Origin: Sulfurovaceae bacterium
Lineage (GTDB): Bacteria > Campylobacterota > Campylobacteria > Campylobacterales > Sulfurovaceae
NCBI GenBank assembly: GCA_028715055.1
Contig: JAQTLE010000003.1
Location: 1 to 64,000, forward strand
DNA: 64,000 nucleotides
Reading direction: 5' to 3'
Part shown: positions 1 to 64,000 of the stretch, piece by piece
Position numbering within the stretch: the stretch's first letter is position 1
Layout: each line of letters opens with the position of its first letter
Translations under genes and position numbers: made by a program
The notes under the pieces: model-generated
The model's input: the letters and a program-made list of their open reading frames with translations, nothing else
What the model was told of the DNA's origin: nothing
Database searches by the model: none

Positions 1-63
1 AAAGATCATACACTCTCACTCTCTTAACTAACTCAGTTAAGGTCTCTGTGTTTGTGGACGCGT

Positions 64-92
64 ATTATAGCAGCAAAGGCTTTATAAGTCAA
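64..92 (-). promoter_or_regulatory. Strong sigma-70 promoter firing leftward out of the window
   Basis: Read on the minus strand, TTGACT and TATAAT are separated by exactly 17 bases. The transcript would begin near position 57 and leave the window to the left. Its first bases contain a short inverted repeat (CTTAACT, then AGTTAAG) and no start codon with a ribosome binding site. A consensus promoter with an untranslated structured leader suggests a stable-RNA operon such as rRNA. The RNA gene itself lies outside the window, so that part is inference. Confidence 0.6.
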
Positions 93-333
93 GGGTTTTT
101 TACGGAAAAGTGTAAAAAAGGTGAAAATTTTTTTACGGTACAGAACAATAAGCCAGGCAATTTAATAATATATATAATGTATACGATGATCATTAAATAA
201 AGACTGCCAAAAAATATTTAAAACTGATAGATTTTTTTGGCATATTTTTTTAATCTCATATTTATTTGTTTATCACTATACTTGCGATAGTTATACATAC
301 CGTATAACTTATATAATATTTAAGGATATTTAA

Positions 334-1017
334 ATGGCACTATACGATAGAAATTATCAATCAGCCTATTCAACACAAGTTATAAGTTCATCAGTCGGCT
401 TTATAAAGAAAACATATCAATTATTAGCAGGTAGTATGATAGCTGCTGCGGCCGGAGCATATGCTACAATGCCTTATGCAGAAGCAATTATGCAATATAG
501 ATGGTTTATATTTGGTTTTGAACTTTTTATGATCTTTTTTGGATTAGGAATGACACGCAACAAGCCTGTGCTTAATTTAGCCGCTCTTTTTGCATTTACA
601 TTTGCTACAGGTGTTTCGCTTGTTCCGATTTTGGCAATGCTTATTGGTGCTGGGCAAGGTGCGGTTATAGGAAACGCATTTTTGATGACTGCTGTGCTTT
701 TTGGGGCATTAAGTCTATTTGCAATCAATAGCAAGAGTGATTTCTCAAGCTGGGGCAAACCGCTATTTATCACTCTTATAGTTATTATAATAGCTTCGCT
801 TGTAAATATGTTTTTACTTCATAACCCGATAATGCATGTAGTAATCACTGCCGGGGTATTATTGCTTTTTGGCATATTTACTATCTATGATACACAAAAC
901 ATAGCTAATGGCGCATACGATTCTCCTGTTGATGCTGCTGTATCGTTGTATCTTGATTTTCTAAATATGTTTACTGCGATTTTACAGCTTCTTGGTATAT
1001 TTGGGAAAGATGAATAA
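334..1017 (+). CDS. Bax inhibitor-1/YccA family membrane protein
   Basis: The 227-residue protein has a short polar N-terminus and then about seven hydrophobic segments, the layout and length of the BI-1/YccA (TMBIM) family. It ends in a membrane-spanning stretch followed by the short tail GKDE. Bacterial members are inner-membrane proteins linked to calcium leak or to FtsH protease control; the role here is not visible. The start follows AAGGATATTTAA, and a TATAAT box lies about 20 bases upstream of that. The stop overlaps the start of the next gene, so the two are probably co-transcribed. The family call is firm, the function is not. Confidence 0.85.
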   Translation: MALYDRNYQSAYSTQVISSSVGFIKKTYQLLAGSMIAAAAGAYATMPYAEAIMQYRWFIFGFELFMIFFGLGMTRNKPVLNLAALFAFTFATGVSLVPILAMLIGAGQGAVIGNAFLMTAVLFGALSLFAINSKSDFSSWGKPLFITLIVIIIASLVNMFLLHNPIMHVVITAGVLLLFGIFTIYDTQNIANGAYDSPVDAAVSLYLDFLNMFTAILQLLGIFGKDE

Positions 1018-1423
1018 TAAAAACGATTTAAAAATTGTGCGTCTCATTGACGCCAATCTAAATCGTCTCAAAGAAGGTATCCGCGTCATCGAAGATATTG
1101 CAAGATATTACGATGACAATGGCTCTTTGGCTCTTAAACTAAAAAACCTCAGGCACCAATGCCAAATAGAAAACAAATATCTAGAACTTCTCTCTTCTCG
1201 CAATAGCGTTAATGATGTACTTCGTCCTAGCACAAAAAGCGAAATGAACCGCACAAGCATTGAAGATATTCTTATAGCCAACTATAAACGAGCACAAGAG
1301 TCTGCTAGAGTTCTAGAAGAAACCTCCAAAATCTGGAGCAGCGAGCTTGCCGAAAGATTTAAAAACATAAGATATGAATTATACGCTCTAGAAAAAGAGA
1401 ATTTATTAAAAAACAAAAGTTAA
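1010..1423 (+). CDS. thiD2: ThiD2-type hydroxymethylpyrimidine-phosphate kinase
   Basis: A 137-residue, almost all-helical soluble protein with the motifs LIDANLNRLKEGIRVIED near the N-terminus and ANYKRAQESARVLEE near residue 93. These match the ThiD2 domain, which in Aquifex-like ThiE proteins is fused to the N-terminus of the thiamin-phosphate synthase. ThiD2 phosphorylates HMP-P to HMP-PP for thiamin synthesis without the side activities of ThiD (established knowledge). Older annotations call such proteins thiamine-phosphate pyrophosphorylase, but the catalytic ThiE barrel is absent. The ATG at 1010 overlaps the end of the BI-1 gene; an in-frame TTG at 992 is less likely. The gene converges on bioC with a 4-base overlap. 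Confidence 0.75.
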   Translation: MNNKNDLKIVRLIDANLNRLKEGIRVIEDIARYYDDNGSLALKLKNLRHQCQIENKYLELLSSRNSVNDVLRPSTKSEMNRTSIEDILIANYKRAQESARVLEETSKIWSSELAERFKNIRYELYALEKENLLKNKS

Positions 1424-2145
1424 CAATCGGCCTTGATAAACAACACTTCAAACTCTAAATAATCCAATGGATATTCTAATATAAGTTTTTTGGTTTGCTT
1501 GTAGCTAAGTTTTTGCTCTCCTCCGCTAACTCCACTTTTTTTTATATAGTTAAATAATTCTTTTTTTGTATCAAAATAAAGCTTGTACCTGCATATATCA
1601 TACCTGGCCTCTTTGTAAAACTTATCAAAAACTTTTTTTATCTCTTCGGAGGGGTATATGGGAGAGGCTATTGATGCTGCTTCATGAAGAGTTTTAAATG
1701 TATTGCTTGTAAATATAGCCCCATAAAAACTGCTTCCTATATGTGCGAGCTTCGATATGGTCCAGTCCAAATCTCTACTCCATTGCAAGGCAGATGATGA
1801 AAGTACCAAATCAAATTTGTTGTTTAGATCTTCAAACCCCTCAGGCTTATTGAAATCAAAATATCGCTTCGTTACCCTTTGACCGTTAGGATGAAGCAAA
1901 AGCATTTGTTCTGAGGCGTCAAGAGCTTCAAATGCATCAAAGGATATCTCATTATTTATCAAGTGATTATATATTGCTCCCGTGCCACATCCGATATCTG
2001 CAATGCTTGTATAATGTTTTTGTTGCAACTTATGGATAAGTTGTTCGGCAACTTGGGCTTGTATCTGATTGTAACTGTTATAATCTTTTGAAAAGCGAGA
2101 AAACTCCCTAATTACGCTTGTATTGTGTTTTCTTGTTATATTCAT
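1420..2145 (-). CDS. bioC: Malonyl-ACP O-methyltransferase BioC
   Basis: A class I SAM-dependent methyltransferase of 241 residues. The SAM-binding glycine motif DIGCGTG is at residues 50-56, an acidic strand-2 region (FEALDAS) follows, and SSSALQW at 116-122 is the BioC-type post-IV motif. The N-terminal FSRFSKDYNSYNQIQ pattern is also typical. BioC methylates malonyl-ACP so that the fatty-acid machinery can build the pimeloyl chain of biotin. No other biotin gene is nearby, and in this phylum bio genes are often scattered. The gene is transcribed away from secG and overlaps the 3' end of thiD2 on the other strand. Confidence 0.85.
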   Translation of the reverse strand: MNITRKHNTSVIREFSRFSKDYNSYNQIQAQVAEQLIHKLQQKHYTSIADIGCGTGAIYNHLINNEISFDAFEALDASEQMLLLHPNGQRVTKRYFDFNKPEGFEDLNNKFDLVLSSSALQWSRDLDWTISKLAHIGSSFYGAIFTSNTFKTLHEAASIASPIYPSEEIKKVFDKFYKEARYDICRYKLYFDTKKELFNYIKKSGVSGGEQKLSYKQTKKLILEYPLDYLEFEVLFIKADC

Positions 2146-2228
2146 TGGCTATTTTCTTGGTTCATCTTGTTTTCAATATTTTTTTGATATAATCGCCAAA
2201 ATTATACCCAAACTTTGATTGGACAACC

Positions 2229-2552
2229 ATGGCATCTACATTATTTATATTGCAAATTATCTTGGCAATCGCGATTACTATATCGGTATTGCTACAAAAA
2301 AGCTCTAGCATAGGACTTGGGGCTTACAGCGGAAGCAATGAATCACTATTTGGAGCAAAAGGTCCTATGGGCTTTTTGGCAAAAGTAACATTCGTACTTG
2401 GTATTGCTTTCGTTATCAATACATTGGCACTATCTTACATATATACAAAAGAAAGCAATAGATCTGTGGCAGACACCATAGTGCCTAGCACGCCTGTTGT
2501 CCCAATGGGCGCTCCATCAGCTCCTGCGGCTCCTGCTGCGCCTGCAAAATAA
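2229..2552 (+). CDS. secG: Preprotein translocase subunit SecG
   Basis: 107 residues with two transmembrane helices (about 3-21 and 48-69) joined by a glycine/serine-rich loop containing GLGAYSGSNESLFGAKGP, the recognisable SecG loop. The C-terminus is an Ala/Pro-rich tail (APSAPAAPAAPAK), common in this phylum. SecG assists SecYE during protein export across the inner membrane. A TATAAT box at 2188-2193 is a plausible promoter. In many Campylobacterota secG is followed by frr and pyrE; here it stands alone, convergent to dinB. Confidence 0.92.
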   Translation: MASTLFILQIILAIAITISVLLQKSSSIGLGAYSGSNESLFGAKGPMGFLAKVTFVLGIAFVINTLALSYIYTKESNRSVADTIVPSTPVVPMGAPSAPAAPAAPAK

Positions 2553-2586
2553 TACAATCGAGTCTCGGATAGAAATAAAACTTTTA

Positions 2587-2613
2587 AAGCCATAACTTGA
2601 ATGTTTATGGCTT
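2587..2613. terminator. Hairpin between convergent secG and dinB
   Basis: AAGCCATAA at 2587-2595 pairs with TTATGGCTT at 2605-2613 across a 9-base loop. The hairpin overlaps the dinB stop codon and lies 35 bases after secG. Neither side has a strong T-run, so it is a weak intrinsic terminator candidate serving both genes. Confidence 0.45.
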
Positions 2614-3889
2614 AACAAATACTCTCACGTCCATAACGAATTGTATCTATTCCATATTTATCTCTTATTTTTAATAACCCCTTTGATAACAAAGATTGTT
2701 TTTTATCTTCTTGATAATCTAAAAGCGAAAATGTTTTTTGATTGCTATTATTTGTAAAGTTTGATGCGCTTATTCCTATATAATGTATCTTATAATTTTT
2801 GAAAATATCAAGTTCTTCAAAAATCTGTAAAGTCAAATCTATCATAAATCTCTCGTTAAATAGTCTATCTTGGGTAATAGATTGTGAGTTTTTCAATCCA
2901 TGTTCGTATCTGATTTTACAATAAAAGGTAGTAGGATTAAGTCCGAGCTTCATAATTGTATAACTTAGGTATCTTGCCAATATCATTACTCTTCTTTTGA
3001 TTTCGTTTCTATCATACACGGCTTTAAAATTTCTACTAATATTTATAGCTCTTCTATCGCTATGGGCAACTACGGGTTCATTATCTATGCCAGATATTCT
3101 TTTGTACAAATTTTGACCCATCTTGCCGTATCCATCCAGCAGTCTCGGTCTTTCTTTTAGCTCTCCTAATGTATTAATATAATAAGACTTTAATTTTTTA
3201 GACAATGCTTGACCAATGCCAGGGAACTCATCTATTCCGATAGGGTTTACAAAGTCATTTATATCCTTGTCATGCACTACCTTTACACCAAAAGGCTTAG
3301 CCTTATCTGTAATGAGCTTCGCTATCCATTTGGACTTACTGGCCCCTATTGTGATGGGCAGATCAAATCTATCCATTATTTCATCGCGTAAATTTGTTAT
3401 AAAATCAAATGTATCCTCTTGCTTTATCCATCCGCTTAGATCTCCAAAAAACTCATCTATAGAATACTGTTCAAGCATCGGGATTTTAAGCTCTAAAAAA
3501 CTTCTTAGTTTTTGTGACAACTCTTGATAGAATAGATGATCACTTGGTAATACTCTAAGCCCAGGACACATTATAAGCGCATCTTTTAGCGAAGTGCCTG
3601 TCTTGATGCCGTAAGGTTTTGTTTCATAGCTTTTTGCTATGACTATGCCGCGTATGATCCCGTCTTCATCTATAAACTCATCCTGCCATGTTCTATTCTG
3701 ATTATTTTCAAACTCAAATATACTATTAAATGCACCGGTATCGCCTAGCATTACCGCAGCTTTTTTGTAATTTGCAAATATTCTTTTATCACTGCCTTTT
3801 GCAACCACAACGGCTTTGCCTTTAAGATTATGATTTCTTGTGCGTTCTGCGGATACAAAATAGCAGTCCAAATCCAAATGTATCTTCAT
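2612..3889 (-). CDS. dinB: Y-family DNA polymerase (DNA polymerase IV-like)
   Basis: From the ATG at 3889 the protein has 425 residues. The palm begins at once with MKIHLDLDCYFVSAER (metal ligand D6 or D8, then SAER), and the second catalytic acidic pair lies in YSIDEFFGDL near residue 143. A helix-hairpin-helix segment (DEFPGIGQALSKKL) and a little-finger domain follow. Y-family polymerases copy damaged DNA without proofreading. The frame stays open to 4126, but that extension runs into ycaO on the other strand and lacks polymerase sequence. An insert of about 45 residues after the first motif (around DTGAFNSIFEFENN) appears usual for Campylobacterota members. Confidence 0.9.
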   Translation of the reverse strand: MKIHLDLDCYFVSAERTRNHNLKGKAVVVAKGSDKRIFANYKKAAVMLGDTGAFNSIFEFENNQNRTWQDEFIDEDGIIRGIVIAKSYETKPYGIKTGTSLKDALIMCPGLRVLPSDHLFYQELSQKLRSFLELKIPMLEQYSIDEFFGDLSGWIKQEDTFDFITNLRDEIMDRFDLPITIGASKSKWIAKLITDKAKPFGVKVVHDKDINDFVNPIGIDEFPGIGQALSKKLKSYYINTLGELKERPRLLDGYGKMGQNLYKRISGIDNEPVVAHSDRRAINISRNFKAVYDRNEIKRRVMILARYLSYTIMKLGLNPTTFYCKIRYEHGLKNSQSITQDRLFNERFMIDLTLQIFEELDIFKNYKIHYIGISASNFTNNSNQKTFSLLDYQEDKKQSLLSKGLLKIRDKYGIDTIRYGRESIC

Positions 3890-4017
3890 AATTATCCGTT
3901 TTTTGTATATTATATAGTGATATTTGGAAATGGTTTGGTTTCTTGTCAAAATGTCATATAGTGATTTGCAATTTTTGGCTATACTCTGATAATTAATATA
4001 AAAAGAGTAATTGATAT

Positions 4018-5649
4018 ATGAACCTTTTATCCAAAAATGCGCCGCTTGAAGAATCCATTGCAAAAATGAAAGCTGTTTTGGCTGATGTTGAATGCAAAAT
4101 GCTTTTTTCTGAAGAGAAACATCCATTGGAATACTGTTATTCTGTCAATATAGCTTCTACTGAAGCGCCAAGGCATATCTATTCGAACGGCAAGGGAATA
4201 CATTCCAAAGCATCCATGGCTAGTGCACTTGGTGAGTATATCGAGCGTCTGCAAACCAATAATTTCTTTATTGACTTTTATCTGCCTGGTCGAAAATACT
4301 ATCCTGATGAGATTGCATTTGACTTTGGCGGAGATTATTTGAACGATGAACTGTATCAAGTTTATAATCCCAACGGGGAACTAAGCGATGAAGATCTTGT
4401 TGATTACAATAGTGACTATGAAGATAAAATTGTTGCTTTGCCTTTTACTAAATACTCAACCAAAGAGCATATTTATTTACCACTCAATATCATAAGCAAT
4501 CTATATGCAAGCAATGGCATGGCTACAGGAAATACACCATTAGAAGCACAGGTACAAGCACTTAGTGAAATTTTTGAGCGCCATGCCAAAATAGAGATTA
4601 TTAAAAACGGTTATGCGCTTTCTGTATTTCCCGAAGAGATATTGCGTTCTTTTAAAAGAGTATATCATGATATTACCATGTTGCGTAAATCAGGATACAT
4701 TGTAGAAGTGCTTGATGCGTCGCTCGGAGGCAAATATCCCGTTACGGCTATTTCGCTTATCAATCCAAAGAATGCCACTTTATTTGTTTCATTTGGAGCA
4801 CATCCCATCCTTGAAGTATCACTTGAAAGAACCATGACTGAGCTTATGCAAGGACGGGGACTAGACAATCTTGATAGCTTTGAAACTCCTACATTTGATA
4901 TGAGTATCGTTTCTGACAATTTTAATCTTGAGTCGCACTTCATAGATTCCAACGGCAAGCTTGGATTTGGATTTTTGAGCACCAAAAAAAGTTTTGCTTA
5001 CGTCCCGTGGAGCTACTCCGGTAATAATTCTCAAAATGAGCTGGACTACTTAATTGATATTTTGAAATCCGCGAATAAAGAAATGTATATGAGAGAATAT
5101 AATTATCTTGGATTTTATTCTTGTCAAATTATTGTTCCTGGGATGTCTGAGGTCTACCCGATAGAAGATCTGGTTTATAACAATAAAAATGTAGGCAAAC
5201 AGATACGCAATATGATATTGCATTTTAAAGAATATGATCCAAATGATATACTTGATGAAATCGACCCTTTGGATGAATCACTCGATGTAGAAAACTACAT
5301 AGGCGTGATCTTTGAAAATAATTTTACTTTGGCACAATTTAAAGCACAAATATATCTATTATTGGGATACACAGAAAATGCACTTTCATTGCTTGAACTT
5401 GGCTCTGATCATTTGGGGCATATAGTCGCAGAATTGATAAGAATGAACGAAGGGGGTTTCTCTTTTGAAGAATACAAAGATGCATTATTTGCTATTTTTA
5501 CAGAAGAAAAAGTCAAAAAAGCGTTACGAATACTCGAAGGAAAAGATTTTCTCATAGATACTACACTTCATCAAGATTATCATAACGTATTAGCAATGTA
5601 CGATCGCGTAGATTTAAAAAAACAGCTGCATAAATCCGATATGTCTTGA
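4018..5649 (+). CDS. ycaO: YcaO-family protein, E. coli YcaO-like architecture
   Basis: 543 residues. The N-terminal two thirds form an ATP-binding YcaO domain, with acidic/ATP-site signatures ASALGEYIERLQ near 70-80 and ALSEIFERHAKIE near 180-190. The C-terminal third is helical and TPR-like, as in E. coli YcaO (586 aa) and not in azoline-peptide cyclodehydratases. E. coli YcaO is implicated, by an unclear mechanism, in RimO-dependent beta-methylthiolation of ribosomal protein S12. No precursor peptide, E1-like protein or dehydrogenase lies beside it, so a RiPP cluster is unlikely. The start is at 4018 in the dinB divergent region; no neighbour follows for over 400 bases. Confidence 0.85.
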   Translation: MNLLSKNAPLEESIAKMKAVLADVECKMLFSEEKHPLEYCYSVNIASTEAPRHIYSNGKGIHSKASMASALGEYIERLQTNNFFIDFYLPGRKYYPDEIAFDFGGDYLNDELYQVYNPNGELSDEDLVDYNSDYEDKIVALPFTKYSTKEHIYLPLNIISNLYASNGMATGNTPLEAQVQALSEIFERHAKIEIIKNGYALSVFPEEILRSFKRVYHDITMLRKSGYIVEVLDASLGGKYPVTAISLINPKNATLFVSFGAHPILEVSLERTMTELMQGRGLDNLDSFETPTFDMSIVSDNFNLESHFIDSNGKLGFGFLSTKKSFAYVPWSYSGNNSQNELDYLIDILKSANKEMYMREYNYLGFYSCQIIVPGMSEVYPIEDLVYNNKNVGKQIRNMILHFKEYDPNDILDEIDPLDESLDVENYIGVIFENNFTLAQFKAQIYLLLGYTENALSLLELGSDHLGHIVAELIRMNEGGFSFEEYKDALFAIFTEEKVKKALRILEGKDFLIDTTLHQDYHNVLAMYDRVDLKKQLHKSDMS

Positions 5650-5761
5650 TGTTTTATACATCTTAAGCCATATTGCAAGGTAATAGGATTTATTGAAAAA
5701 TTTTAGAAAGCAATTTAAATATATTGTTTTGGAGTGACAAAGAGACCAGTAAAAAACCTAT

Positions 5762-5893
5762 CTATACACCTATATCTTGATATCTGGATAGTTCGATAAA
5801 ATCTATATCTACCATTTTATCTACCACTAACTATTTTTTAGAGAACAATTTATCTATTTCATTAATATCAAATACCGTTATTCTGTCGCTCAT
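5762..5893 (-). pseudogene. Small reading frame interrupted by one in-frame TAG
   Basis: From an ATG at 5893 the minus strand reads MSDRITVFDINEIDKLFSKK, then TAG at 5831-5833, then continues in the same frame through MVDIDFIELSRYQDIGV to a second TAG at 5762-5764. The two halves have similar soluble, acidic composition. It may be a decayed small gene or two unrelated chance ORFs. The ribosome binding site is weak. I do not recognise a family. It lies 17 bases downstream of the hydrophobic micro-ORF at 5911-6021. Confidence 0.25.
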
Positions 5894-5910
5894 TTTTATT
5901 AGTTGGCAAG

Positions 5911-6021
5911 CTAAAACATAATAGATCCTGCAAGCAACAACGCCATTACCAAGAGCATTTCTGGATGAATCACAAAAACATACAACAAAACCGCATAAAA
6001 CAAGATTTCTAAAAAAAGCAT
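5911..6021 (-). CDS. Putative 36-residue hydrophobic membrane micro-protein
   Basis: An ATG at 6021 is preceded on the minus strand by AAAGGTG with a 5-base gap, a good Shine-Dalgarno site. The 36-residue product begins MLFLEILFYAVLLYVFVIH and has two hydrophobic stretches broken by HPEM, so it would form a hairpin or one long helix in the inner membrane. It contains one His, three Glu and no other charged residue. The ribosome binding site and non-random composition argue for translation. I recognise no family, and CydX/CcoQ-like small oxidase subunits do not match. It sits in an otherwise gene-poor stretch. Confidence 0.45.
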   Translation of the reverse strand: MLFLEILFYAVLLYVFVIHPEMLLVMALLLAGSIMF

Positions 6022-6134
6022 TTTAACACCTTTGTATCTATAATGTGTCTAAGATTTTTTTGATGAATCGCAATAAAAAAATTATAACTCAAGTTGATTA
6101 TTAAAAAGCTTTAAAAACACTTTTTTGGAGATTA

Positions 6135-6275
6135 ATGGATACTAAGGGCTTTATTGGTGTGAATAGCTTTTATCATAGCCAAAGGTACTTCCAGGCAATA
6201 AATAGCAAATGTGGTGGACAAGCTCCCGAAAACTCAAGATTTTTCACTTCAAAAAACAATTTTAGCTTAGGTTAA
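6135..6275 (+). CDS. Putative 46-residue small protein of unknown function
   Basis: An ATG at 6135 has GGAG four bases upstream and an open frame of 46 codons. The product is soluble and rich in Phe, Ser and Asn (for example FYHSQRYFQAINSK), with a single Cys. No transmembrane or signal sequence is visible and I do not recognise it. The rest of the gap from 5650 to the first tRNA at 6379 is AT-rich, with two imperfect TTGTATTRAATTG repeats near 6277 and 6351, and shows nothing else I can support. Confidence 0.35.
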   Translation: MDTKGFIGVNSFYHSQRYFQAINSKCGGQAPENSRFFTSKNNFSLG

Positions 6276-6378
6276 ATTGTATTAAATTGAATTAGACTAA
6301 CAATAGGGTTTAATGCTCGTATTTAAGGGGTGTTTTGATGATTTTTTAGATTGTATTGAATTGTATAAAAGTAGTTGG

Positions 6379-6465
6379 TGGTGCGGATAAAGAGACTCGA
6401 ACTCCCATGCCTCGCGGCACCAGATCCTAAGTCTGGCGTGTCTACCAATTTCACCATATCCGCAC
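6379..6465 (-). tRNA. tRNA-Leu (anticodon TAG)
   Basis: The minus strand folds into an 87-base class II tRNA with a long variable arm. The anticodon stem is CCAGA/TCTGG around the loop CTTAGGA, giving anticodon TAG. The T-arm has GTTCGAG, and the 3' CCA is encoded. It is the last of five tRNAs in the leftward cluster. Confidence 0.95.
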
Positions 6466-6545
6466 AAAGTAGAGTGTAATCATATCGATTTTCTTTGAAA
6501 AAATCCTTAATGATTCTGCTATTTGATAATTAAAAATCAAACAGG

Positions 6546-6622
6546 TGGTACGCCCGTCAGGATTCGAACCTGAGACCGCTCGCTTAGAAGGCGAGTGCTC
6601 TATCCAGCTGAGCTACAAGCGC
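6546..6622 (-). tRNA. tRNA-Arg (anticodon TCT)
   Basis: A 77-base cloverleaf on the minus strand. The anticodon stem CTCGC/GCGAG encloses the loop CTTCTAA, giving TCT, which reads AGA/AGG. The T-loop is GTTCGAATC and CCA is encoded. Confidence 0.95.
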
Positions 6623-6637
6623 GTATTTTTTCGCTAG

Positions 6638-6713
6638 TGGTACGCCAGAGAGGACTCGAACCTCTAACCCTCAGATCCGAAGTCTGATGCTCTATCCATT
6701 GAGCCACTAGCGC
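6638..6713 (-). tRNA. tRNA-Arg (anticodon TCG)
   Basis: A 76-base cloverleaf on the minus strand. The anticodon stem TCAGA/TCTGA surrounds the loop CTTCGGA, giving TCG. An unmodified T at position 34, rather than the more usual ACG, is the notable point. CCA is encoded. It lies 15 bases from the tRNA-Arg(TCT) gene. Confidence 0.94.
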
Positions 6714-6731
6714 TCTTGTTTTTCTATGTTA

Positions 6732-6808
6732 TGGGGTGGGCGACGGGGCTCGAACCCGCGACACCTTGTGCCACAAACAAGTGCTCTACCGACTGAACTA
6801 CGCCCACC
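6732..6808 (-). tRNA. tRNA-His (anticodon GTG)
   Basis: A 77-base cloverleaf on the minus strand. The anticodon loop TTGTGGC gives GTG. The extra 5' G (position -1) opposite discriminator C73, followed by CCA, is the identity mark of tRNA-His and fixes the ends. Confidence 0.95.
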
Positions 6809-6845
6809 ATATATATTATAAAAACTTTTTAACTTTCTTTCTTTA

Positions 6846-6922
6846 TGGTCGGAGTGAAAGGACTCGAACCTTCGACCCCCTGGTCCCAAACCAGGTGCGC
6901 TACCAGACTGCGCTACACTCCG
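6846..6922 (-). tRNA. tRNA-Pro (anticodon TGG)
   Basis: A 77-base cloverleaf on the minus strand. The anticodon stem CCTGG/CCAGG surrounds the loop TTTGGGA, giving TGG. CCA is encoded. It is the first gene of the leftward Pro-His-Arg-Arg-Leu cluster. Confidence 0.95.
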
Positions 6923-7010
6923 TTAAAAAGAGTGACATTATAGTCAAAAACTTTCTTTTTGTCAATAGTAAAAGGGCTTAAAAGAGCAAAATATTGTAAA
7001 GTTGATAATA

Positions 7011-8006
7011 TTATACCAACTCTACGCCTCTTATTCCTCTGGCAATTTTGCCAATAACATATCCATCCGTAGTACTTGTAATGGCATCGACATCATTTTC
7101 GTCTACAACCCATATCATGCCCACTCCCATATTGAATGTTCGGAACATCTCTTCTTCTGCAATATAATGGCTCATAAAATCAAATATAGGCAGTACTTGG
7201 ATAGCATCTTTTTGTACGATCGCTCCTATGCCCTTTGGTAATACTCTAGGCAGATTTTCTATGATCCCACCGCCTGTTATATGAGCAAGTGCTTTTATGC
7301 GGCTTTTGTGTGTTTTAAAAAGATCTACATAGATACGAGTTGGCGTAAGCAACGTTTCTATAAGCGGCTTGCCTCCAAAAGTAGTATCCATATTCATACC
7401 TAAAGTATCGAAAAATAATTTTCTTACCAATGAATAACCATTTGAGTGTACTCCAGAGCTTGGCATAGCTATAAGGACCTGACCATCTTTGACGTTGCTA
7501 ACAGTGTCCATCTCGCTTCGTTCTGCAATACCTACGGCGAATCCGGCCAAATCAAAATCGTCATTACCATACATACCCGGCATCTCAGCGGTCTCACCGC
7601 CAATTAATGCACACCCGGCTTCTCTACATCCGGCTGCAATTCCTGATACTACGCTTTTAGCATCTTCTGGTATCAATTTACCAGTAGCATAATAATCCAA
7701 AAAGAACATAGGTATGCCGAAATTACATATCAAATCATTTACGCACATAGCTACCAAATCGATTCCAACCGTGTCAAGCTTGCCGCTCTCGATAGCAAGT
7801 TTGAGCTTTGTTCCTACTCCATCTGTAGCAGAAAGGATCACGGGTTCTTTGTATCCTGAAGGTAAAGCATATGCGCCTGCAAATGATCCTATGCCTCCTA
7901 TGACATTTGAGTCAAAAGTTGATTTTACATCACTTTTGATAGCCTCAACAAAGGCATTGCCAGCATCAATATCAACTCCGGCATCTTTATAAGAAATACT
8001 TGCCAT
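7011..8006 (-). CDS. purM: Phosphoribosylformylglycinamidine cyclo-ligase (AIR synthetase)
   Basis: 331 residues, the usual PurM length. It opens with ISYKDAGVDIDAGN, has the ATP-binding segment SATDGVGTKLKLA near 60, the core VAMCVNDLICNFGIPMFFLDY near 87-105, and GGETAEMPGMY near 140. PurM closes formylglycinamidine ribonucleotide to aminoimidazole ribonucleotide, the fifth step of purine synthesis, in the cytoplasm. No other pur gene is adjacent, as is usual for the scattered purine genes of this phylum. Confidence 0.95.
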   Translation of the reverse strand: MASISYKDAGVDIDAGNAFVEAIKSDVKSTFDSNVIGGIGSFAGAYALPSGYKEPVILSATDGVGTKLKLAIESGKLDTVGIDLVAMCVNDLICNFGIPMFFLDYYATGKLIPEDAKSVVSGIAAGCREAGCALIGGETAEMPGMYGNDDFDLAGFAVGIAERSEMDTVSNVKDGQVLIAMPSSGVHSNGYSLVRKLFFDTLGMNMDTTFGGKPLIETLLTPTRIYVDLFKTHKSRIKALAHITGGGIIENLPRVLPKGIGAIVQKDAIQVLPIFDFMSHYIAEEEMFRTFNMGVGMIWVVDENDVDAITSTTDGYVIGKIARGIRGVELV

Positions 8007-8024
8007 TAAATCCCCTTTAAAAAG

Positions 8025-8234
8025 CTATGCTTTTTTATCAAAACCACATGGTGGAAAAATCTTTTTGAGCACTGAAAGCGACAAACAAAAATCAGTCAGT
8101 GCCCACACTATAAATATTATCATCAAGACAAATTGAACTAAAAAAGCGATCTTTATATCCCCGGCTGCAGCCATTCCCATAACAAAACCGAGAATAATTG
8201 CTATTACTAATCTATGCACTCTCTCTGCACACAT
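8025..8234 (-). CDS. Small two-helix membrane protein, DUF2892-like
   Basis: 69 residues with two transmembrane helices (about 8-24 and 29-50), then FCLSLSVLKKIFPPCGFDKKA. The pattern of a short N-terminus, paired helices and a C-terminal Cys-containing segment resembles the DUF2892 domain found alone or next to rhodanese domains. It ends 18 bases before purM and lies about 60 bases downstream of typA, so it may be read with either. No enzymatic motif is present. Function unknown. Confidence 0.6.
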   Translation of the reverse strand: MCAERVHRLVIAIILGFVMGMAAAGDIKIAFLVQFVLMIIFIVWALTDFCLSLSVLKKIFPPCGFDKKA

Positions 8235-8296
8235 TTTATTTCCTTTGTCCTAAATTTTCTGAATTATACTAAAATATTGCTCGCATAAACAAAGGT

Positions 8297-10114
8297 TTAG
8301 TTAGAATTTTTTTTATCTCTAGCCATTCTTCTTCTCTCATTTGCATCAAGAGATCTTTTGCGAATACGAATAGTAAGCGGTGTAATCTCTACAAGCTCAT
8401 CGTCTTCTATCCATTCCATAGCGGATTCGAGTGTAATCTTGCGAGGTGGTATAAGCTTAATAGCTTCATCCGCACCGCTTGTTCTCATATTGGTAAGTTG
8501 TTTACCTTTTAGAGGGTTTACATCCAAATCTCCTGGACGAGAAGACTCGCCTATAACCATTCCACTATATACTTTGTCTTGTGGGTTTATGAACAATACT
8601 CCTCTAGCCTGGAGGTTGAATAGCGAAAATGCAACTGCTACGCCATCATCCATAGATACCAATGCTCCTTGAGTACGACTCTCAACAGTACCGCTATATG
8701 GGCGATACTCTAAGTATGAGTGATTCATGATCCCTTCACCCTTTGTGTCAGTCAAGAATTCATTTCTAAATCCGATAAGTCCGCGAGCCGGGATCTCGAA
8801 CTCTATTCTTACTGTACCGTCTGGCATAGGCGCAAGCGAGGTCATTTCCGCTTTTCTCTTTCCTAGTTTTTCTATCGCAACTCCTTGAAACTCTTCAGGA
8901 ACATCCACTACAAGATGCTCAAACGGCTCCATTCTCACACCATTTTCTTCTTTTATAACAACTTCCGGACGAGCAAGCAAGAACTCAAAGCCTTCTCTTC
9001 TCATATTTTCAGCTAGTATTCCTATTTGAAGCTCACCACGACCTGAAACCTTGAAAGATGCATCACCAAGAGGCTCCATTCTCATAGCTATATTCGTTTC
9101 CATTTCTTTGTTTAATCTGTCTCTGATCTTGTTTGAAGTGACATGTTTGCCCTCTGTCCCGGCTAGTGGGCCATCGTTTACTGAGAAAATAACAGACAAG
9201 GTCGGCTCTTCTATATGCATAGGATCAAGTGGCACCGGATTGTTATTATCACAGATGCTGTCTCCTACATCGATGTCATTAAATCCTGCGATCGCTACGA
9301 TATCACCAGCTTCTGCTTCTGCAATATCAAGTCTCTCAAGCCCTTTAAATCCAATTAGTTTGGATATTCGGCTTTTTGATTTTGCACCACAAGCTTTGAC
9401 TAGAGTAAACTCATCTCCTTTTCTTACTTTACCGTTAAAGATACGAGTAATACCGATACGACCTACGAAATTATCGTTATCAAGAGTAAATACTTGAGCT
9501 TGAGTATCCGCGTCCGCTGAACCGGTTGGATATGGCACATATTTGAGAATCGCTTCAAATAGCGGGGTCATGTCTTTATTTTCATCATCCATATTCCATT
9601 TTGCATAACCGTCTCTAGCTGCTGCATAAACTACAGGGAATTCAAGCTGCTCTTCATTCGCTTCAAGTGCCACTAGAAGGTCAAAAACTTCATCTACAAC
9701 GCGATCGGGCTCTGCTGCATCTTTGTCTATTTTATTTACGACCACTATAGGTATAAGGCCAAAACCGATAGCCTTTTTGAGCACGAATTTTGTCTGTGGC
9801 ATAACACCTTCTTGTGCATCGACAAGAAGCAATACACCGTCTACCATACGAAGCACGCGTTCTACTTCTCCACCGAAATCAGCGTGGCCCGGGGTGTCTA
9901 TGATATTAATCTTGTGATCGCCATAAGTGATAGCTGTGTTTTTAGAAAGGATAGTGATCCCTCTTTCTTTTTCGATATCATTGCTATCCATGGCTCTTTC
10001 TTGAACCTCTTGGTGTGCCGCATATGTGCCGCTTTGTTGCAACAACTGATCGACTAGGGTAGTCTTACCATGGTCGACGTGTGCGATAACCGCAATATTT
10101 TTTATTTTTTGCAT
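8297..10114 (-). CDS. typA: Ribosome-associated GTPase BipA/TypA
   Basis: 605 residues, the family length. The G1 loop AHVDHGKTT is at 11-19, the switch I region carries ERGITI, G3 is DTPGHADF and G4 is NKID. Domain II, the two EF-G-like alpha/beta domains and the BipA C-terminal domain follow. BipA is an EF-G-like GTPase that binds 70S ribosomes and helps 50S assembly and growth at low temperature or under stress. It is a single gene with its own upstream region on the minus strand. Confidence 0.97.
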
Positions 10115-10174
10115 AATAATCCTATTTTTATTGTGTATATTTCGCGCATTATACCTAAATTTTATTATAATCAG

Positions 10175-11281
10175 TTATCGCACGCCTAATCCATATAGCT
10201 CATGGTATTGTTTCATCGCGTATCTATCGGTCATCGAAGCTATATAGTCAGCTATTACTCTATGTTTATTTCTTTTGTCCAAAAGTTCTTTTTGATATGC
10301 CGGCAGCAGATATATATCCTGTGCAAATGCGCCATATAGTCCTTTTATACATTGACGTCCGGCGAACATATTGACCATTATCTTTTCATGATGATATAAA
10401 TTTTCAAAAAGATATTTTTTAAGCGTTTTTATCTCTCGTTCTATCTCATTTTCAAAACCTACCGGTAACGGCTTATTTGAATCCAAAGAGGCACAAATTG
10501 GCTCTAATTTATCATATTTGCTTATTTCAATAGACGAATTAGATATAAAATCCTTTACAAGCAAGGTGATCAGATTGGCTACAAATCTGTGTCTATAAAG
10601 TTTGTGCGTTCTATTTATGCCTTCTTCTTGAACCAAAAAATCGACTCTTTTGCATAACGGTTCACAAAGAAGAGAATCCAAATTAATAAGTCCATATTTT
10701 ATCCCGTCATCGATATCGTGACTGACATAAGCTATTTCATCAGCCCTGTCTACTATCATTGCTTCCAATGACGGATGTTTATCCAAATGAAACTGTCCGT
10801 TTAAAGGCTTTACAAAGTCTTTATAATATGGTGCTGAATGCTTTAATACTCCTTCTAGTGTAGCAAAAGATAGATTAAGTCCATCGAATCCTTCATATCT
10901 CTTTTCGAGTCTGGTCAGGACTCTAAAAGATTGAAAATTATGATCGAAACCAAAATTATGACCATCCGATTTGAGCAATTCATCCAAAGTATCTCCACCT
11001 ATATGTCCAAAAGGGGTATGCCCTAGATCATGAGACAAAGCAATCGCTTCACACAGACCTTCTTTAAGTCCAAGAGAACTTGCCAATGTGCGTGCAATTT
11101 GACTAACCTCAAGCGAATGGGTAAGACGTGTACGAAAATAGTCACCTTCATGATTGAGAAAGACTTGTGTTTTGTATTCTAGTCTTCTAAAAGAACTTGA
11201 ATGGATCACCCTGTCCCTGTCTCTATCATAAGGATCTCGAAAATCTTCTTTAAATGAATAAAAACGTTCATTTGGTTTCAT
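10175..11281 (-). CDS. dgt: Deoxyguanosinetriphosphate triphosphohydrolase-like HD protein
   Basis: 368 residues. RDRDRVIHSSSFRRLEYKTQVF near the N-terminus, THSLEVSQIART (metal His), and ALSHDLGHTPFGHIGG (the HD pair and following His) are the dGTPase signatures. ADEIAYVSHDIDDG provides the last metal Asp. The family releases tripolyphosphate from dNTPs and helps set nucleotide pools. It is divergent from thyX across 76 bases that contain TATAAT-like boxes for both genes, a pairing of two dNTP enzymes that suggests shared control. Confidence 0.9.
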   Translation of the reverse strand: MKPNERFYSFKEDFRDPYDRDRDRVIHSSSFRRLEYKTQVFLNHEGDYFRTRLTHSLEVSQIARTLASSLGLKEGLCEAIALSHDLGHTPFGHIGGDTLDELLKSDGHNFGFDHNFQSFRVLTRLEKRYEGFDGLNLSFATLEGVLKHSAPYYKDFVKPLNGQFHLDKHPSLEAMIVDRADEIAYVSHDIDDGIKYGLINLDSLLCEPLCKRVDFLVQEEGINRTHKLYRHRFVANLITLLVKDFISNSSIEISKYDKLEPICASLDSNKPLPVGFENEIEREIKTLKKYLFENLYHHEKIMVNMFAGRQCIKGLYGAFAQDIYLLPAYQKELLDKRNKHRVIADYIASMTDRYAMKQYHELYGLGVR

Positions 11282-11357
11282 TTATTACCTTTTGGCATTA
11301 TAGATATAATTGGTATTATAGGATATAATTGTAACTAATTTGACCCAAAGGACTTCT

Positions 11358-11966
11358 ATGACAGTTACTCTTTTGCATCATACGCCTCTTCAAATATGCT
11401 CTAATGCCATAAGAACATGCTGGCAAAGCTTTGATAAAAGCGATAACGGTGGAGAAAAAGACAAAGAACTTATAGACAGAGTGGGCAACAAAAATAAACA
11501 TGCCTCTACTTTAGAGCATTTATCATATAACTTTTATATCAAAGGCGTAAGTAGAGCATGCTTGCAAGAGCTGGCTAGACATAGGATAGCCAGCCTTAGC
11601 GTCAAATCAACGCGCTATACCCTCAAAGAGCTCAAAGAATGCGATATTATTGATTATGATAAGTTCTTGGTAATGACGGACAATGAAATGGTAGACAATG
11701 CTAGTAAACAAGCTTTAGATAATTTGCAAAAAATATTAAAAGAAGGCATTTCCAATGATATAGCCAAATATTGTTTACCAGAAAGCTATAAAACCGAATT
11801 AACATGGTCAATCAATGCAAGAAGTTTGCAAAATTTCTTGGCTCTTAGAACCAATAAAGCCGCATTATGGGAAATAAGAAATTTGGCATATGAACTATTT
11901 GATGCTTTACCGGAAGAGCATAAATATTTATTTGAAAGTTCTTTGTATAAAAATACAGAAGAGTAA
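11358..11966 (+). CDS. thyX: FAD-dependent thymidylate synthase ThyX
   Basis: 202 residues. The ThyX motif RHRxxSxxxxSxRY is present exactly as RHRIASLSVKSTRY at residues 74-87, with STLEHLSYNFYIKGVSR upstream. ThyX makes dTMP from dUMP using FAD, NADPH and methylene-tetrahydrofolate, and replaces ThyA. The ATG at 11358 follows AAAGGA with a suitable gap; the in-frame TTG at 11340 is ignored. A strong hairpin with a T-rich tail follows the gene. Confidence 0.95.
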   Translation: MTVTLLHHTPLQICSNAIRTCWQSFDKSDNGGEKDKELIDRVGNKNKHASTLEHLSYNFYIKGVSRACLQELARHRIASLSVKSTRYTLKELKECDIIDYDKFLVMTDNEMVDNASKQALDNLQKILKEGISNDIAKYCLPESYKTELTWSINARSLQNFLALRTNKAALWEIRNLAYELFDALPEEHKYLFESSLYKNTEE

Positions 11967-12003
11967 GCCGTAGTCGATTATGAGACTTTAAAAGAAGCTT
12001 CGT

Positions 12004-12035
12004 AAAGGCAAATTGATTTGCCTTTATTTATTTTT
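12004..12035 (+). terminator. Rho-independent terminator after thyX
   Basis: AAAGGCAAA (12004-12012), a TTGA loop, TTTGCCTTT (12017-12025), then a T-rich tail. The stem is perfect. The tail overlaps the last codons of the convergent hlyD-like gene. Confidence 0.8.
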
Positions 12036-13194
12036 CATGAAATGCTTCTGATAGAGTTTTTGTAACAGGTTTAGTAATATATTGCCATACGGTTCTTTGC
12101 CCCGTGATAATATCAACTTGTGTAGTCATACCAGGCGTAACTTCTATCTCTTTTCCATTTTTAGCGATCAATTTAGTTTGATTTAGTACTATATTAACCC
12201 TAAAGTAATATCTGTCGCCATTTGCTGTTTTTTCTACCAAGGTATCAGGACTTATATAGTTTACCGTGCCATCAAAAATACCATATATACTATAATCGTA
12301 AGCATCCAATTTAACTCCGACTTTTTGTCCTTTTTTGACAAATGAAACATCGGTTGTTGGCAATTTGGCTTCAATTATCAATTTATCCCCAAATGGCACA
12401 AGTTCCATAATAACATCCCCACTTCTAACTCTAGCGCCTTTTGTGGTAATCAAAATATTTTTTACAATCGCATCCATAGGAGATCGTATATCTGTCCACT
12501 CCAAAGAGATCTTGCGATCCGCCAACTCTTGTTCTTTTGTAGAAAGATCTTCTTCTGCTCTTGTCATATCAGTTTGAGAGTCTTGAAAATATTTATTCTT
12601 TACATTTGATATTTGACCTTTTAAATCCGATACCTGTCTTTCTAGCCTAATAACTTCTGCTGAACCGATATCTCCTGTTTTAAGTAGTGGAAGATTGTTA
12701 TCAAGTTCTTCTTTTGCTAGCGATAATGATTCATTTAGTGCAGAGATCTGATCATTTATGGCTTGTTGTCGTCTTTTAAAAAGCTCGGTTTGATTTGAAA
12801 TAAATTCAGGATACTCTTTGACTTCAGGTGGAAAAACCAATGGTTTGTCGTAAACCTCTGCTTGAAGTCTAGCAAGTGCGGCTTTAAGTGCTGCCACTTT
12901 TGCTTTGCTATCTTCATATGCTGCTTTTGCTTTGTCTTGCTCGAGCAAAACAAGTCTTTGCCCCTCTTTGACATGTTGTCCCTCATTAACAAATGTCTTA
13001 TCTACCACACCATCTGACGCTGCTTCTATCTCTTGTGTTTTGGCAGTTGCTATTACTTGTCCTTGAGCATGAGAAATTTGGTCTATGGTTGCAAAAGATG
13101 ACCAAATAAAAAATGGAACAATCAATAAAAACAACGAGCCAAAGATAATCCACAATGGATTAATTTTTGTTAAAAATGGATGATGCTCTTTCAT
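12028..13194 (-). CDS. Type I secretion periplasmic adaptor (HlyD family)
   Basis: 388 residues. A short cytoplasmic N-terminus leads into one transmembrane helix (about 14-33). A lipoyl-like half (SHAQGQVIATAKTQEIEAASDGVV, EGQHVKEGQRLVLLEQDKA) follows, then about 120 residues of coiled coil, and the second half with IRSPMDAIVKNILITTKGARVRSGDVIMELVP. The C-terminal region GMTTQVDIITGQRTVWQYITKPV is the HlyD/LapC signature. It bridges the inner-membrane ABC exporter and the TolC channel. Its start overlaps the end of the exporter gene by 4 bases, so the two are translated together. Confidence 0.9.
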   Translation of the reverse strand: MKEHHPFLTKINPLWIIFGSLFLLIVPFFIWSSFATIDQISHAQGQVIATAKTQEIEAASDGVVDKTFVNEGQHVKEGQRLVLLEQDKAKAAYEDSKAKVAALKAALARLQAEVYDKPLVFPPEVKEYPEFISNQTELFKRRQQAINDQISALNESLSLAKEELDNNLPLLKTGDIGSAEVIRLERQVSDLKGQISNVKNKYFQDSQTDMTRAEEDLSTKEQELADRKISLEWTDIRSPMDAIVKNILITTKGARVRSGDVIMELVPFGDKLIIEAKLPTTDVSFVKKGQKVGVKLDAYDYSIYGIFDGTVNYISPDTLVEKTANGDRYYFRVNIVLNQTKLIAKNGKEIEVTPGMTTQVDIITGQRTVWQYITKPVTKTLSEAFHEK

Positions 13195-15380
13195 TCTTGA
13201 CCTTTCTCTTGATTTGATATAGAAGTATTATTTTGATCTGCTGCTTGAGCTGCTGCTTGAGCTTGTTCTTTTTGTATTCGTTGGGCATTCGCCAATTTTC
13301 CAAGAATTTCATCTCTAGAACCATCCATAACAATACCTTGAGGTGTCATAATAATAATTCTATCCACAAGTCTTAAAAGAGTCGGTTTATGAGTAACGAC
13401 AACCAATGTTTGTTCTTTTGTGATATTTGTGCCCAAGATCTCCATAATCTTATTTTCTGTTATATCATCCATATTTGCCGTTGGCTCATCGAGCAACCAT
13501 ATTTTTGGATTTGTTAACAACATTCTAGTTATTGCAATCAATTGTTTTTGACCACCGGAAACACTATTGCCGCCTTCCGGTATAATGGTATCCAACCCTT
13601 TTGGCAAAGCATTTATAAGCAAGGACAATCCGGTCTTGTTTGCTGCTTCCATAATTTGTGTGTCATCAATACCAACAAGCCCCAAGATCAGATTATCTCT
13701 AAGCGTGCCTGAAATCAATCTGGTACTTTGCGACAAATATCCTATGGTATCGCTAAGCCTGTCTCTTGCTATTTGCTGAATATCTATATTATCCAATAAG
13801 ATTTGTCCTTCCGTTGGAGCATAAAGACCTGCAAGCATTTTAAGAATGGTTGATTTACCGGAACCTATAACGCCTAGTATTGCTATTTTTTCACCGGGTT
13901 CTATAGTTAAATTAGACAAAGCTATAGGTGCTGTACCTTCGCTATAAGTAAATTTAACTCCTTGACAACGATACATAGGAGCAATATTTTTTGGAAACAA
14001 AGGCTTCTCGACTCCTTCGTTGTCTTTTGGTAATGCATAAATACGATCTAAATCTTTTACTGCGATTTTGGCTCTGCCCCATTGAATGAATAAATTTGGC
14101 AACATAGACAAAGGAGAAAGCACCCTGCCAGAAAGAATAGAAATAGCGATAAGTCCCCCTGTTGTTAGATTGTCAGTTGAACTTACCAAATATGCACCCA
14201 TTGCGATCAATCCGATATAGCTCACTTGCTGAAGAAATGCCGTAAAATATCCAGATAGTTCACTATAATGCCTAATAGCAATATCATCATGGATCGCATC
14301 TTCACTCAAAGCATTCCATTTACTTAATACTGCATAACTGTGTCCGGATGCTTTGAGTGTTTCGGCACTCTCTACAGCTTCTACAAGAAGGCCCAGCTTT
14401 TTATTTGATGCAGCGACTGACTGCATTGTTAAAAATTCTATTTTATCTTTAAAGAAAAATGCAGTAAGTAAAGATAAAATAAAAAATATTAACGGCACCA
14501 ATCCCATTAGAAATCCACCGACTATCATAATAATAATCAGAAAAAACAGTGTAAAAGGAAAGTCTATAACAAAATAAAGCGCCGCTGTTGATATAAAAGA
14601 ACGAATGGCTATATAGCTTTGAAGCTGTGCTGACAAAGTGCCTATACTTTGAGGAATTGCATCCAATCTTATTTTCAAGAAACGATCAAAAATATTATGT
14701 GAATAGCTTTTGTCCATTATAACAGAAGAATGATCCAACACAGTAGATCTTGCGATTTTAATTATCATTTCTAATATTATAGCAATGAATACACCTATTG
14801 TGAGCGCGATCAGGGTTGACATACCGTGAGTAGGTATAACCCTATCGTAAACTTGCATACTATAAAATGATGTTCCAAGGGCCAAGAAATTTATACTCAT
14901 AGTTGCAACCGCTGCTTGAATGATACGTGGTTTTTCTCGCAATGCTACTTGTTTGAACATTTCATAAGCACTTTTGCTTATTTCATTTTTTCTCTCTATT
15001 CTTATAGGTGCAAACAAAATCTCTCCATGCATATCATGATATTTAATACCATCTACACTGTCGCATCTCCATCTGCCATCGGCTAATTTTTCCAATACTA
15101 TACACATGCCTTTTTTAGGAATTAATGCAAGGGCTGGAAGCATTTCATCATTGATCGATTTAGTCCATTTTGGCTTTATAAGCCCGTATGCATCAAAAAG
15201 TTTTTCATAATAATCAACAACAAACTCATTGTTGATCACATTGCTTGATGTTAATTGTTTGACAAAATCATCATATTCATGTTTTGAGAGCCTGTGATTT
15301 GCAAAATGAGGCAATGAACAACTTTGAGCAAGCCACTCGATATCTTTTAGAAGATGTTTTGTGCTGTTATATAATTCCAT
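13191..15380 (-). CDS. Type I secretion ABC exporter (LapB-like)
   Basis: 729 residues. The N-terminal ~150 residues form a C39-peptidase-like domain that lacks the catalytic Cys (the early segment has AQSCSLPH but no QxxxxxCGxA motif), typical of exporters of large adhesins. Six transmembrane helices follow (about 150-440). The nucleotide-binding domain has Walker A GVIGSGKST, signature VSGGQKQ, Walker B IWLLDEP and H-loop VTHK. The tail is Ala/Gln-rich. It would power one-step export of the neighbouring adhesin and possibly the repeat protein at 17935. Confidence 0.9.
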   Translation of the reverse strand: MELYNSTKHLLKDIEWLAQSCSLPHFANHRLSKHEYDDFVKQLTSSNVINNEFVVDYYEKLFDAYGLIKPKWTKSINDEMLPALALIPKKGMCIVLEKLADGRWRCDSVDGIKYHDMHGEILFAPIRIERKNEISKSAYEMFKQVALREKPRIIQAAVATMSINFLALGTSFYSMQVYDRVIPTHGMSTLIALTIGVFIAIILEMIIKIARSTVLDHSSVIMDKSYSHNIFDRFLKIRLDAIPQSIGTLSAQLQSYIAIRSFISTAALYFVIDFPFTLFFLIIIMIVGGFLMGLVPLIFFILSLLTAFFFKDKIEFLTMQSVAASNKKLGLLVEAVESAETLKASGHSYAVLSKWNALSEDAIHDDIAIRHYSELSGYFTAFLQQVSYIGLIAMGAYLVSSTDNLTTGGLIAISILSGRVLSPLSMLPNLFIQWGRAKIAVKDLDRIYALPKDNEGVEKPLFPKNIAPMYRCQGVKFTYSEGTAPIALSNLTIEPGEKIAILGVIGSGKSTILKMLAGLYAPTEGQILLDNIDIQQIARDRLSDTIGYLSQSTRLISGTLRDNLILGLVGIDDTQIMEAANKTGLSLLINALPKGLDTIIPEGGNSVSGGQKQLIAITRMLLTNPKIWLLDEPTANMDDITENKIMEILGTNITKEQTLVVVTHKPTLLRLVDRIIIMTPQGIVMDGSRDEILGKLANAQRIQKEQAQAAAQAADQNNTSISNQEKGQE

Positions 15381-15417
15381 TTGACAAACTCCATAATTTA
15401 TTATTCATACTTTTCCC

Positions 15418-17688
15418 CTACTTTCTAACTATAAATGCTTCGTCACAAATAATCTTTTTCACTTCCCTGGCGACAATAAGCGCATCTGCCGGGCGTACAT
15501 ATGCGCCAACCATACATTTATCCTCACTGTTAATGATTTCTAGCTTCAATTTTTTAAGTTGTTTTTTCATATCTTCGTTAACAGCTGCATCAAATTGCAC
15601 ATAATAGAGCGGTTTGCCGGATGCGCTATCCACTTTTGTTGCTTCCGGCAACTCGATAGCTGTTGAAATCGGCACAAAAATTGCTTTTTGCCGTTCTGTT
15701 TTTGCAGCCAGTTTCAGTTTTTTTGTTTTTACGGCCAGTTTCTCTTCTTTAGGGCTGCTTATTGGCGGCTGTACTTCTATTTTTTTATCCTCATCAATCA
15801 CTTTAGCTTTTGGCGGCTGTTCTGCTTTTGAGCTTGTTGCGATTGCTAATTGAACTGCTGCCGGTTTTGATGCCGCGATTTTTTCTTTCTTGTCGATATT
15901 TTTAGTCTCAGCAACCACATTAATTTTGGATGTATTTGTTTTTGGGGTATCTATTTTTACGATTTCAGACTGTTTTGGTGCTGGAGCTTGAATTGCAACT
16001 TTTGAATCAGCTCCGGCTTTTTTGCCAAACATGCTCAAGAAATTTTGCCATCTTGTTGTAGATTTTTTATCTTTGCTATCTTCAGCTGCAATTTTATTGT
16101 CAACGACAGCTGCTTTAACTTTAGGATTTTCTGTTTTTGGAATAGCGGTTGCTATTTTGGATTTTGTTTCTTCTATTCTTGCAACCGGCTTTTCTGCTTT
16201 TGAAATAACCGTTGTGGATAATGGAGATGTTTGTGCGGTAGCATTTTCTTTGTTGTTAATTGTTACGATCGTCACATTATCAACTTTTGATTTATTTGGC
16301 AAAGTTGCTACAAGCGGAGCTTTTGAAAAATTCTCATCTTTTCTTGGAAATATAGTATCAAAAGTAACATTTTGTTTTTTATCGGCAGGTATATATGGTT
16401 GTGCCGGCATAACAGGACTTGCAATTTTTTTAGTTTTTGCAAACTTATTATTCCCCAGCATACCAAGCATACCATCCTTGCCTCCCAATAAAGCAAGCTG
16501 ATATGCCGAGACGATGTGTGTCGATTTGGTATCCGCAAATGCCATCTCATTTTGAGTAAGCTCTCTAGATGCGTTAACCAGATCCAGCCATTGTCTTTTG
16601 CCCGCTAAAAACAATCTTGTATAAGAAGCAAAAACCTTTTCGGATGAGCCAACGGATTGCGACTGATACTCTATTCTATTAGAAGATGATGTATAATCAT
16701 TGTATGCAAACATTACCTTATTAATAAGATCTTGTTGTTTTGAAAGTTTTTCTTGTCTAACTTCCATAATTTTTGCCTCTGCTGATTCTATGCCTGAAAA
16801 AGCCGAAAGTCCGGCACCCGGAGATGCCTGCAAAGAAAAATAAACCAAGGTTTCATTCATAGGAGCATCATAATATAATGAGGTGCTTCCTACGCCCCTT
16901 TCTGCTTTAACTGAGATATTTGGCCAAATAACAGCTTTTGCCTTAGACTTTTCAGCCTCAGCACGTTCTAGCTGGGCATCAAGCCTTTTCAGAGTAGGGT
17001 GAGTATTTATCATAGATTTTATAATATTATCAAGAGAATCGAAAGTAAACGGTATTCTTTCATCTATTTTTAAGTCTCCGTCAAATTTATGATTAGTTAA
17101 AAGTTCTATCTGCGATAATGAAGTAATTAACCTTGTTTTAGCATAGTTGATATCTGTATCCATCTGATATAACCTACCTTTAAGCAGCTCCATATCCGAT
17201 TTAGAAGAAACTCCTGCGGCCACGCGTCTTGATACCATGCCTTCCAGGATGCCTAGTTGTATTTGACCTTCAGAAAGAGCTTCTAGGTCTCCTTTGGCTT
17301 TTAGATATGTTTGAAGGGCATTGAGTAATGTTTCTACCAATGTATATCCACTATCTTCTAAGCCATACTCTGAGTCATGTTTATTTGCGAGCGCCATATC
17401 ATATGTGGCATCCAACTTTCCTCCGGTCCATAGCGGTTGTTCCAAAACCGCTGTTCCGCCCCAAAGTTTATTTTTATTTGCCCCTTGATTTACGCCAAAA
17501 GAAGCAGTAGGAAAATAGTTCCATTTTGCTCCTTGAAGCTGCGCATTGGCACCTCTAATGATTTGCTCTTGCATTTTGATGTTTGGATGAGTTTGAATTG
17601 TCATTGAAACCAAATCATTGACACTATAACTACTGTCAGCATACACCATAGTAAAACCGGCGATCATAACCAAATAAACATTTTTCAC
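15418..17688 (-). CDS. TolC-family outer membrane protein with long C-terminal extension
   Basis: 756 residues. A signal peptide (MKNVYLVMIAGFTMVYA) precedes a normal TolC domain (about 20-420) with VNDLVSMTIQTHPNIKMQE and a second repeat starting DNIIKSMINTHPTLKRLDAQ. TolC proteins usually stop near 430-480 residues. Here about 260 residues of Lys/Ala/Pro/Thr-rich low-complexity sequence follow, then a compact terminal domain beginning PLYYVQFDA that looks SPOR-like and contains two Cys. The extension should sit in the periplasm, where it could reach peptidoglycan. The gene precedes the exporter and adaptor genes in the same direction. Confidence 0.88.
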   Translation of the reverse strand: MKNVYLVMIAGFTMVYADSSYSVNDLVSMTIQTHPNIKMQEQIIRGANAQLQGAKWNYFPTASFGVNQGANKNKLWGGTAVLEQPLWTGGKLDATYDMALANKHDSEYGLEDSGYTLVETLLNALQTYLKAKGDLEALSEGQIQLGILEGMVSRRVAAGVSSKSDMELLKGRLYQMDTDINYAKTRLITSLSQIELLTNHKFDGDLKIDERIPFTFDSLDNIIKSMINTHPTLKRLDAQLERAEAEKSKAKAVIWPNISVKAERGVGSTSLYYDAPMNETLVYFSLQASPGAGLSAFSGIESAEAKIMEVRQEKLSKQQDLINKVMFAYNDYTSSSNRIEYQSQSVGSSEKVFASYTRLFLAGKRQWLDLVNASRELTQNEMAFADTKSTHIVSAYQLALLGGKDGMLGMLGNNKFAKTKKIASPVMPAQPYIPADKKQNVTFDTIFPRKDENFSKAPLVATLPNKSKVDNVTIVTINNKENATAQTSPLSTTVISKAEKPVARIEETKSKIATAIPKTENPKVKAAVVDNKIAAEDSKDKKSTTRWQNFLSMFGKKAGADSKVAIQAPAPKQSEIVKIDTPKTNTSKINVVAETKNIDKKEKIAASKPAAVQLAIATSSKAEQPPKAKVIDEDKKIEVQPPISSPKEEKLAVKTKKLKLAAKTERQKAIFVPISTAIELPEATKVDSASGKPLYYVQFDAAVNEDMKKQLKKLKLEIINSEDKCMVGAYVRPADALIVAREVKKIICDEAFIVRK

Positions 17689-17851
17689 CTATTTATCCCT
17701 ACCTAAAAAATCCATTTATTACATTAATCTAATAATACCATCTTACCTTGTAACTTTGGAGTATTATATCATCATAAGATAAAAAACATTAATAATTAAA
17801 TTAAATTTATTGCCGTTTGATAACAAAGTTATACTAATATCAAAAATTATA

Positions 17852-17880
17852 TTGACATTAAGTATTTATTGTTGTATAAT
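17852..17880 (+). promoter_or_regulatory. Consensus sigma-70 promoter of the repeat protein gene
   Basis: TTGACA (17852-17857) and TATAAT (17875-17880) are separated by exactly 17 bases, matching the consensus at all twelve positions. It drives the repeat-protein gene at 17935 with a leader of about 45 bases and predicts very high expression. Confidence 0.8.
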
Positions 17881-17934
17881 TTTTTCACGATGCTGAAAAA
17901 TTGCATCTATATTTATTTTTTAAAAGGACTTATA

Positions 17935-18498
17935 ATGGCATTATTGGACGGATTACTTGGGGGATTAAATTTGAACGGCCTACTAGGCGGTTTGCACCTA
18001 GATACTTTAGTTGGTAGCGTTGGAGGTGTTGTTAACACTGTTGCTCATACTGTTGACACTGTTTCAACTGTTGCTGGTGTTGTTGTTGATGACGTTGCTA
18101 ACGTAGCTATTGCTGCGGATCATCTTTTGGATGTTACTACTGCGTTTGTAAATACTGCAGCTGTAGCTGATGTTGCTGCTGTATTGAACGTTGTTCAAAA
18201 TACTCTTGGCAACACACTTGTTCTTGCAGATCATCTTGTTAATACTACAGTTATGGGTACACTTGCTACTACAGTTGGAATGGTAGACAATACAGTTGGT
18301 ACTACTCTTGGATTAGTAAACGGTGTTGTTGGTCATGTTCTTACTGATGTTTCTGGTGCTGCTGGCGCTGCGCTTGGTCTTGTAGATACTACTGTTGGTC
18401 TAGTTGGCACTACTGTTGGTCTAGTTGGCGGTCTTGTAGGTACTGTAGAAGGTCTACTTGGCGGTTTAACTGGTTTGACTGGTGCTCTTCACCTTTAA
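17935..18498 (+). CDS. Lys/Arg-free glycine-valine-threonine repeat protein, putative type I secretion cargo
   Basis: 187 residues from an ATG preceded by AAAAGGACT. The protein contains no Lys, Arg, Cys, Trp, Tyr or Pro, one Phe and one Ile, and is dominated by Val, Leu, Gly, Thr, Ala, Asn and Asp. The ends carry LLGGL-type motifs (DGLLGGLNLNGLLGGLHL at the start, EGLLGGLTGLTGALHL at the end). The middle has imperfect seven-residue units such as LVDTTVG and LVGTTVG. There is no Sec signal. Basic-residue depletion and a C-terminal hydrophobic end are features of type I substrates, and the exporter lies beside it. I do not recognise a family; self-assembly into a surface fibre is inference. 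Confidence 0.75.
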   Translation: MALLDGLLGGLNLNGLLGGLHLDTLVGSVGGVVNTVAHTVDTVSTVAGVVVDDVANVAIAADHLLDVTTAFVNTAAVADVAAVLNVVQNTLGNTLVLADHLVNTTVMGTLATTVGMVDNTVGTTLGLVNGVVGHVLTDVSGAAGAALGLVDTTVGLVGTTVGLVGGLVGTVEGLLGGLTGLTGALHL

Positions 18499-18504
18499 TA
18501 ACTC

Positions 18505-18537
18505 ACTTGCTCCTCTTTTTTGAGGGGTAAGTTTTTC
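18505..18537 (+). terminator. Terminator after the repeat protein gene
   Basis: ACTTGCTCCTC (18505-18515), a loop of six Ts, GAGGGGTAAGT (18522-18532) with two non-Watson-Crick positions, then TTTT. It is a standard intrinsic terminator on the plus strand. Confidence 0.8.
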
Positions 18538-18769
18538 TACTAAAACTTTTTTTTCTTTATCAAAATATATTCTATAAATATCATGTCATAGATTGTAGAC
18601 TTTTATGATCTTCCAGCTATCATAAAATAAATTATTTGATTAAATGCGATTTTGAACTATAAAACATTTATTTAAAAATTAAAATTTTCTTTTATATATA
18701 TTTTAAGCTCTAATGAGAGTATGTATGCAATCTTCGAGAATAAAAAGAAGCGGGGAAAATTCTATTTAT

Positions 18770-18842
18770 GGATCGCTACAGACTTAAGCCTTCGCGATGA
18801 CGAAAGAATGTCATTGCGATGAGCAAAGCGAAGAAGCAATCT
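18770..18842. repeat. Inverted pair of GTCATTGCGA-type dispersed repeats
   Basis: A copy reading TGTCATTGCGATGAGCAAAG and ending GAAGAAGCAATCT is preceded by a degenerate inverted copy starting GGATCGCTACAG and ending CGCGATGACG. The same family recurs at 24352-24423. Such elements are common intergenic repeats in bacteria of this kind. The rest of the 376-base gap (18499-18874) is AT-rich and carries no supportable gene. Confidence 0.7.
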
Positions 18843-18874
18843 AAAATTTGATAGTCATTGCAAATAACTAAAAG

Positions 18875-21403
18875 CTAAAATATCACTTGTACTGCTACCC
18901 AGCTATTGTTGGTCTCTGCATTTGGGACGCCGGATCCAGTGAGTAAGTCAACGGCCGAATGTCCGTTAGTTCCATATGCTGTAGCTGACCAATAAATCCC
19001 TTCAGCCCATTCACCCCATGCTGTTGTCGGTACACCAGATGTAAGTTGCTCCGTTCCGCTGCCGTTATATGCATCCCAAATAGCAAGCAGATCATCATAT
19101 GTCGGATTGATTTCTCCTGCCGGAACGTTATCAATAGCTGTCCCGTTATGTGGACCTTCGATATTTCCTGCTCCTATTCCATCTGTTGGTAATGCCAAAT
19201 GATATCCATTAATAGTATCATAACGGTAAGTATCGTTTGTATCAGACAAATTGCTTGGTCTTAGATTGCCATTAACATCATACTTAAACATAGCATCTAG
19301 CTCATTATGTGTAAACTGATCGCCTGCGTCCGGATTTCCATTTACCATGCCTAATCCATTCTCGTTTTTATCCCAATAATAATAGTAATTGCCATCCACA
19401 TAAACAGGATCTATAAGCTGTCCATTGCCAGGCCCAAGGTCTATAACCGAAGGCGGTGCTATAGTAAGAGACTGAGTATCTGCTGCACCCACATTGCCAG
19501 CCGTATCAATGACACGAGATTCCAATGTATGTGAACCTACTGTCATAGCATGAGCGGTATTGTCATAGCTCCAAGTTGTACTTGTATTTTGTGTGGCGTC
19601 TACCCAAGTAGTTCCACCATCAAAAGATACTTGTACTTTTTCGCCAGCATTCATAGCAGTATTTGTACCGCCTATGATCAACGTATTGTCGCTCGTTATG
19701 AAATCGCCGACAGTATCTGTATCAGTAGTTATAGTCGTGATGTTTGTAGTTGCTGTCGGGGCAGTTCTATCAATTATTACCTCCTGGGTATCAATATTGC
19801 CTATATTTCCAGCTGCATCAACCACACGAGCCTCTACAGTATATGAACCTTCTGCCATAGTGTGAGCTGTATTATTGTAGCTCCAATGAGTAGCATCAGT
19901 TTGAGTAGCGTCTACCCAAGTAGTTCCGCCATTGAGAGATATTTGTACTTTTTCGCCGGCACCAAGTGCTCCATTTGTACCACTAAATATCAACGTATTA
20001 TCATTAGTGATGAAGTCTCCAGGAATTCCGCTGTCTGTAGCAATAGCTCCAATATTTACGCTTGCTGTAGGAGCTGAAGTATCTACAGTAAAGTTGACAG
20101 CCGGGCTAAGCGGTCCGCTATTAACGGTATAAGTGATACTATGTTCACTGCCATTAGCGAAAGGCGTTGAAGGCTCAATGCTCCAATTGCCGCTTACATC
20201 TGACGTAGTTGTTCCCAATAATACACCGTTATCATATACATTGATTGACCGGCCTGCTCCGGCACCGCTGCCTTCTATAGTAGGTTTAGTATCATCTGTT
20301 GTAGTGTTATTAGCAACATATCCTTGTATTGTACCTTGATCGTCATATACCATAGGTGCGTCCGGCACTGCTGAATTTACGATTGTGGTGCCTGGATCGC
20401 TAACATTGCCTGCTGCATCTGTAGCAGTTGCCTCTATCTCGATTCCATTAGGAACTGGCGTACTTGGTGTATAGGTAAAATTTCCATTGTTATCAGCTGT
20501 GGTTGTACCAATTGGATTCCCGTTGACAGTGATAGTCACCGTGCTTCCAGCTTCAGCCGTACCGGTGATCGGACTACCGTCCGTTGGATTAACGATAGGA
20601 GCATTTGGAGCTGTTGTATCTACTGTGAAAATTACTGATGATACAGTTATATCATTACCTGCAGCATCTGCGGCAGTTACTGAAATATAATGTTGCCCCT
20701 CACTTAGTTCCGTAGTTGGAGTAATGGAATAATTTCCATTATTGTCTGCTGTAGCTGTGCCTAGAGTATGTCCAGCATCATCTTTTGCAGTTACAGTCGC
20801 ACCTGCTTCAGTATTACCGCTGATAACAGGCGTTGTATCATTTGTAAAGGTCCCTGTTGTGATCGGCCCGGTTATTGGAGTATTATCATACATTAGATTT
20901 ACTGTCAAACTATCTGGAGGTGTGGTATCTTGATCTCCTCCTCCACCTCCACCTATTGCTGCAGCCAATGCAGCTGCGGCCAAAGTGCCCAATGCAAGCG
21001 GTAACCAATCAGTCCTGTCCTCTGACGTAATAACATCACCACCCAAACTATAATAAGAATCAGCAGGATCTGCACCTTGCGCAATGAAATTATAATATTG
21101 TCCGTTTTCAGCAACACCTACTATGCTTCCGCCGTTGTCATCATATCCTTCTATAATAACATCCGGCAAGTTATCGGTATCATTTGCTTTTTTGCCGAAT
21201 TTGACATGAAGATCTTTTCCATGTTTGGTCACATGGATTTGATCGGGTGCTACGCCTGTAGCTAGGTTTTTAAATTCAAAAGCTTGATGATGTCCTGCTT
21301 TTATAACCAATGGTTTTCCTGTAGCTCCGCTACCTTCCATGACCACATTGTTTGAAACTGCATTTTGTCCATCTTTGACAATGACTGCTATCTCTTTACT
21401 CAT
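18875..21403 (-). CDS. BapA-type surface adhesin with Ig-like repeats, type I secretion substrate
   Basis: 842 residues. Residues 1-130 match the BapA/LapF prefix domain (KEIAVIVKDGQNAV, GKDLHVKFGKKANDTDNLPDVIIEGY). A hydrophobic Ala/Gly stretch (133-156, ending GGGGGG) acts as the usual spacer. About 160-650 is a string of bacterial Ig-like domains with repeated TVTAKDDAGHTLGTATADNNGNYSI- and DAAGNI-type motifs. The last 180 residues resemble a DUF1566/Lcl-type domain (EGIYWSATAYGTNGH) and end WVAVQVIF. There is no Sec signal and no RTX nonapeptide. Very low Lys/Cys and the adjacent exporter support type I export. The OmpA lipoprotein gene just upstream is probably in the same operon. Confidence 0.85.
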   Translation of the reverse strand: MSKEIAVIVKDGQNAVSNNVVMEGSGATGKPLVIKAGHHQAFEFKNLATGVAPDQIHVTKHGKDLHVKFGKKANDTDNLPDVIIEGYDDNGGSIVGVAENGQYYNFIAQGADPADSYYSLGGDVITSEDRTDWLPLALGTLAAAALAAAIGGGGGGDQDTTPPDSLTVNLMYDNTPITGPITTGTFTNDTTPVISGNTEAGATVTAKDDAGHTLGTATADNNGNYSITPTTELSEGQHYISVTAADAAGNDITVSSVIFTVDTTAPNAPIVNPTDGSPITGTAEAGSTVTITVNGNPIGTTTADNNGNFTYTPSTPVPNGIEIEATATDAAGNVSDPGTTIVNSAVPDAPMVYDDQGTIQGYVANNTTTDDTKPTIEGSGAGAGRSINVYDNGVLLGTTTSDVSGNWSIEPSTPFANGSEHSITYTVNSGPLSPAVNFTVDTSAPTASVNIGAIATDSGIPGDFITNDNTLIFSGTNGALGAGEKVQISLNGGTTWVDATQTDATHWSYNNTAHTMAEGSYTVEARVVDAAGNIGNIDTQEVIIDRTAPTATTNITTITTDTDTVGDFITSDNTLIIGGTNTAMNAGEKVQVSFDGGTTWVDATQNTSTTWSYDNTAHAMTVGSHTLESRVIDTAGNVGAADTQSLTIAPPSVIDLGPGNGQLIDPVYVDGNYYYYWDKNENGLGMVNGNPDAGDQFTHNELDAMFKYDVNGNLRPSNLSDTNDTYRYDTINGYHLALPTDGIGAGNIEGPHNGTAIDNVPAGEINPTYDDLLAIWDAYNGSGTEQLTSGVPTTAWGEWAEGIYWSATAYGTNGHSAVDLLTGSGVPNAETNNSWVAVQVIF
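19455..20075 (-). repeat. Two tandem ~100-residue Ig-like repeats in the adhesin
   Basis: Two consecutive coding units share blocks such as GGTTWVDATQ, NTAHAM/NTAHTM, AGEKVQ and GDFITNDNTL/GDFITSDNTL. The DNA is similar enough over these blocks for recombination to change copy number. The boundaries are approximate. Confidence 0.75.
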
Positions 21404-21424
21404 TTTGTCTTCCTTTTAAAATAT

Positions 21425-22267
21425 TTAACGAACTGTATTTTGAACGCCGATGATCTCGATACTAACTCTACGATCCGGAGCCAAACACTCTATAAGTTGT
21501 GGCGTTGGTGTTTCCCCTTGGCAGCCTCTTGTGATCGGGTCTCTCTCGCCTATTCCTATAGCATCGATTAAAACACCTATATTGTTTGCTTTAAGTTGAC
21601 TTGCAACTGCTTTAGCGCGATCTGAAGATAATTGATCGTTATATTCGTTGGTACCGATACGATCTGTGTGTCCTTCTATACGCACTTTCTTGACTGAAAA
21701 ATAATCATTTTTGATTTTTGTCGCCAAGTCATTTATGGTTTTTACACCTTCAGGGGACAAAGTAGCTTTATTGAAAGCAAATAAAGTATCTGCATTAAGC
21801 TCTATATACTCTGAATTGCAATACGGTTTATAACGATTGAGTGTATCAGAATGACTAATAATATTCGCGCTCATACCTTCTGTTTTTCTAATAGCAAAAG
21901 TATCGCTATTTGTCGGTTTGTAAACTTCATAATAAAGAACTTGACCTTTTGGAGCTACAAAAGATTGTTCTTGTCCTATATTTAGACTATCATCAACGTG
22001 TACATTGGTTCTAGCCGGGCATACCCATGCCTGAGTATATTGATTTGGCATCAATGTACCGACCATACGATCTCCTACCCAAACCGTTGGTGCCTCTATT
22101 TTATCGCCGCCTTTACGATAAAAAACCACCAAAGTCTCTTTATCTGATATTCCGGGAGCCGTAAAACCTAAATCCTTTTTTTCGAATACCTGTTTTTGGG
22201 GGATGCAGCCGGAAATACCGATGGCAAGTATAGATGGTATCAACAATTTGCCGATTATCATTTTCAT
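21425..22267 (-). CDS. OmpA-family outer membrane lipoprotein
   Basis: 280 residues with a lipoprotein signal ending in lipobox ISGC (Cys21). About 40-140 forms a small beta domain (LVVFYRKGGDKIEAPTVWVGDRMVGTL). About 155-275 is an OmpA C-terminal peptidoglycan-binding domain (DTLFAFNKATLSPEGVKTIND, RIEGHTDRIGTNEYNDQLSSDRAKAV, PDRRVSIEI). OmpA-type lipoproteins commonly accompany type I adhesin systems and may anchor the secretion pore or adhesin to the wall. It is 21 bases upstream of the adhesin gene and on the same strand. The Cys pair near the end (RGCQGE, ECLAP) could form a disulfide, as in other OmpA domains. Confidence 0.88.
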   Translation of the reverse strand: MKMIIGKLLIPSILAIGISGCIPQKQVFEKKDLGFTAPGISDKETLVVFYRKGGDKIEAPTVWVGDRMVGTLMPNQYTQAWVCPARTNVHVDDSLNIGQEQSFVAPKGQVLYYEVYKPTNSDTFAIRKTEGMSANIISHSDTLNRYKPYCNSEYIELNADTLFAFNKATLSPEGVKTINDLATKIKNDYFSVKKVRIEGHTDRIGTNEYNDQLSSDRAKAVASQLKANNIGVLIDAIGIGERDPITRGCQGETPTPQLIECLAPDRRVSIEIIGVQNTVR

Positions 22268-22592
22268 TTTTGTCCTTCCTTGTAAAAGTATTGATTGAAT
22301 TCGGTTATAACCATGATTATTTGACGATATAAAACAATTATTGTATTAATGATTTAATGGTAAAATATAATTTCCCCGAAAATTCTACTTATTTCCAATT
22401 TATGATATAAATTAACATATTGAAAAAAATATTTTAGCGTTATAATCTTAATATACTGTTAAAATAAGTTTGTTTTTTTAATATATTTTTTTATATAAGA
22501 AAAATAAAAGCTTCAAATAGTCAATATCGTCCTTTAACATATTTTTGACTATAATGTTTTTAAAAATATTAATAAAATAAAAGGCATTTGTA
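22268..22592. other. Divergent promoter region, no gene seen
   Basis: 325 AT-rich bases separate the leftward OmpA/adhesin genes from the rightward L,D-transpeptidase. Several TATAAT-like boxes are present on both strands. I see no small ORF with a ribosome binding site and no clear operator. Confidence 0.5.
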
Positions 22593-24296
22593 TTGCGATT
22601 TTTTCTTATCATATTGATCTTCTTTGCAAGCACATATATTTATGCGGAAGATTCTGCGAATATTATTGTTTCTGAAGAGATCACAAAATCAATTTCAAAT
22701 CATCTAAAGGGCAAAAATGCTTCTTTGGTGCAAAATTTATATGTAAACACTGGTTATACGCCTCTTTGGATAAATAATAATAAAAAAATGCAAGAATTAT
22801 TATCGGCTCTTAAAGATCCACTTTTTAACTATAAAGAAAAAGACTTGGGACAAAAAGAGATAGAAAAACTTTTATTTATGATAGATAATAATGAAGTTCG
22901 CAACAAAGAAGCGTTATATGCCAGACTTGATGCGGCATTTAGCAGCAGTTTCATTAGTTTGGTTAAATTTATTTCTCAAGGCGATGTCGACTGGAATCTG
23001 GTTCAAAAAAAAATAGCCGGATTAAAATATAGTGATGATATACGTGCAAACTGGGATATGACACCAAATAATTTTCCTGATCAAAAAATAATGGCAACAG
23101 CTGTATTGGATGGAAATATATATGGATATTTAAAATCTATATTGCCGCTAGAAGATAGATATGTAACTTTGGTGGAAATATATAAAAAATACCGTAATAT
23201 GGAACCTTTTGAACAAATACCATACAGCAGTGAAATATTGCAAGTAGGAAGCAATTCGCCTAGAGTGATGCTGGTTAAAAAACGTCTGCAAACTTTGGGA
23301 GATTATCCTGCCTATACCAATATAGACCCTTATTTTGATACGATGCTTTATAACGCCGTTTTAAGATACCAAAAAAGATACAACATAGAAGAAACAGGAA
23401 AAATTGATAATGTCACTAATTACTATCTTAATCAACCTCTTTCAGCTCATCTAAACAGCATCGTTACCAATCTTGATAAAACAAAGATCTATCCAAGAAA
23501 TTTAAACGATGAGAGAATAGAGATAAATGTGCCTTCTTATCACTTTACATATTTCCAAAATAATGAACCTGTACTCTCTACTAAGGCTGTTGTTGGTCGC
23601 ATAGACAGGCCTACTCCAATATTTAATGATTATGTAGAATATCTTGTACTAAATCCGACATGGACTGTGACAGATAATCTCATAAAAAAAGACTTGATCG
23701 GGGTTCTCAGAGAAAATCCGAATTATTTAGTTGATCATAATATACATGTATTTTCCGGCAATGACGAAGTCACACTTGGGCCAGGAGAACTTGATGCATA
23801 TGAAAACAGCTCTGCAAAAGTGCCTTTTAGATTTGTTCAAGATCCTGGCGAAAATAATGCTCTTGGAAAAGTAAAATTTATATTTCCAAATCCATATGAT
23901 GTATATTTGCATGACACTGATAATAAAGATTTATTTAACAGACGATATCGTGTCTATAGCTCCGGTTGTATGAGGATCCAACAACCTTTGGAATTGGCCA
24001 CAATGCTTTTGGAAAATCATACCGACGGTAAGTATAATGCTTCATCTATGGAAGATATTTTGGATACAAACAAAACAACTACTATCAGATTAAATCAGCC
24101 GATACCTATAAATATACTCTATTTTACTGTACATAAAGACGATGGGCTTGTGTATTTTGACTATGATGTCTATATGTACGATTTGATCATCCAAGAATCA
24201 ACCGAAGATAATAGAAAAGAATATTTTACAGTCCCTAAACAAAGAATGATCAGAGTGGAAAAAAATGCCAAAACGGATAACACTCCGGCTCCATGA
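22593..24296 (+). CDS. L,D-transpeptidase (YcbB/LdtD-like)
   Basis: 567 residues from a TTG start; AAAGGC lies 13 bases upstream. A signal peptide (about 1-19) is followed by the scaffold region of YcbB-type enzymes (VNTGYTPLWINNNK), a peptidoglycan-binding-like segment (PRVMLVKKRLQTLGDYPAY), and the YkuD catalytic domain. The catalytic motif is His440 in YLHDTDNKDLF and Cys459 in SSGCMRI. These periplasmic enzymes form 3-3 cross-links or attach proteins to peptidoglycan; some Campylobacterota paralogues set cell shape. It is divergent from the adhesin operon, and a link to wall anchoring of that system is only a suggestion. Confidence 0.9.
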   Translation: MRFFLIILIFFASTYIYAEDSANIIVSEEITKSISNHLKGKNASLVQNLYVNTGYTPLWINNNKKMQELLSALKDPLFNYKEKDLGQKEIEKLLFMIDNNEVRNKEALYARLDAAFSSSFISLVKFISQGDVDWNLVQKKIAGLKYSDDIRANWDMTPNNFPDQKIMATAVLDGNIYGYLKSILPLEDRYVTLVEIYKKYRNMEPFEQIPYSSEILQVGSNSPRVMLVKKRLQTLGDYPAYTNIDPYFDTMLYNAVLRYQKRYNIEETGKIDNVTNYYLNQPLSAHLNSIVTNLDKTKIYPRNLNDERIEINVPSYHFTYFQNNEPVLSTKAVVGRIDRPTPIFNDYVEYLVLNPTWTVTDNLIKKDLIGVLRENPNYLVDHNIHVFSGNDEVTLGPGELDAYENSSAKVPFRFVQDPGENNALGKVKFIFPNPYDVYLHDTDNKDLFNRRYRVYSSGCMRIQQPLELATMLLENHTDGKYNASSMEDILDTNKTTTIRLNQPIPINILYFTVHKDDGLVYFDYDVYMYDLIIQESTEDNRKEYFTVPKQRMIRVEKNAKTDNTPAP

Positions 24297-24351
24297 TAAA
24301 TGGGTTATACTACAAAAGAGATACTTGACTAAATTCATATGACATTTTCTA

Positions 24352-24423
24352 GTCACTGCGAAACTTTGCAAAAGTCGTGGCAGTCCACTTTATTATATGG
24401 ATTCTTCGTTCCTAGCAATGACC
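24352..24423. repeat. Second inverted pair of GTCATTGCGA-type repeats
   Basis: GTCACTGCGAAACTTTGCAA and its continuation to GGCAGTCCA are followed by the inverted partner GGATTCTTCGTTCCTAGCAA ending TGACC. It is the same family as 18770-18842 and lies in the gap between the transpeptidase and the convergent flavoprotein gene, so it could act as a terminator hairpin. Confidence 0.7.
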
Positions 24424-24468
24424 GAGTAATACACCTCTATCCCTTCACTTTTTGTAATTATAAATGAT

Positions 24469-25422
24469 TTAAATTTTATTTAAAATATAAGTAGCTATCT
24501 TATACCCATGGTTAAGAGCAATTGCGATACTTCCACCGCTTTTGAAAGCAATATCCCCGGCTATAAACAAACCTTTGGTTTTTGTCTCATAATTTTCATC
24601 AAAGATCGGTTCCCCGTGTTCATCTAATTGCACAGAACATTTTTTCAAAAAATCTACCGGCGTAGTGCCGCCAAGAGCATAAATGGCTCTATCAAATACC
24701 TGACTTGTGCCATCAGAATAAAGTACTTTGACCTTGCCGTGTTCACTTTCAAGACCTTCTATATCAACACCAAGCTTCGAGGTAACTCTATTTTCTGATA
24801 CAAATTTTTCAAACATCTCTTTATTCGTAGGATTGGGACGCATAAGGCTAGCTCCTCTATAACACAATGTAACTCTATTGCTTTGACTTAATTCACAGGC
24901 ATATTCTACTGCACTATCACCGCCGCCTATAACTATTATATTTTCATTATTGCCGCACTTGTCCAAATTGAAATTAACTTGCGTTCTGAGTGATGGAGGA
25001 ATATTATATGACGGTTTATTCGGCTTGCCCATGCGTCCTACACTAATCACGATATTGTGTGTAAAATAATTACCACAATTTGTATTGACTTCAAAAATAT
25101 CGTTCGTTTTAATAACTTTGTCAACTTCGCAGTTAAATTTGGCATCTATTAAATGATTATCCAAAAGTGAATCAAAATAATCAATTGTTGATTCTTTCGT
25201 GCCGTCAAAAAAATCTATATTCCCATCTAGTGAAACACTTTGCCCCTGCCAATCTTTGTCTACTCTTTTTTGATCTTTATAAAATTTACGGATTGTTTGA
25301 GAATGGTTATCGCTTTTTTCCACAAGAAGTACTTTTTTTATACCCAAAATCTTAGATTCAACAGATACTCCTATTCCACCTGGACCACCGCCAATAACTA
25401 TAATATCATATATAGTATTCAT
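24469..25422 (-). CDS. FAD/NAD(P)-dependent oxidoreductase, YpdA-like, no CxxC
   Basis: 317 residues with an N-terminal FAD-binding loop (DIIVIGGGPGGIGVSVESK), a second dinucleotide loop for NAD(P)H (NIIVIGGGDSAVEYACELS) and a C-terminal FAD motif (TKGLFIAGDIAFKSGGSIAIALNHG). It has the size and fold of thioredoxin reductase but lacks the redox-active CxxC between the dinucleotide domains. This puts it nearer to YpdA-type thiol-disulfide or ferredoxin-NADP reductases. The physiological electron acceptor is not visible. It lies 46 bases downstream of ruvC on the same strand. Confidence 0.75.
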   Translation of the reverse strand: MNTIYDIIVIGGGPGGIGVSVESKILGIKKVLLVEKSDNHSQTIRKFYKDQKRVDKDWQGQSVSLDGNIDFFDGTKESTIDYFDSLLDNHLIDAKFNCEVDKVIKTNDIFEVNTNCGNYFTHNIVISVGRMGKPNKPSYNIPPSLRTQVNFNLDKCGNNENIIVIGGGDSAVEYACELSQSNRVTLCYRGASLMRPNPTNKEMFEKFVSENRVTSKLGVDIEGLESEHGKVKVLYSDGTSQVFDRAIYALGGTTPVDFLKKCSVQLDEHGEPIFDENYETKTKGLFIAGDIAFKSGGSIAIALNHGYKIATYILNKI

Positions 25423-25468
25423 ATTAAATTTCCTTTAATTATATGCAATTATTAAATAAAATTATATC

Positions 25469-25945
25469 TTATTTTCTTATAATAATTCTTTGAGCGTGGG
25501 TAATAGCAATTGCCATGGCATCAGTAATGTCAAACGGTTTTATTTCTTTTTGAATTTTTAGCATTTTTTTTACCATAAAAGCCACTTGCTCTTTGGTGGC
25601 TTTGCCATTTCCTGTAACTGATTTTTTGACTTGTAGGGGTGTATATTCATAAAAATATCCTTTTTCTTGTAATATTTTCAAAGATAGTGCTCCTCTAAAT
25701 TGAGCCAACTTTAAAACAGTCTTGGGATTAAATGCAAAAAATATATCTTCAATAGCTACTTCATCTACATCATGACCCTTTAATATCAAATCTATTCCTG
25801 TTGAAAGTTCAACGATTTGCTCTTGCAGTATCGAGGATTTCAATTTAAGCAAACCTGCTTCTAAAAGTGAAATTTTCACACCCTCAACTGACAGTATACA
25901 ATAGCCTAAATTACGGCTTCCGGGATCTATTCCTAAGATATTCAT
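25469..25945 (-). CDS. ruvC: Holliday junction endonuclease RuvC
   Basis: 158 residues. Catalytic Asp7 lies in [15 protein letters not shown], Glu in [26 protein letters not shown], and the C-terminal acidic pair in [12 protein letters not shown]. RuvC resolves Holliday junctions with RuvAB. It is divergent from dnaA; the 123-base gap holds the upstream part of the origin. This ruvC-dnaA arrangement is typical of Campylobacterota origins. Confidence 0.95.
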
Positions 25946-26039
25946 TCACACCTTTTTTCACATAGTGAATAATTTAATTCAACATTACAACGTTGTGCTA
26001 TTTTAGCTAAAATTGGCTAAAATCATAAAAGTTATTCAC
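25945..26039. other. Upstream origin region (oriC1): TTCAC DnaA-box cluster
   Basis: Between ruvC and dnaA there are four TTCAC cores: 25945-25949, 25957-25961, inverted at 25965-25969, and 26035-26039. TTCAC is the core of epsilonproteobacterial DnaA boxes. The intervening DNA is AT-rich. The position matches oriC1 of bipartite Helicobacter-type origins. Confidence 0.65.
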
Positions 26040-26068
26040 ATTAAGGTTTAAAACTATATAGGAGAATT

Positions 26069-27394
26069 ATGAATATTGGTGAAAAAATATTAGGCGAACT
26101 AAAAAAAGAGATATCTGAAAACGATTATAATCAATATATAAAAAAACTATCATACGACACAAAACACTCTAGAAGTGATATAGCTCATTTTAATGCTCCA
26201 AATCTCATCATAGCCAAATGGATCAAGACAAAATATGAATTTCAAATTACACATCTTTTTGAGATTCACACCGGTATCAAACCAAAACTAGAAATTTCAA
26301 TTAAATCAAAAAATGTAAATATAGTCCATAGTGCCAAAGCTAGCCAGCCGGTTGAAAAAAATCCAACTAAAACAAATTTTTTAAATCCATCTCTAACTTT
26401 TGATAGCTTTATAGTTGGGAGTTCAAACCAATTTGCGTATACTGCGGCTAGAAGCGTAAGTGAAAAACTAGGACAATTATATAATCCTTTATTTCTATAT
26501 GGTGGTGTTGGCCTTGGTAAGACTCACCTTCTGCAAGCTATAGGAAATGAACAAATTGCTTTAGGTAAAAAGGTGGTTTATACCACTCTGGAAATGTTCA
26601 TGAATAGTTTTACATCCCACATACGATCCCAAACTATGGACAGATTCCGTGAAAAATTTAGAGAATGTGATGTCTTGCTTATAGATGATATCCAATTCAT
26701 AAGTAGAAAAGAACAGACTCAAGAAGAGTTTTTTCATACTTTTAATGAACTTTATAATGCAAAAAAACAAATTGTAATCACTGCTGATCGTGCTCCAAAC
26801 AAAATAGCAGGACTCGTAGATAGATTGAAAAGCCGTTTTGAATGGGGATTGATGGCTGATATCCAGCCGCCCGGACTAGAAACAAAAATAGAAATTATCA
26901 AAAAAAAGTGTGAGCTTGATAAAATCTATCTAACAAATGATGTCATACATTTCATCGCTACAAACATGGGAGATAATATACGCGAAATAGAAGGTACTAT
27001 TATAAAATTGAATGCTTTAAGCTCTATTTTAAATCAAAAAATAACTCTTGAATTTGCAAAAAACAGCATAAAAGACCAACTAAAAGAAAAAAAAGAAAAT
27101 ATTACAATAGATACAATAGCACAAATAGTTTCAAAAGAATTAAATATCAAACCATCGGATATTAAATCAAAAAAAAGAACACAAAATATAGTAAATGCAA
27201 GACGAATTATTATTTATCTTGCCAGAAATCTTACCCCAAACTCAATGCCTCAAATTGCTATGTATTTTGGTATGAAAGATCATACTGCGATCAGTCATTC
27301 TATGAAAAAAATAAACGAAATAATCGATGAAGATGAAAATTTTAAAGTACTTTTAGAAGAACTATCAAATAAAATTCACACCAAAGAAAATTGA
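26069..27394 (+). CDS. dnaA: Chromosomal replication initiator DnaA
   Basis: 441 residues with four domains. N-terminal domain I (GEKILGELKKEISENDYNQYIKKL) leads to a short linker. The AAA+ domain has Walker A GGVGLGKTH and Walker B VLLIDDIQF. C-terminal domain IV has the DnaA-box-binding signature MYFGMKDHTAISHSMKKI. The protein assembles on the boxes on both sides of the gene and opens the origin. The start follows GGAG with a 4-base gap. Confidence 0.98.
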   Translation: MNIGEKILGELKKEISENDYNQYIKKLSYDTKHSRSDIAHFNAPNLIIAKWIKTKYEFQITHLFEIHTGIKPKLEISIKSKNVNIVHSAKASQPVEKNPTKTNFLNPSLTFDSFIVGSSNQFAYTAARSVSEKLGQLYNPLFLYGGVGLGKTHLLQAIGNEQIALGKKVVYTTLEMFMNSFTSHIRSQTMDRFREKFRECDVLLIDDIQFISRKEQTQEEFFHTFNELYNAKKQIVITADRAPNKIAGLVDRLKSRFEWGLMADIQPPGLETKIEIIKKKCELDKIYLTNDVIHFIATNMGDNIREIEGTIIKLNALSSILNQKITLEFAKNSIKDQLKEKKENITIDTIAQIVSKELNIKPSDIKSKKRTQNIVNARRIIIYLARNLTPNSMPQIAMYFGMKDHTAISHSMKKINEIIDEDENFKVLLEELSNKIHTKEN

Positions 27395-27501
27395 ATAAAA
27401 AAAAGATATAATACTAAAAATAGTGAGTTTATGTGAAAAATTGTTATTTGAACCATCTTGATACTAAGCGCGAAAATAAGGGGCAAGATTTACTTTTTCA
27501 C
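27375..27501. other. Downstream origin region (oriC2) between dnaA and dnaN
   Basis: TTCAC cores lie at 27375-27379 (in the last codons of dnaA), inverted at 27433-27437, and at 27497-27501. They flank an AT-rich stretch that could be the unwinding element, including AAAAAAAGATATAATAC near 27400. In this phylum unwinding usually occurs in the dnaA-dnaN gap, so this is the more likely melting site. Confidence 0.6.
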
Positions 27502-27556
27502 TTTTTCATCGCATCTTACTACTAATACTATTTTTATTTATAAATAAGGAGTGTTT

Positions 27557-28624
27557 ATGAAGATTAAAGTTCAAAAACAAGTTATTGAATCTATCTTGAT
27601 TAATTTGCAACCATTTCTAGAAAAAAAAGATGCAAGTCAAATAACTTCTCATATATTTTTCGACGCAAAAGAAAATGAATGTATCATAAAAGCATGTGAT
27701 CTTGAAATTGGACTTAGCATAAACACAAAACATATAACAGTAGAGCAAGATGGCAGATGCACTGCAAACGGAAAAAAACTTTTGGACATAATCCGTATTT
27801 TAAAAGATGATGAAATCACGCTTGAAGTTTTGGATAATTCATTGGTCATAAAACAAAAACAATCAAAATTTAAACTTCCAACATTTGATGCGTCAAATTA
27901 TCCGGCTTTTCCGACCATAGAAGAAAAACCACAAATTACATTGGATTCTATGCATCTTATACAAAGTCTCAAAAAAATCTCTCCCGCGATTGATACAAAT
28001 AATCCAAAATTTGAATTAAATGGTGCTTTAATTAATATCAAAAATAAAACAACCGATATTGTAGGAACAGATACTAGAAGATTGGCTATCGCAACTATTT
28101 CCAATGAAAGTGAAAAAGAATTAGCTCTCATAATACCAAAAAAAGCTATTTTAGAAATCCAAAAGCTATTTTTGGATAAAATAAACATCTATTATGATAA
28201 TACAAATCTTATAATCACAAATCAAAATTATTATTTTTATACTCGTTTGATTAATGGAAAATTTCCGGATTATGCAAGGATTATTCCTAATACAATAAAA
28301 TATTCTACTATTCTTCCAAAAAGAGAAATGGCAGAATCAATAAAGATGATGACAACTATATCTCAAGATATCAAGATGTCCATTCATTCAAATATTATAA
28401 TATTCCATTCGCTTAGCAGTGATAATGTAGAAGCAAAAACAGAATTAGAAGTTAATACAGGTATCAATGAAAAATTTGAGATAAGTTTTAACAGTAAATA
28501 TCTTTTGGATTTTATTTTCCAAAGTGATGAAGAAAATTTTGAAATGGACTTTAACGAACCAAACCTTCCTTTTGTGGTTAAAGATCAACAATTTATGACC
28601 ATAATAATGCCAATAGTAATATAA
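27557..28624 (+). CDS. dnaN: DNA polymerase III sliding clamp (beta subunit)
   Basis: 355 residues from the ATG at 27557, which follows AAGGAG with a good gap. The three repeated clamp domains are recognisable by [48 protein letters not shown] and the C-terminal end [18 protein letters not shown]. The dimeric ring tethers polymerase III to DNA. Its position directly after dnaA is standard. The next gene is pyrG only 13 bases later, where gyrB would be expected. Confidence 0.96.
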
Positions 28625-28637
28625 GGATTACAAATTT

Positions 28638-30272
28638 ATGCCAATCGATAAAACAAAATATATATTTATTACAGGAGGAGTGCTTAGTTCTCTCGGTAAA
28701 GGAATAAGTGCAGCTAGCATAGCCACTCTTTTGAAACATTCAGGATTTAAAATCGGAATTTTAAAATTAGATCCATATATAAATGTCGATCCTGGAACTA
28801 TGAGCCCTCTTGAACACGGTGAAGTTTTTGTAACAAAAGACGGTGCTGAAACAGATTTGGATTTGGGACACTACGAAAGATTTATAGATACATCTTTAAC
28901 CCAAAATAATAACTTTACTACAGGTCAAGTATATAAAACTGTTATTGAAAACGAAAGGAATGGAAAATATCTTGGTAAAACTATTCAAGTCGTTCCACAT
29001 ATCGTAAATGAAATTAAAGATAGGATATTTTTGGCCGGTCAAGGCAAAGATATTTTGATTGTAGAGCTTGGCGGTACAACAGGAGATATCGAAGGTCTAC
29101 CTTTTTTAGAAACTATACGTCAAATCAAACATGAACTTGGCAGAAGCAGAGTGATGAATATTCATGTAACCTTACTCCCTTATATAAAAGCTGCCGGTGA
29201 ACTTAAAACTAAACCTACACAGCACTCAGTACAAGAACTTAGACGTATAGGTATAGCTCCACAAATGTTAATCCTTCGTGCCGAACAGCCAGTACCTAGT
29301 GAACTTAAGAAAAAAATAGCATATAGCTGCGATGTTGATGAAGATAGTGTAATAGATGCAATTGATGCTTCTACTATTTACAAAGTACCGTTAAATTTTA
29401 TGGCTCAAGATATATTAAAACCAATTTCAACTCAATTGAATTTGGGTGAAATTAGTCCAAAAATGGATCAATGGATAAATTTGGTCAATAAAATAATTAT
29501 GCCTACTTCGGAAGTGAAAATAGCATTTGTAGGAAAATATCTAGATCTTAAAGAGTCTTATAAATCATTAACAGAAGCACTTATTCATGCAGGAGCAAAC
29601 TTAGATAGCCGTGTAATTATTAAATGGATCGATAGTGAGAAGATAGAAGAAGAAGGTAGTGAGAAATTTCTGCAAGATTGTGACGGTATTTTAGTAGCAG
29701 GCGGCTTTGGTGAAAGAGGAATAGAAGGCAAAATAGAAGCCATTCGTTATGCCAGAGAAAACAAAATTCCATTTTTGGGAATTTGTCTTGGTATGCAATT
29801 GGCAATCATAGAATTTGGAAGAGATGTACTTGGTTTAAAAGATGCCAATTCTGTTGAATTTAATCCAGATACTACAAATCCAATGATATATCTAATAGAC
29901 GAATTCATAGATGCCAGCGGAAAAAAACAGATAAGAACAACCAAATCTCCATTAGGGGGAACTCTCAGGCTTGGCGAATATGAGTGTGAAACACTAGAGG
30001 GCTCAAATCTGCGTAAAGCATATAATGAAGCAGTAATATATGAAAGACATCGCCATAGATATGAAGCAAATCCAAAATATAGAGAAATGCTGGAGAAGAA
30101 CGGTATGATAATTACCGGGGAATCAAATGGACTTATCGAAGCTGTTGAAGTAAAAGATCATCCTTGGTTCCTCGGAGTACAATTTCATCCGGAATTTACA
30201 TCCAGATTACAGCATCCAAACCCTTCTATATTAGCTTTTGTAAAAGCCAGCATGGAACATAAAAAGAGATAG
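28638..30272 (+). CDS. pyrG: CTP synthase
   Basis: 544 residues. The synthetase domain begins [24 protein letters not shown] with the P-loop-like nucleotide motif and contains [16 protein letters not shown]. The C-terminal class I glutamine amidotransferase domain has the nucleophile Cys in FLGICLGMQ and the His/Glu pair in [10 protein letters not shown]. PyrG converts UTP to CTP using glutamine. It follows dnaN closely and may be co-transcribed with it. Confidence 0.97.
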
Positions 30273-30374
30273 GATATTTTATAAAATAAAACTTTTTATT
30301 GAAACTTCACATTGATAAATTTTGAAATTAAAAATAAATATAAAATAATTCACATATAAATAGTGGAGCAATAA

Positions 30375-31964
30375 TTGAAAAATTCATCCGAGCTTACTTT
30401 AGAACAAATAGAAAGTCATCTAAAAAAAAGATTTGAAGAAAGTGGCGGATTACTCAATTTATCAAATCTTCCGCATCCATCTATGCTTAAAGATATGGAC
30501 AAAGCATGTGAGCGCATAGTTTCTGCTATACAAAACAAGGAAAAAATCACTATCATAGGTGATTATGATGTTGACGGTATAACTTCTACGGCACTAATGA
30601 TACTTTTTTTCGAAGAGATAAATTATCCTATAAAGTGGATAATCCCAAACCGTTTTAAAGATGGTTATGGACTTTCTGTTAATATTGTTTCTAAAATTAA
30701 GGGAACTGATCTGGCTATTACGGTAGACAATGGAATTTCAGCGATCCAAGCTGCAGAGCTTTGTAAAAAAGAAGGTATTGAGCTTATAATCACAGATCAT
30801 CATCTTTTATCACCTGAAATTCCCAAAGCCTATGCTATTATAAATCAAAAACAAAAAGAATGTCCTTTTCCTTATTTTGATATATGTGGTGCTCAGATTG
30901 CTTGGTATCTTATTGCTTCGCTCAAAAATGCTTTGAACATAAAAATCGATCTGATTTCATACCTAGAATTTGTGAGCATAGCAATAATTGCAGATATGAT
31001 GCCACTGCAGCATATAAATAGAGCAATGGTGCAAGCTGGGATGAAGTCGCTTTCTAAAAGTACAAAACCATCTATCAGAGCGTTTTTAGAATTTTATCAA
31101 AAAGAAGAGTTAAGTAGTGAAGATATTGCTTTTTTCTTTGCACCAATCCTTAATAGTGCAGGAAGAATGGATGATGCTTCGAATGCAGTTGAATTTTTGA
31201 GTTCAACAAATATATATGATGCCAATAAAAGACTTGAAAGGCTTATTGAGTTTAATGCACTTAGAAAAACGACGGAACATAAATTAATGCACCAAGTAAT
31301 GCAACAAGTTAAGCCAGATGATAATGTGATCATTGTTTCAGGCAGAGATTGGCATGAAGGTGTAGTAGGTATTGTCGCAGCCAGAGTCGCTCAAACTTGT
31401 CAAAAACCCTCCATTGTGTTGAGTGAAAATACAGAAAAAATGCTCAAGGGTAGCGGAAGAAGCTTTGGTGAATGTGACCTTTTTGGTATCATAGATAATT
31501 GTAGAGACCATCTTGAAAAATTTGGCGGACACCAGGCTGCTATAGGGCTTAGTTTGCATAAAGATAAACTTGAGATTTTTAGATCAGAAGTTCAAAAATT
31601 ATATAAATCAAATGTAATTGTAAATGAAATTCAAGACCCTGAGATTATTGGCGAATTAAAATTTGATCAAATAGGCTTTGCTCTTATTAATTTAATCAAA
31701 AAATATGAACCTTATGGTTATGGCAATCCTGTACCGAAATTTGTTTCAAAGAATGTAGAAATCATTCAGTTGGATACTATGGGAAAAGAAGAAGAACATA
31801 TGCGTTTTGTATTTATGCAAGAAGGCATCATAATGCATGGCGTTAAATTTAAAGCAAAAAAAACACTGAATATAGGACAAAAAGTAACATTGCTTTATAC
31901 AATAAATGAGAATAATTATAGAGGCAAAAAGACGCAACAATTAATAATTAAAAAAATTGTATAA
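30375..31964 (+). CDS. recJ: Single-stranded-DNA-specific exonuclease RecJ
   Basis: 529 residues from a TTG start preceded by TGGAGC. DHH-family motifs are IIGDYDVDGITST, AITVDNG, IITDHH and ADMMPL; the DHHA1 half has SGRDWHEGVVGIVAAR and GSGRS, followed by FGGHQAAIG and the OB-fold C-terminus. RecJ degrades single strands 5' to 3' in recombination and repair. A pyrG-recJ pair also occurs in Campylobacter, away from dnaN. The 100-base gap from pyrG is AT-rich. Confidence 0.94.
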   Translation: MKNSSELTLEQIESHLKKRFEESGGLLNLSNLPHPSMLKDMDKACERIVSAIQNKEKITIIGDYDVDGITSTALMILFFEEINYPIKWIIPNRFKDGYGLSVNIVSKIKGTDLAITVDNGISAIQAAELCKKEGIELIITDHHLLSPEIPKAYAIINQKQKECPFPYFDICGAQIAWYLIASLKNALNIKIDLISYLEFVSIAIIADMMPLQHINRAMVQAGMKSLSKSTKPSIRAFLEFYQKEELSSEDIAFFFAPILNSAGRMDDASNAVEFLSSTNIYDANKRLERLIEFNALRKTTEHKLMHQVMQQVKPDDNVIIVSGRDWHEGVVGIVAARVAQTCQKPSIVLSENTEKMLKGSGRSFGECDLFGIIDNCRDHLEKFGGHQAAIGLSLHKDKLEIFRSEVQKLYKSNVIVNEIQDPEIIGELKFDQIGFALINLIKKYEPYGYGNPVPKFVSKNVEIIQLDTMGKEEEHMRFVFMQEGIIMHGVKFKAKKTLNIGQKVTLLYTINENNYRGKKTQQLIIKKIV

Positions 31965-32058
31965 GAAAATAAATTAAATTTGTTATTTGTTATTTTTTTA
32001 AATATAAACTAAAGAAATTAGATGTAAAATCGAAATGTATAACAAAAAAAGGATTACT

Positions 32059-33546
32059 ATGTCTAAAAAGGAAATCAAGCCAAGCAAAGCGGCATTTGAT
32101 GCTTTGTATGAAAGTGACGGATTGAGTCGTAGGGATGCGCTTAAGTTGTTAGGTATAGGAGGAGCAGCAACTATGATGGGCGCTCCAATAGGTCTATATG
32201 CCGAAGAACCGAAAGCTAGTTCAGATAAAGAAGCACAGATAGTAATAGTAGGCGGTGGTTCTGGAGGAATTATGGCAGCGGCCAGACTTAAAAGAGCTGC
32301 TTCTAATGCCAAGATCACACTTATTGCACCCAATGAAATACATTTATATCAACCAGGCCAAGTATTTATGGCGGCGGGACTTTTAGAGGAAAGCGATATA
32401 CAAAAACCTAATTCTGATTTTATACCAAGCGGCGTAACTTGGATTAAGGATGAAGTAACGGTTTTTGATCCTGATAATAATAAAGTCACTACATCTAAAA
32501 ACGGGGATATCAATTATGATTTTCTAGTTGTTGCAACAGGTATACAATATGATTACAAAGCAATAGAAGGAATGAGTGAAGAGCTTGTAGGACAAAAAGG
32601 GATATCTAGCGTTTATTTGAGTAATTTTATAGAAGGAACTGCAAAAGGCGGCACGGCAACTTGGCAATGGTTCCAAGACGTCCGTGCAGCCGCACAAAAA
32701 GCAAATCCAAAAAATCCAATTAAAGTGATTTTTACACAACCTGATACTCCTATTAAATGCGGTGGAGCACCTCAAAAGATCCTTTATCTAAATGATGATT
32801 ATCTTCGCGGAAATGGACCAGGTGGCGGCGAAGATGTGCATATGAACGCAAAGTTCACATTCTGTAAAAAAGGCAAAGGGCTCTTTAGTTTACCTTCTTA
32901 TAATAAAACATTATTAGAAGAAGTTACGCCAATGTATGGAAATATTGACGATAAATGGGATCATATATTGCGCAAGATAGACCCGGATAAAAAAATAGCT
33001 ACATTTGAGCATGCTTATGAAATCCAAGGCGTATTTGATAAGGATATCGGAGAATACAATATGATACAAAAAACAGAGATGGTCGATATGCCTTATGATT
33101 TTATCCATGTTGTTCCTCCAATGAAACCAGTAGATGCGGTTGCCAATTCTCTATTAGGATGGCAGAAAGGTACGGCAAAAGGCTGGTTAGAGTGTGATCA
33201 ATATACTTTGCAGCATAAACGTTATAAAAATGTATTTGGCATAGGTGATATTCTGGGTATCCCAATTGGCAAAACTGGAGGATCAGCAAGGCATCATGGA
33301 CCGGTTCTTGTAGAGAATCTTATTGCTACAATGGAAGGTAAAGCGCTAACCGCAAAATTTGACGGCTATACAGTTTGCCCATTGAAAACGCAATATGGAA
33401 AAATCGTACTTGCAGAATTTAATTATGATGGCGAAGCACCATCATTCCCTCTTGATGCAAGTAGACCAAGATGGATTTGGTGGGCGTTTGACCTTTATAT
33501 GCTTAAACCTATGTATTGGTATTTAATGCTAAGAGGCTTGATGTAA
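32059..33546 (+). CDS. sqr: Sulfide:quinone oxidoreductase-like flavoprotein with Tat signal
   Basis: 495 residues from the ATG at 32059 (AAAAAGGA upstream). A twin-arginine signal (LSRRDALKLLGIGGAA) near residues 25-40 sends the folded protein to the periplasm. The FAD loop is IVIVGGGSGGIMAAARLK. Cys234 (PIKCGGAPQK) and Cys440 (TVCPLKTQYGK) correspond to the redox cysteines of the SQR/FccB family. A third, Cys269, lies between. The C-terminal WWAFDLYMLKPMYWYLMLRGLM is amphipathic and should attach it to the membrane. It would pass electrons from sulfide to quinone. No FccA cytochrome is adjacent, which favours SQR over flavocytochrome c. Confidence 0.87.
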   Translation: MSKKEIKPSKAAFDALYESDGLSRRDALKLLGIGGAATMMGAPIGLYAEEPKASSDKEAQIVIVGGGSGGIMAAARLKRAASNAKITLIAPNEIHLYQPGQVFMAAGLLEESDIQKPNSDFIPSGVTWIKDEVTVFDPDNNKVTTSKNGDINYDFLVVATGIQYDYKAIEGMSEELVGQKGISSVYLSNFIEGTAKGGTATWQWFQDVRAAAQKANPKNPIKVIFTQPDTPIKCGGAPQKILYLNDDYLRGNGPGGGEDVHMNAKFTFCKKGKGLFSLPSYNKTLLEEVTPMYGNIDDKWDHILRKIDPDKKIATFEHAYEIQGVFDKDIGEYNMIQKTEMVDMPYDFIHVVPPMKPVDAVANSLLGWQKGTAKGWLECDQYTLQHKRYKNVFGIGDILGIPIGKTGGSARHHGPVLVENLIATMEGKALTAKFDGYTVCPLKTQYGKIVLAEFNYDGEAPSFPLDASRPRWIWWAFDLYMLKPMYWYLMLRGLM

Positions 33547-33550
33547 TTTT

Positions 33551-33814
33551 ATGTTTTTAGGAAGCATTATCCATAAAGAATTCTTTATCTTTATGGGATT
33601 GTTTTTCTTTTTGTCTTTAGTGATACATTATAAGGAATGGTTTAGCTATCCTATAAAGCATTTTCAAGCCTTGCCACAGAGTTCTATTGGAGTTTTGCAT
33701 CCACTGTTGTTGACTTTTGGTGTTTATGTATTAGTAGGGATGATAAGAATTTTCATAGAAATTATCAAGAGAATAATAAAACGTTTTATCTATCCTCCAT
33801 TGGAGGATAGATAA
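33551..33814 (+). CDS. Small two-helix membrane protein linked to sqr
   Basis: 87 residues, 5 bases after the SQR stop codon, with two hydrophobic helices (about 9-26 and 50-68) and a basic C-terminus (EIIKRIIKRFIYPPLEDR). There is no signal peptide, haem motif or Cys. The tight coupling suggests a membrane anchor or quinone-side partner for the SQR protein. I recognise no named family. Its last codons form half of the hairpin at 33784-33816. Confidence 0.65.
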   Translation: MFLGSIIHKEFFIFMGLFFFLSLVIHYKEWFSYPIKHFQALPQSSIGVLHPLLLTFGVYVLVGMIRIFIEIIKRIIKRFIYPPLEDR

Positions 33815-33816
33815 AA
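33784..33816. repeat. Perfect 15-bp hairpin at the sqr / nifU junction
   Basis: TTTTATCTATCCTCC pairs with GGAGGATAGATAAAA around a 3-base loop. It spans the stop codon of the small membrane protein and ends before the convergent nifU stop. The Ts precede the stem and the As follow it, the reverse of a standard terminator, so it may act as an RNA-stabilising hairpin for both messages. Confidence 0.7.
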
Positions 33817-33818
33817 AT

Positions 33819-34781
33819 TTAGATAGGAATTACTCTGATATTTTGATCAAGTTTGTCTTTTAGTATGCTTTCAATAGCAAATAATGTACCCGTGCTCGAA
33901 CTAGCACATCCACTGCAAGCACCAAGATATCGAATATAGATATCAAAATGGGAACCATTTTCTTTGATATCGAGTATTTCTATATTTCCTCCGTCCATTA
34001 CAAGCATTTGACGGATATTTTCGTCTATGACTTTATCTACGGATTTCAATCTTTGTACTATGGTCATTTGAGCAAATGGCGCATCGTATCCACTATCAGC
34101 TAGTTTGCCTAGCTTTTCTTTTTCATACTCTGCTAGCAGATCAACGAGATATATATCTTTGGCTTCATGTCCGCCAGGGCGGATACATGATTTACAAAAT
34201 GCACCGGCTTTTGTGTAATCTGTGATTTGCTCTATAGTTGTGAGGTCATTTAATCTAATGACTTCGCGTAAGGTAGACAGGCTTACTCTTGCACATTCGC
34301 ACACAATTATTTCATTTTCAAAACTAGCAATGTCTACGCCTTTGTAAAGTGAAGCAGCTTTTTTGATAACATCATATGCCATTACAGAGCAATGCATTTT
34401 TTGCGCTGGAACCGCAGGCACATCAGGAGTATCTCTCATAGCTTTTTCTACATCTATGTTTGTTATTTTTATAGCTTCATCAACAGTCTTGCCTTTGCAA
34501 AGACTTGCCATTGTATCGCTACTGGCGATTGCCGTACCGCAACCGAAGCTTTTAAATTTGGATTCTAATATCACATCGGTTTTTGGGTCTACTGCCCAGT
34601 AAAGTCTTACGGCATCCCCACAGCTCTCAGCACCAAAATCTGCTACGATGAGTTTAGCACCCATTGCGTCAGCTTGTTCCTGTGTAATTTCCCCCATGTT
34701 TTGAGGATTATTCATAAGTTCACAAACTTTTTGGCTGTACTCGTCCCAAATAGTACCACCTATTAAACTATCTATTCCCAT
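33819..34781 (-). CDS. nifU: NifU-type Fe-S cluster scaffold (three domains)
   Basis: 320 residues. The IscU-like N-terminal domain (about 1-125) has cluster-ligand Cys in GAESCGDAV, SFGCGTA and KMHCSV. The central BFD-like [2Fe-2S] domain has CECARVS and FCKSCIRPGGH. The C-terminal Nfu domain carries LGACSGCASSSTGTL. This is the main Fe-S assembly scaffold in Campylobacterota and works on general Fe-S proteins, not only nitrogenase. It is 11 bases downstream of nifS in the same operon. Confidence 0.95.
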   Translation of the reverse strand: MGIDSLIGGTIWDEYSQKVCELMNNPQNMGEITQEQADAMGAKLIVADFGAESCGDAVRLYWAVDPKTDVILESKFKSFGCGTAIASSDTMASLCKGKTVDEAIKITNIDVEKAMRDTPDVPAVPAQKMHCSVMAYDVIKKAASLYKGVDIASFENEIIVCECARVSLSTLREVIRLNDLTTIEQITDYTKAGAFCKSCIRPGGHEAKDIYLVDLLAEYEKEKLGKLADSGYDAPFAQMTIVQRLKSVDKVIDENIRQMLVMDGGNIEILDIKENGSHFDIYIRYLGACSGCASSSTGTLFAIESILKDKLDQNIRVIPI

Positions 34782-34792
34782 TTTATTACCTT

Positions 34793-36027
<1,235 letters not shown>

Positions 36028-36196
36028 CTAATTAGTTTGATAATACATCATTTATTCTTAAATCATTATAAAATGAATGTAAAAAAGATAATTATACTCC
36101 CAGTTTAGTTAAAAATAAGTGGCAGCGGTGCATAGAATTTCATCACTGTAGCCAAATGTGAGTTTTTGAAATCGTTAGTTGTGAAATTTCATAAAC

Positions 36197-36850
36197 CTAT
36201 TGTTTGTCAAAATGTTGATAATCTTTAACTCTCCAGTCTCCTCCCCAGCGCCAACCATATCTTTTAAATATCATCACTGCTTTGCTATTTGGCAAAAAAA
36301 CAGCTTTTTCTTGAGGCGTTTTTGGATTTTGAATATCTCGATTTACATATTTATATGAAGCTTTATGAGATGTGCGGCCATTCGAAAAGATATACGGGTT
36401 TTCTATCGGATTGATATCTATTGCTTTTCCGAAAGAATGTTTTGACCAACTATTCTCGCCGGTGGCTTTGCGACAATTAAATGCAGAGGTATTATCCGCT
36501 TCTATGGAGTCAAAATCACTTCCATTGTATTTATCGATGCGTACTATCTGTTTTATGGGATAACCTATTTTATAAAGTTCATCAAATATAGAGGCTACCT
36601 CATTTGCTATGCTTTTATGAACAATAAGTTCCCCATTTTTGGTATAACCGTCAAATCCTAGATATTTTACTTTGACAAGTTTTAGGTCGTCAAATTCAAC
36701 AGGACATCCATTGTGATAGCTAGTGCCATACATCTCTTTTTTAAATGTATCATCTAATGAAAGGATTTTGTCATCACAAAGTGCCGTTAAAGATAATGAT
36801 AATAAAAGAAAAAAAAGACTTGCAAGCTTTTTGGGAATATTTCGCAGCAT
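36197..36850 (-). CDS. M15-family D,D-carboxypeptidase-like peptidase
   Basis: 217 residues from the ATG at 36850. A signal peptide (LASLFFLLLSLSLTALC) begins the protein. Zinc ligands of the VanY/M15 fold are visible in SWSKHSFGKAIDINP (His and Asp) and in DYQHF (His). GWRWGGDWRVK is also typical. Such enzymes trim D-Ala from muropeptides or cleave L-Ala-D-Glu in the periplasm. The frame is open further upstream, but that part overlaps folE and lacks a signal. It lies 16 bases after folE and is probably co-transcribed. Confidence 0.8.
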   Translation of the reverse strand: MLRNIPKKLASLFFLLLSLSLTALCDDKILSLDDTFKKEMYGTSYHNGCPVEFDDLKLVKVKYLGFDGYTKNGELIVHKSIANEVASIFDELYKIGYPIKQIVRIDKYNGSDFDSIEADNTSAFNCRKATGENSWSKHSFGKAIDINPIENPYIFSNGRTSHKASYKYVNRDIQNPKTPQEKAVFLPNSKAVMIFKRYGWRWGGDWRVKDYQHFDKQ

Positions 36851-36866
36851 ATGTAGCCTTTTTAAT

Positions 36867-37454
36867 TTAAAAGTTAGACGGCGTATGGGTATTGATAAGA
36901 TTGTAAAATTCGCTTCTAGTGCGTGTATCGCTCTTAAATAGTCCACGGAGAGCAGAACTGATAGTGGTGGAGTTAATCTTTTCTACCCCTCTCATCTCCA
37001 TACACATATGACGGGCATGAACTACTACTGCAACACCTTTTGGTTTTATGACCTCGCTTATAGCATCTGCTATCTGCTCTGTGAGCTGCTCTTGGATTTG
37101 CAATCTTCTGGCAAATACATTGACTATGCGAGGAATTTTTGATAAACCTACGACTTTTCCATCAGGGATGTATGCAACATGCACGCGCCCTATGATAGGC
37201 AAGATATGATGTTCGCACATGGAATAGAATTCAATATCTCTTACCAATACCATTTCATCATTGCTAGTGGTAAAGAGTGCTTCATTGAGGATATCATGAG
37301 GATCTTCGTGATATCCGCTGGTCAAAAACTCCAAGGCTTTAGCTACGCGCATAGGAGTATTGAGCAATCCTTCGCGATTTTGGTCTTCCCCCAAAAGTGT
37401 TAATATTTTGGCTGTAGCATCTGCTATGCCTTTTAATTTGGTTTCTTTATCCAT
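36867..37454 (-). CDS. folE: GTP cyclohydrolase I
   Basis: 195 residues from the ATG at 37454; in-frame ATGs at 37466 and 37487 are alternatives. The zinc and catalytic motif is [14 protein letters not shown], and [13 protein letters not shown] supplies the second Cys ligand. [25 protein letters not shown] is the standard core. FolE opens GTP to dihydroneopterin triphosphate for folate or queuosine (and indirectly pterin) synthesis. It follows modD after about 46 bases on the same strand, so the two may be one transcript. Confidence 0.93.
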
Positions 37455-37500
37455 TTTATATTCCATACTTTTTTTCAATTGTAGCAAAAAATATAATTTT

Positions 37501-38349
37501 TTAAGAGATAATCTCTAGATTGCTCCCCATATCTGCCATTCCGCAAAAGTAAATTTTGCTTGTAACCACCCCGTCTATGCCGGCAGCTACAAATTCTTTG
37601 ACATTTTCTTTATTAATGCCTCCAGCGCCAAGTATTTTGATATGCGGATAGTTCTCGTTTTTGTGTGTTACAACTTTTTTAAGGGTTTGCAGATCAGTTT
37701 TATCCATTTGTAATACATCTACTCCGTGTTTCATTAAAGCTATAGCGTCATCAAAATCTTTTGGCTCAACTACTACTTTTTTTTCTAGAGCTTTTGTTTT
37801 TATATCATGTAGCGCCTCATAAAATGCTTCATCATTGACATATATTTTTCTATGATGTGAAAAAAACAGTACGGTTTCGCTAAGGCCCAATCTATGAGGC
37901 ATGGCACCACCGCACATTATGGATTTGATACAAAATCTTTTTGCGAACGGGAAGTGTTTCCTGGTCACTAACAATTCACAGTGTGGGTTTATGTTTGAGA
38001 TTTCTTGTTTCATATCGTATGCATAAGTAGCTATTTTGCACGAATATTCCAATATTAACTGCACGGATCTCCAAGCACTTTGGATATTTTCGTAGCTGCC
38101 GCCAAATTCTATTATGACATCGCCTTGTTTGGCTTTGGTTTTAGATGGCAGTGCAAAATATACTTCACACCCTATTAGTTCAGCCACTCTAGCAGCTTCT
38201 TCGCTGCATGATACTATGACATCTTCTCTCGTAAAAATTTGCATTTTAGCTTTTTTGTTAGGCGAATCTTGCAGTGTGGTTGTTAGATCGAAATATGGTA
38301 CATCCTCTTTGATGTATTCAAGAAGTTCATTGTCATTTAATTTGAACAT
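37501..38349 (-). CDS. modD: ModD-like pyrophosphorylase
   Basis: 282 residues with the quinolinate-phosphoribosyltransferase-like fold: N-terminal half with [12 protein letters not shown], then ATRKHFP-like [38 protein letters not shown], and a barrel end [29 protein letters not shown]. The [12 protein letters not shown] motif is the ModD hallmark. ModD proteins are found at the end of molybdate transport operons, but their reaction is not established. Last gene of the mod operon. Confidence 0.85.
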
Positions 38350-38364
38350 GATTTTCCTATTTTA

Positions 38365-39132
38365 TTATTTTTTGCTTTCCCATGATAATATACCCCACTT
38401 TATAAAGCTTGTATCTCTTTTAAAGTTATAGGTCTTATCAAAATATTTTTTTAAATCTATCTTTTCACTTTCGCTTTGATCTTTTAGACTCATTTGTACT
38501 TTTTCAAAAAAGATATCCCCCGTTTGGGCTAAAAATCTTTTGTTTTCATTATGAATAAAATCAATTTTAGCACAAACTCCCATAGATTTTAGTATGTTTA
38601 TGAGGTGTACATTATCAATTCTAGGAGTAATATGTCTTTTTAATTGATCTAAAATTTCCTCTTCTTTAAAATGACCACGAATAGATAAGTTCATATAAAT
38701 TCTATTTCTTTCACAGCCGTAAACTTTTCGTAATGCAGATTTTACATTTTCTATCTCTTGCATTTGAGAAGAAACAATTATATCAAATTGGTGCAAGTGA
38801 CACCATTTATCATTCCAATCATTATTGATAGTTGTAATATTGTTTAAATTTTTTAAATTGCAATTGTTCACAAAATGTTCGATCGTACCAAAATGGTACT
38901 CGTCATTTGCATATATATGTTTGAATTTGGGAGCGATTTTTGTATCCATTAATACAAAATCTAGTAATGTTTTTGCATCAAGTATGTTTACTTTGTGAAT
39001 AAACTCTTCTGTGTTATTTTTGTCTGGTATTTTGTTCTCACAAGAATCTGCTTTTGACTTTTTTTCATTTTTTAGCAAGTCAATAAGTTTTTCAGATTTT
39101 AATATTTCCAGGTTTGTTTTTGCAATTCCCAT
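38365..39132 (-). CDS. Unknown protein within the mod operon
   Basis: 255 residues, soluble, highly charged, no signal peptide or membrane segment. The start codon overlaps the modC stop (TAATG), so it is translationally coupled. It has four to five Cys (KADSCENK, NNCNLK, KWCHLH, VYGCERN, MGVCAK) and several His, which could bind metal. The end KWGILSWESKK is distinctive. I do not recognise the family. Its place between modC and modD suggests a role in molybdate or cofactor handling, which is inference only. Confidence 0.8.
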   Translation of the reverse strand: MGIAKTNLEILKSEKLIDLLKNEKKSKADSCENKIPDKNNTEEFIHKVNILDAKTLLDFVLMDTKIAPKFKHIYANDEYHFGTIEHFVNNCNLKNLNNITTINNDWNDKWCHLHQFDIIVSSQMQEIENVKSALRKVYGCERNRIYMNLSIRGHFKEEEILDQLKRHITPRIDNVHLINILKSMGVCAKIDFIHNENKRFLAQTGDIFFEKVQMSLKDQSESEKIDLKKYFDKTYNFKRDTSFIKWGILSWESKK

Positions 39133-39986
39133 TAATTGTCCTTTGCGACTTTTGATACGTCTATAGCTATTTTTTGCCCTACCTTGTATGATCTAGCCTC
39201 GTCTTTTTCTACTTCTATAAAAATTATAGAAGTTCCAACTAAAATAGCTAATTTGCATATGCTTTCATTTTCGTTTATTTCAATTATCTCTGCTTGCAGT
39301 GTATTTTCATTTTTTTTGCTAAAAATCTTAATAGGCTTGTCTATATTAGTAATCTTGCCATGCTCTACGACGGCTACCCTGTCGCTCAATTTTATCGTTT
39401 CGCTTACGTCATGGCTAACCAAAAGCGCCGGTATTTTGAATTCTTTGTGAATTGTCAACAATTCATTTTGCAGATTTTCTCTCATTTTATTATCGAGCGC
39501 AGAGAGCGGTTCGTCTAGCAATAAAATTTTTGGTTCACATATTAACGCCCTTGCTAATGCAACGCGTTGTTTTTGACCGCCAGAAAGCTGATGCGGATAT
39601 GAATCAGATAGGCTTTCCAATTCTACCAAAGATAAAAGTTTTGGAATATTTGCTTTTTGACTTTCGTTCTGACATGCATAAAGCAAGTTTTTTTGTATAT
39701 TCATATTTGGGAACAAAGCATAATCTTGAAAAACAAATCCGACCTCTCTTTTTTGCGGTGACAGATTTATGTTTTTTTCGCTATCAAACCATACTCTGTC
39801 ATCAACTATTATTTTGCCGCTTTTAGGATTTTCAAGTCCGGCAATAAGCCTAAGAAGAGTGGTTTTTCCAGCACCGCTATCACCAAAAAGTGTTATAAAC
39901 TCATTTTTTTGTATTTGCAGTTTATAGCTTGCTTCTTTTTTTCCATTCGTCATATTTAGATCGATTTGCACATCTATATAGATCAT
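39132..39986 (-). CDS. modC: Molybdate ABC transporter ATP-binding protein
   Basis: 284 residues. Walker A GDSGAGKTT, signature LSGGQKQRVALARAL, Walker B ILLLDEPLSALD, H-loop LVSHD. After about residue 210 a short TOBE/Mop-like domain (LQAEIIEINENESICKLAIL) replaces the longer tandem of E. coli ModC (352 aa). It powers ModB and its start overlaps the modB stop by 4 bases. Confidence 0.9.
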   Translation of the reverse strand: MIYIDVQIDLNMTNGKKEASYKLQIQKNEFITLFGDSGAGKTTLLRLIAGLENPKSGKIIVDDRVWFDSEKNINLSPQKREVGFVFQDYALFPNMNIQKNLLYACQNESQKANIPKLLSLVELESLSDSYPHQLSGGQKQRVALARALICEPKILLLDEPLSALDNKMRENLQNELLTIHKEFKIPALLVSHDVSETIKLSDRVAVVEHGKITNIDKPIKIFSKKNENTLQAEIIEINENESICKLAILVGTSIIFIEVEKDEARSYKVGQKIAIDVSKVAKDN

Positions 39987-40657
39987 CTAATCTCTCCGAG
40001 AGATTTTTTATTTGTTATATATACAAGTAATAAAATAGCAAATGTAATTATAAAAAGCGTAAGTGAATACTGATGGGCCATTGCATAATTAAGAGATTCA
40101 ACTTCATCGTATATTGCAATTGAGGCAACTTTTGTTTCTCCAGAAATGTTTCCACCAATCATCAATACTACACCAAACTCACCTACCGTATGTGCAAAAG
40201 CCAAAACACAGCCAGAGATTATGCCATGTTTGGAAATCGGCAAAATTACCCTCCAAAGAGTTTCAAGCTTTGATTTGCCTAGAGTGTATGAGGCTTCGTA
40301 GATGCTTTTAGGTAATTGTGAAAGAGCCGATTGTATAGGATGAACCATAAATGGTAAACTAAATATGATAGAGCCGACCACAAGGCCGGCAAAACTAAAT
40401 GCCAGATCTATTCCAAGATCATGAAGATTTTGCCCTATAAAAGACGCCGGGCTAAATGCAATAAGAAGATAAAATCCCAAAACCGAAGGAGGAAGCACAA
40501 GTGGCATAGAAACGATAGTTTCGATTATACTTTTGTACCACTTGGTACTGTTTGCCAAAAAAAGCGCAAGCGGTACTCCGATCACAAGAAGTATGATGGT
40601 GGTTATAGTTGCCAACTTAAAAGTCAGCAACATCGTTTCTATAAAATCTATATCCAT
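39983..40657 (-). CDS. modB: Molybdate ABC transporter permease
   Basis: 224 residues from the ATG at 40657, which has GAGG seven bases upstream; the ATG at 40663 abuts that site and is less likely. Five transmembrane helices and the EAA-type loop EASYTLGKSKLETLWRVILPISKHGIISG show the ABC permease fold. LVLPPSVLGFYLLIAF is characteristic of ModB. It moves molybdate or tungstate delivered by ModA. Confidence 0.92.
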   Translation of the reverse strand: MDIDFIETMLLTFKLATITTIILLVIGVPLALFLANSTKWYKSIIETIVSMPLVLPPSVLGFYLLIAFSPASFIGQNLHDLGIDLAFSFAGLVVGSIIFSLPFMVHPIQSALSQLPKSIYEASYTLGKSKLETLWRVILPISKHGIISGCVLAFAHTVGEFGVVLMIGGNISGETKVASIAIYDEVESLNYAMAHQYSLTLFIITFAILLLVYITNKKSLGEIR

Positions 40658-40666
40658 TCCCATCCT

Positions 40667-41998
40667 CTAAAAATAGTAATTTGCCTCAACACGCACTTCT
40701 CTATTCGAGGTATCTGCCGTATAATAAGCTGTTTTATCATTTTTTTGATCCATCAGTCTTAATTTAAATTCATAGCTTTTTGACGGTTTGTAGATGATAT
40801 CAAGATTGTATTGATCGGTATCGCCATTTTGATAACCACGATCAGTCATGCTTTGATATGGCTTTTTCGTTTCATCCCTATTATACTTCGAATAGCTTAG
40901 AGATGATGTTATGCCGTCAATTATAATGTCGCTCCAATCATAATCAAACCCTGCTTTATATGCTTTTGTGCCGGCGTTCCAGTCTGTTTGGGTCATGCTT
41001 CTTGTATATCCGTCTGTCGGGAATGCTCTCCACGGAGCTATAATGTCGCCGCCGTCATCCGTTTTGCTCGCTGCAAGAAGCAGTTTCGCGCGCCCATAGT
41101 TTACCACAGCTCTGCCCATTATGATTGATGTATCTATGCTGTTATCTGAATCATAGTTATTTGCAAGAGGTTTTATAATATCCCCTGCTCCTTTGTCAAA
41201 CTGTTTGATATATCGTCCACCAAGAGTTACTATAGCTTCATCCCCGAGTTCAAACGCATAGTTAGCCTCGACCTGACCTTGGGCGACCAAATCGTTCCAA
41301 TACATTGCCCAGCCTTGAAGTTCAAGATTGTCTATAGATTTGTTTTTAGCTCCAAGTATAGCTACATTTGGGGCATCGTGTGTCAAATAATAGCTTGCTA
41401 TTTTTGTAGGCACATCGCCTGTTGTTGTTAGGTTTCCAAAAAAGCTCTCGCCCCTTTCTTTTATTTTGTTAATGTAGTCAAACTGAACAGTAGTATTTGG
41501 TATTTCGTTTGAAACTATATCAAGTCCTGATGCGGCAATAGGTATCATTTTTGTATCATTTGGTGTAATCCAAGGGTTTGTAACTAAGAACTCACCTGCT
41601 TTTATTTTACTTCTTGAGATATCATATTGCATGTAAAATTGCGCCAAAGTCGTAAAACCATCTCCGTATACGCATCCAATGTCTCTGCAAAAAAGATCTT
41701 TGCTAGTAGTCGCTGTTGCGCCATCTTCCGGATCTGTTAAGCCAAATGCATTTTGTGTAGTATACAAACCTGCTCCAACCGAAAAACCGTAAAATGGAGC
41801 AGTTTTGTATATTATACTTCCGCCTATAGCTTTTCCATTGGCAGAATCTTTGCTTGCATCCTCCCAATCTGTATAAAAATATTGGAATCTCATCCTTCCA
41901 TCCCATTTGCCGTTTTTGAAAGCTTCAGCTATAGTATCCGCATTTGAAAATGTCGCCAAAGTTAAAAATAGTGCCGTAACCGTACTTATTTTTTTCAT
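40667..41998 (-). CDS. OprD-like outer membrane porin inside the mod operon
   Basis: 443 residues with a Sec signal (MKKISTVTALFLTLATFSNA) and about 16-18 amphipathic beta strands, ending in VEANYYF with the terminal aromatic residue of outer-membrane barrels. The N-terminal FKNGKWDGRMRFQYFYTDWED is typical of the OprD-like porins of Campylobacterota. It lies between modA and modB with gaps of 15 and about 10 bases, so it is part of the operon. This suggests a channel for the oxyanion or a molybdate complex. Porins are not usual members of mod operons. Confidence 0.85.
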   Translation of the reverse strand: MKKISTVTALFLTLATFSNADTIAEAFKNGKWDGRMRFQYFYTDWEDASKDSANGKAIGGSIIYKTAPFYGFSVGAGLYTTQNAFGLTDPEDGATATTSKDLFCRDIGCVYGDGFTTLAQFYMQYDISRSKIKAGEFLVTNPWITPNDTKMIPIAASGLDIVSNEIPNTTVQFDYINKIKERGESFFGNLTTTGDVPTKIASYYLTHDAPNVAILGAKNKSIDNLELQGWAMYWNDLVAQGQVEANYAFELGDEAIVTLGGRYIKQFDKGAGDIIKPLANNYDSDNSIDTSIIMGRAVVNYGRAKLLLAASKTDDGGDIIAPWRAFPTDGYTRSMTQTDWNAGTKAYKAGFDYDWSDIIIDGITSSLSYSKYNRDETKKPYQSMTDRGYQNGDTDQYNLDIIYKPSKSYEFKLRLMDQKNDKTAYYTADTSNREVRVEANYYF

Positions 41999-42013
41999 TA
42001 TTTTCCCTATCCT

Positions 42014-42769
42014 TTAGTTTGGCAATATATAGCCATTTGCTTTTAGAATTTCTCTTGCTTTAGGAGAAGACATGAAATTCAAAAACTTTTTAGCAGCTAT
42101 TTGATTTTCCGGCGCACCGTTTTTTAGCCCCACCATAGCCTGATCTATTTTATTATAAGATCTTGGTTCAACTTCTACCCATTTTCCAACATTTTTCATG
42201 TCAGGAGAAAGTACTATCGATTTTGCCATAAAGCCTATTTCTGCAGCATTTGTAGTAACGTAAGTTGCGACTTGGCCTATAGATTCTCCGTTAACTATTT
42301 TATTTTGAACTTTGTCGTATACTTTATAATACTTCATAGCATTAATAGATTCTACGCCATAAGGTGCTACTTTCGGATTTGCAATAGCTATTTTTTTGAT
42401 ATTTGGATTTATTAGCCCTGCTACACCTTTTGAGAGATCAGTTCCTGTATTGCTCCAAAGTACCAATGTTCCGTATGCATATACTTTAGAAGGTGTTGTT
42501 GCAAAGCCCCCATTGGCTAGTTTTGCCGGGTATTCTACATCTGCTGATAAAAAAGCATCAAATGGGGCACCTGCCATGATCTGTTGAGTTAGTTTGCCAG
42601 ATGCGCCTGTTGTTACAGTCACATTTATCCCCGTTCGCTTAGTAAACTCTTTTGCTATATCAGCCATCGTATATTTTAGATTAGCAGCAGCAGCAACTGT
42701 GATTGTTTGTGACCATGCCGTAGAAGCTAAGACCAAATAGGCAAAGAGTAGTTTTAAAAAGAATTTCAT
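42014..42769 (-). CDS. modA: Molybdate-binding periplasmic protein
   Basis: 251 residues with a Sec signal ending TAWSQ. Ligand-site segments AAAANLKYTMADIAKEF, TTGASGKLTQQIMAGAPFDAFLSAD and GFMAKSIVL are those of ModA; the paired Ser/Thr residues bind MoO4 or WO4. It is first in modA-porin-modB-modC-unknown-modD. The start follows AAGG. The leader carries a ModE-like operator and the upstream region a sigma-54 promoter. Confidence 0.93.
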   Translation of the reverse strand: MKFFLKLLFAYLVLASTAWSQTITVAAAANLKYTMADIAKEFTKRTGINVTVTTGASGKLTQQIMAGAPFDAFLSADVEYPAKLANGGFATTPSKVYAYGTLVLWSNTGTDLSKGVAGLINPNIKKIAIANPKVAPYGVESINAMKYYKVYDKVQNKIVNGESIGQVATYVTTNAAEIGFMAKSIVLSPDMKNVGKWVEVEPRSYNKIDQAMVGLKNGAPENQIAAKKFLNFMSSPKAREILKANGYILPN

Positions 42770-42777
42770 TGTTTTTA

Positions 42778-42801
42778 CCTTATATATTTTGTGATATAAC
42801 G
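42778..42801 (-). promoter_or_regulatory. ModE-like operator at the modA start site
   Basis: On the minus strand the 24 bases read CGTTATAT, eight bases, ATATAAGG. Seven of eight arm positions pair, and the length and arms resemble the E. coli modA operator (CGTTATAT...ACATAACG, from memory). It covers the expected transcription start, as a repressor site would, and its end overlaps the ribosome binding site. Confidence 0.6.
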
Positions 42802-42809
42802 ATGGACAT

Positions 42810-42827
42810 AATGCAAGAAATGTTCCA
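42810..42827 (-). promoter_or_regulatory. Sigma-54 promoter of the mod operon
   Basis: On the minus strand: TGGAAC, five bases, TTGCAT. GG and GC are separated by exactly ten bases, as required for RpoN. The start would fall about 12 bases downstream, near 42801, leaving a ~32-base leader. A near-identical element precedes the operon at 54335. Confidence 0.75.
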
Positions 42828-42875
42828 TTCGTTGATATATCGCTTATTGACCTATATTTTTATCAATAAAAATTT

Positions 42876-42899
42876 CGTTATACTCAAAATTATACAATG
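42876..42899. promoter_or_regulatory. Possible upstream ModE-like site of the mod operon
   Basis: CGTTATAC, eight bases, ATACAATG: 24 bases with six of eight arm positions paired. It lies about 50 bases upstream of the -24 element. Weaker than the site at 42778-42801. Confidence 0.35.
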
Positions 42900-42973
42900 A
42901 AATATAAAATATTATACTTATAAACTAAAATAAACTTTGATTATATTATTGATATAATATCTTTATGGTTAAT

Positions 42974-43768
42974 TTATATTTCAGTGGCCCAAGAAATGAA
43001 TGCCCATGTGAATGGTTTGGGATGTCGATTCTTTTCAATAATAAAATGCTCATAATACTTTCTTGCTTTTAATTGTTGTTCTTCATTTAGCTCATGTACA
43101 CTCCAAATGAGTGAGGCTACAAACTCATCAACCGAGGAGTATGAGATGGCCGTTCTTTGTGTATTGATATAATCAACACAAGGAAGATAACCTTTTTTAT
43201 AAAGTATTAAAGGGATATACCAAAAATCAGGTTTAGTGATAATCTTTTTGCCGATATAATCAAGGATATCCATGTCTACAAAACTTCCACCTGTTTTATA
43301 AGTAAGATAGCATGCTTTTGTCGCTTGTGATGACATCTTGGAAAGTGCCATATCTATATCTTTGACTTCAACACTGCGTGATGCAATAGCGATATCTGCT
43401 TTTGGCAGACTGCTCCAATCATCCTCCCAGCTTAGATGATACGTCTTGACATTAGTTACCCCTTCACGTGCAGCGTAAGTTTCTAATTCTTCAAGCATTT
43501 TTTCTGAAAAGTCAATCGCTATGACTTGCTTGACTTTTTTGGCAAGCGGTACAGCAAGGGTGCCAGGACCACATCCGATATCAAGAACTACTTCATCGCC
43601 CGCAATATTCATACGCGAGATAAAGTCATTTACATAAGGGCTATTGATGACAGATGCTGCCATCTCTTTGGATTTGTCGTTCCAGTCATTTCTATCTTTA
43701 CCTTTAAAGTCGGTAGCTTTTTTATGCTCGCGGTACATCTGAGCAAAATCAATTGATTCTAAAAACAT
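42974..43768 (-). CDS. Class I SAM-dependent methyltransferase
   Basis: 264 residues with a SAM-binding motif VVLDIGCGPGTLAVPLAKKV near residue 60 and an acidic strand 2 (AIDFSEKM). The N-terminal KGKDRNDWNDKSKEMA and the C-terminal RHPKPFTWAFISWATEI resemble small-molecule O- or N-methyltransferases of metal-uptake clusters. It is the last gene of the ten-gene operon, 70 bases after a TonB-dependent receptor. The substrate is unknown; modification of the imported ligand is possible but unproven. Confidence 0.8.
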   Translation of the reverse strand: MFLESIDFAQMYREHKKATDFKGKDRNDWNDKSKEMAASVINSPYVNDFISRMNIAGDEVVLDIGCGPGTLAVPLAKKVKQVIAIDFSEKMLEELETYAAREGVTNVKTYHLSWEDDWSSLPKADIAIASRSVEVKDIDMALSKMSSQATKACYLTYKTGGSFVDMDILDYIGKKIITKPDFWYIPLILYKKGYLPCVDYINTQRTAISYSSVDEFVASLIWSVHELNEEQQLKARKYYEHFIIEKNRHPKPFTWAFISWATEI

Positions 43769-43799
43769 TTCTTTCCTTTATTTTTATTTTATATATTAG

Positions 43800-43827
43800 A
43801 TCGAAAAAGGACATAATCTTTTTCGAT
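43800..43827. repeat. Intergenic hairpin between receptor and methyltransferase genes
   Basis: ATCGAAAAAG and CTTTTTCGAT form a 10-bp perfect stem with an 8-base loop. There is no T-run after the stem on the transcribed strand. It may stabilise or partly terminate the message between the two genes. Confidence 0.6.
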
Positions 43828-43838
43828 AAATGAACTTT

Positions 43839-45914
43839 TTAGAATGTATATCTTATGTCACCATAATACATTCTGCCGGCTTCAGGAAAACCATAGCTAT
43901 AGTAGTAGTTTTTGTCCATTACATTATTAATACCCAAATCCAATGATATATTTTGGGTTACATCAAATATAACTTTTGTATTCCAAACAGAAATCGAGCC
44001 TGTAGTGTCATATACATTTTTCACATTAGGTGATGTCCCGGTAGTGCCTATGGATGCATAGCGTTTAGAATTGTACTCATAAGTATTTAACCATGTCAGG
44101 TTTTCTATAGGTTTATAATATATGGTAGCAATAAATTTATGTTTTGGAACATCCGTGATCTTTTGAGATGCATCAATTTCATTAGACATATCCAGATATG
44201 TATAGCTACCCTCTAGCGTGATAGATTCCATTGGCACATAAAATGCTGAAAGTTCAAGACCCTTTTGGGTAACTTTACCGACGTTTTGGAGTTGCTGTTG
44301 TTGTGTATAGGTACTACCGCTTTTATACCACAACGGTATATAGGCACTTTGGATATAATCGCTCACATCTGCATAGAATACTGCTCCGCTAATTGAAGCA
44401 TTGCCGAACGTTTTAGTTCCACCAATTTCATAGTTTATCGTTTTTTCGGCATCTAGATCAGGATTCGGAACAAATGTTTTGAATTTGAAAGAATATCGAT
44501 CTTTGATAGACGGTATTCGGCTTTTGCCTGCAATACCTCCATACCATGAAAGAGTATCATCAATTTTCCCATCCAGTTTAATAATAGGATCAAATGATGA
44601 CGTATCACCATTATCAAATGCTAGCGTCGTTGAATAGCCGGTAGTGGTATTTGGGCTCGTCCCTAAGGCATCATTGTAGTATGCTTCAGGCGATCCATAG
44701 TTGGTATTTTGAGCCGTATCGATTTTCTCTTTATCATAGCTCGCTCCTAAGGTTAGTTTGAGAGTATCAGAAAATGCATGAGAATCTTCTATTCCCAATG
44801 AGCCGACCCGATCTTTCATATCATATACAGCTGTTTGATTTTGCCCGCCTTCTTTATGATTGTCTATTTTATAGTGAAGTGCCATTTTTAAGGTATTAGC
44901 ATCAGATATTTTTACACCCGTTTCGACAGAACCACCTCTTGTATATTCATCATACCAACTCGGGTTTCCAATGCCTCCATAGCTGTAGGTCGAATAGGTA
45001 TTGTCTGTATATATTGCAAGTGAATTTTTAAATGTATCATTAAATAGGCGGTTTTTTAGATACCAGTTGCCAAAATCTGTTTTTGAAAGGAAATAGAGAC
45101 TTTCTTTATCCCAGTACTTCCATTGCCAAAATCCTCTTTTGCTTAAATCAGCAGCTTGATCAGGCGGGACACCCTTATCTGCATTTTGCCGAATGTAATT
45201 AAGAGCATATTCATCTGTATCATTTGGAGTATAACCTATTTTGAAGTTGATTTTATTATCTTTGGCATATGCATTATTGCGATTGCCGCCATCTTCATTT
45301 ATAGGATTTTTAACAACAAAATCATCAGAAAGAGGATAGGTATCGCGTTTTGTTTCGGAAGCAGAGGCTTGTATATAGTATTTACCTTGATTTGATCCTA
45401 TATTGAGATATCCTGTTTTTCCATCTCCGCTAAAAAGACCTACGCCGGCTTCACCCTCTAGGCTTTTGCTTGGTTTTTTGGTGACAAGATTGATAGCACC
45501 GGCGAAAGTATTGGCTCCCAACAATGGTGATGTAAGTCCTTTTGAGACTTCTATTTGAGAAAGGTCAAAAGTAGTAAATCTGGAAAAATCAACATACCCG
45601 TCATAAGGCACCGCAACAGGAATGCCGTCAATGAATAAAGGAGCATGCTTGACATCAAATCCTCGGATCATGATCATTTGTTCGTTACGCGCTCCAAAAT
45701 TTTGAATTGTTGCACCGGGCAGCAGATCCAGCGCTTCAACGATTGTTTTTCGTTCTTGGTCTTTCATTTCTTGAGAGTCGATAATTTTTACAGAAGAATT
45801 GTATGTGGTCTGCGAAGAGGCATTAACATCAATTTTTCCAAGTTCAAATACGCCATTAGCTCCATAAAGTGCAGAAATGGTGGCGAAAGATAGCATAGCG
45901 GTATAGCGGTTCAT
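43839..45914 (-). CDS. TonB-dependent outer membrane receptor (second of two)
   Basis: 691 residues from the ATG at 45914, which follows AAAGGAAAAACAT. The signal peptide is MNRYTAMLSFATISALYG. The TonB-dependent plug (about 40-160) has PGATIQNFGARNEQMIMIRGFDVKHAPLFIDGIPV, and a 22-strand barrel follows, ending in MYYGDIRYTF. The frame continues further upstream, but that part is inside the preceding gene. It sits after the flavin monooxygenase gene and may import a different or modified form of the ligand of the receptor at 49766. Confidence 0.9.
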   Translation of the reverse strand: MNRYTAMLSFATISALYGANGVFELGKIDVNASSQTTYNSSVKIIDSQEMKDQERKTIVEALDLLPGATIQNFGARNEQMIMIRGFDVKHAPLFIDGIPVAVPYDGYVDFSRFTTFDLSQIEVSKGLTSPLLGANTFAGAINLVTKKPSKSLEGEAGVGLFSGDGKTGYLNIGSNQGKYYIQASASETKRDTYPLSDDFVVKNPINEDGGNRNNAYAKDNKINFKIGYTPNDTDEYALNYIRQNADKGVPPDQAADLSKRGFWQWKYWDKESLYFLSKTDFGNWYLKNRLFNDTFKNSLAIYTDNTYSTYSYGGIGNPSWYDEYTRGGSVETGVKISDANTLKMALHYKIDNHKEGGQNQTAVYDMKDRVGSLGIEDSHAFSDTLKLTLGASYDKEKIDTAQNTNYGSPEAYYNDALGTSPNTTTGYSTTLAFDNGDTSSFDPIIKLDGKIDDTLSWYGGIAGKSRIPSIKDRYSFKFKTFVPNPDLDAEKTINYEIGGTKTFGNASISGAVFYADVSDYIQSAYIPLWYKSGSTYTQQQQLQNVGKVTQKGLELSAFYVPMESITLEGSYTYLDMSNEIDASQKITDVPKHKFIATIYYKPIENLTWLNTYEYNSKRYASIGTTGTSPNVKNVYDTTGSISVWNTKVIFDVTQNISLDLGINNVMDKNYYYSYGFPEAGRMYYGDIRYTF

Positions 45915-45925
45915 ATGTTTTTCCT

Positions 45926-46936
45926 TTAGATTAAATATGGTCTGATTTTTGTATTGAAGTCTTGTAGCATCGAGCGATTTTGACCCGCATTGTTCGATGA
46001 CGGTTTTAGTGCAAGGCGGATGTTCGGCAGCTCTTTTTGTATAGCTTGAATGGTTTCTATACATTGTGATGTCGTTCCCATTATTGCATTGTCGAAAAAT
46101 TTTTGTCCGTCGAAAAATGCTTCACGTTCTTGAAGCACGGCATCATATTTTTCTCTGTTCCATTTTGGAGGCGGAACTTCAGATGAAGCAGCGCGCATCG
46201 ATTTGACAAAATGATCAATGGAAGGACGGGCAATGCGGTAGGCATCATCATATGTATCGGCGATACAAAATACTCTCATTAATACTATCTCTGGGTTAAC
46301 CCCGGCAATAGAGAAGTAGAGGTTTTGTGCTTCTACGCACTCTTGTAAACTAGCTCCTTGTGACATCAATAGGCCGTATCCGTGATGAGCAGCGAAGCGG
46401 ATCGTGTCAGGATTGGCAAATGTAGCGACAAAGAACGGAATGCGATTTTGTAATGTTTTTGGGTGAAGAGTTACATTTTCAAATGATACAAATTCACCAT
46501 CATATGAAGATTTTTGTGAATGCAAAAGCCCATCTACTGCTTCAGCAGTTTCAAACATTGCATTACGCAAATTGTCAGGATCACGTTTGAAATGTTTAGT
46601 ATCAGGAGCAAATCCTCCTTTAGCAAATCCGGCATTGATTCGTCCATCTGATAGATGATCCAATACAGCAATATTTTCAGCCAGTCGTACCGGATGATAG
46701 AACGGTGCAAGGAACCCGGCAGTTCCTAAGCGAATAGAGTTTGTCTTAGCAGCTGCATAAGCTATCATTGCAGCAGGATCGGGGATAACGCTGAAGCCAT
46801 TGAAATGATGTTCTCCAAACCATGCTTCATCAAAACCGAGTTCATCAGCAAGTTCTACAAGACGCAATTGTTCCATGATGCTGTCATGTACGGTTCCTTC
46901 AAAATGTTCAGCAAGGCAAAAAAGTCCTATTTTCAT
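45926..46936 (-). CDS. Luciferase-like (LLM) flavin-dependent monooxygenase
   Basis: 336 residues with the bacterial-luciferase barrel: ELADELGFDEAWFGEHHFNGFSVIPDPAAMIAYAA, RLGTAGFLAPFYHPVRLAENIAVLDHLSDGRINAGFAKGG, and a short C-terminal half. The family uses FMNH2 and oxygen to oxidise or cleave organic substrates. It lies between a binding protein and a receptor in the metal-uptake operon, 11 bases before the receptor start. A role in opening or modifying an imported chelate is reasonable inference. No flavin reductase gene is seen nearby. Confidence 0.88.
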   Translation of the reverse strand: MKIGLFCLAEHFEGTVHDSIMEQLRLVELADELGFDEAWFGEHHFNGFSVIPDPAAMIAYAAAKTNSIRLGTAGFLAPFYHPVRLAENIAVLDHLSDGRINAGFAKGGFAPDTKHFKRDPDNLRNAMFETAEAVDGLLHSQKSSYDGEFVSFENVTLHPKTLQNRIPFFVATFANPDTIRFAAHHGYGLLMSQGASLQECVEAQNLYFSIAGVNPEIVLMRVFCIADTYDDAYRIARPSIDHFVKSMRAASSEVPPPKWNREKYDAVLQEREAFFDGQKFFDNAIMGTTSQCIETIQAIQKELPNIRLALKPSSNNAGQNRSMLQDFNTKIRPYLI

Positions 46937-46984
46937 TTTGTAATCTTTTGTGTGTAAATTTTAGTCATATTAAAGCCTCTTTAT

Positions 46985-47959
46985 CTATTGTTTGAATTTT
47001 GGAAAAAATAGTTTCTCAAACCGTTTTGTTTCGTTATCCAGAGAGCCTTTTAGGATATCCGGATAAAACGAATGGATCAACCAGCGAATACCGAGCAGTC
47101 TCATAAATGATGGTGGACGAGTGATATAGTTAAATGGAATCGAAGGGACGCTCAATACATGACCCGATTTGACCGCACGCAATGTTTTCCATTGTGGATT
47201 AGCTCGAACCGACGCGGCAAATGGAGGCTCCATTGCCACTATTACATCAGGATCCGCCATCATTATGGTTTCGAGTGAGATCTTTTCCATTCCGTAGTTG
47301 GAGCTCATGCGGCAGTTGATAGCATTTTTTGCTCCGGCATATTTAAAAGGTTCTAGATGAAATGAACCGTCACATTCACTAGATAAGCCATCAAGACCTT
47401 CGGCAAAATAGTAACGAACATCTTTGCGTTTATCAAGTTTGCCCTGAAGGGATTGAACTAGATTCAGTGTTTCTTTGGTATATGAAATCAGCTCATTGGC
47501 TCGTTTTGTGTTTCCGGTGAGTTTGCCGTAAAGACGAAATTGTCCGACAAGATCATTGATGGATTCATTGTGTATCATCAATACCGGAATATTAAGAGCC
47601 ATAAATTTTTTAAGCTGATCTTCTGAACCTGTTGCTTTTCCCCACATTATTATGACATCAGGTTTTGCAGCTGCCAATATTTCATAATTAGGCGTATTTC
47701 CTTGACCGAAAAAACCTCCTGCAATAGGAAGTGATGCCGCAATTCCAACGTAAGGCTTTTGCTGATCGCTAAATGGCGAGTTTATTGCCGCTACAAGAGC
47801 TGGATCAAATGCAATGACGCTCATGGTAAGCGGCGGCGAAGCAGCATAAATTTTTGTTATTTTTTCAGGTACAGAAACGCTTCTGCCGTAATCATCTACG
47901 ATTGTACGAGCCTGAGCATAACCCAAAAATATGGTTATTAGAAAAATAAATATTTTCAT
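46985..47959 (-). CDS. FecB-like ABC substrate-binding protein (second of two)
   Basis: 324 residues, Sec signal (about 1-17), then a two-lobed class III binding-protein fold: DDYGRSVSVPEKITKIYAAS, KPDVIIMWGKATG, LETIMMADPDVIVAMEP and the end RPPSFMRLLGIRWL. It contains Cys196, His201 and Cys216 in GLSSECDGSFH...NAINC, a spacing shared exactly with the protein at 52012. These residues may coordinate metal or form a disulfide. The start overlaps the ATPase stop by 4 bases. The MolA group of molybdate-binding proteins has the same overall fold. Confidence 0.85.
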   Translation of the reverse strand: MKIFIFLITIFLGYAQARTIVDDYGRSVSVPEKITKIYAASPPLTMSVIAFDPALVAAINSPFSDQQKPYVGIAASLPIAGGFFGQGNTPNYEILAAAKPDVIIMWGKATGSEDQLKKFMALNIPVLMIHNESINDLVGQFRLYGKLTGNTKRANELISYTKETLNLVQSLQGKLDKRKDVRYYFAEGLDGLSSECDGSFHLEPFKYAGAKNAINCRMSSNYGMEKISLETIMMADPDVIVAMEPPFAASVRANPQWKTLRAVKSGHVLSVPSIPFNYITRPPSFMRLLGIRWLIHSFYPDILKGSLDNETKRFEKLFFPKFKQ

Positions 47960-48747
47960 AAAGTTCCTTTATTGAATGTAGGTAGACACCTGATATACTC
48001 TTCGTGTTTTATCAAATTTGCTCCTATTCCATATACTTCATTTATCATATCTGATGTGATAACTTCATCCGGTTTGCCATCCGCAATGATTTTTTTATTG
48101 TTCATGACAACTACACGGCTGGAAACAAGAAGTGCATGATCAGGATAATGTGTAGTTTTGAGAAATGTATATCCTTGCCGGCTAAGTTCAGAGATAAGTT
48201 CGAGTAAACGTATTTGATTACCATAATCCAGTCCAGATACGGGCTCATCCATTATAAATGTATCTACCTCTTGGGTAAGTGCACGAGCCAGAAGCACCAT
48301 CTGTTTTTGTCCGCCGCTTAATTGTCCAAAAGGCTTATTCGCAAGATTGCTAATACCGATTTTGCTTAGAGATTCATAAGCAATCTCATGATCATGCGGT
48401 GATGGAGTAGCAAAAAAGCCGAGTTTGCTGACGCGCCCCATCATCACCATTTCCAGTACAGTGTAATTGAACGGCACATTGTGATACTGGGGAATATAAG
48501 CTATATGTTCCGCAATCTCTTTATGCGAATAGTTATGTATAGACTTGCCGTTAAGTTTTATTTCTCCTATATTTGAGCGTATCAGTTTCAAAATTAATCT
48601 AATAAGAGTACTTTTGCCACATCCATTAGGACCCAATAGGCTAACCACTTCGCCGCTAGATATAGTAAAATCTATTTCTTCAAGTACTGGATTTTTATTA
48701 TACGAAAAATGCAGATCTTTGACTTTTATTATAGGATTTAGTTCCAT
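47956..48747 (-). CDS. FecE-like ABC transporter ATPase
   Basis: 263 residues with Walker A GPNGCGKST, signature QLSGGQKQMVLLARAL, Walker B TFIMDEPVSGLD and H-loop TTHY. It is of the iron-chelate/cobalamin (FecE/BtuD/MolC) type and pairs with the permease upstream, whose gene it overlaps by 10 bases. It is the only ATPase in the operon, so both binding proteins probably share it. Confidence 0.92.
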   Translation of the reverse strand: MELNPIIKVKDLHFSYNKNPVLEEIDFTISSGEVVSLLGPNGCGKSTLIRLILKLIRSNIGEIKLNGKSIHNYSHKEIAEHIAYIPQYHNVPFNYTVLEMVMMGRVSKLGFFATPSPHDHEIAYESLSKIGISNLANKPFGQLSGGQKQMVLLARALTQEVDTFIMDEPVSGLDYGNQIRLLELISELSRQGYTFLKTTHYPDHALLVSSRVVVMNNKKIIADGKPDEVITSDMINEVYGIGANLIKHEEYIRCLPTFNKGTL

Positions 48748-49757
48748 GCTGCCCTCGCATTTTTTAGTACAATTATAAAAATAGGTATCCCAATCAGTGA
48801 AGTAATAATCCCAAGAGGGATCTCTACACTAAATGCAAGACGCGATACAGAATCAGCCAGTAACAAGAATATCGCTCCAACGATTGCCGATAATGGCATC
48901 AGCAATCTATGAGAAGGACCAACTGCCATGCGGATTATGTGAGGGATTATGAGCCCTACCCATCCGATCATTCCTGCCATGACAACTGAAAGCGAGCTTG
49001 CTAAAGTAGCTAAAATGATCGCACTTAAGCGGACTAGAGGTACATTTACGCCAAGGGCTTTTGCTTCTTCGTCGCCAAGACTTAGGAGATCAAAATATTT
49101 AGAAAGCGTAATCATCCCAGCAATGCTTAGCAGCATAGGGATAGAAACCAATAATACTCCGTGCAGATCAGCCATAGTAAGACTCCCCATGAGCCAATAA
49201 ACAATTGCAGGCAAGGTGCTGTATGGATCGGCGATATATTTAATCACAGATAGCAATGCAGTAAATAGCGAACCACTGATAACACCGCCAAGTACCAGCA
49301 TAATTGTTGAGCGTGAATTTGTCACCATGCTGCCAATTAGTACCGCTACCCCGACAGCGACAAATCCGAATATAAATGCCAACATCTGGACGATATACCA
49401 CTGATCACTGATCAGCATACCCAGTGCTGCGCCAAACGAGGCTCCGGCTAATACTCCCAAGATCCCGGGAGACACTAGAGGATTTATAAACATTGCCTGA
49501 AATGCAGTTCCAGAAACTGACAACGATGCACCGATCAAAATCGCAAGCAATACACGCGGCAGCCGTATTTGCAAGATAATATTATCCAGGAGCGTATATG
49601 TATCGTTACTCGCGCCTCCAAAAAGCTTGAAGTCAACATATCCCATAAAAGTATTAAAATTTATCGGATATTGTCCCAAAAGAAGTGATACTACCGTTAT
49701 CAACAGCAGTATCACCATGGCTGTAATTAGAATCCCAAATGTTTTCGTGTGTGTCAT
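48738..49757 (-). CDS. FecCD-like ABC transporter permease
   Basis: 339 residues with about ten membrane helices. Signatures of the BtuC/FecCD family are GQYPINFNTF, LRLPRVLLAILIGASLSVSGTAFQAMFINPLVSPGILGVLAGASFGAALG, and GMIGWVGLIIPHIIRMAVGPSHR. A single permease gene suggests a homodimer, as in BtuC and MolB. It lies 8 bases after the receptor gene and overlaps the ATPase gene. Confidence 0.93.
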   Translation of the reverse strand: MTHTKTFGILITAMVILLLITVVSLLLGQYPINFNTFMGYVDFKLFGGASNDTYTLLDNIILQIRLPRVLLAILIGASLSVSGTAFQAMFINPLVSPGILGVLAGASFGAALGMLISDQWYIVQMLAFIFGFVAVGVAVLIGSMVTNSRSTIMLVLGGVISGSLFTALLSVIKYIADPYSTLPAIVYWLMGSLTMADLHGVLLVSIPMLLSIAGMITLSKYFDLLSLGDEEAKALGVNVPLVRLSAIILATLASSLSVVMAGMIGWVGLIIPHIIRMAVGPSHRLLMPLSAIVGAIFLLLADSVSRLAFSVEIPLGIITSLIGIPIFIIVLKNARAAWN

Positions 49758-49765
49758 TCTATCCC

Positions 49766-52012
49766 TTAGAACTTCACACTAATACTGCCAAAGAGCCCAA
49801 ACGGTGCCCCGGTTTGATACGTACTTGACGTACCGCTTGCTGCTAGGAAGTTATCAGCAGCATTGATCGTTGCTATATATTTGCGGTCTGTAAGATTAGT
49901 AGCTGTGAGCCTAAACACAGCATCTTTTGAGCCGATGAAATTATCCATATTGTATGAAATATCGAAATCTACCAATGTATAACTGCCTATTTTTTGGGTA
50001 TTGGCGACATCCCCCCATCTGCTTGAACTATAACGCACGCTCGGAGTTAGGGTCCAATCTCCTATATGGTAAGATACGGCAGCTTTTGCCATCACTTTTG
50101 GAGCATCAGGAAGCTGTTTGCCGTCAGTTTCTACTGTTGCAGATGAAGAGCTTTGGAAATTTTGAGTAAAGTTATATCTATTATAAGACAAGCCTACTAG
50201 GAAATCTACATTATCGGTTATATTGCCGTATGCAGAAAGCTCAGCCCCATACCCAAGAGCATTTCCTACATTAGCCGGGTAATTGACTAGATATGTCGGG
50301 TCATAAATATTGGCTTGTTTGTTTTTGACAAATGAGACAAAAAGATTTGGGTTGATAGTGATATCGCCGATTTTTCTTTTTACGCCCACATCTATATTGT
50401 CAGAGAGTTCGAGATCAAGTTTGTCCCATAGCTGCTGGAGGGTGACATTTTTGCCTACGAAATTGCTACGATTCTGGATATACGTTGGGAATAGATTCAC
50501 GTCAAATCCATATGTACGTGAATAATCGATATACCCGGTAGTTGACGGATCAAATTCATAGCCAAGATAGAGCGAAGGAATCAGCGTATGAAGTGTTTTA
50601 GCATCTACGCTTGCCCAAGAATCGAGTGTACCATTTGCAATTGCTGTATCATAGTCTAAACTAGTATTTGAAGCAGTATTGCCATTGGTATAGCTATTAA
50701 GGGCTCCAATTTTAAAAGATTGATATTGCAGTCCGGCTACATAATTAAAATCATTTATTTTGCCGCTAACCTCTACAAATGGGGCTTGCAAGATATGATA
50801 GTCATTATCAGCCAATATCGCATAGCCGTCATATACTAGCTGTCCATTAACAACTTTGTATTTTACCTGATCACTAGGAGGTCCGGGAGGTAGTTGCTTG
50901 TGGTACCAGTATCCGATCTTGGCTTTGAGTGCTTCTGAGAAGGTATGGTCATATTCAGCGGTTGTGCCGAAGAGGTCGTGATCTATTCGCCAGTCGATAA
51001 CTCGGTTTGTTCCTGCGGCAGCATTTAGGTTACCGCTTGAATACCAGTAATCCCCTTTATCTTTTTTATAATAAGGTTTTATGGTGATTTTATCATTTGG
51101 TGTCGGTTTATACTCAACTTCTCCCATCACCGCCGTTGTATCAAAGCTTTGCTTGTTCCAATCAAAATAATTTACATCATTATTTGCAGTTGGATGAGTT
51201 TTTGAGAAATCTTTATCGAAATATGTGTCCAGATCTTTTGCCTCTGCATATGAGAGGTTATAATAGTTGTGATGGTCATCTGAATTATGAATAGCAAATA
51301 ATTGGGCTTTTAATTTATCATTTGGTTCATAATTTAAACCCACCATTTCATTTGTTCGTTTCAAATCCCCTTCGCCTTTGGTTTTATCGTTTGATAGATA
51401 AGAAAAAGAACCAAACCCGCTCACATCTCCGACTTTTCCTGAATCTACTCGTATAAACGTTCGCTTGAAGTCATCGCTCCCAAAACCTTGAGAAAATGTG
51501 GTACCAAAATTTTGGCTTGGATCTAAAAGATTTATATCCACTTTGCCGATCAAGCTAGAAAAACCTAAGTTTTTATCAGCCGGCACATATCCCTTGAACA
51601 GATCAATAGAAGCTATATTTTCCATATCTATCATCTCTTTGCCGCCTCCCGGGTTGCTCGAGATAGGCATGCCGTCTACCATAAATACTCCGCCTGGGCC
51701 TGACTGTGATTTTCCACGTATGCGGATAGGATCATGATAGGAAGGCTCATTTGATCCGGCTTGATCAACCGGTGTAAAGTTCACAGACGGGGAGTATTGT
51801 ATGACAGAATACGGATTCATATTGGCTTGTGTGCTTAGTGTCTCTATGCTCTTTGGGGTAAATTTTTGTTTGCCTTCGGTCGTATTTGCATCATCAATAA
51901 ATTGACGGCTATTATTAAATGTGTCGGTTACGGCAATTTCGCCCAGCTCGATAGTGTTGGCGAAAAGTATGGTCGAAGCGGCGATCGACATCATTGGTAT
52001 TAACAGTTTCAT
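49766..52012 (-). CDS. TonB-dependent outer membrane receptor (first of two)
   Basis: 748 residues with a Sec signal (MKLLIPMMSIAASTILFANT), a TonB-box-like GEIAVTDTF, and a plug with RIRGKSQSGPGGVFMVDGMPISSNPGGGKEMIDMENIASIDLFKG. The barrel ends in GLFGSISVKF with the aromatic C-terminal residue. The plug seems to be of a diverged type with a Gly-rich loop (GPGG). The ATG overlaps the stop of the binding protein gene before it by one base, so receptor and binding protein are coupled. Confidence 0.9.
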   Translation of the reverse strand: MKLLIPMMSIAASTILFANTIELGEIAVTDTFNNSRQFIDDANTTEGKQKFTPKSIETLSTQANMNPYSVIQYSPSVNFTPVDQAGSNEPSYHDPIRIRGKSQSGPGGVFMVDGMPISSNPGGGKEMIDMENIASIDLFKGYVPADKNLGFSSLIGKVDINLLDPSQNFGTTFSQGFGSDDFKRTFIRVDSGKVGDVSGFGSFSYLSNDKTKGEGDLKRTNEMVGLNYEPNDKLKAQLFAIHNSDDHHNYYNLSYAEAKDLDTYFDKDFSKTHPTANNDVNYFDWNKQSFDTTAVMGEVEYKPTPNDKITIKPYYKKDKGDYWYSSGNLNAAAGTNRVIDWRIDHDLFGTTAEYDHTFSEALKAKIGYWYHKQLPPGPPSDQVKYKVVNGQLVYDGYAILADNDYHILQAPFVEVSGKINDFNYVAGLQYQSFKIGALNSYTNGNTASNTSLDYDTAIANGTLDSWASVDAKTLHTLIPSLYLGYEFDPSTTGYIDYSRTYGFDVNLFPTYIQNRSNFVGKNVTLQQLWDKLDLELSDNIDVGVKRKIGDITINPNLFVSFVKNKQANIYDPTYLVNYPANVGNALGYGAELSAYGNITDNVDFLVGLSYNRYNFTQNFQSSSSATVETDGKQLPDAPKVMAKAAVSYHIGDWTLTPSVRYSSSRWGDVANTQKIGSYTLVDFDISYNMDNFIGSKDAVFRLTATNLTDRKYIATINAADNFLAASGTSSTYQTGAPFGLFGSISVKF

Positions 52013-53031
52013 TATTTGTCTCCTAGTATGTTTTTGGTTTGTTGATCGGTGAGTTTGACATGTAAGAAAATGTCATAGAACTCTTTTGTGCGTTTGTTCA
52101 TATCAATTTTGTAGGTTTGCGGATGAAGTATCTTGGTAAGCCATTGTATGCCAAGCACTCTCATGAATGATGGCGGCCGGTCGATCCAATTGAATGGCTG
52201 CACAGGAACCAAATAGATGCGGCCGTTTTTGACAGCTTTTAAATTTTTCCACATAGGGTCATCTTTTATATCGTTATAAACTATAGGAGTTTGCACGAAA
52301 ATGACATCAGGGTTATAATTCAGCAAAGTTTCAAATGAAATTTTTTCAAGTCCTATAAGATTGTTTTGCTGACATTTGTGTACATTTGTGCCGCCGGCAA
52401 AGTTTATTGCCTCTACGTGAAATGATTTATCACATTCAGTAGATAGTCCATCCAGCCCTTCTGCGTAATAATAGTTTGTAGGTTTTGTTTTCGAAACATT
52501 TGTCTTAACCTCATTGATTATATTTTGTGAATATTTGGCTAGCGCCTCACCTCGCTCGTTTTCTCCTATAGCATTTCCGGCAATCCTAAAGGCTGTCGGC
52601 ATATCTGTAATTTCACGAAAAGGTATCATCAATGTAGGTATATTTGTCTTTAGCATCTCTTTTTTGATAGCTTGAACCATCATATCATCTTGCCAAATGA
52701 GTACAAGTTCGGGTTTATATTTCATTAAAGTTTCCAGGTTAATGCCCTGCCCTCCTCCGTGAAATGAACCGATAACCGGCAAGGAAAGAAACTTTTTGTT
52801 TAGTAATTTTCCATCTGCTCCGTTTTGTGCATTTTTGGCTGCGAAATTAAGCCCTGTCATTTTGTCAGGATTTATCGCATAAAGCAAATAGTTCATCGGA
52901 GGTGATGAGCCAAAAACTCTAGTTACATTGTCAGGTACTATTATATTTTTGCCTTCCGCATCTGTGATAGTTTTTGCGTTAAGCATAATGCCTGTGAGCA
53001 ATATAATTAGTATACGTAATAGTATGTGCAT
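52012..53031 (-). CDS. FecB-like ABC substrate-binding protein (first of two)
   Basis: 339 residues, Sec signal (about 1-19). The fold matches the protein at 46985 along its length, including RVFGSSPPMNYLLYAINPDKM, TPTLMIPFREI-like segments and RPPSFMRVLGIQWLTK. Cys200, His205 and Cys220 (GLSTECDKSFH...NVHKC) keep the same C-x4-H-x14-C spacing, so the pair arose by duplication or two-step recruitment. It is coupled to the receptor gene, and lies 9 bases after tonB. Ligand unknown. Confidence 0.87.
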   Translation of the reverse strand: MHILLRILIILLTGIMLNAKTITDAEGKNIIVPDNVTRVFGSSPPMNYLLYAINPDKMTGLNFAAKNAQNGADGKLLNKKFLSLPVIGSFHGGGQGINLETLMKYKPELVLIWQDDMMVQAIKKEMLKTNIPTLMIPFREITDMPTAFRIAGNAIGENERGEALAKYSQNIINEVKTNVSKTKPTNYYYAEGLDGLSTECDKSFHVEAINFAGGTNVHKCQQNNLIGLEKISFETLLNYNPDVIFVQTPIVYNDIKDDPMWKNLKAVKNGRIYLVPVQPFNWIDRPPSFMRVLGIQWLTKILHPQTYKIDMNKRTKEFYDIFLHVKLTDQQTKNILGDK

Positions 53032-53040
53032 GTTTGTTCC

Positions 53041-53778
53041 TTATGATTTTTTTAATGAGAATGCGATTGGGATACTCAATTCAAAAGTCTTTCCGAGTGC
53101 CGGATAACGACCGCTTAGGCTGAGAATTGTTTGAATCGCTTTTGTATCGAGCATATCGCTGCCGCTAGTTGATTTGACTTTTGCAGTTTCAACTGTACCG
53201 TCTGGATTTAGGATGAAAAAAGCCAAAACCTCTCCTTCAAGCCGTAATTTACGAGCTATCGCCGGATAAGTAATGGCATTTTCGATCATGGCTCGAATAC
53301 GCCCAAGCAATGCATCTTCGATTTCTTTACTAGAATTTGTGTTTTTTGATGGTTCATTTTCGTTTTTATTTGAAACACTCAAATGAGCTAAATCATCCGG
53401 AGATTGGTCTGAAATAGAAGATACAGCAGAGGATATGGCTGGAGGCGTGAACCTCTCAGGGGATACCGAAGGGGAAAGTAACGGTATCCCCTGAGGGGTC
53501 GTTGGTTGCAAGATTTTATTTTGCGCTTTGGTTGTTTGCATCGGCGGTTGTACAATATGTTCAATATCGTTGGAAACAGGAGCAAATTCCGACAAAGAAA
53601 TAGTTATTCTTCCTTCGGACTTTGGTAATAGAATGGGATGGCTCGTTGTGCAATACAGCCCAGCACCTACGAATGCAGCATAAATTGCAAGCGATGCAAA
53701 AAATGATTGGATGTTTCTCATAAAAGATTCATCGTTTTGCAGTTTTTCAAATGTAATGATTTGATCTAGAGGAATCAT
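53041..53778 (-). CDS. tonB: TonB energy-transducing protein
   Basis: 245 residues from the ATG at 53778, which overlaps the haemoglobin stop (ATGA) and follows GGGGAAAAGA. One membrane helix (about 22-42), a Pro/Ser/Gln-rich periplasmic stretch, and the TonB C-terminal domain (about 160-245) with YPAIARKLRLEGEVLAFFILNPDGTVETAKVKSTSGSDMLDTKAI. No exbB or exbD is present in the window, so this TonB must use ExbBD encoded elsewhere. It is a dedicated partner for the two receptors. Confidence 0.88.
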   Translation of the reverse strand: MIPLDQIITFEKLQNDESFMRNIQSFFASLAIYAAFVGAGLYCTTSHPILLPKSEGRITISLSEFAPVSNDIEHIVQPPMQTTKAQNKILQPTTPQGIPLLSPSVSPERFTPPAISSAVSSISDQSPDDLAHLSVSNKNENEPSKNTNSSKEIEDALLGRIRAMIENAITYPAIARKLRLEGEVLAFFILNPDGTVETAKVKSTSGSDMLDTKAIQTILSLSGRYPALGKTFELSIPIAFSLKKS

Positions 53779-54335
53779 TCTTTTCCCCAAAAAGCAGCAT
53801 ACGGATATCTATCAATAGGCATCATTGTTGTTCGACGATTTATCATGCGCATCGATAACGGTTCTATCCAATTCCAAAATTCTTCTATAAGTTCTTCGGG
53901 CATTTGTAGATCATTGATCGTTTTTTTGTACATCATTAGCCATATTTCACGTCCTTTTTCATCAACAGTAAAAGGCAAATGACGTCTTCTTAGGGCCGGA
54001 TGACCATGTATAGGGGAATATGCTTTATCACCGCCCAATGCTTCTATAAAGAAATCGGCAGTTTTTTCGGTCGCAAATATAAATGCGTCATTATCGGCAG
54101 GAAAAAGATTGCCTATGGAACTCTTTCTCAGTAAATTGTGATGATGATGTACCATAGCACGAATATTTGCTTCACCCCATTGTTTATAAAGAGCATTTGT
54201 AGGGAATGGCACTTCGGGGCATATGAAGTCGATTTTCGGTTCAGCTAAAAAAATCATTTCTCCGGCGGTATGAAAAGGTTTCGTGCCACAAGCACTAAAT
54301 GAAGTTATATTTTGTCCGTTAGAAGTTATGAACAT
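53775..54335 (-). CDS. Truncated-haemoglobin-like protein (group II type)
   Basis: 186 residues. The globin core begins near residue 50; the proximal-haem signature is HGHPALRRRHLPF with His119, and IWLMMYKKT follows, as in truncated haemoglobins (usually 120-135 aa). The first ~50 residues are an extra N-terminal part with two Cys. MVHHHHN near 61-67 is a run of His. It is the first gene of the operon behind the sigma-54 promoter. Oxygen supply or redox sensing for the monooxygenase and uptake system is inference. The start follows AAAGGA. Confidence 0.8.
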   Translation of the reverse strand: MFITSNGQNITSFSACGTKPFHTAGEMIFLAEPKIDFICPEVPFPTNALYKQWGEANIRAMVHHHHNLLRKSSIGNLFPADNDAFIFATEKTADFFIEALGGDKAYSPIHGHPALRRRHLPFTVDEKGREIWLMMYKKTINDLQMPEELIEEFWNWIEPLSMRMINRRTTMMPIDRYPYAAFWGKE

Positions 54336-54346
54336 CGATTTGATTC

Positions 54347-54370
54347 CTTTGTATATTTATTTATATAACG
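54347..54370 (-). promoter_or_regulatory. ModE-like operator near the start of the TonB operon
   Basis: On the minus strand: CGTTATAT, eight bases, ATACAAAG. Six of eight arm positions pair, in the same 24-base geometry and the same place (over the expected start) as the site before modA. Confidence 0.5.
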
Positions 54371-54382
54371 CGTAAAACAAGG

Positions 54383-54400
54383 AATGCAAAAACTATTCCA
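54383..54400 (-). promoter_or_regulatory. Sigma-54 promoter of the haemoglobin-TonB operon
   Basis: On the minus strand: TGGAAT, five bases, TTGCAT, with GG-N10-GC spacing. It matches the mod promoter at 15 of 18 positions and is 48 bases from its start codon, against 41 for mod. Confidence 0.75.
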
Positions 54401-54405
54401 CAGGG

Positions 54406-54439
54406 ATATGCGTTATATTTATTTTTAAATAACGCATAT
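54406..54439. promoter_or_regulatory. Perfect ModE-like inverted repeat upstream of the TonB operon
   Basis: ATATGCGTTAT (54406-54416) and ATAACGCATAT (54429-54439) form perfect 11-base arms around a 12-base spacer. The inner 24 bases start CGTTATATT and end AAATAACG, the same length and arms as I recall for the E. coli modA ModE operator. It is just upstream of the -24 element. Confidence 0.7.
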
Positions 54440-54454
54440 TAAAGTAATTTGGCT

Positions 54455-54496
54455 TAAATAATCATTTATTATTAGTCTAAATAATCATTTATTATT
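54455..54496. promoter_or_regulatory. Two identical 19-base direct repeats, candidate enhancer or Fur site
   Basis: TAAATAATCATTTATTATT occurs at 54455-54473 and again at 54478-54496, with starts 23 bases apart (about two helical turns). The units lie about 56-97 bases upstream of the -24 element, where sigma-54 activators usually bind. The unit also resembles a Fur box. The remainder of this 324-base gap is AT-rich without a gene. Confidence 0.5.
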
Positions 54497-54659
54497 TGTT
54501 TGCTTTTTCATATTTTTATAAATTAAGAAAATACGGCTAAAAACTTATTATTTATATAAAAAAAGATATTTTATTATTTGATTTATTTGTCAATATTATA
54601 AAATAAATTGTTATTGTATGTCGAGAAACAAATGCTATTTTTTAAAGCTATAAGAGTTT

Positions 54660-55595
54660 TTATTTTTGCATTTTAGTATACAGATCTGCCAAGCACGCTA
54701 CAAAATCCGGATGAGCGTTTGGTGCTTTAGCCACTCGGTAATCTGCTATGCCGATCTCGCTGGCTAGATGCCTATATTCAATATCCAGCTCAAATTCTGT
54801 CTCAGAATTATCCAAAGTGAATGCTATCGGAACGACAACAACTTTTTTGTTATTAAACTCTCGCAGTTTCTCATCCATATACGGCCGCAGCCATTCCACA
54901 GGCCCAAGGCGAGATTGATATGCCAGATGTGACGCGGCAAAATTCAAACCATTATTTATGAGAGCTTTTTCGACACTTTCTACAGTTTCTATGATGTGTT
55001 TCTGATACAGATCACCCTTATCGATTATCTTTTGAGGCAGTCCATGAGCTGAAAATAACAACTCAAATTCTCCGGCTTCGTTATTTTGTAGAGCCTCTTT
55101 TATTCTTGACACGACAGACTTAATATAAAGCGGATGAGTATGATAGTTCGATATAGTCTTGATTTTATTAGTTAGTCCAAGCTTGCCTGATGCCTTATAT
55201 AAGTCATCAAGACTAGACAGTGTTGTGGTGCTAGAGTGCTGAGGATAAAGAGGTATGGCGTAAATCTCATCTATATTTTGCAGTTTTTCAAGCACTTCCA
55301 TCGCAAACGGCGGTGTGTATCTCATAACGGCATAAATATTTGCATCGACTTCTTTTGACAATGTTTCGATAAGCTCTTGCGTGTATTTTACAATCGGAGA
55401 TTTACCGTTCAGTTTTGAATAGTTGCTTTTTGCTTCTTCTTCTCTTTTCCAAATAATTAGTTTTGAAATCAGCCACCTAATAGGTTTTGGAGCAGATATG
55501 ATGCGATGGTCATTGAACATATTGTTTAGAAATATTTTGACTTCGTCTAGATCGTTCGGTCCACCCATATTAAGGAGCAGTATAGCTTTTTTCAT
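54660..55595 (-). CDS. hemH: Ferrochelatase
   Basis: 311 residues. MKKAILLLNMGGPNDLDEV opens the protein, the catalytic His is in LLFSAHGLPQKI, and the acidic metal-side residue is in DNSETEFELDIEY. HemH inserts Fe2+ into protoporphyrin IX, the last step of protohaem synthesis. It precedes the haemoglobin-TonB operon on the same strand, but 324 bases with a separate promoter lie between, so co-transcription is unlikely. Confidence 0.95.
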   Translation of the reverse strand: MKKAILLLNMGGPNDLDEVKIFLNNMFNDHRIISAPKPIRWLISKLIIWKREEEAKSNYSKLNGKSPIVKYTQELIETLSKEVDANIYAVMRYTPPFAMEVLEKLQNIDEIYAIPLYPQHSSTTTLSSLDDLYKASGKLGLTNKIKTISNYHTHPLYIKSVVSRIKEALQNNEAGEFELLFSAHGLPQKIIDKGDLYQKHIIETVESVEKALINNGLNFAASHLAYQSRLGPVEWLRPYMDEKLREFNNKKVVVVPIAFTLDNSETEFELDIEYRHLASEIGIADYRVAKAPNAHPDFVACLADLYTKMQK

Positions 55596-55783
55596 AATAA
55601 TGCCTTGGTTTGTAGAAATACGCCAAATTTTCTACTATTTTTCTTTAGAAATATTAACATAAGATAGCAACAAATCACTTGTGATAATATACGGTAAAAC
55701 AATTCAAATTATTTTTTAACCATCTTTTGGCTAAAATCACGCAATTACTATAATTAAAATATCAAACCCTCAAAAGGAAAAAA

Positions 55784-57076
55784 GTGAAAGTAACAATAAA
55801 CAAAATAGACGACGCAAATGTATTAATGAGCGCAACGATCCTTCAAGCAGATATAGATAAGCACATCGACAGTATTGCAGCACAAGCTGGCAAAAGCATG
55901 AAAGTAGACGGTTTCCGCAAAGGAAAGGTACCTGCTCATGCAGTCAAAAAATTACATGGTGATAAAATAGCTCATGATGCTGAAGCAGAAGCAGTAAAAG
56001 CTCTTTTAGACGAAGGAAGCAAAGAAGCAAAACTAAATCCAAGCGACATCATAGGCCAGCCTTTTTTCAAAAAATATGAGAAAAACGATAAAGGTATTGA
56101 TGTAGAAGTAGAAGTTTCTTTGAGACCTATGATAGATTTGGGTGATTATTCAGATGTTGCACCAAAATTTGAAAAACCTGAAATCAGTGAAAGCTTAATA
56201 AATGAAAGATTAGACGGACTAGTAGCCGCTCAAGCTCCATATGAAAAGATCAAAAAAGCAAGAGCTCTTAAAAAAGATGATATGTCGGTAATAGATTTTG
56301 CAGGAAGTATTGACGGCGTACCTTTTGATGGCGGCAAAGCAGAGAAATTTTCATTAAAAGTCGGTTCTGGACAATTCATTCCCGGTTTTGAAGATCAAAT
56401 GATAGGTATGAAAGCCGGCGAGACAAAGACTATTAAAGTAACATTCCCGGAAAACTACGGCGCTGCAAATCTAGCAGGCAAAGATGCAGATTTTGAAGTT
56501 ACTTTGCACGAAATTCAAGAAAAGGCTGTTCCGACTCTTGATGATGAATTGGCAGCAAAACTTCTTCATGGAGTAGAGGGCGCAAACGTTGACATGCTAA
56601 AAGAAAGAATCAAAGAGCAGCTTCAAAGAGAAGAGATATCAAAGATTTATAATGACGAGTTGAAACCAAAATTGATAGATGCTTTGGTAGCTAAATATGA
56701 CTTTGCGTTGCCAAATAATATCGTAGAGCAAGAAGTTGATGTTAAAATCAATCAAAAAGCCGGGGCTATGAGCGCTGAAGAGCTCGAGGGTTATAAAAAT
56801 AATCCTGAAAAAGTCGATGTTCTTAGAGATGAAGTTAGAGACGAAGCCAAAATGAGCGTAAAAGCTACATTTATAGTAGATGCGCTCGCCCGTGCAGAAA
56901 AAATCAGTGTCGATGACCAAGAAGTTTCTCAAGCTATTTATTATGAGGCTATAATGTCAGGGCAAGATCCACAAAAAGTAATGGAATATTACAGCAAAAA
57001 CAATCTTCTTCCTGCTATTAAAATGGGAATTATAGAAGACAAACTATTCTCAAAACTTTTGGGTCTTGAAGATTAA
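55784..57076 (+). CDS. tig: Trigger factor
   Basis: 430 residues from a GTG preceded by AAAAGGAAAAAA. The N-terminal ribosome-binding signature is FRKGKVPAHAVKK, the FKBP-type domain spans about 150-240 (DFAGSIDGVPFDGGKAEKFSLKVGSGQFIPGFEDQMIGMKAGE), and a helical C-terminal chaperone domain follows. It binds nascent chains at the exit tunnel. It is first in tig-clpP-def. Confidence 0.96.
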   Translation: MKVTINKIDDANVLMSATILQADIDKHIDSIAAQAGKSMKVDGFRKGKVPAHAVKKLHGDKIAHDAEAEAVKALLDEGSKEAKLNPSDIIGQPFFKKYEKNDKGIDVEVEVSLRPMIDLGDYSDVAPKFEKPEISESLINERLDGLVAAQAPYEKIKKARALKKDDMSVIDFAGSIDGVPFDGGKAEKFSLKVGSGQFIPGFEDQMIGMKAGETKTIKVTFPENYGAANLAGKDADFEVTLHEIQEKAVPTLDDELAAKLLHGVEGANVDMLKERIKEQLQREEISKIYNDELKPKLIDALVAKYDFALPNNIVEQEVDVKINQKAGAMSAEELEGYKNNPEKVDVLRDEVRDEAKMSVKATFIVDALARAEKISVDDQEVSQAIYYEAIMSGQDPQKVMEYYSKNNLLPAIKMGIIEDKLFSKLLGLED

Positions 57077-57094
57077 TATACACAAAGGTAGAAA

Positions 57095-57682
57095 ATGAGT
57101 TATGTTATACCATATGTTATAGAGCAAACTGGAAGAGGTGAGAGAAGTTATGACATCTACTCAAGGCTGTTAAAAGACAGAATTATTATGTTAAGCGGTG
57201 AAGTAAACGACCAAGTAGCATCTTCTATAGTAGCTCAGCTTCTATTTTTAGAGGCTCAAGATCCGGATAAAGATATCTATTTTTATATCAATTCTCCCGG
57301 CGGAGTGGTAACTAGCGGACTTTCTATGTTTGATACTATGAACTATATCAAACCTGATATCGTTACTATCTGCATAGGTCAAGCAGCTTCTATGGGCGCA
57401 TTTTTATTAGCGGCAGGCACAAAAGGCAAAAGATATGCATTGCCTCATGCGCGTATTATGATACATCAGCCATCAGGCGGCGCTCAAGGACAATCAACAG
57501 ATATTCAAATTCAAGCTAAAGAGATACAACGCCTTAAAGACACTCTCAATGAAATTCTTGCCAAACAAACAGGCAAGTCCATTAAGAAAGTAGAACAGGA
57601 TACCGAAAGAGACAACTTTATGTCAGCAGAAGAAGCTCTAAATTACGGGCTCATAGACAAGGTTTTGACAAAAAGTCTATAG
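57095..57682 (+). CDS. clpP: ATP-dependent Clp protease proteolytic subunit
   Basis: 195 residues. Catalytic Ser is in [15 protein letters not shown], His in [10 protein letters not shown] and Asp in the following [11 protein letters not shown]. The N-terminus [28 protein letters not shown] is the usual ClpP start. The tetradecamer degrades substrates fed by ClpX or ClpA. It is 18 bases after tig, a conserved pairing. Confidence 0.97.
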
Positions 57683-57690
57683 AATACATT

Positions 57691-58215
57691 ATGACAAGAG
57701 AAATAATAATTTATCCAGATAAAAGGCTGAAGTTAATTTCAGAGGAGGTCACTCAGTTTGACGAGTCTCTCCATAACTTATTAGATGATATGTATGATAC
57801 TATGGTCTCTAAAAACGGAGTAGGGCTTGCAGCTATTCAAGTCGGAGTGCCTAAAAGAGTTCTTGTCATAAATATTCCAATCAAAGATGAAGATCAAGGA
57901 CGCGATCAGCCTAGAGAAAATACTCTTGAGATCATAAATCCTGTTTTTGAAGAAAGGCATGGATCAACTGTATTTCAAGAAGGTTGTTTGAGCGTGCCTA
58001 GTGTTTATGAAGATGTAGATAGGTTTGAATTTGTAAAAATATCATATCAAGACAGACATGGAAATAGACACGAAATAGAAAATGATGATTTTTTAGCTAT
58101 CGTTATTCAACACGAAATAGATCATCTAGACGGCAAAGTTTTTATAGAAAAACTTTCGTTTATCAAGCGAAAAAAATTTGAAAAAGAGTGGAAAAAGAGT
58201 GGAAAAATAAAATAA
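57691..58215 (+). CDS. def: Peptide deformylase
   Basis: 174 residues with the three metal motifs: GVGLAAIQVG, EGCLSVP (Cys ligand) and QHEIDHLDG (two His and Glu). It removes the formyl group from nascent N-terminal Met. It follows clpP by 8 bases and ends the operon, with a hairpin after it. Confidence 0.97.
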   Translation: MTREIIIYPDKRLKLISEEVTQFDESLHNLLDDMYDTMVSKNGVGLAAIQVGVPKRVLVINIPIKDEDQGRDQPRENTLEIINPVFEERHGSTVFQEGCLSVPSVYEDVDRFEFVKISYQDRHGNRHEIENDDFLAIVIQHEIDHLDGKVFIEKLSFIKRKKFEKEWKKSGKIK

Positions 58216-58239
58216 TATGACAAAATGACATATTATTTT
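58209..58239 (+). terminator. AT-rich hairpin after def
   Basis: AAAATAATATG (58209-58219) and CATATTATTTT (58229-58239) form a perfect 11-bp stem. The 3' arm ends in Ts. A likely weak terminator before the comM gene. Confidence 0.5.
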
Positions 58240-58271
58240 AATCATATAGTATCTTTTGCCATACTTGCAAT

Positions 58272-59831
58272 ATGAGCAAAGAAAATGAAATACTTCCATT
58301 AGAAGAACCTGCTATCACTGTTATAAATCGTCTTACTTGCGCTACGTTAGAAGGCGTTAATGCAAAAATCATAGAAGTAGAGGCTACTTTTACAAAAGGA
58401 TTGCCCGGTTTTGCCGTAGTGGGGTTAGCCAGCAATGATATACAAGAAGCAAAAGAAAGAGTAAAATCGGCACTTTTAACAAATAATTTTACTTTTCCTC
58501 CACTCAAGATCACTATTAATTTAAGTCCTAGCGATATCAAAAAAAGCGGTACGCATTTTGATCTCTCGCTAGCACTTCTTATTGCACTTAATAAACAAAC
58601 ATTTGTACAAGATGGGCTTTTTGTGTTTGGAGAGTTAGGACTTGACGGCAAAGTTAAAAGCAGCTCCATGCTTTTTCCTTTGGTGCTATCACTCAAAGAA
58701 CAAGGACTTATCAACAAAGCAATCGTGCCTAAAGAAGCGATAGCCTATCTTAGTTATATTTCCGGAATCGATTTTATACCGGTAGATACTTTGGCAGAAG
58801 CGATTAGTGTGATCAAAAATGAAGCACCGCCTAGCAATATAGAGCATTTTTCCTATGATGCCAAATCTTTAATCATAGATGACAACGAATACTATTTTGA
58901 TGATAGCTTTGAAAGTGATTTTTCTGACGTGAAAGGTCAGCCTATAGCAAAAAGGGCATCATTGATAGCAGCGGCAGGTATGCATAATTTTCTTATGGAA
59001 GGCAGTCCAGGATGCGGTAAAAGCATGATATCAAAACGACTTAGAAGCATTTTGCCTCCATTGAGTGAAAAAGAGATTTTATCAATTGCAAAGCATCAGT
59101 TTTTAGACGGGATGTTGCCAAATTTCGGAGCATTGCGTCCCATAAGATCTCCTCATCATACGGCTACAAGTGCATCTATATTTGGAGGAGGCTCCGTTCA
59201 AGCAAAGATAGGGGAGGTCGCATTGGCGCATAACGGCATATTATTCTTTGATGAGTTGCCGCATTTTTCCAAGCAGATATTAGAAGCTCTCAGAGAACCT
59301 TTACAAGACAGGAAGGTGCATATTGCCAGAGTCAATGCCAAGATAGCATATGAATCGGATATTATGTTCGTTGCAGCCATGAATCCCTGTCCTTGCGGTA
59401 ATCTTTTGTCCAAAAGCAAAGTTTGCAGGTGCAATGAAGCAGAAATAAAAAGATACCAAAACAGATTAAGCGATCCTTTTTTGGATAGAATTGATCTTTT
59501 TGTTGTGATGCAAGAAGTTACAAGTGAAGATAAATCAGATATCAATTCAGCATCGATCCACTCTAGTGTTATCAAGGCCTTTGTAGCGCAAAAAAATAGA
59601 AACCAATCCAAGCTAAACGGCAAGCTAAGCGAAGAGGACATAGAAAAATTTTGTATAATAGAAGGCGAAGCAAAAATTGTACTTGATAATGCCGTAAGCA
59701 GATTCGGACTTACCCATCGAAGTATAGCCAGCATCAAAAAGGTTGCTCGCACAATAGCTGACATAGAAGGACATGGGCAAATCGCAAAAAGTGATTTGCT
59801 TGAAGCTTTAAGTTATCGTAGGCGGAAGTAG
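58272..59831 (+). CDS. comM: YifB/ComM-family Mg-chelatase-like AAA ATPase
   Basis: 519 residues. An N-terminal Lon-like/ChlI domain (LPGFAVVGLASNDIQEAKERVKSAL) is followed by the AAA+ core with Walker A MEGSPGCGKS and Walker B GILFFDELPHF, and the zinc-like Cys set MNPCPCGN...KVCRC. The C-terminal ARSYHRVLKVARTIADLE-type motif appears as GLTHRSIASIKKVARTIADIEG. ComM is a helicase used for branch migration during natural transformation. It follows def by 56 bases and may be co-expressed. Confidence 0.92.
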   Translation: MSKENEILPLEEPAITVINRLTCATLEGVNAKIIEVEATFTKGLPGFAVVGLASNDIQEAKERVKSALLTNNFTFPPLKITINLSPSDIKKSGTHFDLSLALLIALNKQTFVQDGLFVFGELGLDGKVKSSSMLFPLVLSLKEQGLINKAIVPKEAIAYLSYISGIDFIPVDTLAEAISVIKNEAPPSNIEHFSYDAKSLIIDDNEYYFDDSFESDFSDVKGQPIAKRASLIAAAGMHNFLMEGSPGCGKSMISKRLRSILPPLSEKEILSIAKHQFLDGMLPNFGALRPIRSPHHTATSASIFGGGSVQAKIGEVALAHNGILFFDELPHFSKQILEALREPLQDRKVHIARVNAKIAYESDIMFVAAMNPCPCGNLLSKSKVCRCNEAEIKRYQNRLSDPFLDRIDLFVVMQEVTSEDKSDINSASIHSSVIKAFVAQKNRNQSKLNGKLSEEDIEKFCIIEGEAKIVLDNAVSRFGLTHRSIASIKKVARTIADIEGHGQIAKSDLLEALSYRRRK

Positions 59832-59838
59832 ATTTTCT

Positions 59839-60906
59839 TTAAAATACTGCACAAATAGTTTTGGTTACTATAAAGCCGCCTATTATAAGCCATGCAAGCA
59901 TCAGAGCTGATGTGTAGATAGGTGCAAGACCTAATCCTTTGAATTTCGCAAAACGAGTACCCATACCTAATGCAGTCATTGCCATGGTTAATAAAAAGGT
60001 GTCAATTTGATTGATAATAGCTACTATGTTTTCTGGAATAAAATGCAAAGAATTAAATCCGGCAACACCAATAAAATAAACAGCAAACCAAGGAATAACA
60101 AGTTTAACATTTCCTTCAGTTTTTCCGCCTTGTTTTTTTGCATTATAGCTTAGGTAAATACCTAAAATTATTAACATAGGTGCGATCATGATTACCCGTG
60201 TCATTTTGACAATTACGGCGTTATTTGCCATTTCTTCAGGAGCTCCTGGTATGCAGAACGGCACAGCTACAACTTGGGCAACTTCATGTATCGTTCCGCC
60301 TACGTATATACCAAATTCTCTCGGTGACATATGTAAAAAGCCTGAAGCATTTTCTATATACATTGTATAAATCACGGGATAAAGGAACATTGATATTGTT
60401 CCAAAAAGTACTACCATAGAAACTGCGATCGCAGCTTTGTATTCTTCTGACTTTAGTACCGGTTCGGTTGCAAGTACGGCAGCAGCTCCACACACTGAAG
60501 CACCGGCAGCATTCAACATGGAGGTATCTTTTTCCATACCAAAGATTTTATGGCCAAGCCATGTCCCTAATATAAAAGTTGTAGAAAGCATGATAAGTGA
60601 AACGAGAAAGCCTTCCAATCCTACTGAGGCAATGGCTTGGAACGTAATTCTAAATCCATAAAATACGATAGCAAAACGTAAAATCTTTTTTGCTGAAAAA
60701 ATGATACCGCTTTCCCATTCACTTGGAATTTTGTTGTGCAGAGTATTTGCATAAAATATACCTATAATTATGCCGATGACCAATGGAGATAGCCCTAGTG
60801 CCTTAATGGCATTCAGGCTGGCTATATATGTTGCCGCAGAAGCAAATATTGCCACAAAAAGTACACCTAGTATATAATTCTTTTTGTGCAAAATATGTTT
60901 ATTCAT
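59839..60906 (-). CDS. yeiH: YeiH-family putative sulfate/sulfite exporter
   Basis: 355 residues with about ten membrane helices. LGLSPLVIGIIIGIFYANTL, FRITFQAIASVGLEG, NAAGASVCGAAAVLATEPVLK and GTIHEVAQVVA are signatures of the YeiH (UPF0324) family. The transport substrate is not proved; members are annotated as sulfate exporters. It is divergent from a LysR regulator gene, the same arrangement as yeiH-yeiE in E. coli. Confidence 0.88.
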   Translation of the reverse strand: MNKHILHKKNYILGVLFVAIFASAATYIASLNAIKALGLSPLVIGIIIGIFYANTLHNKIPSEWESGIIFSAKKILRFAIVFYGFRITFQAIASVGLEGFLVSLIMLSTTFILGTWLGHKIFGMEKDTSMLNAAGASVCGAAAVLATEPVLKSEEYKAAIAVSMVVLFGTISMFLYPVIYTMYIENASGFLHMSPREFGIYVGGTIHEVAQVVAVPFCIPGAPEEMANNAVIVKMTRVIMIAPMLIILGIYLSYNAKKQGGKTEGNVKLVIPWFAVYFIGVAGFNSLHFIPENIVAIINQIDTFLLTMAMTALGMGTRFAKFKGLGLAPIYTSALMLAWLIIGGFIVTKTICAVF

Positions 60907-61032
60907 AAGAAAACCTTAGCTTTTGATTTTTGATGTTCAATTTGATTTAGATTATATTAAAAACATGGCATAATTAGCAAATCAATATTTAAATTGATAA
61001 TTATCAGTTGTAATGATTAAGAAGGGGATAAA

Positions 61033-61926
61033 ATGAACATTACACTTAGACAAATTGAGATATTTCTCAATGTCGTAGAGAAGGGGCACTTGACACAAGT
61101 ATCAAAGGATATGGATTTAAGCCAATCAGCTATATCAATGTCTATTAAAGAACTTGAAACTAGCATAGGGAGACCACTTTTTGACCGCATCAATAAAAGA
61201 TTGGTATTAAATGAGGTGGGGCGAGCTTTTCACAAAGAAATCAAGCCGCTCTATAAAAAAACATTAGATATCCAAACAGAGTTTCAAAACACTCCAAATA
61301 AAGGGATTATTCGAGTAGGTGCGAGCACAACACTTGTTGATTATATTATGCCTCAAATTGTTTGTAAATATATGAATAGCTATCCAGAAGTAAGAATTTC
61401 TTTAAAAAATGGCAATACTAAAAGTATCATAGAAATGGTAAGAGAAGGGCTTATAGACGTAGGTTTTGTCGAAGGTTCTGTAAATGATCCAGAAGTCCTT
61501 AAAGAAAAAGTAGGGGTTGATGAGCTTATTGTAGTAACCGCAAATGAAGCTTTTACAAAGAGTTGTTTTATAGATTCATTGGCATCAGAAAGATGGGTAT
61601 TAAGAGAGCAAGGAAGTGGCACAAGAGATGTATTTCTTAATTGTATAAAAGACAAAGTCGATTCTTTAAATATATTTTTAGAGCTCGGTCACACAGAATC
61701 GATCAAAAATGTATTGCAAAACAAAAACTGTCTCTCTTGTCTTTCAAAAATAGCTGTAGAAAATGAGCTAAAAGACGGTAAATTGTACAAAGTGGATGTC
61801 AAAAAGTTTGAATGTCACAGAGAGTTTTATATGATATATCATAAAAATAAATTCCATAGCGGTTTGTTTGATAAATTTACTTTCTTTGCAAAAAAAATGA
61901 TAACCCAGATATTAGAAGGCAAATAA
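61033..61926 (+). CDS. LysR-family regulator (YeiE-like)
   Basis: 297 residues with an N-terminal winged helix-turn-helix (LRQIEIFLNVVEKGHLTQVSKDMDLSQSAISMSIKELETSIGRPLFDR) and a C-terminal effector domain (RVGASTTLVDYIMPQIVCKYMNSYPEV). LysR regulators usually control the divergent gene, here yeiH. The 126-base gap contains the TGATAATTATCA-like element near 60994, a candidate operator. Confidence 0.88.
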   Translation: MNITLRQIEIFLNVVEKGHLTQVSKDMDLSQSAISMSIKELETSIGRPLFDRINKRLVLNEVGRAFHKEIKPLYKKTLDIQTEFQNTPNKGIIRVGASTTLVDYIMPQIVCKYMNSYPEVRISLKNGNTKSIIEMVREGLIDVGFVEGSVNDPEVLKEKVGVDELIVVTANEAFTKSCFIDSLASERWVLREQGSGTRDVFLNCIKDKVDSLNIFLELGHTESIKNVLQNKNCLSCLSKIAVENELKDGKLYKVDVKKFECHREFYMIYHKNKFHSGLFDKFTFFAKKMITQILEGK

Positions 61927-61933
61927 AAAATAT

Positions 61934-61965
61934 ATCTAATTGTACGGACTTCCGAGCAATTAGAT
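61934..61965 (+). terminator. Hairpin after the LysR gene
   Basis: ATCTAATTG and CAATTAGAT form the outer stem and CGGA/TCCG the inner stem, with small internal bulges. No T-run follows, so it is a weak terminator. Confidence 0.45.
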
Positions 61966-62003
61966 AGAATATAACGCTTTTAAATTTATAAAGAGAACAA
62001 AAC

Positions 62004-62426
62004 CTATTTTAAACTCGGTTTCCAGCGGCAAGGCAGCAGTTCATCTAAAGTCATATATTTTTCTCCAGAAATACATATTTTTGTATCTAAATTTTTTTGA
62101 TCAATTTGAAACATTAGTTCTCTGCATCGTCCGCATGGAGGCCTGATAGATATTCCATCGGTTGCAACAATCATTTCAATGTGTGTTTCTCTATGTTTTA
62201 GCATTTGTGCAATAGCAGAGTGCTCTGCGCAAAATCCAATGCCGCATGCAATATCGAAATTGATACCGGTATATATATTTCCTTTTGCCGTTAAAAGAGC
62301 AGCACCAACTGATCCGGCGGAAAAATCCGGAATTGATAATTCATATTTCCCAACAATTTTCATCGCTTCGTTGATAAGTTTTTCCATAGTATTGACATGA
62401 TTTGCTTTTTCTTTCAATTTCAACAT
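62004..62426 (-). CDS. Cytidine-deaminase-like zinc enzyme
   Basis: 140 residues with the zinc deaminase motifs CAEHSAI (ligand Cys and catalytic Glu) and PPCGRCRE (two ligand Cys). NIYTGINFDIACGIGFCAEH is typical of cytidine and blasticidin-S deaminases. It probably deaminates a cytosine nucleoside. The ATG at 62426 follows TTTAGG; an ATG at 62387 is a possible alternative. It lies 40 bases downstream of the metallo-hydrolase gene on the same strand. Confidence 0.8.
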   Translation of the reverse strand: MLKLKEKANHVNTMEKLINEAMKIVGKYELSIPDFSAGSVGAALLTAKGNIYTGINFDIACGIGFCAEHSAIAQMLKHRETHIEMIVATDGISIRPPCGRCRELMFQIDQKNLDTKICISGEKYMTLDELLPCRWKPSLK

Positions 62427-62466
62427 GACCTAAACCCTGTGTTTATATTGGTTATACGGATGGTAT

Positions 62467-63864
62467 TCATATTCCTATTTTTTCTCCATGCTTGACAATA
62501 TGTGATTTTTTATTCAAACGCTTTTCTATTTCTTTCTGAAATATCTCTTGTTTGTCTCTTTCTCCATGAACGATAAATATATTGTCAAGTTTTTTAAATT
62601 TACCCATCCATCCTATAAGACCATTTTGATCTGCATGCGCAGAGAATCCATTGATAGTATATACTTTGGCTTTTATGACGATTTCCTCTCCGTAAACTTT
62701 TATCGTTTTTGCGCCGTCAACTATATATCTTCCTAAAGTCCCTTCTACTTGATAGCCTACAAATACTAGCGCATTTTTATCATTCCATAAACGATGTTTA
62801 AAATGCTGAAGTATTCTACCGCCATTGCACATGCCTGCACCTGCGATTATAATGCAGCGTGAATCCTCTGAGTTTATTTTTATAGAATCTTCTACTTTTG
62901 AAGTATAGTGGAGATAAGGGAAACCAAATATTGTGCCATCGCGTTCCAAAAATTCATTGCAACATTCACTTAATTCTTCATGATAGTTTATATAAACCTC
63001 TGTAGCACGAATTGCCATAGGCGAATCAAGAAATATTTTGCACTCCGGAAGTTCACCTTTGTTGTACATTTGTTTGAGTAGACATAATATTTCTTGAGCG
63101 CGTTCTATCGCAAAAGACGGTATGAGAACATTTCCATTATTTTCTATGATTTCTATAATAACTTTTTTAAATTCGACATAGGTTTCCTCGATTCCTTTAT
63201 GATTTCTATCGCCGTATGTCGATTCAATAAATAACGTATCGGCCTCTTCGATATTGTCAGGCAAAGGTGAGACTAGTTCATCATTGTTACCAAGATCACC
63301 GCTAAATACTATTTTTTTCTGTATTCCTTCTTCTTCAAAAAAGAGTTCTATTATCGCAGAATCAAGAATATGTCCGGCATTTTTGAAATTTACGGATATG
63401 TTATTGCCAAGATCGATCTTTTCATCATATGTAGTGTAAATTATAGGCAAATGCAAGGCAGATTCTACATCGCCTTCCGTGTATAGAGGCTCCCTAACCT
63501 CATTTTCTTTTCCTCGTCGCTGTGCTTTTTTAAAATCTGTGTTGTAGCTCTCTTTCATCAATTTTGCGCTATCTAGCATAACTACTTCAGCAAGATCGAT
63601 CGTGGAGCGGTGCGTGACAATAGAGCCGCTAAAGCCTTCTTTGACAAGCTTTGGGATACGTCCTACATGATCTAAATGACCATGCGTAATTAAAAGAAAG
63701 TCTACTTCTGCAGGTTCAAAACCAAAAGGTTGATAGTTTTGATCTTCTGTATATCCTTGGAACATACCGCAATCTACCAAAATATTGATTCCATTTTGCA
63801 ATTGAAGCAAATGACAAGATCCTGTCACCACCTCTGCCGCACCATATGATTGTAATATAGCCAT
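62467..63864 (-). CDS. Metallo-beta-lactamase fold hydrolase with beta-CASP domain
   Basis: 465 residues. Motif 2 is LLITHGHLDHVGRIPKLV, a further His motif is GHILDSAIIEL, the metal Asp is in VFSGDLGNND, and the beta-CASP insert (about 190-370) has SFAIERAQEIL, LDSPMA and GAGMCNGGRILQHF. The final GFSAHADQNGLIGWM and HGE are motifs B/C of RNA-processing members. This family (CPSF73-like) includes bacterial RNA exo/endonucleases. Gene name unknown; distinct from RNase J. Confidence 0.88.
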   Translation of the reverse strand: MAILQSYGAAEVVTGSCHLLQLQNGINILVDCGMFQGYTEDQNYQPFGFEPAEVDFLLITHGHLDHVGRIPKLVKEGFSGSIVTHRSTIDLAEVVMLDSAKLMKESYNTDFKKAQRRGKENEVREPLYTEGDVESALHLPIIYTTYDEKIDLGNNISVNFKNAGHILDSAIIELFFEEEGIQKKIVFSGDLGNNDELVSPLPDNIEEADTLFIESTYGDRNHKGIEETYVEFKKVIIEIIENNGNVLIPSFAIERAQEILCLLKQMYNKGELPECKIFLDSPMAIRATEVYINYHEELSECCNEFLERDGTIFGFPYLHYTSKVEDSIKINSEDSRCIIIAGAGMCNGGRILQHFKHRLWNDKNALVFVGYQVEGTLGRYIVDGAKTIKVYGEEIVIKAKVYTINGFSAHADQNGLIGWMGKFKKLDNIFIVHGERDKQEIFQKEIEKRLNKKSHIVKHGEKIGI

Positions 63865-63973
63865 AAAAACTCCTATACATCAATATATTTTTTATTTTAT
63901 TCCTTTTATATTAACAAAAACATTAATAATGATAGAATTGTATAGATTGGATCTTGATATAGGAGAAACGACA

Positions 63974-64000
63974 ATGAGTTATATCAGATGGTTTAAAGAA
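63974..64000 (+). CDS. First nine codons of a gene cut by the window edge
   Basis: An ATG at 63974 follows AGGAG with a gap of 8 bases, an excellent ribosome binding site. The visible product is MSYIRWFKE. This resembles the start of phosphoenolpyruvate synthase, but nine residues cannot decide that. Confidence 0.45.

Follow-up and report, generated by a model that had tools for sequence, protein, structure and literature searches.

Why would a molybdate transport operon and an adjacent operon of the siderophore-importer type carry the same promoter element and the same operator? This question arises from the window that we analyzed, a stretch of 64,000 nt from a Sulfurovaceae bacterium (assembly GCA_028715055.1, contig JAQTLE010000003.1, positions 1-64,000 of the forward strand), in which the two operons, referred to here as mod and ton, lie one after the other on the minus strand. 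A preliminary description of this DNA had predicted that both belong to a single regulon responsive to molybdenum, with TonB-dependent import as a part of it. Our data support this prediction, with sigma-54 elements and ModE-type operators at both operons and a ModE encoded in the genome, and they point to nitrogen fixation as a further input.

The mod operon comprises modA (42014-42769), an OprD/MOMP-type porin gene (40667-41998), modB (39983-40663), modC (39132-39986), a diverged paralogue of the ton-operon methyltransferase that has lost the SAM motif (38365-39132), and modD (37501-38349), all on the minus strand. The modA, modB, and modD products scored over the cut-offs of TIGR01256, TIGR02141, and TIGR01334, respectively, and the modC product matched the modC model below its cut-off. 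Past this operon, on the same strand, there are homologues of folE, nifS, and nifU, which were named by eye from their translations.

The ton operon corresponds to the ten-gene haemoglobin/TonB operon of the preliminary description, which proved correct: ten minus-strand genes span 42974-54335, with intergenic gaps of at most 70 bp or overlaps. In order of transcription, they encode a bacterial-type globin (53775-54335; PF01152), TonB (53041-53790), a cluster-A periplasmic binding protein (SBP1, 52012-53031), a TonB-dependent receptor that is the conserved marker of the system (TBDR1, 49766-52012), a FecCD-type permease (48738-49757), an ABC ATPase (47956-48747), a second periplasmic binding protein (SBP2, 46985-47959), a luciferase-like (LLM) monooxygenase (45926-46936), a second TonB-dependent receptor (TBDR2, 43839-45914, with 45914 as the likely start of an ORF that is open to 46064), and a SAM methyltransferase-like protein (42974-43768). 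Both receptors are TonB-dependent beta-barrels with tonB in the same operon, and the Pfam plug domain was detected in TBDR2 only.

The mod element TGGAACATTTCTTGCA (42812-42827, minus strand) precedes modA, and the ton element TGGAATAGTTTTTGCA (54385-54400, minus strand) precedes the globin gene. As previously claimed, the two share a -24/-12 arrangement, with GG-N10-GC in both and identity at 15 of 18 positions. When the 1.76-Mb genome was searched, TGGMAYN5TTGCW gave 26 matches, compared with 1 for the reversed pattern, and TGGAAYN5WTGCA, the form found at nifH, gave 13, compared with 1 in the reversed control. Nine of these 13 are gene-proximal: six nif promoters (nifH, a TPR/NifU-type gene, nifE, a NifX-type gene, the ferredoxin-nifB unit, and the nifA-containing unit), mod, ton, and a methyltransferase-like gene at C1:14735. 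The element of mod and ton is therefore common to nif promoters. The remaining TGGMAYN5TTGCW matches were mostly located inside larger ORFs and were treated as chance occurrences; one of them, in L043, falls between a convergent gene pair with no gene start downstream.

The regulators encoded in the genome are in line with such a connection. RpoN, a protein of 411 aa with all three domains, is encoded inside the nif cluster together with NifA, the sole strong sigma-54 AAA+ activator (TIGR01817, 485 bits, model positions 2-439 of 534); no competing sigma-54 activator was found in the genome. A search of the genome also did not find FlhA, which suggests that there are no flagella, and sigma-54 thus appears to be dedicated to nitrogen fixation in this organism. 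Given that the element is shared with nif promoters and that both rpoN and the only activator reside in the nif cluster, the second signal would be nitrogen fixation. The regulon is best read as one of nitrogen fixation plus molybdenum, the former side being absent from the preliminary description.

NifA stops after the AAA+ lid, and the Fis-type HTH, its DNA-binding domain, is missing. Other activators, such as Helicobacter pylori FlgR, likewise have no DNA-binding domain and act from solution. The NifA upstream activating sequence (UAS) TGT-N10-ACA did not occur near the mod element and occurred once, ~230 bp upstream of the ton element; a nifH-type UAS was absent too. This absence is what a NifA without an HTH would lead one to expect and is no argument against activation from solution. 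The NifA UAS was also not found in the mod/mol promoters of lineages with an HTH-bearing NifA.

A search for modE, which the preliminary description had proposed, revealed a full-length ModE that carries an HTH and two molybdate-binding TOBE domains. We counted operator mismatches against CGTTAT-N12-ATAACG (24 bases) and found a predicted operator, O2, over both expected starts, as had been described: at mod (42778-42801) with one mismatch and at ton (54347-54370) with two, 10 and 14 bp, respectively, downstream of the sigma-54 element. Further copies upstream had also been reported. At ton, this is O1 (54411-54434), a perfect copy (0 of 2000 shuffles) separated by 10 bp from the upstream end of the sigma-54 element, whereas that of mod (42876-42899) is a weak ModE-like box with two mismatches.

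Dinucleotide shuffles of the 45 bp downstream of each sigma-54 element gave p = 0.0005 for mod, 0.0065 for ton, and 0.0045 for the methyltransferase-like gene, whereas none of the six nif promoters had a box (p > 0.8 each). Among the nine gene-proximal sites, a ModE box 3-14 bp downstream occurred at these three only, and the dual-control set therefore consists of exactly three promoters. The expectation that the operator would exceed its random frequency across the genome was not borne out: at up to two mismatches, we counted 396 occurrences versus 698 in the reversed control. Accordingly, we dropped the motif by itself as evidence, since it tells something only by where it lies and by being conserved in relatives; at the mod and ton promoters, it is above chance and conserved.

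Farther upstream of ton, a putative sigma-70-type promoter, P1 (TTTAAG ... TTTAAT/TAATAT; 54436-54458, minus strand), abuts O1. On its upstream side lie two tandem copies of AATAATAAATGATTATT (54457-54496, minus strand), the only two matches in the genome to the palindrome AATAATNNNTGATTATT, which is the sole non-ModE repeat of the ton promoter. Since this palindrome, in contrast to a Fur box, is found nowhere else in the genome, we consider Fur control of ton unlikely.

To what extent are these features conserved? We found TBDR1 in 11 of 119 relatives, and across GTDB species there are 36 loci, all of Campylobacterota by title or affinity except one from Desulfocapsa, with the nearest relatives in Sulfurovaceae. 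TBDR1 is usually accompanied by SBP1, the FecCD permease, and the ATPase. This set lies beside modA/B/C/D, an OprD-type porin gene, or modE in most of the 36 loci, and the mod and ton genes of two close relatives form a single continuous run. Within these loci (650 kb), exact ModE boxes numbered 14 versus 0.0 expected, and boxes with at most one mismatch numbered 54 versus 1.2 expected. In addition, nifH was present in 7 of the 11 carriers compared with 13 of the 108 relatives that lack TBDR1 (Fisher p = 3e-4, with no correction for phylogeny). In a wider scan, 19 of 31 carrier genomes had nifH and 12 did not, so the transporter itself is not nitrogenase-specific.

Promoter architecture recurs as well. 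A sigma-54 element sandwiched between two ModE boxes was seen at both operons of L092 and in L093, and in L085 with GT instead of GC at -12; in L087, the downstream box alone was called beside the element. In Sulfuricurvum and Sulfurimonas, the nifH element takes the form NGAAC-N5-TTGCA, with a single G at -24, and their mol/mod promoters carry this local form between two ModE boxes (CGAACCGTTTTTGCA, TGAATGCTTTTTGCA). In all, several lineages besides that of the window have a sigma-54 element near a ModE box, in the lineage-specific nifH form. A relaxed pattern also catches Shine-Dalgarno/start sequences as false matches (AGGAACAAAAAATG). We treated the NGAAYN5NTGCA matches AGGAACAAAAAATGTA in L086 and L087 as false on account of their resemblance to a ribosome-binding site plus start. 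The nif-less, activator-less L094, L095, and L118 have kept the ModE boxes and lack the sigma-54 element. A strict rule that the element occurs only where nif does was dropped, because it is broken in opposite ways by L103 and L106, nif-less and activator-less assemblies that retain a sigma-54-like element, and by L101 and L113, nif carriers in which no sigma-54 element was found near the ModE box.

The upstream promoter is also shared with relatives: a TTTAAG...TATAAT block with 5 or 6 of 6 matches directly precedes the upstream box in 16 of 26 promoters (~14% in shuffles). Our reading is that of tandem promoters, a sigma-70-like P1 with O1 and a sigma-54 P2 with O2, both predicted to be repressed by ModE. 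It could then be argued that ModE control and a molybdenum cargo are correct and that the sigma-54 element goes unused, all transcription coming from P1. That the block abuts the upstream box in many relatives and that some TBDR1 carriers have no nif genes would fit this, but six of the nine gene-proximal copies of the element stand at nif genes, and several lineages carry it at the equivalent position in the form of their own nifH. We therefore regard an idle sigma-54 element as very unlikely.

If both switches operate, what does ton import? Among solved structures, the permease is closest to MolB (HI1471; 1.8e-62), followed by FhuB (2.9e-47). The AlphaFold model of SBP1 (mean pLDDT, 84.5) best matched 4pag from Sulfurospirillum (Z 39.6, rmsd 2.1, 320 aligned); MolA (3psa) followed after 4pag, 4hn9, and 4ovk (Z 27.1, rmsd 3.4, 298 aligned), and siderophore and haem binders ranked lower still. 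The sequence match to MolA was 2.4e-14, and 4pag, 4ovk, and 4hn9 scored higher in sequence or structure. Both binding proteins are closer to 4pag and other cluster-A proteins, whose ligand is unstated or iron, than to MolA. As iron, nickel, and molybdate proteins all match SBP1, the fold is not decisive for the ligand. The relatives of the receptors are siderophore receptors and the metallophore receptor CntO. Taken together, the ModE boxes, the synteny with mod genes and modE, the co-regulation with nif, and the MolB-nearest permease lead us to infer molybdenum, and the cargo is probably a chelated molybdenum species.

Iron is the main rival. Under the same regulation, ton could import a siderophore or haem for nitrogenase, with ModE merely tying it to the program. 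Iron chelates are the usual cargo of receptors with this fold, the binding-protein fold is likewise that of iron chelate and haem proteins, a globin is encoded within the operon, and nitrogenase has a high iron need. Set against these points are the ModE boxes that most carriers, nif-less ones included, have at the operon, the modABC, modE, and modD genes that adjoin ton-type genes, the permease nearest MolB, and the only non-ModE repeat of the promoter, which, in contrast to a Fur box, recurs nowhere else in the genome. On balance, an iron cargo seems unlikely to us.

We give the lowest probability of all to another ModE-relevant or cofactor-related cargo, such as tungsten, a corrinoid, or vanadium, in place of molybdenum for nitrogenase. 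Tungstate is also bound by ModE and MolA-type proteins (PMC4031551), BtuC and BtuB are among the FecCD and receptor family models, and TBDR1 occurs in nif-less genomes. However, ton is co-regulated with nif and linked to modABC and modD, a sequence gap separates the MolB from the BtuC matches, and the genome has one strong nifH copy, with no second nitrogenase seen.

We therefore favor, as the likely explanation, that mod and ton form one molybdenum-acquisition module under a double switch of NifA-sigma54 and ModE. During nitrogen fixation, NifA would activate sigma-54 polymerase at the -24/-12 elements; when molybdenum is sufficient, molybdate-loaded ModE on the 24-base operator at the start site would block transcription. 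Expression would thus be high when the cell both fixes nitrogen and is short of molybdenum, and P1 with its own ModE operator may allow ModE-controlled expression without nitrogen fixation. The porin and ModABC would take up free molybdate, whereas TonB, the two receptors, the two cluster-A binding proteins, and the MolB-like FecCD permease/ATPase would take up scarce, probably chelated molybdenum species, perhaps with ligand processing by the luciferase-like monooxygenase and the methyltransferase. The broader proposal, to which we give an even chance, is that TBDR1 and the FecCD/SBP components constitute a TonB-dependent outer-membrane uptake system for molybdenum chelates (molybdophores) that is conserved in Campylobacterota and controlled by ModE, plus NifA-sigma54 in diazotrophs. 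A point against our main explanation is that active import across the outer membrane is not obviously needed, as molybdate, being small, is thought to get through porins.

Parts of this arrangement have precedents. The Rhodobacter capsulatus morAB promoter of a molybdate-type ABC transporter is activated by NifA and repressed by the ModE-like MopA/MopB (PMC6925177); like mod and ton, it combines sigma-54/NifA activation with ModE-family repression, and the regulatory logic is thus not new. Unlike that case, NifA here is without a DNA-binding domain, and the logic also covers a TonB-dependent receptor and a FecCD importer, whereas morABC is of the ModABC type and without TonB components. In Pseudomonas stutzeri A1501, modAB lies in the nif island and is NifA-sigma54 dependent, so that molybdate uptake genes belong to the nif regulon as mod does here; in the portion of that report available to us, neither a ModE operator nor a TonB system is described (PMC2820453). 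The claim in the preliminary description that sigma-54 control of molybdate uptake together with such an importer is not a standard arrangement hence holds for the TonB-dependent importer, for which we found no precedent, but not for molybdate uptake as such (PMC2820453, PMC6925177).

The closest known importer is Haemophilus influenzae MolBC-A (HI1470-1472), a low-affinity type II molybdate importer whose regulation is poorly understood (PMC4031551). It shares with ton a FecCD-type permease, represented by MolB, an ATPase, and a cluster-A binding protein, to which ton adds TonB, two receptors, a second binding protein, and accessory enzymes. Siderophore and haem operons likewise unite receptor, TonB, binding protein, FecCD permease, and ATPase; ton differs from them in its ModE operators, nif-type sigma-54 promoter, and linkage to mod genes. 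For the Zeitz Sulfurovum population genome, modABCDE, nif genes, and TonB were listed, and TonB was assigned to iron (PMC4674564). Molybdenum goes unmentioned in a 2024 review of TonB-dependent substrates, and our literature search, in which subscription journals were thinly covered, found no report of TonB-dependent molybdenum import or of a ModE-controlled TonB receptor. The new part is therefore the TonB-dependent importer within a NifA/ModE-type regulon.

Sulfidic water holds its molybdenum in thiomolybdates or attached to organic matter. That a TonB-powered system stands under ModE, even though molybdate passes porins, suggests that these chemolithoautotrophic diazotrophs, which often live in such water, must scavenge molybdenum. 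Our findings thus suggest active outer-membrane import of a molybdenum compound to supply nitrogenase, which provides a testable claim on the molybdenum supply for dark nitrogen fixation and a genomic marker.

Upstream of the promoter of the ten-gene globin/TonB (ton) operon lies a tandem repeat, AATAATAAATGATTATT, whose two copies (window 54457-54496) are the only ones in the source genome. The window also holds a diverged paralogue of the ton-operon methyltransferase (window 38365-39132); its product is 21% identical to that enzyme, has lost the SAM-binding glycine motif, and has no match in Pfam or NCBIfam. Elsewhere, at window positions 12028-21403, genes for type I secretion, coding for a membrane-fusion protein, an ABC transporter and a TolC-like protein, adjoin a gene whose product, 842 aa long, is repetitive and adhesin-like.

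The sole other exact copy of the ModE box in the genome was found on contig C1 (L056:5147-5170), flanked by a gene for an LRV-type repeat protein (minus strand) and by an operon encoding a rhodanese and a molybdoenzyme of the type II DMSO-reductase family (L056:5386-12860). This site is a possible ModE target. On the same stretch, both a sigma-54 element and a ModE-like box are present at a third methyltransferase-like gene (L056:13897-14750, minus strand), whose frame is apparently broken at a six-C run; the break may be either real or an assembly error.

At nifH in Sulfuricurvum and Sulfurimonas, the -24 element has a single G (NGAAC/T) instead of GG (nifH upstream regions L120-L139, and mol promoters, L088-L099), a sigma-54 promoter form specific to that lineage. 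In the source genome, the nif cluster includes an extra TonB-dependent receptor gene downstream of nifK (L053:3371-5473).

We compared NifA (L001:1243-2598 and L140-L145) with the nifH upstream regions. The C-terminal HTH is missing from NifA of the source genus (L001:1243-2598, i.e., G000:C3:361578-362933) and of Sulfurospirillum, and is retained in Sulfuricurvum and Sulfurimonas. A UAS-like motif, TGCA-N6-ATTCYTACA, precedes nifH in 10 of 11 genomes classed as HTH-bearing (on lineage wherever NifA itself was not read) and in none of the 8 classed as HTH-less. In this comparison, loss of the NifA HTH domain is accompanied by loss of the UAS-like site before nifH.
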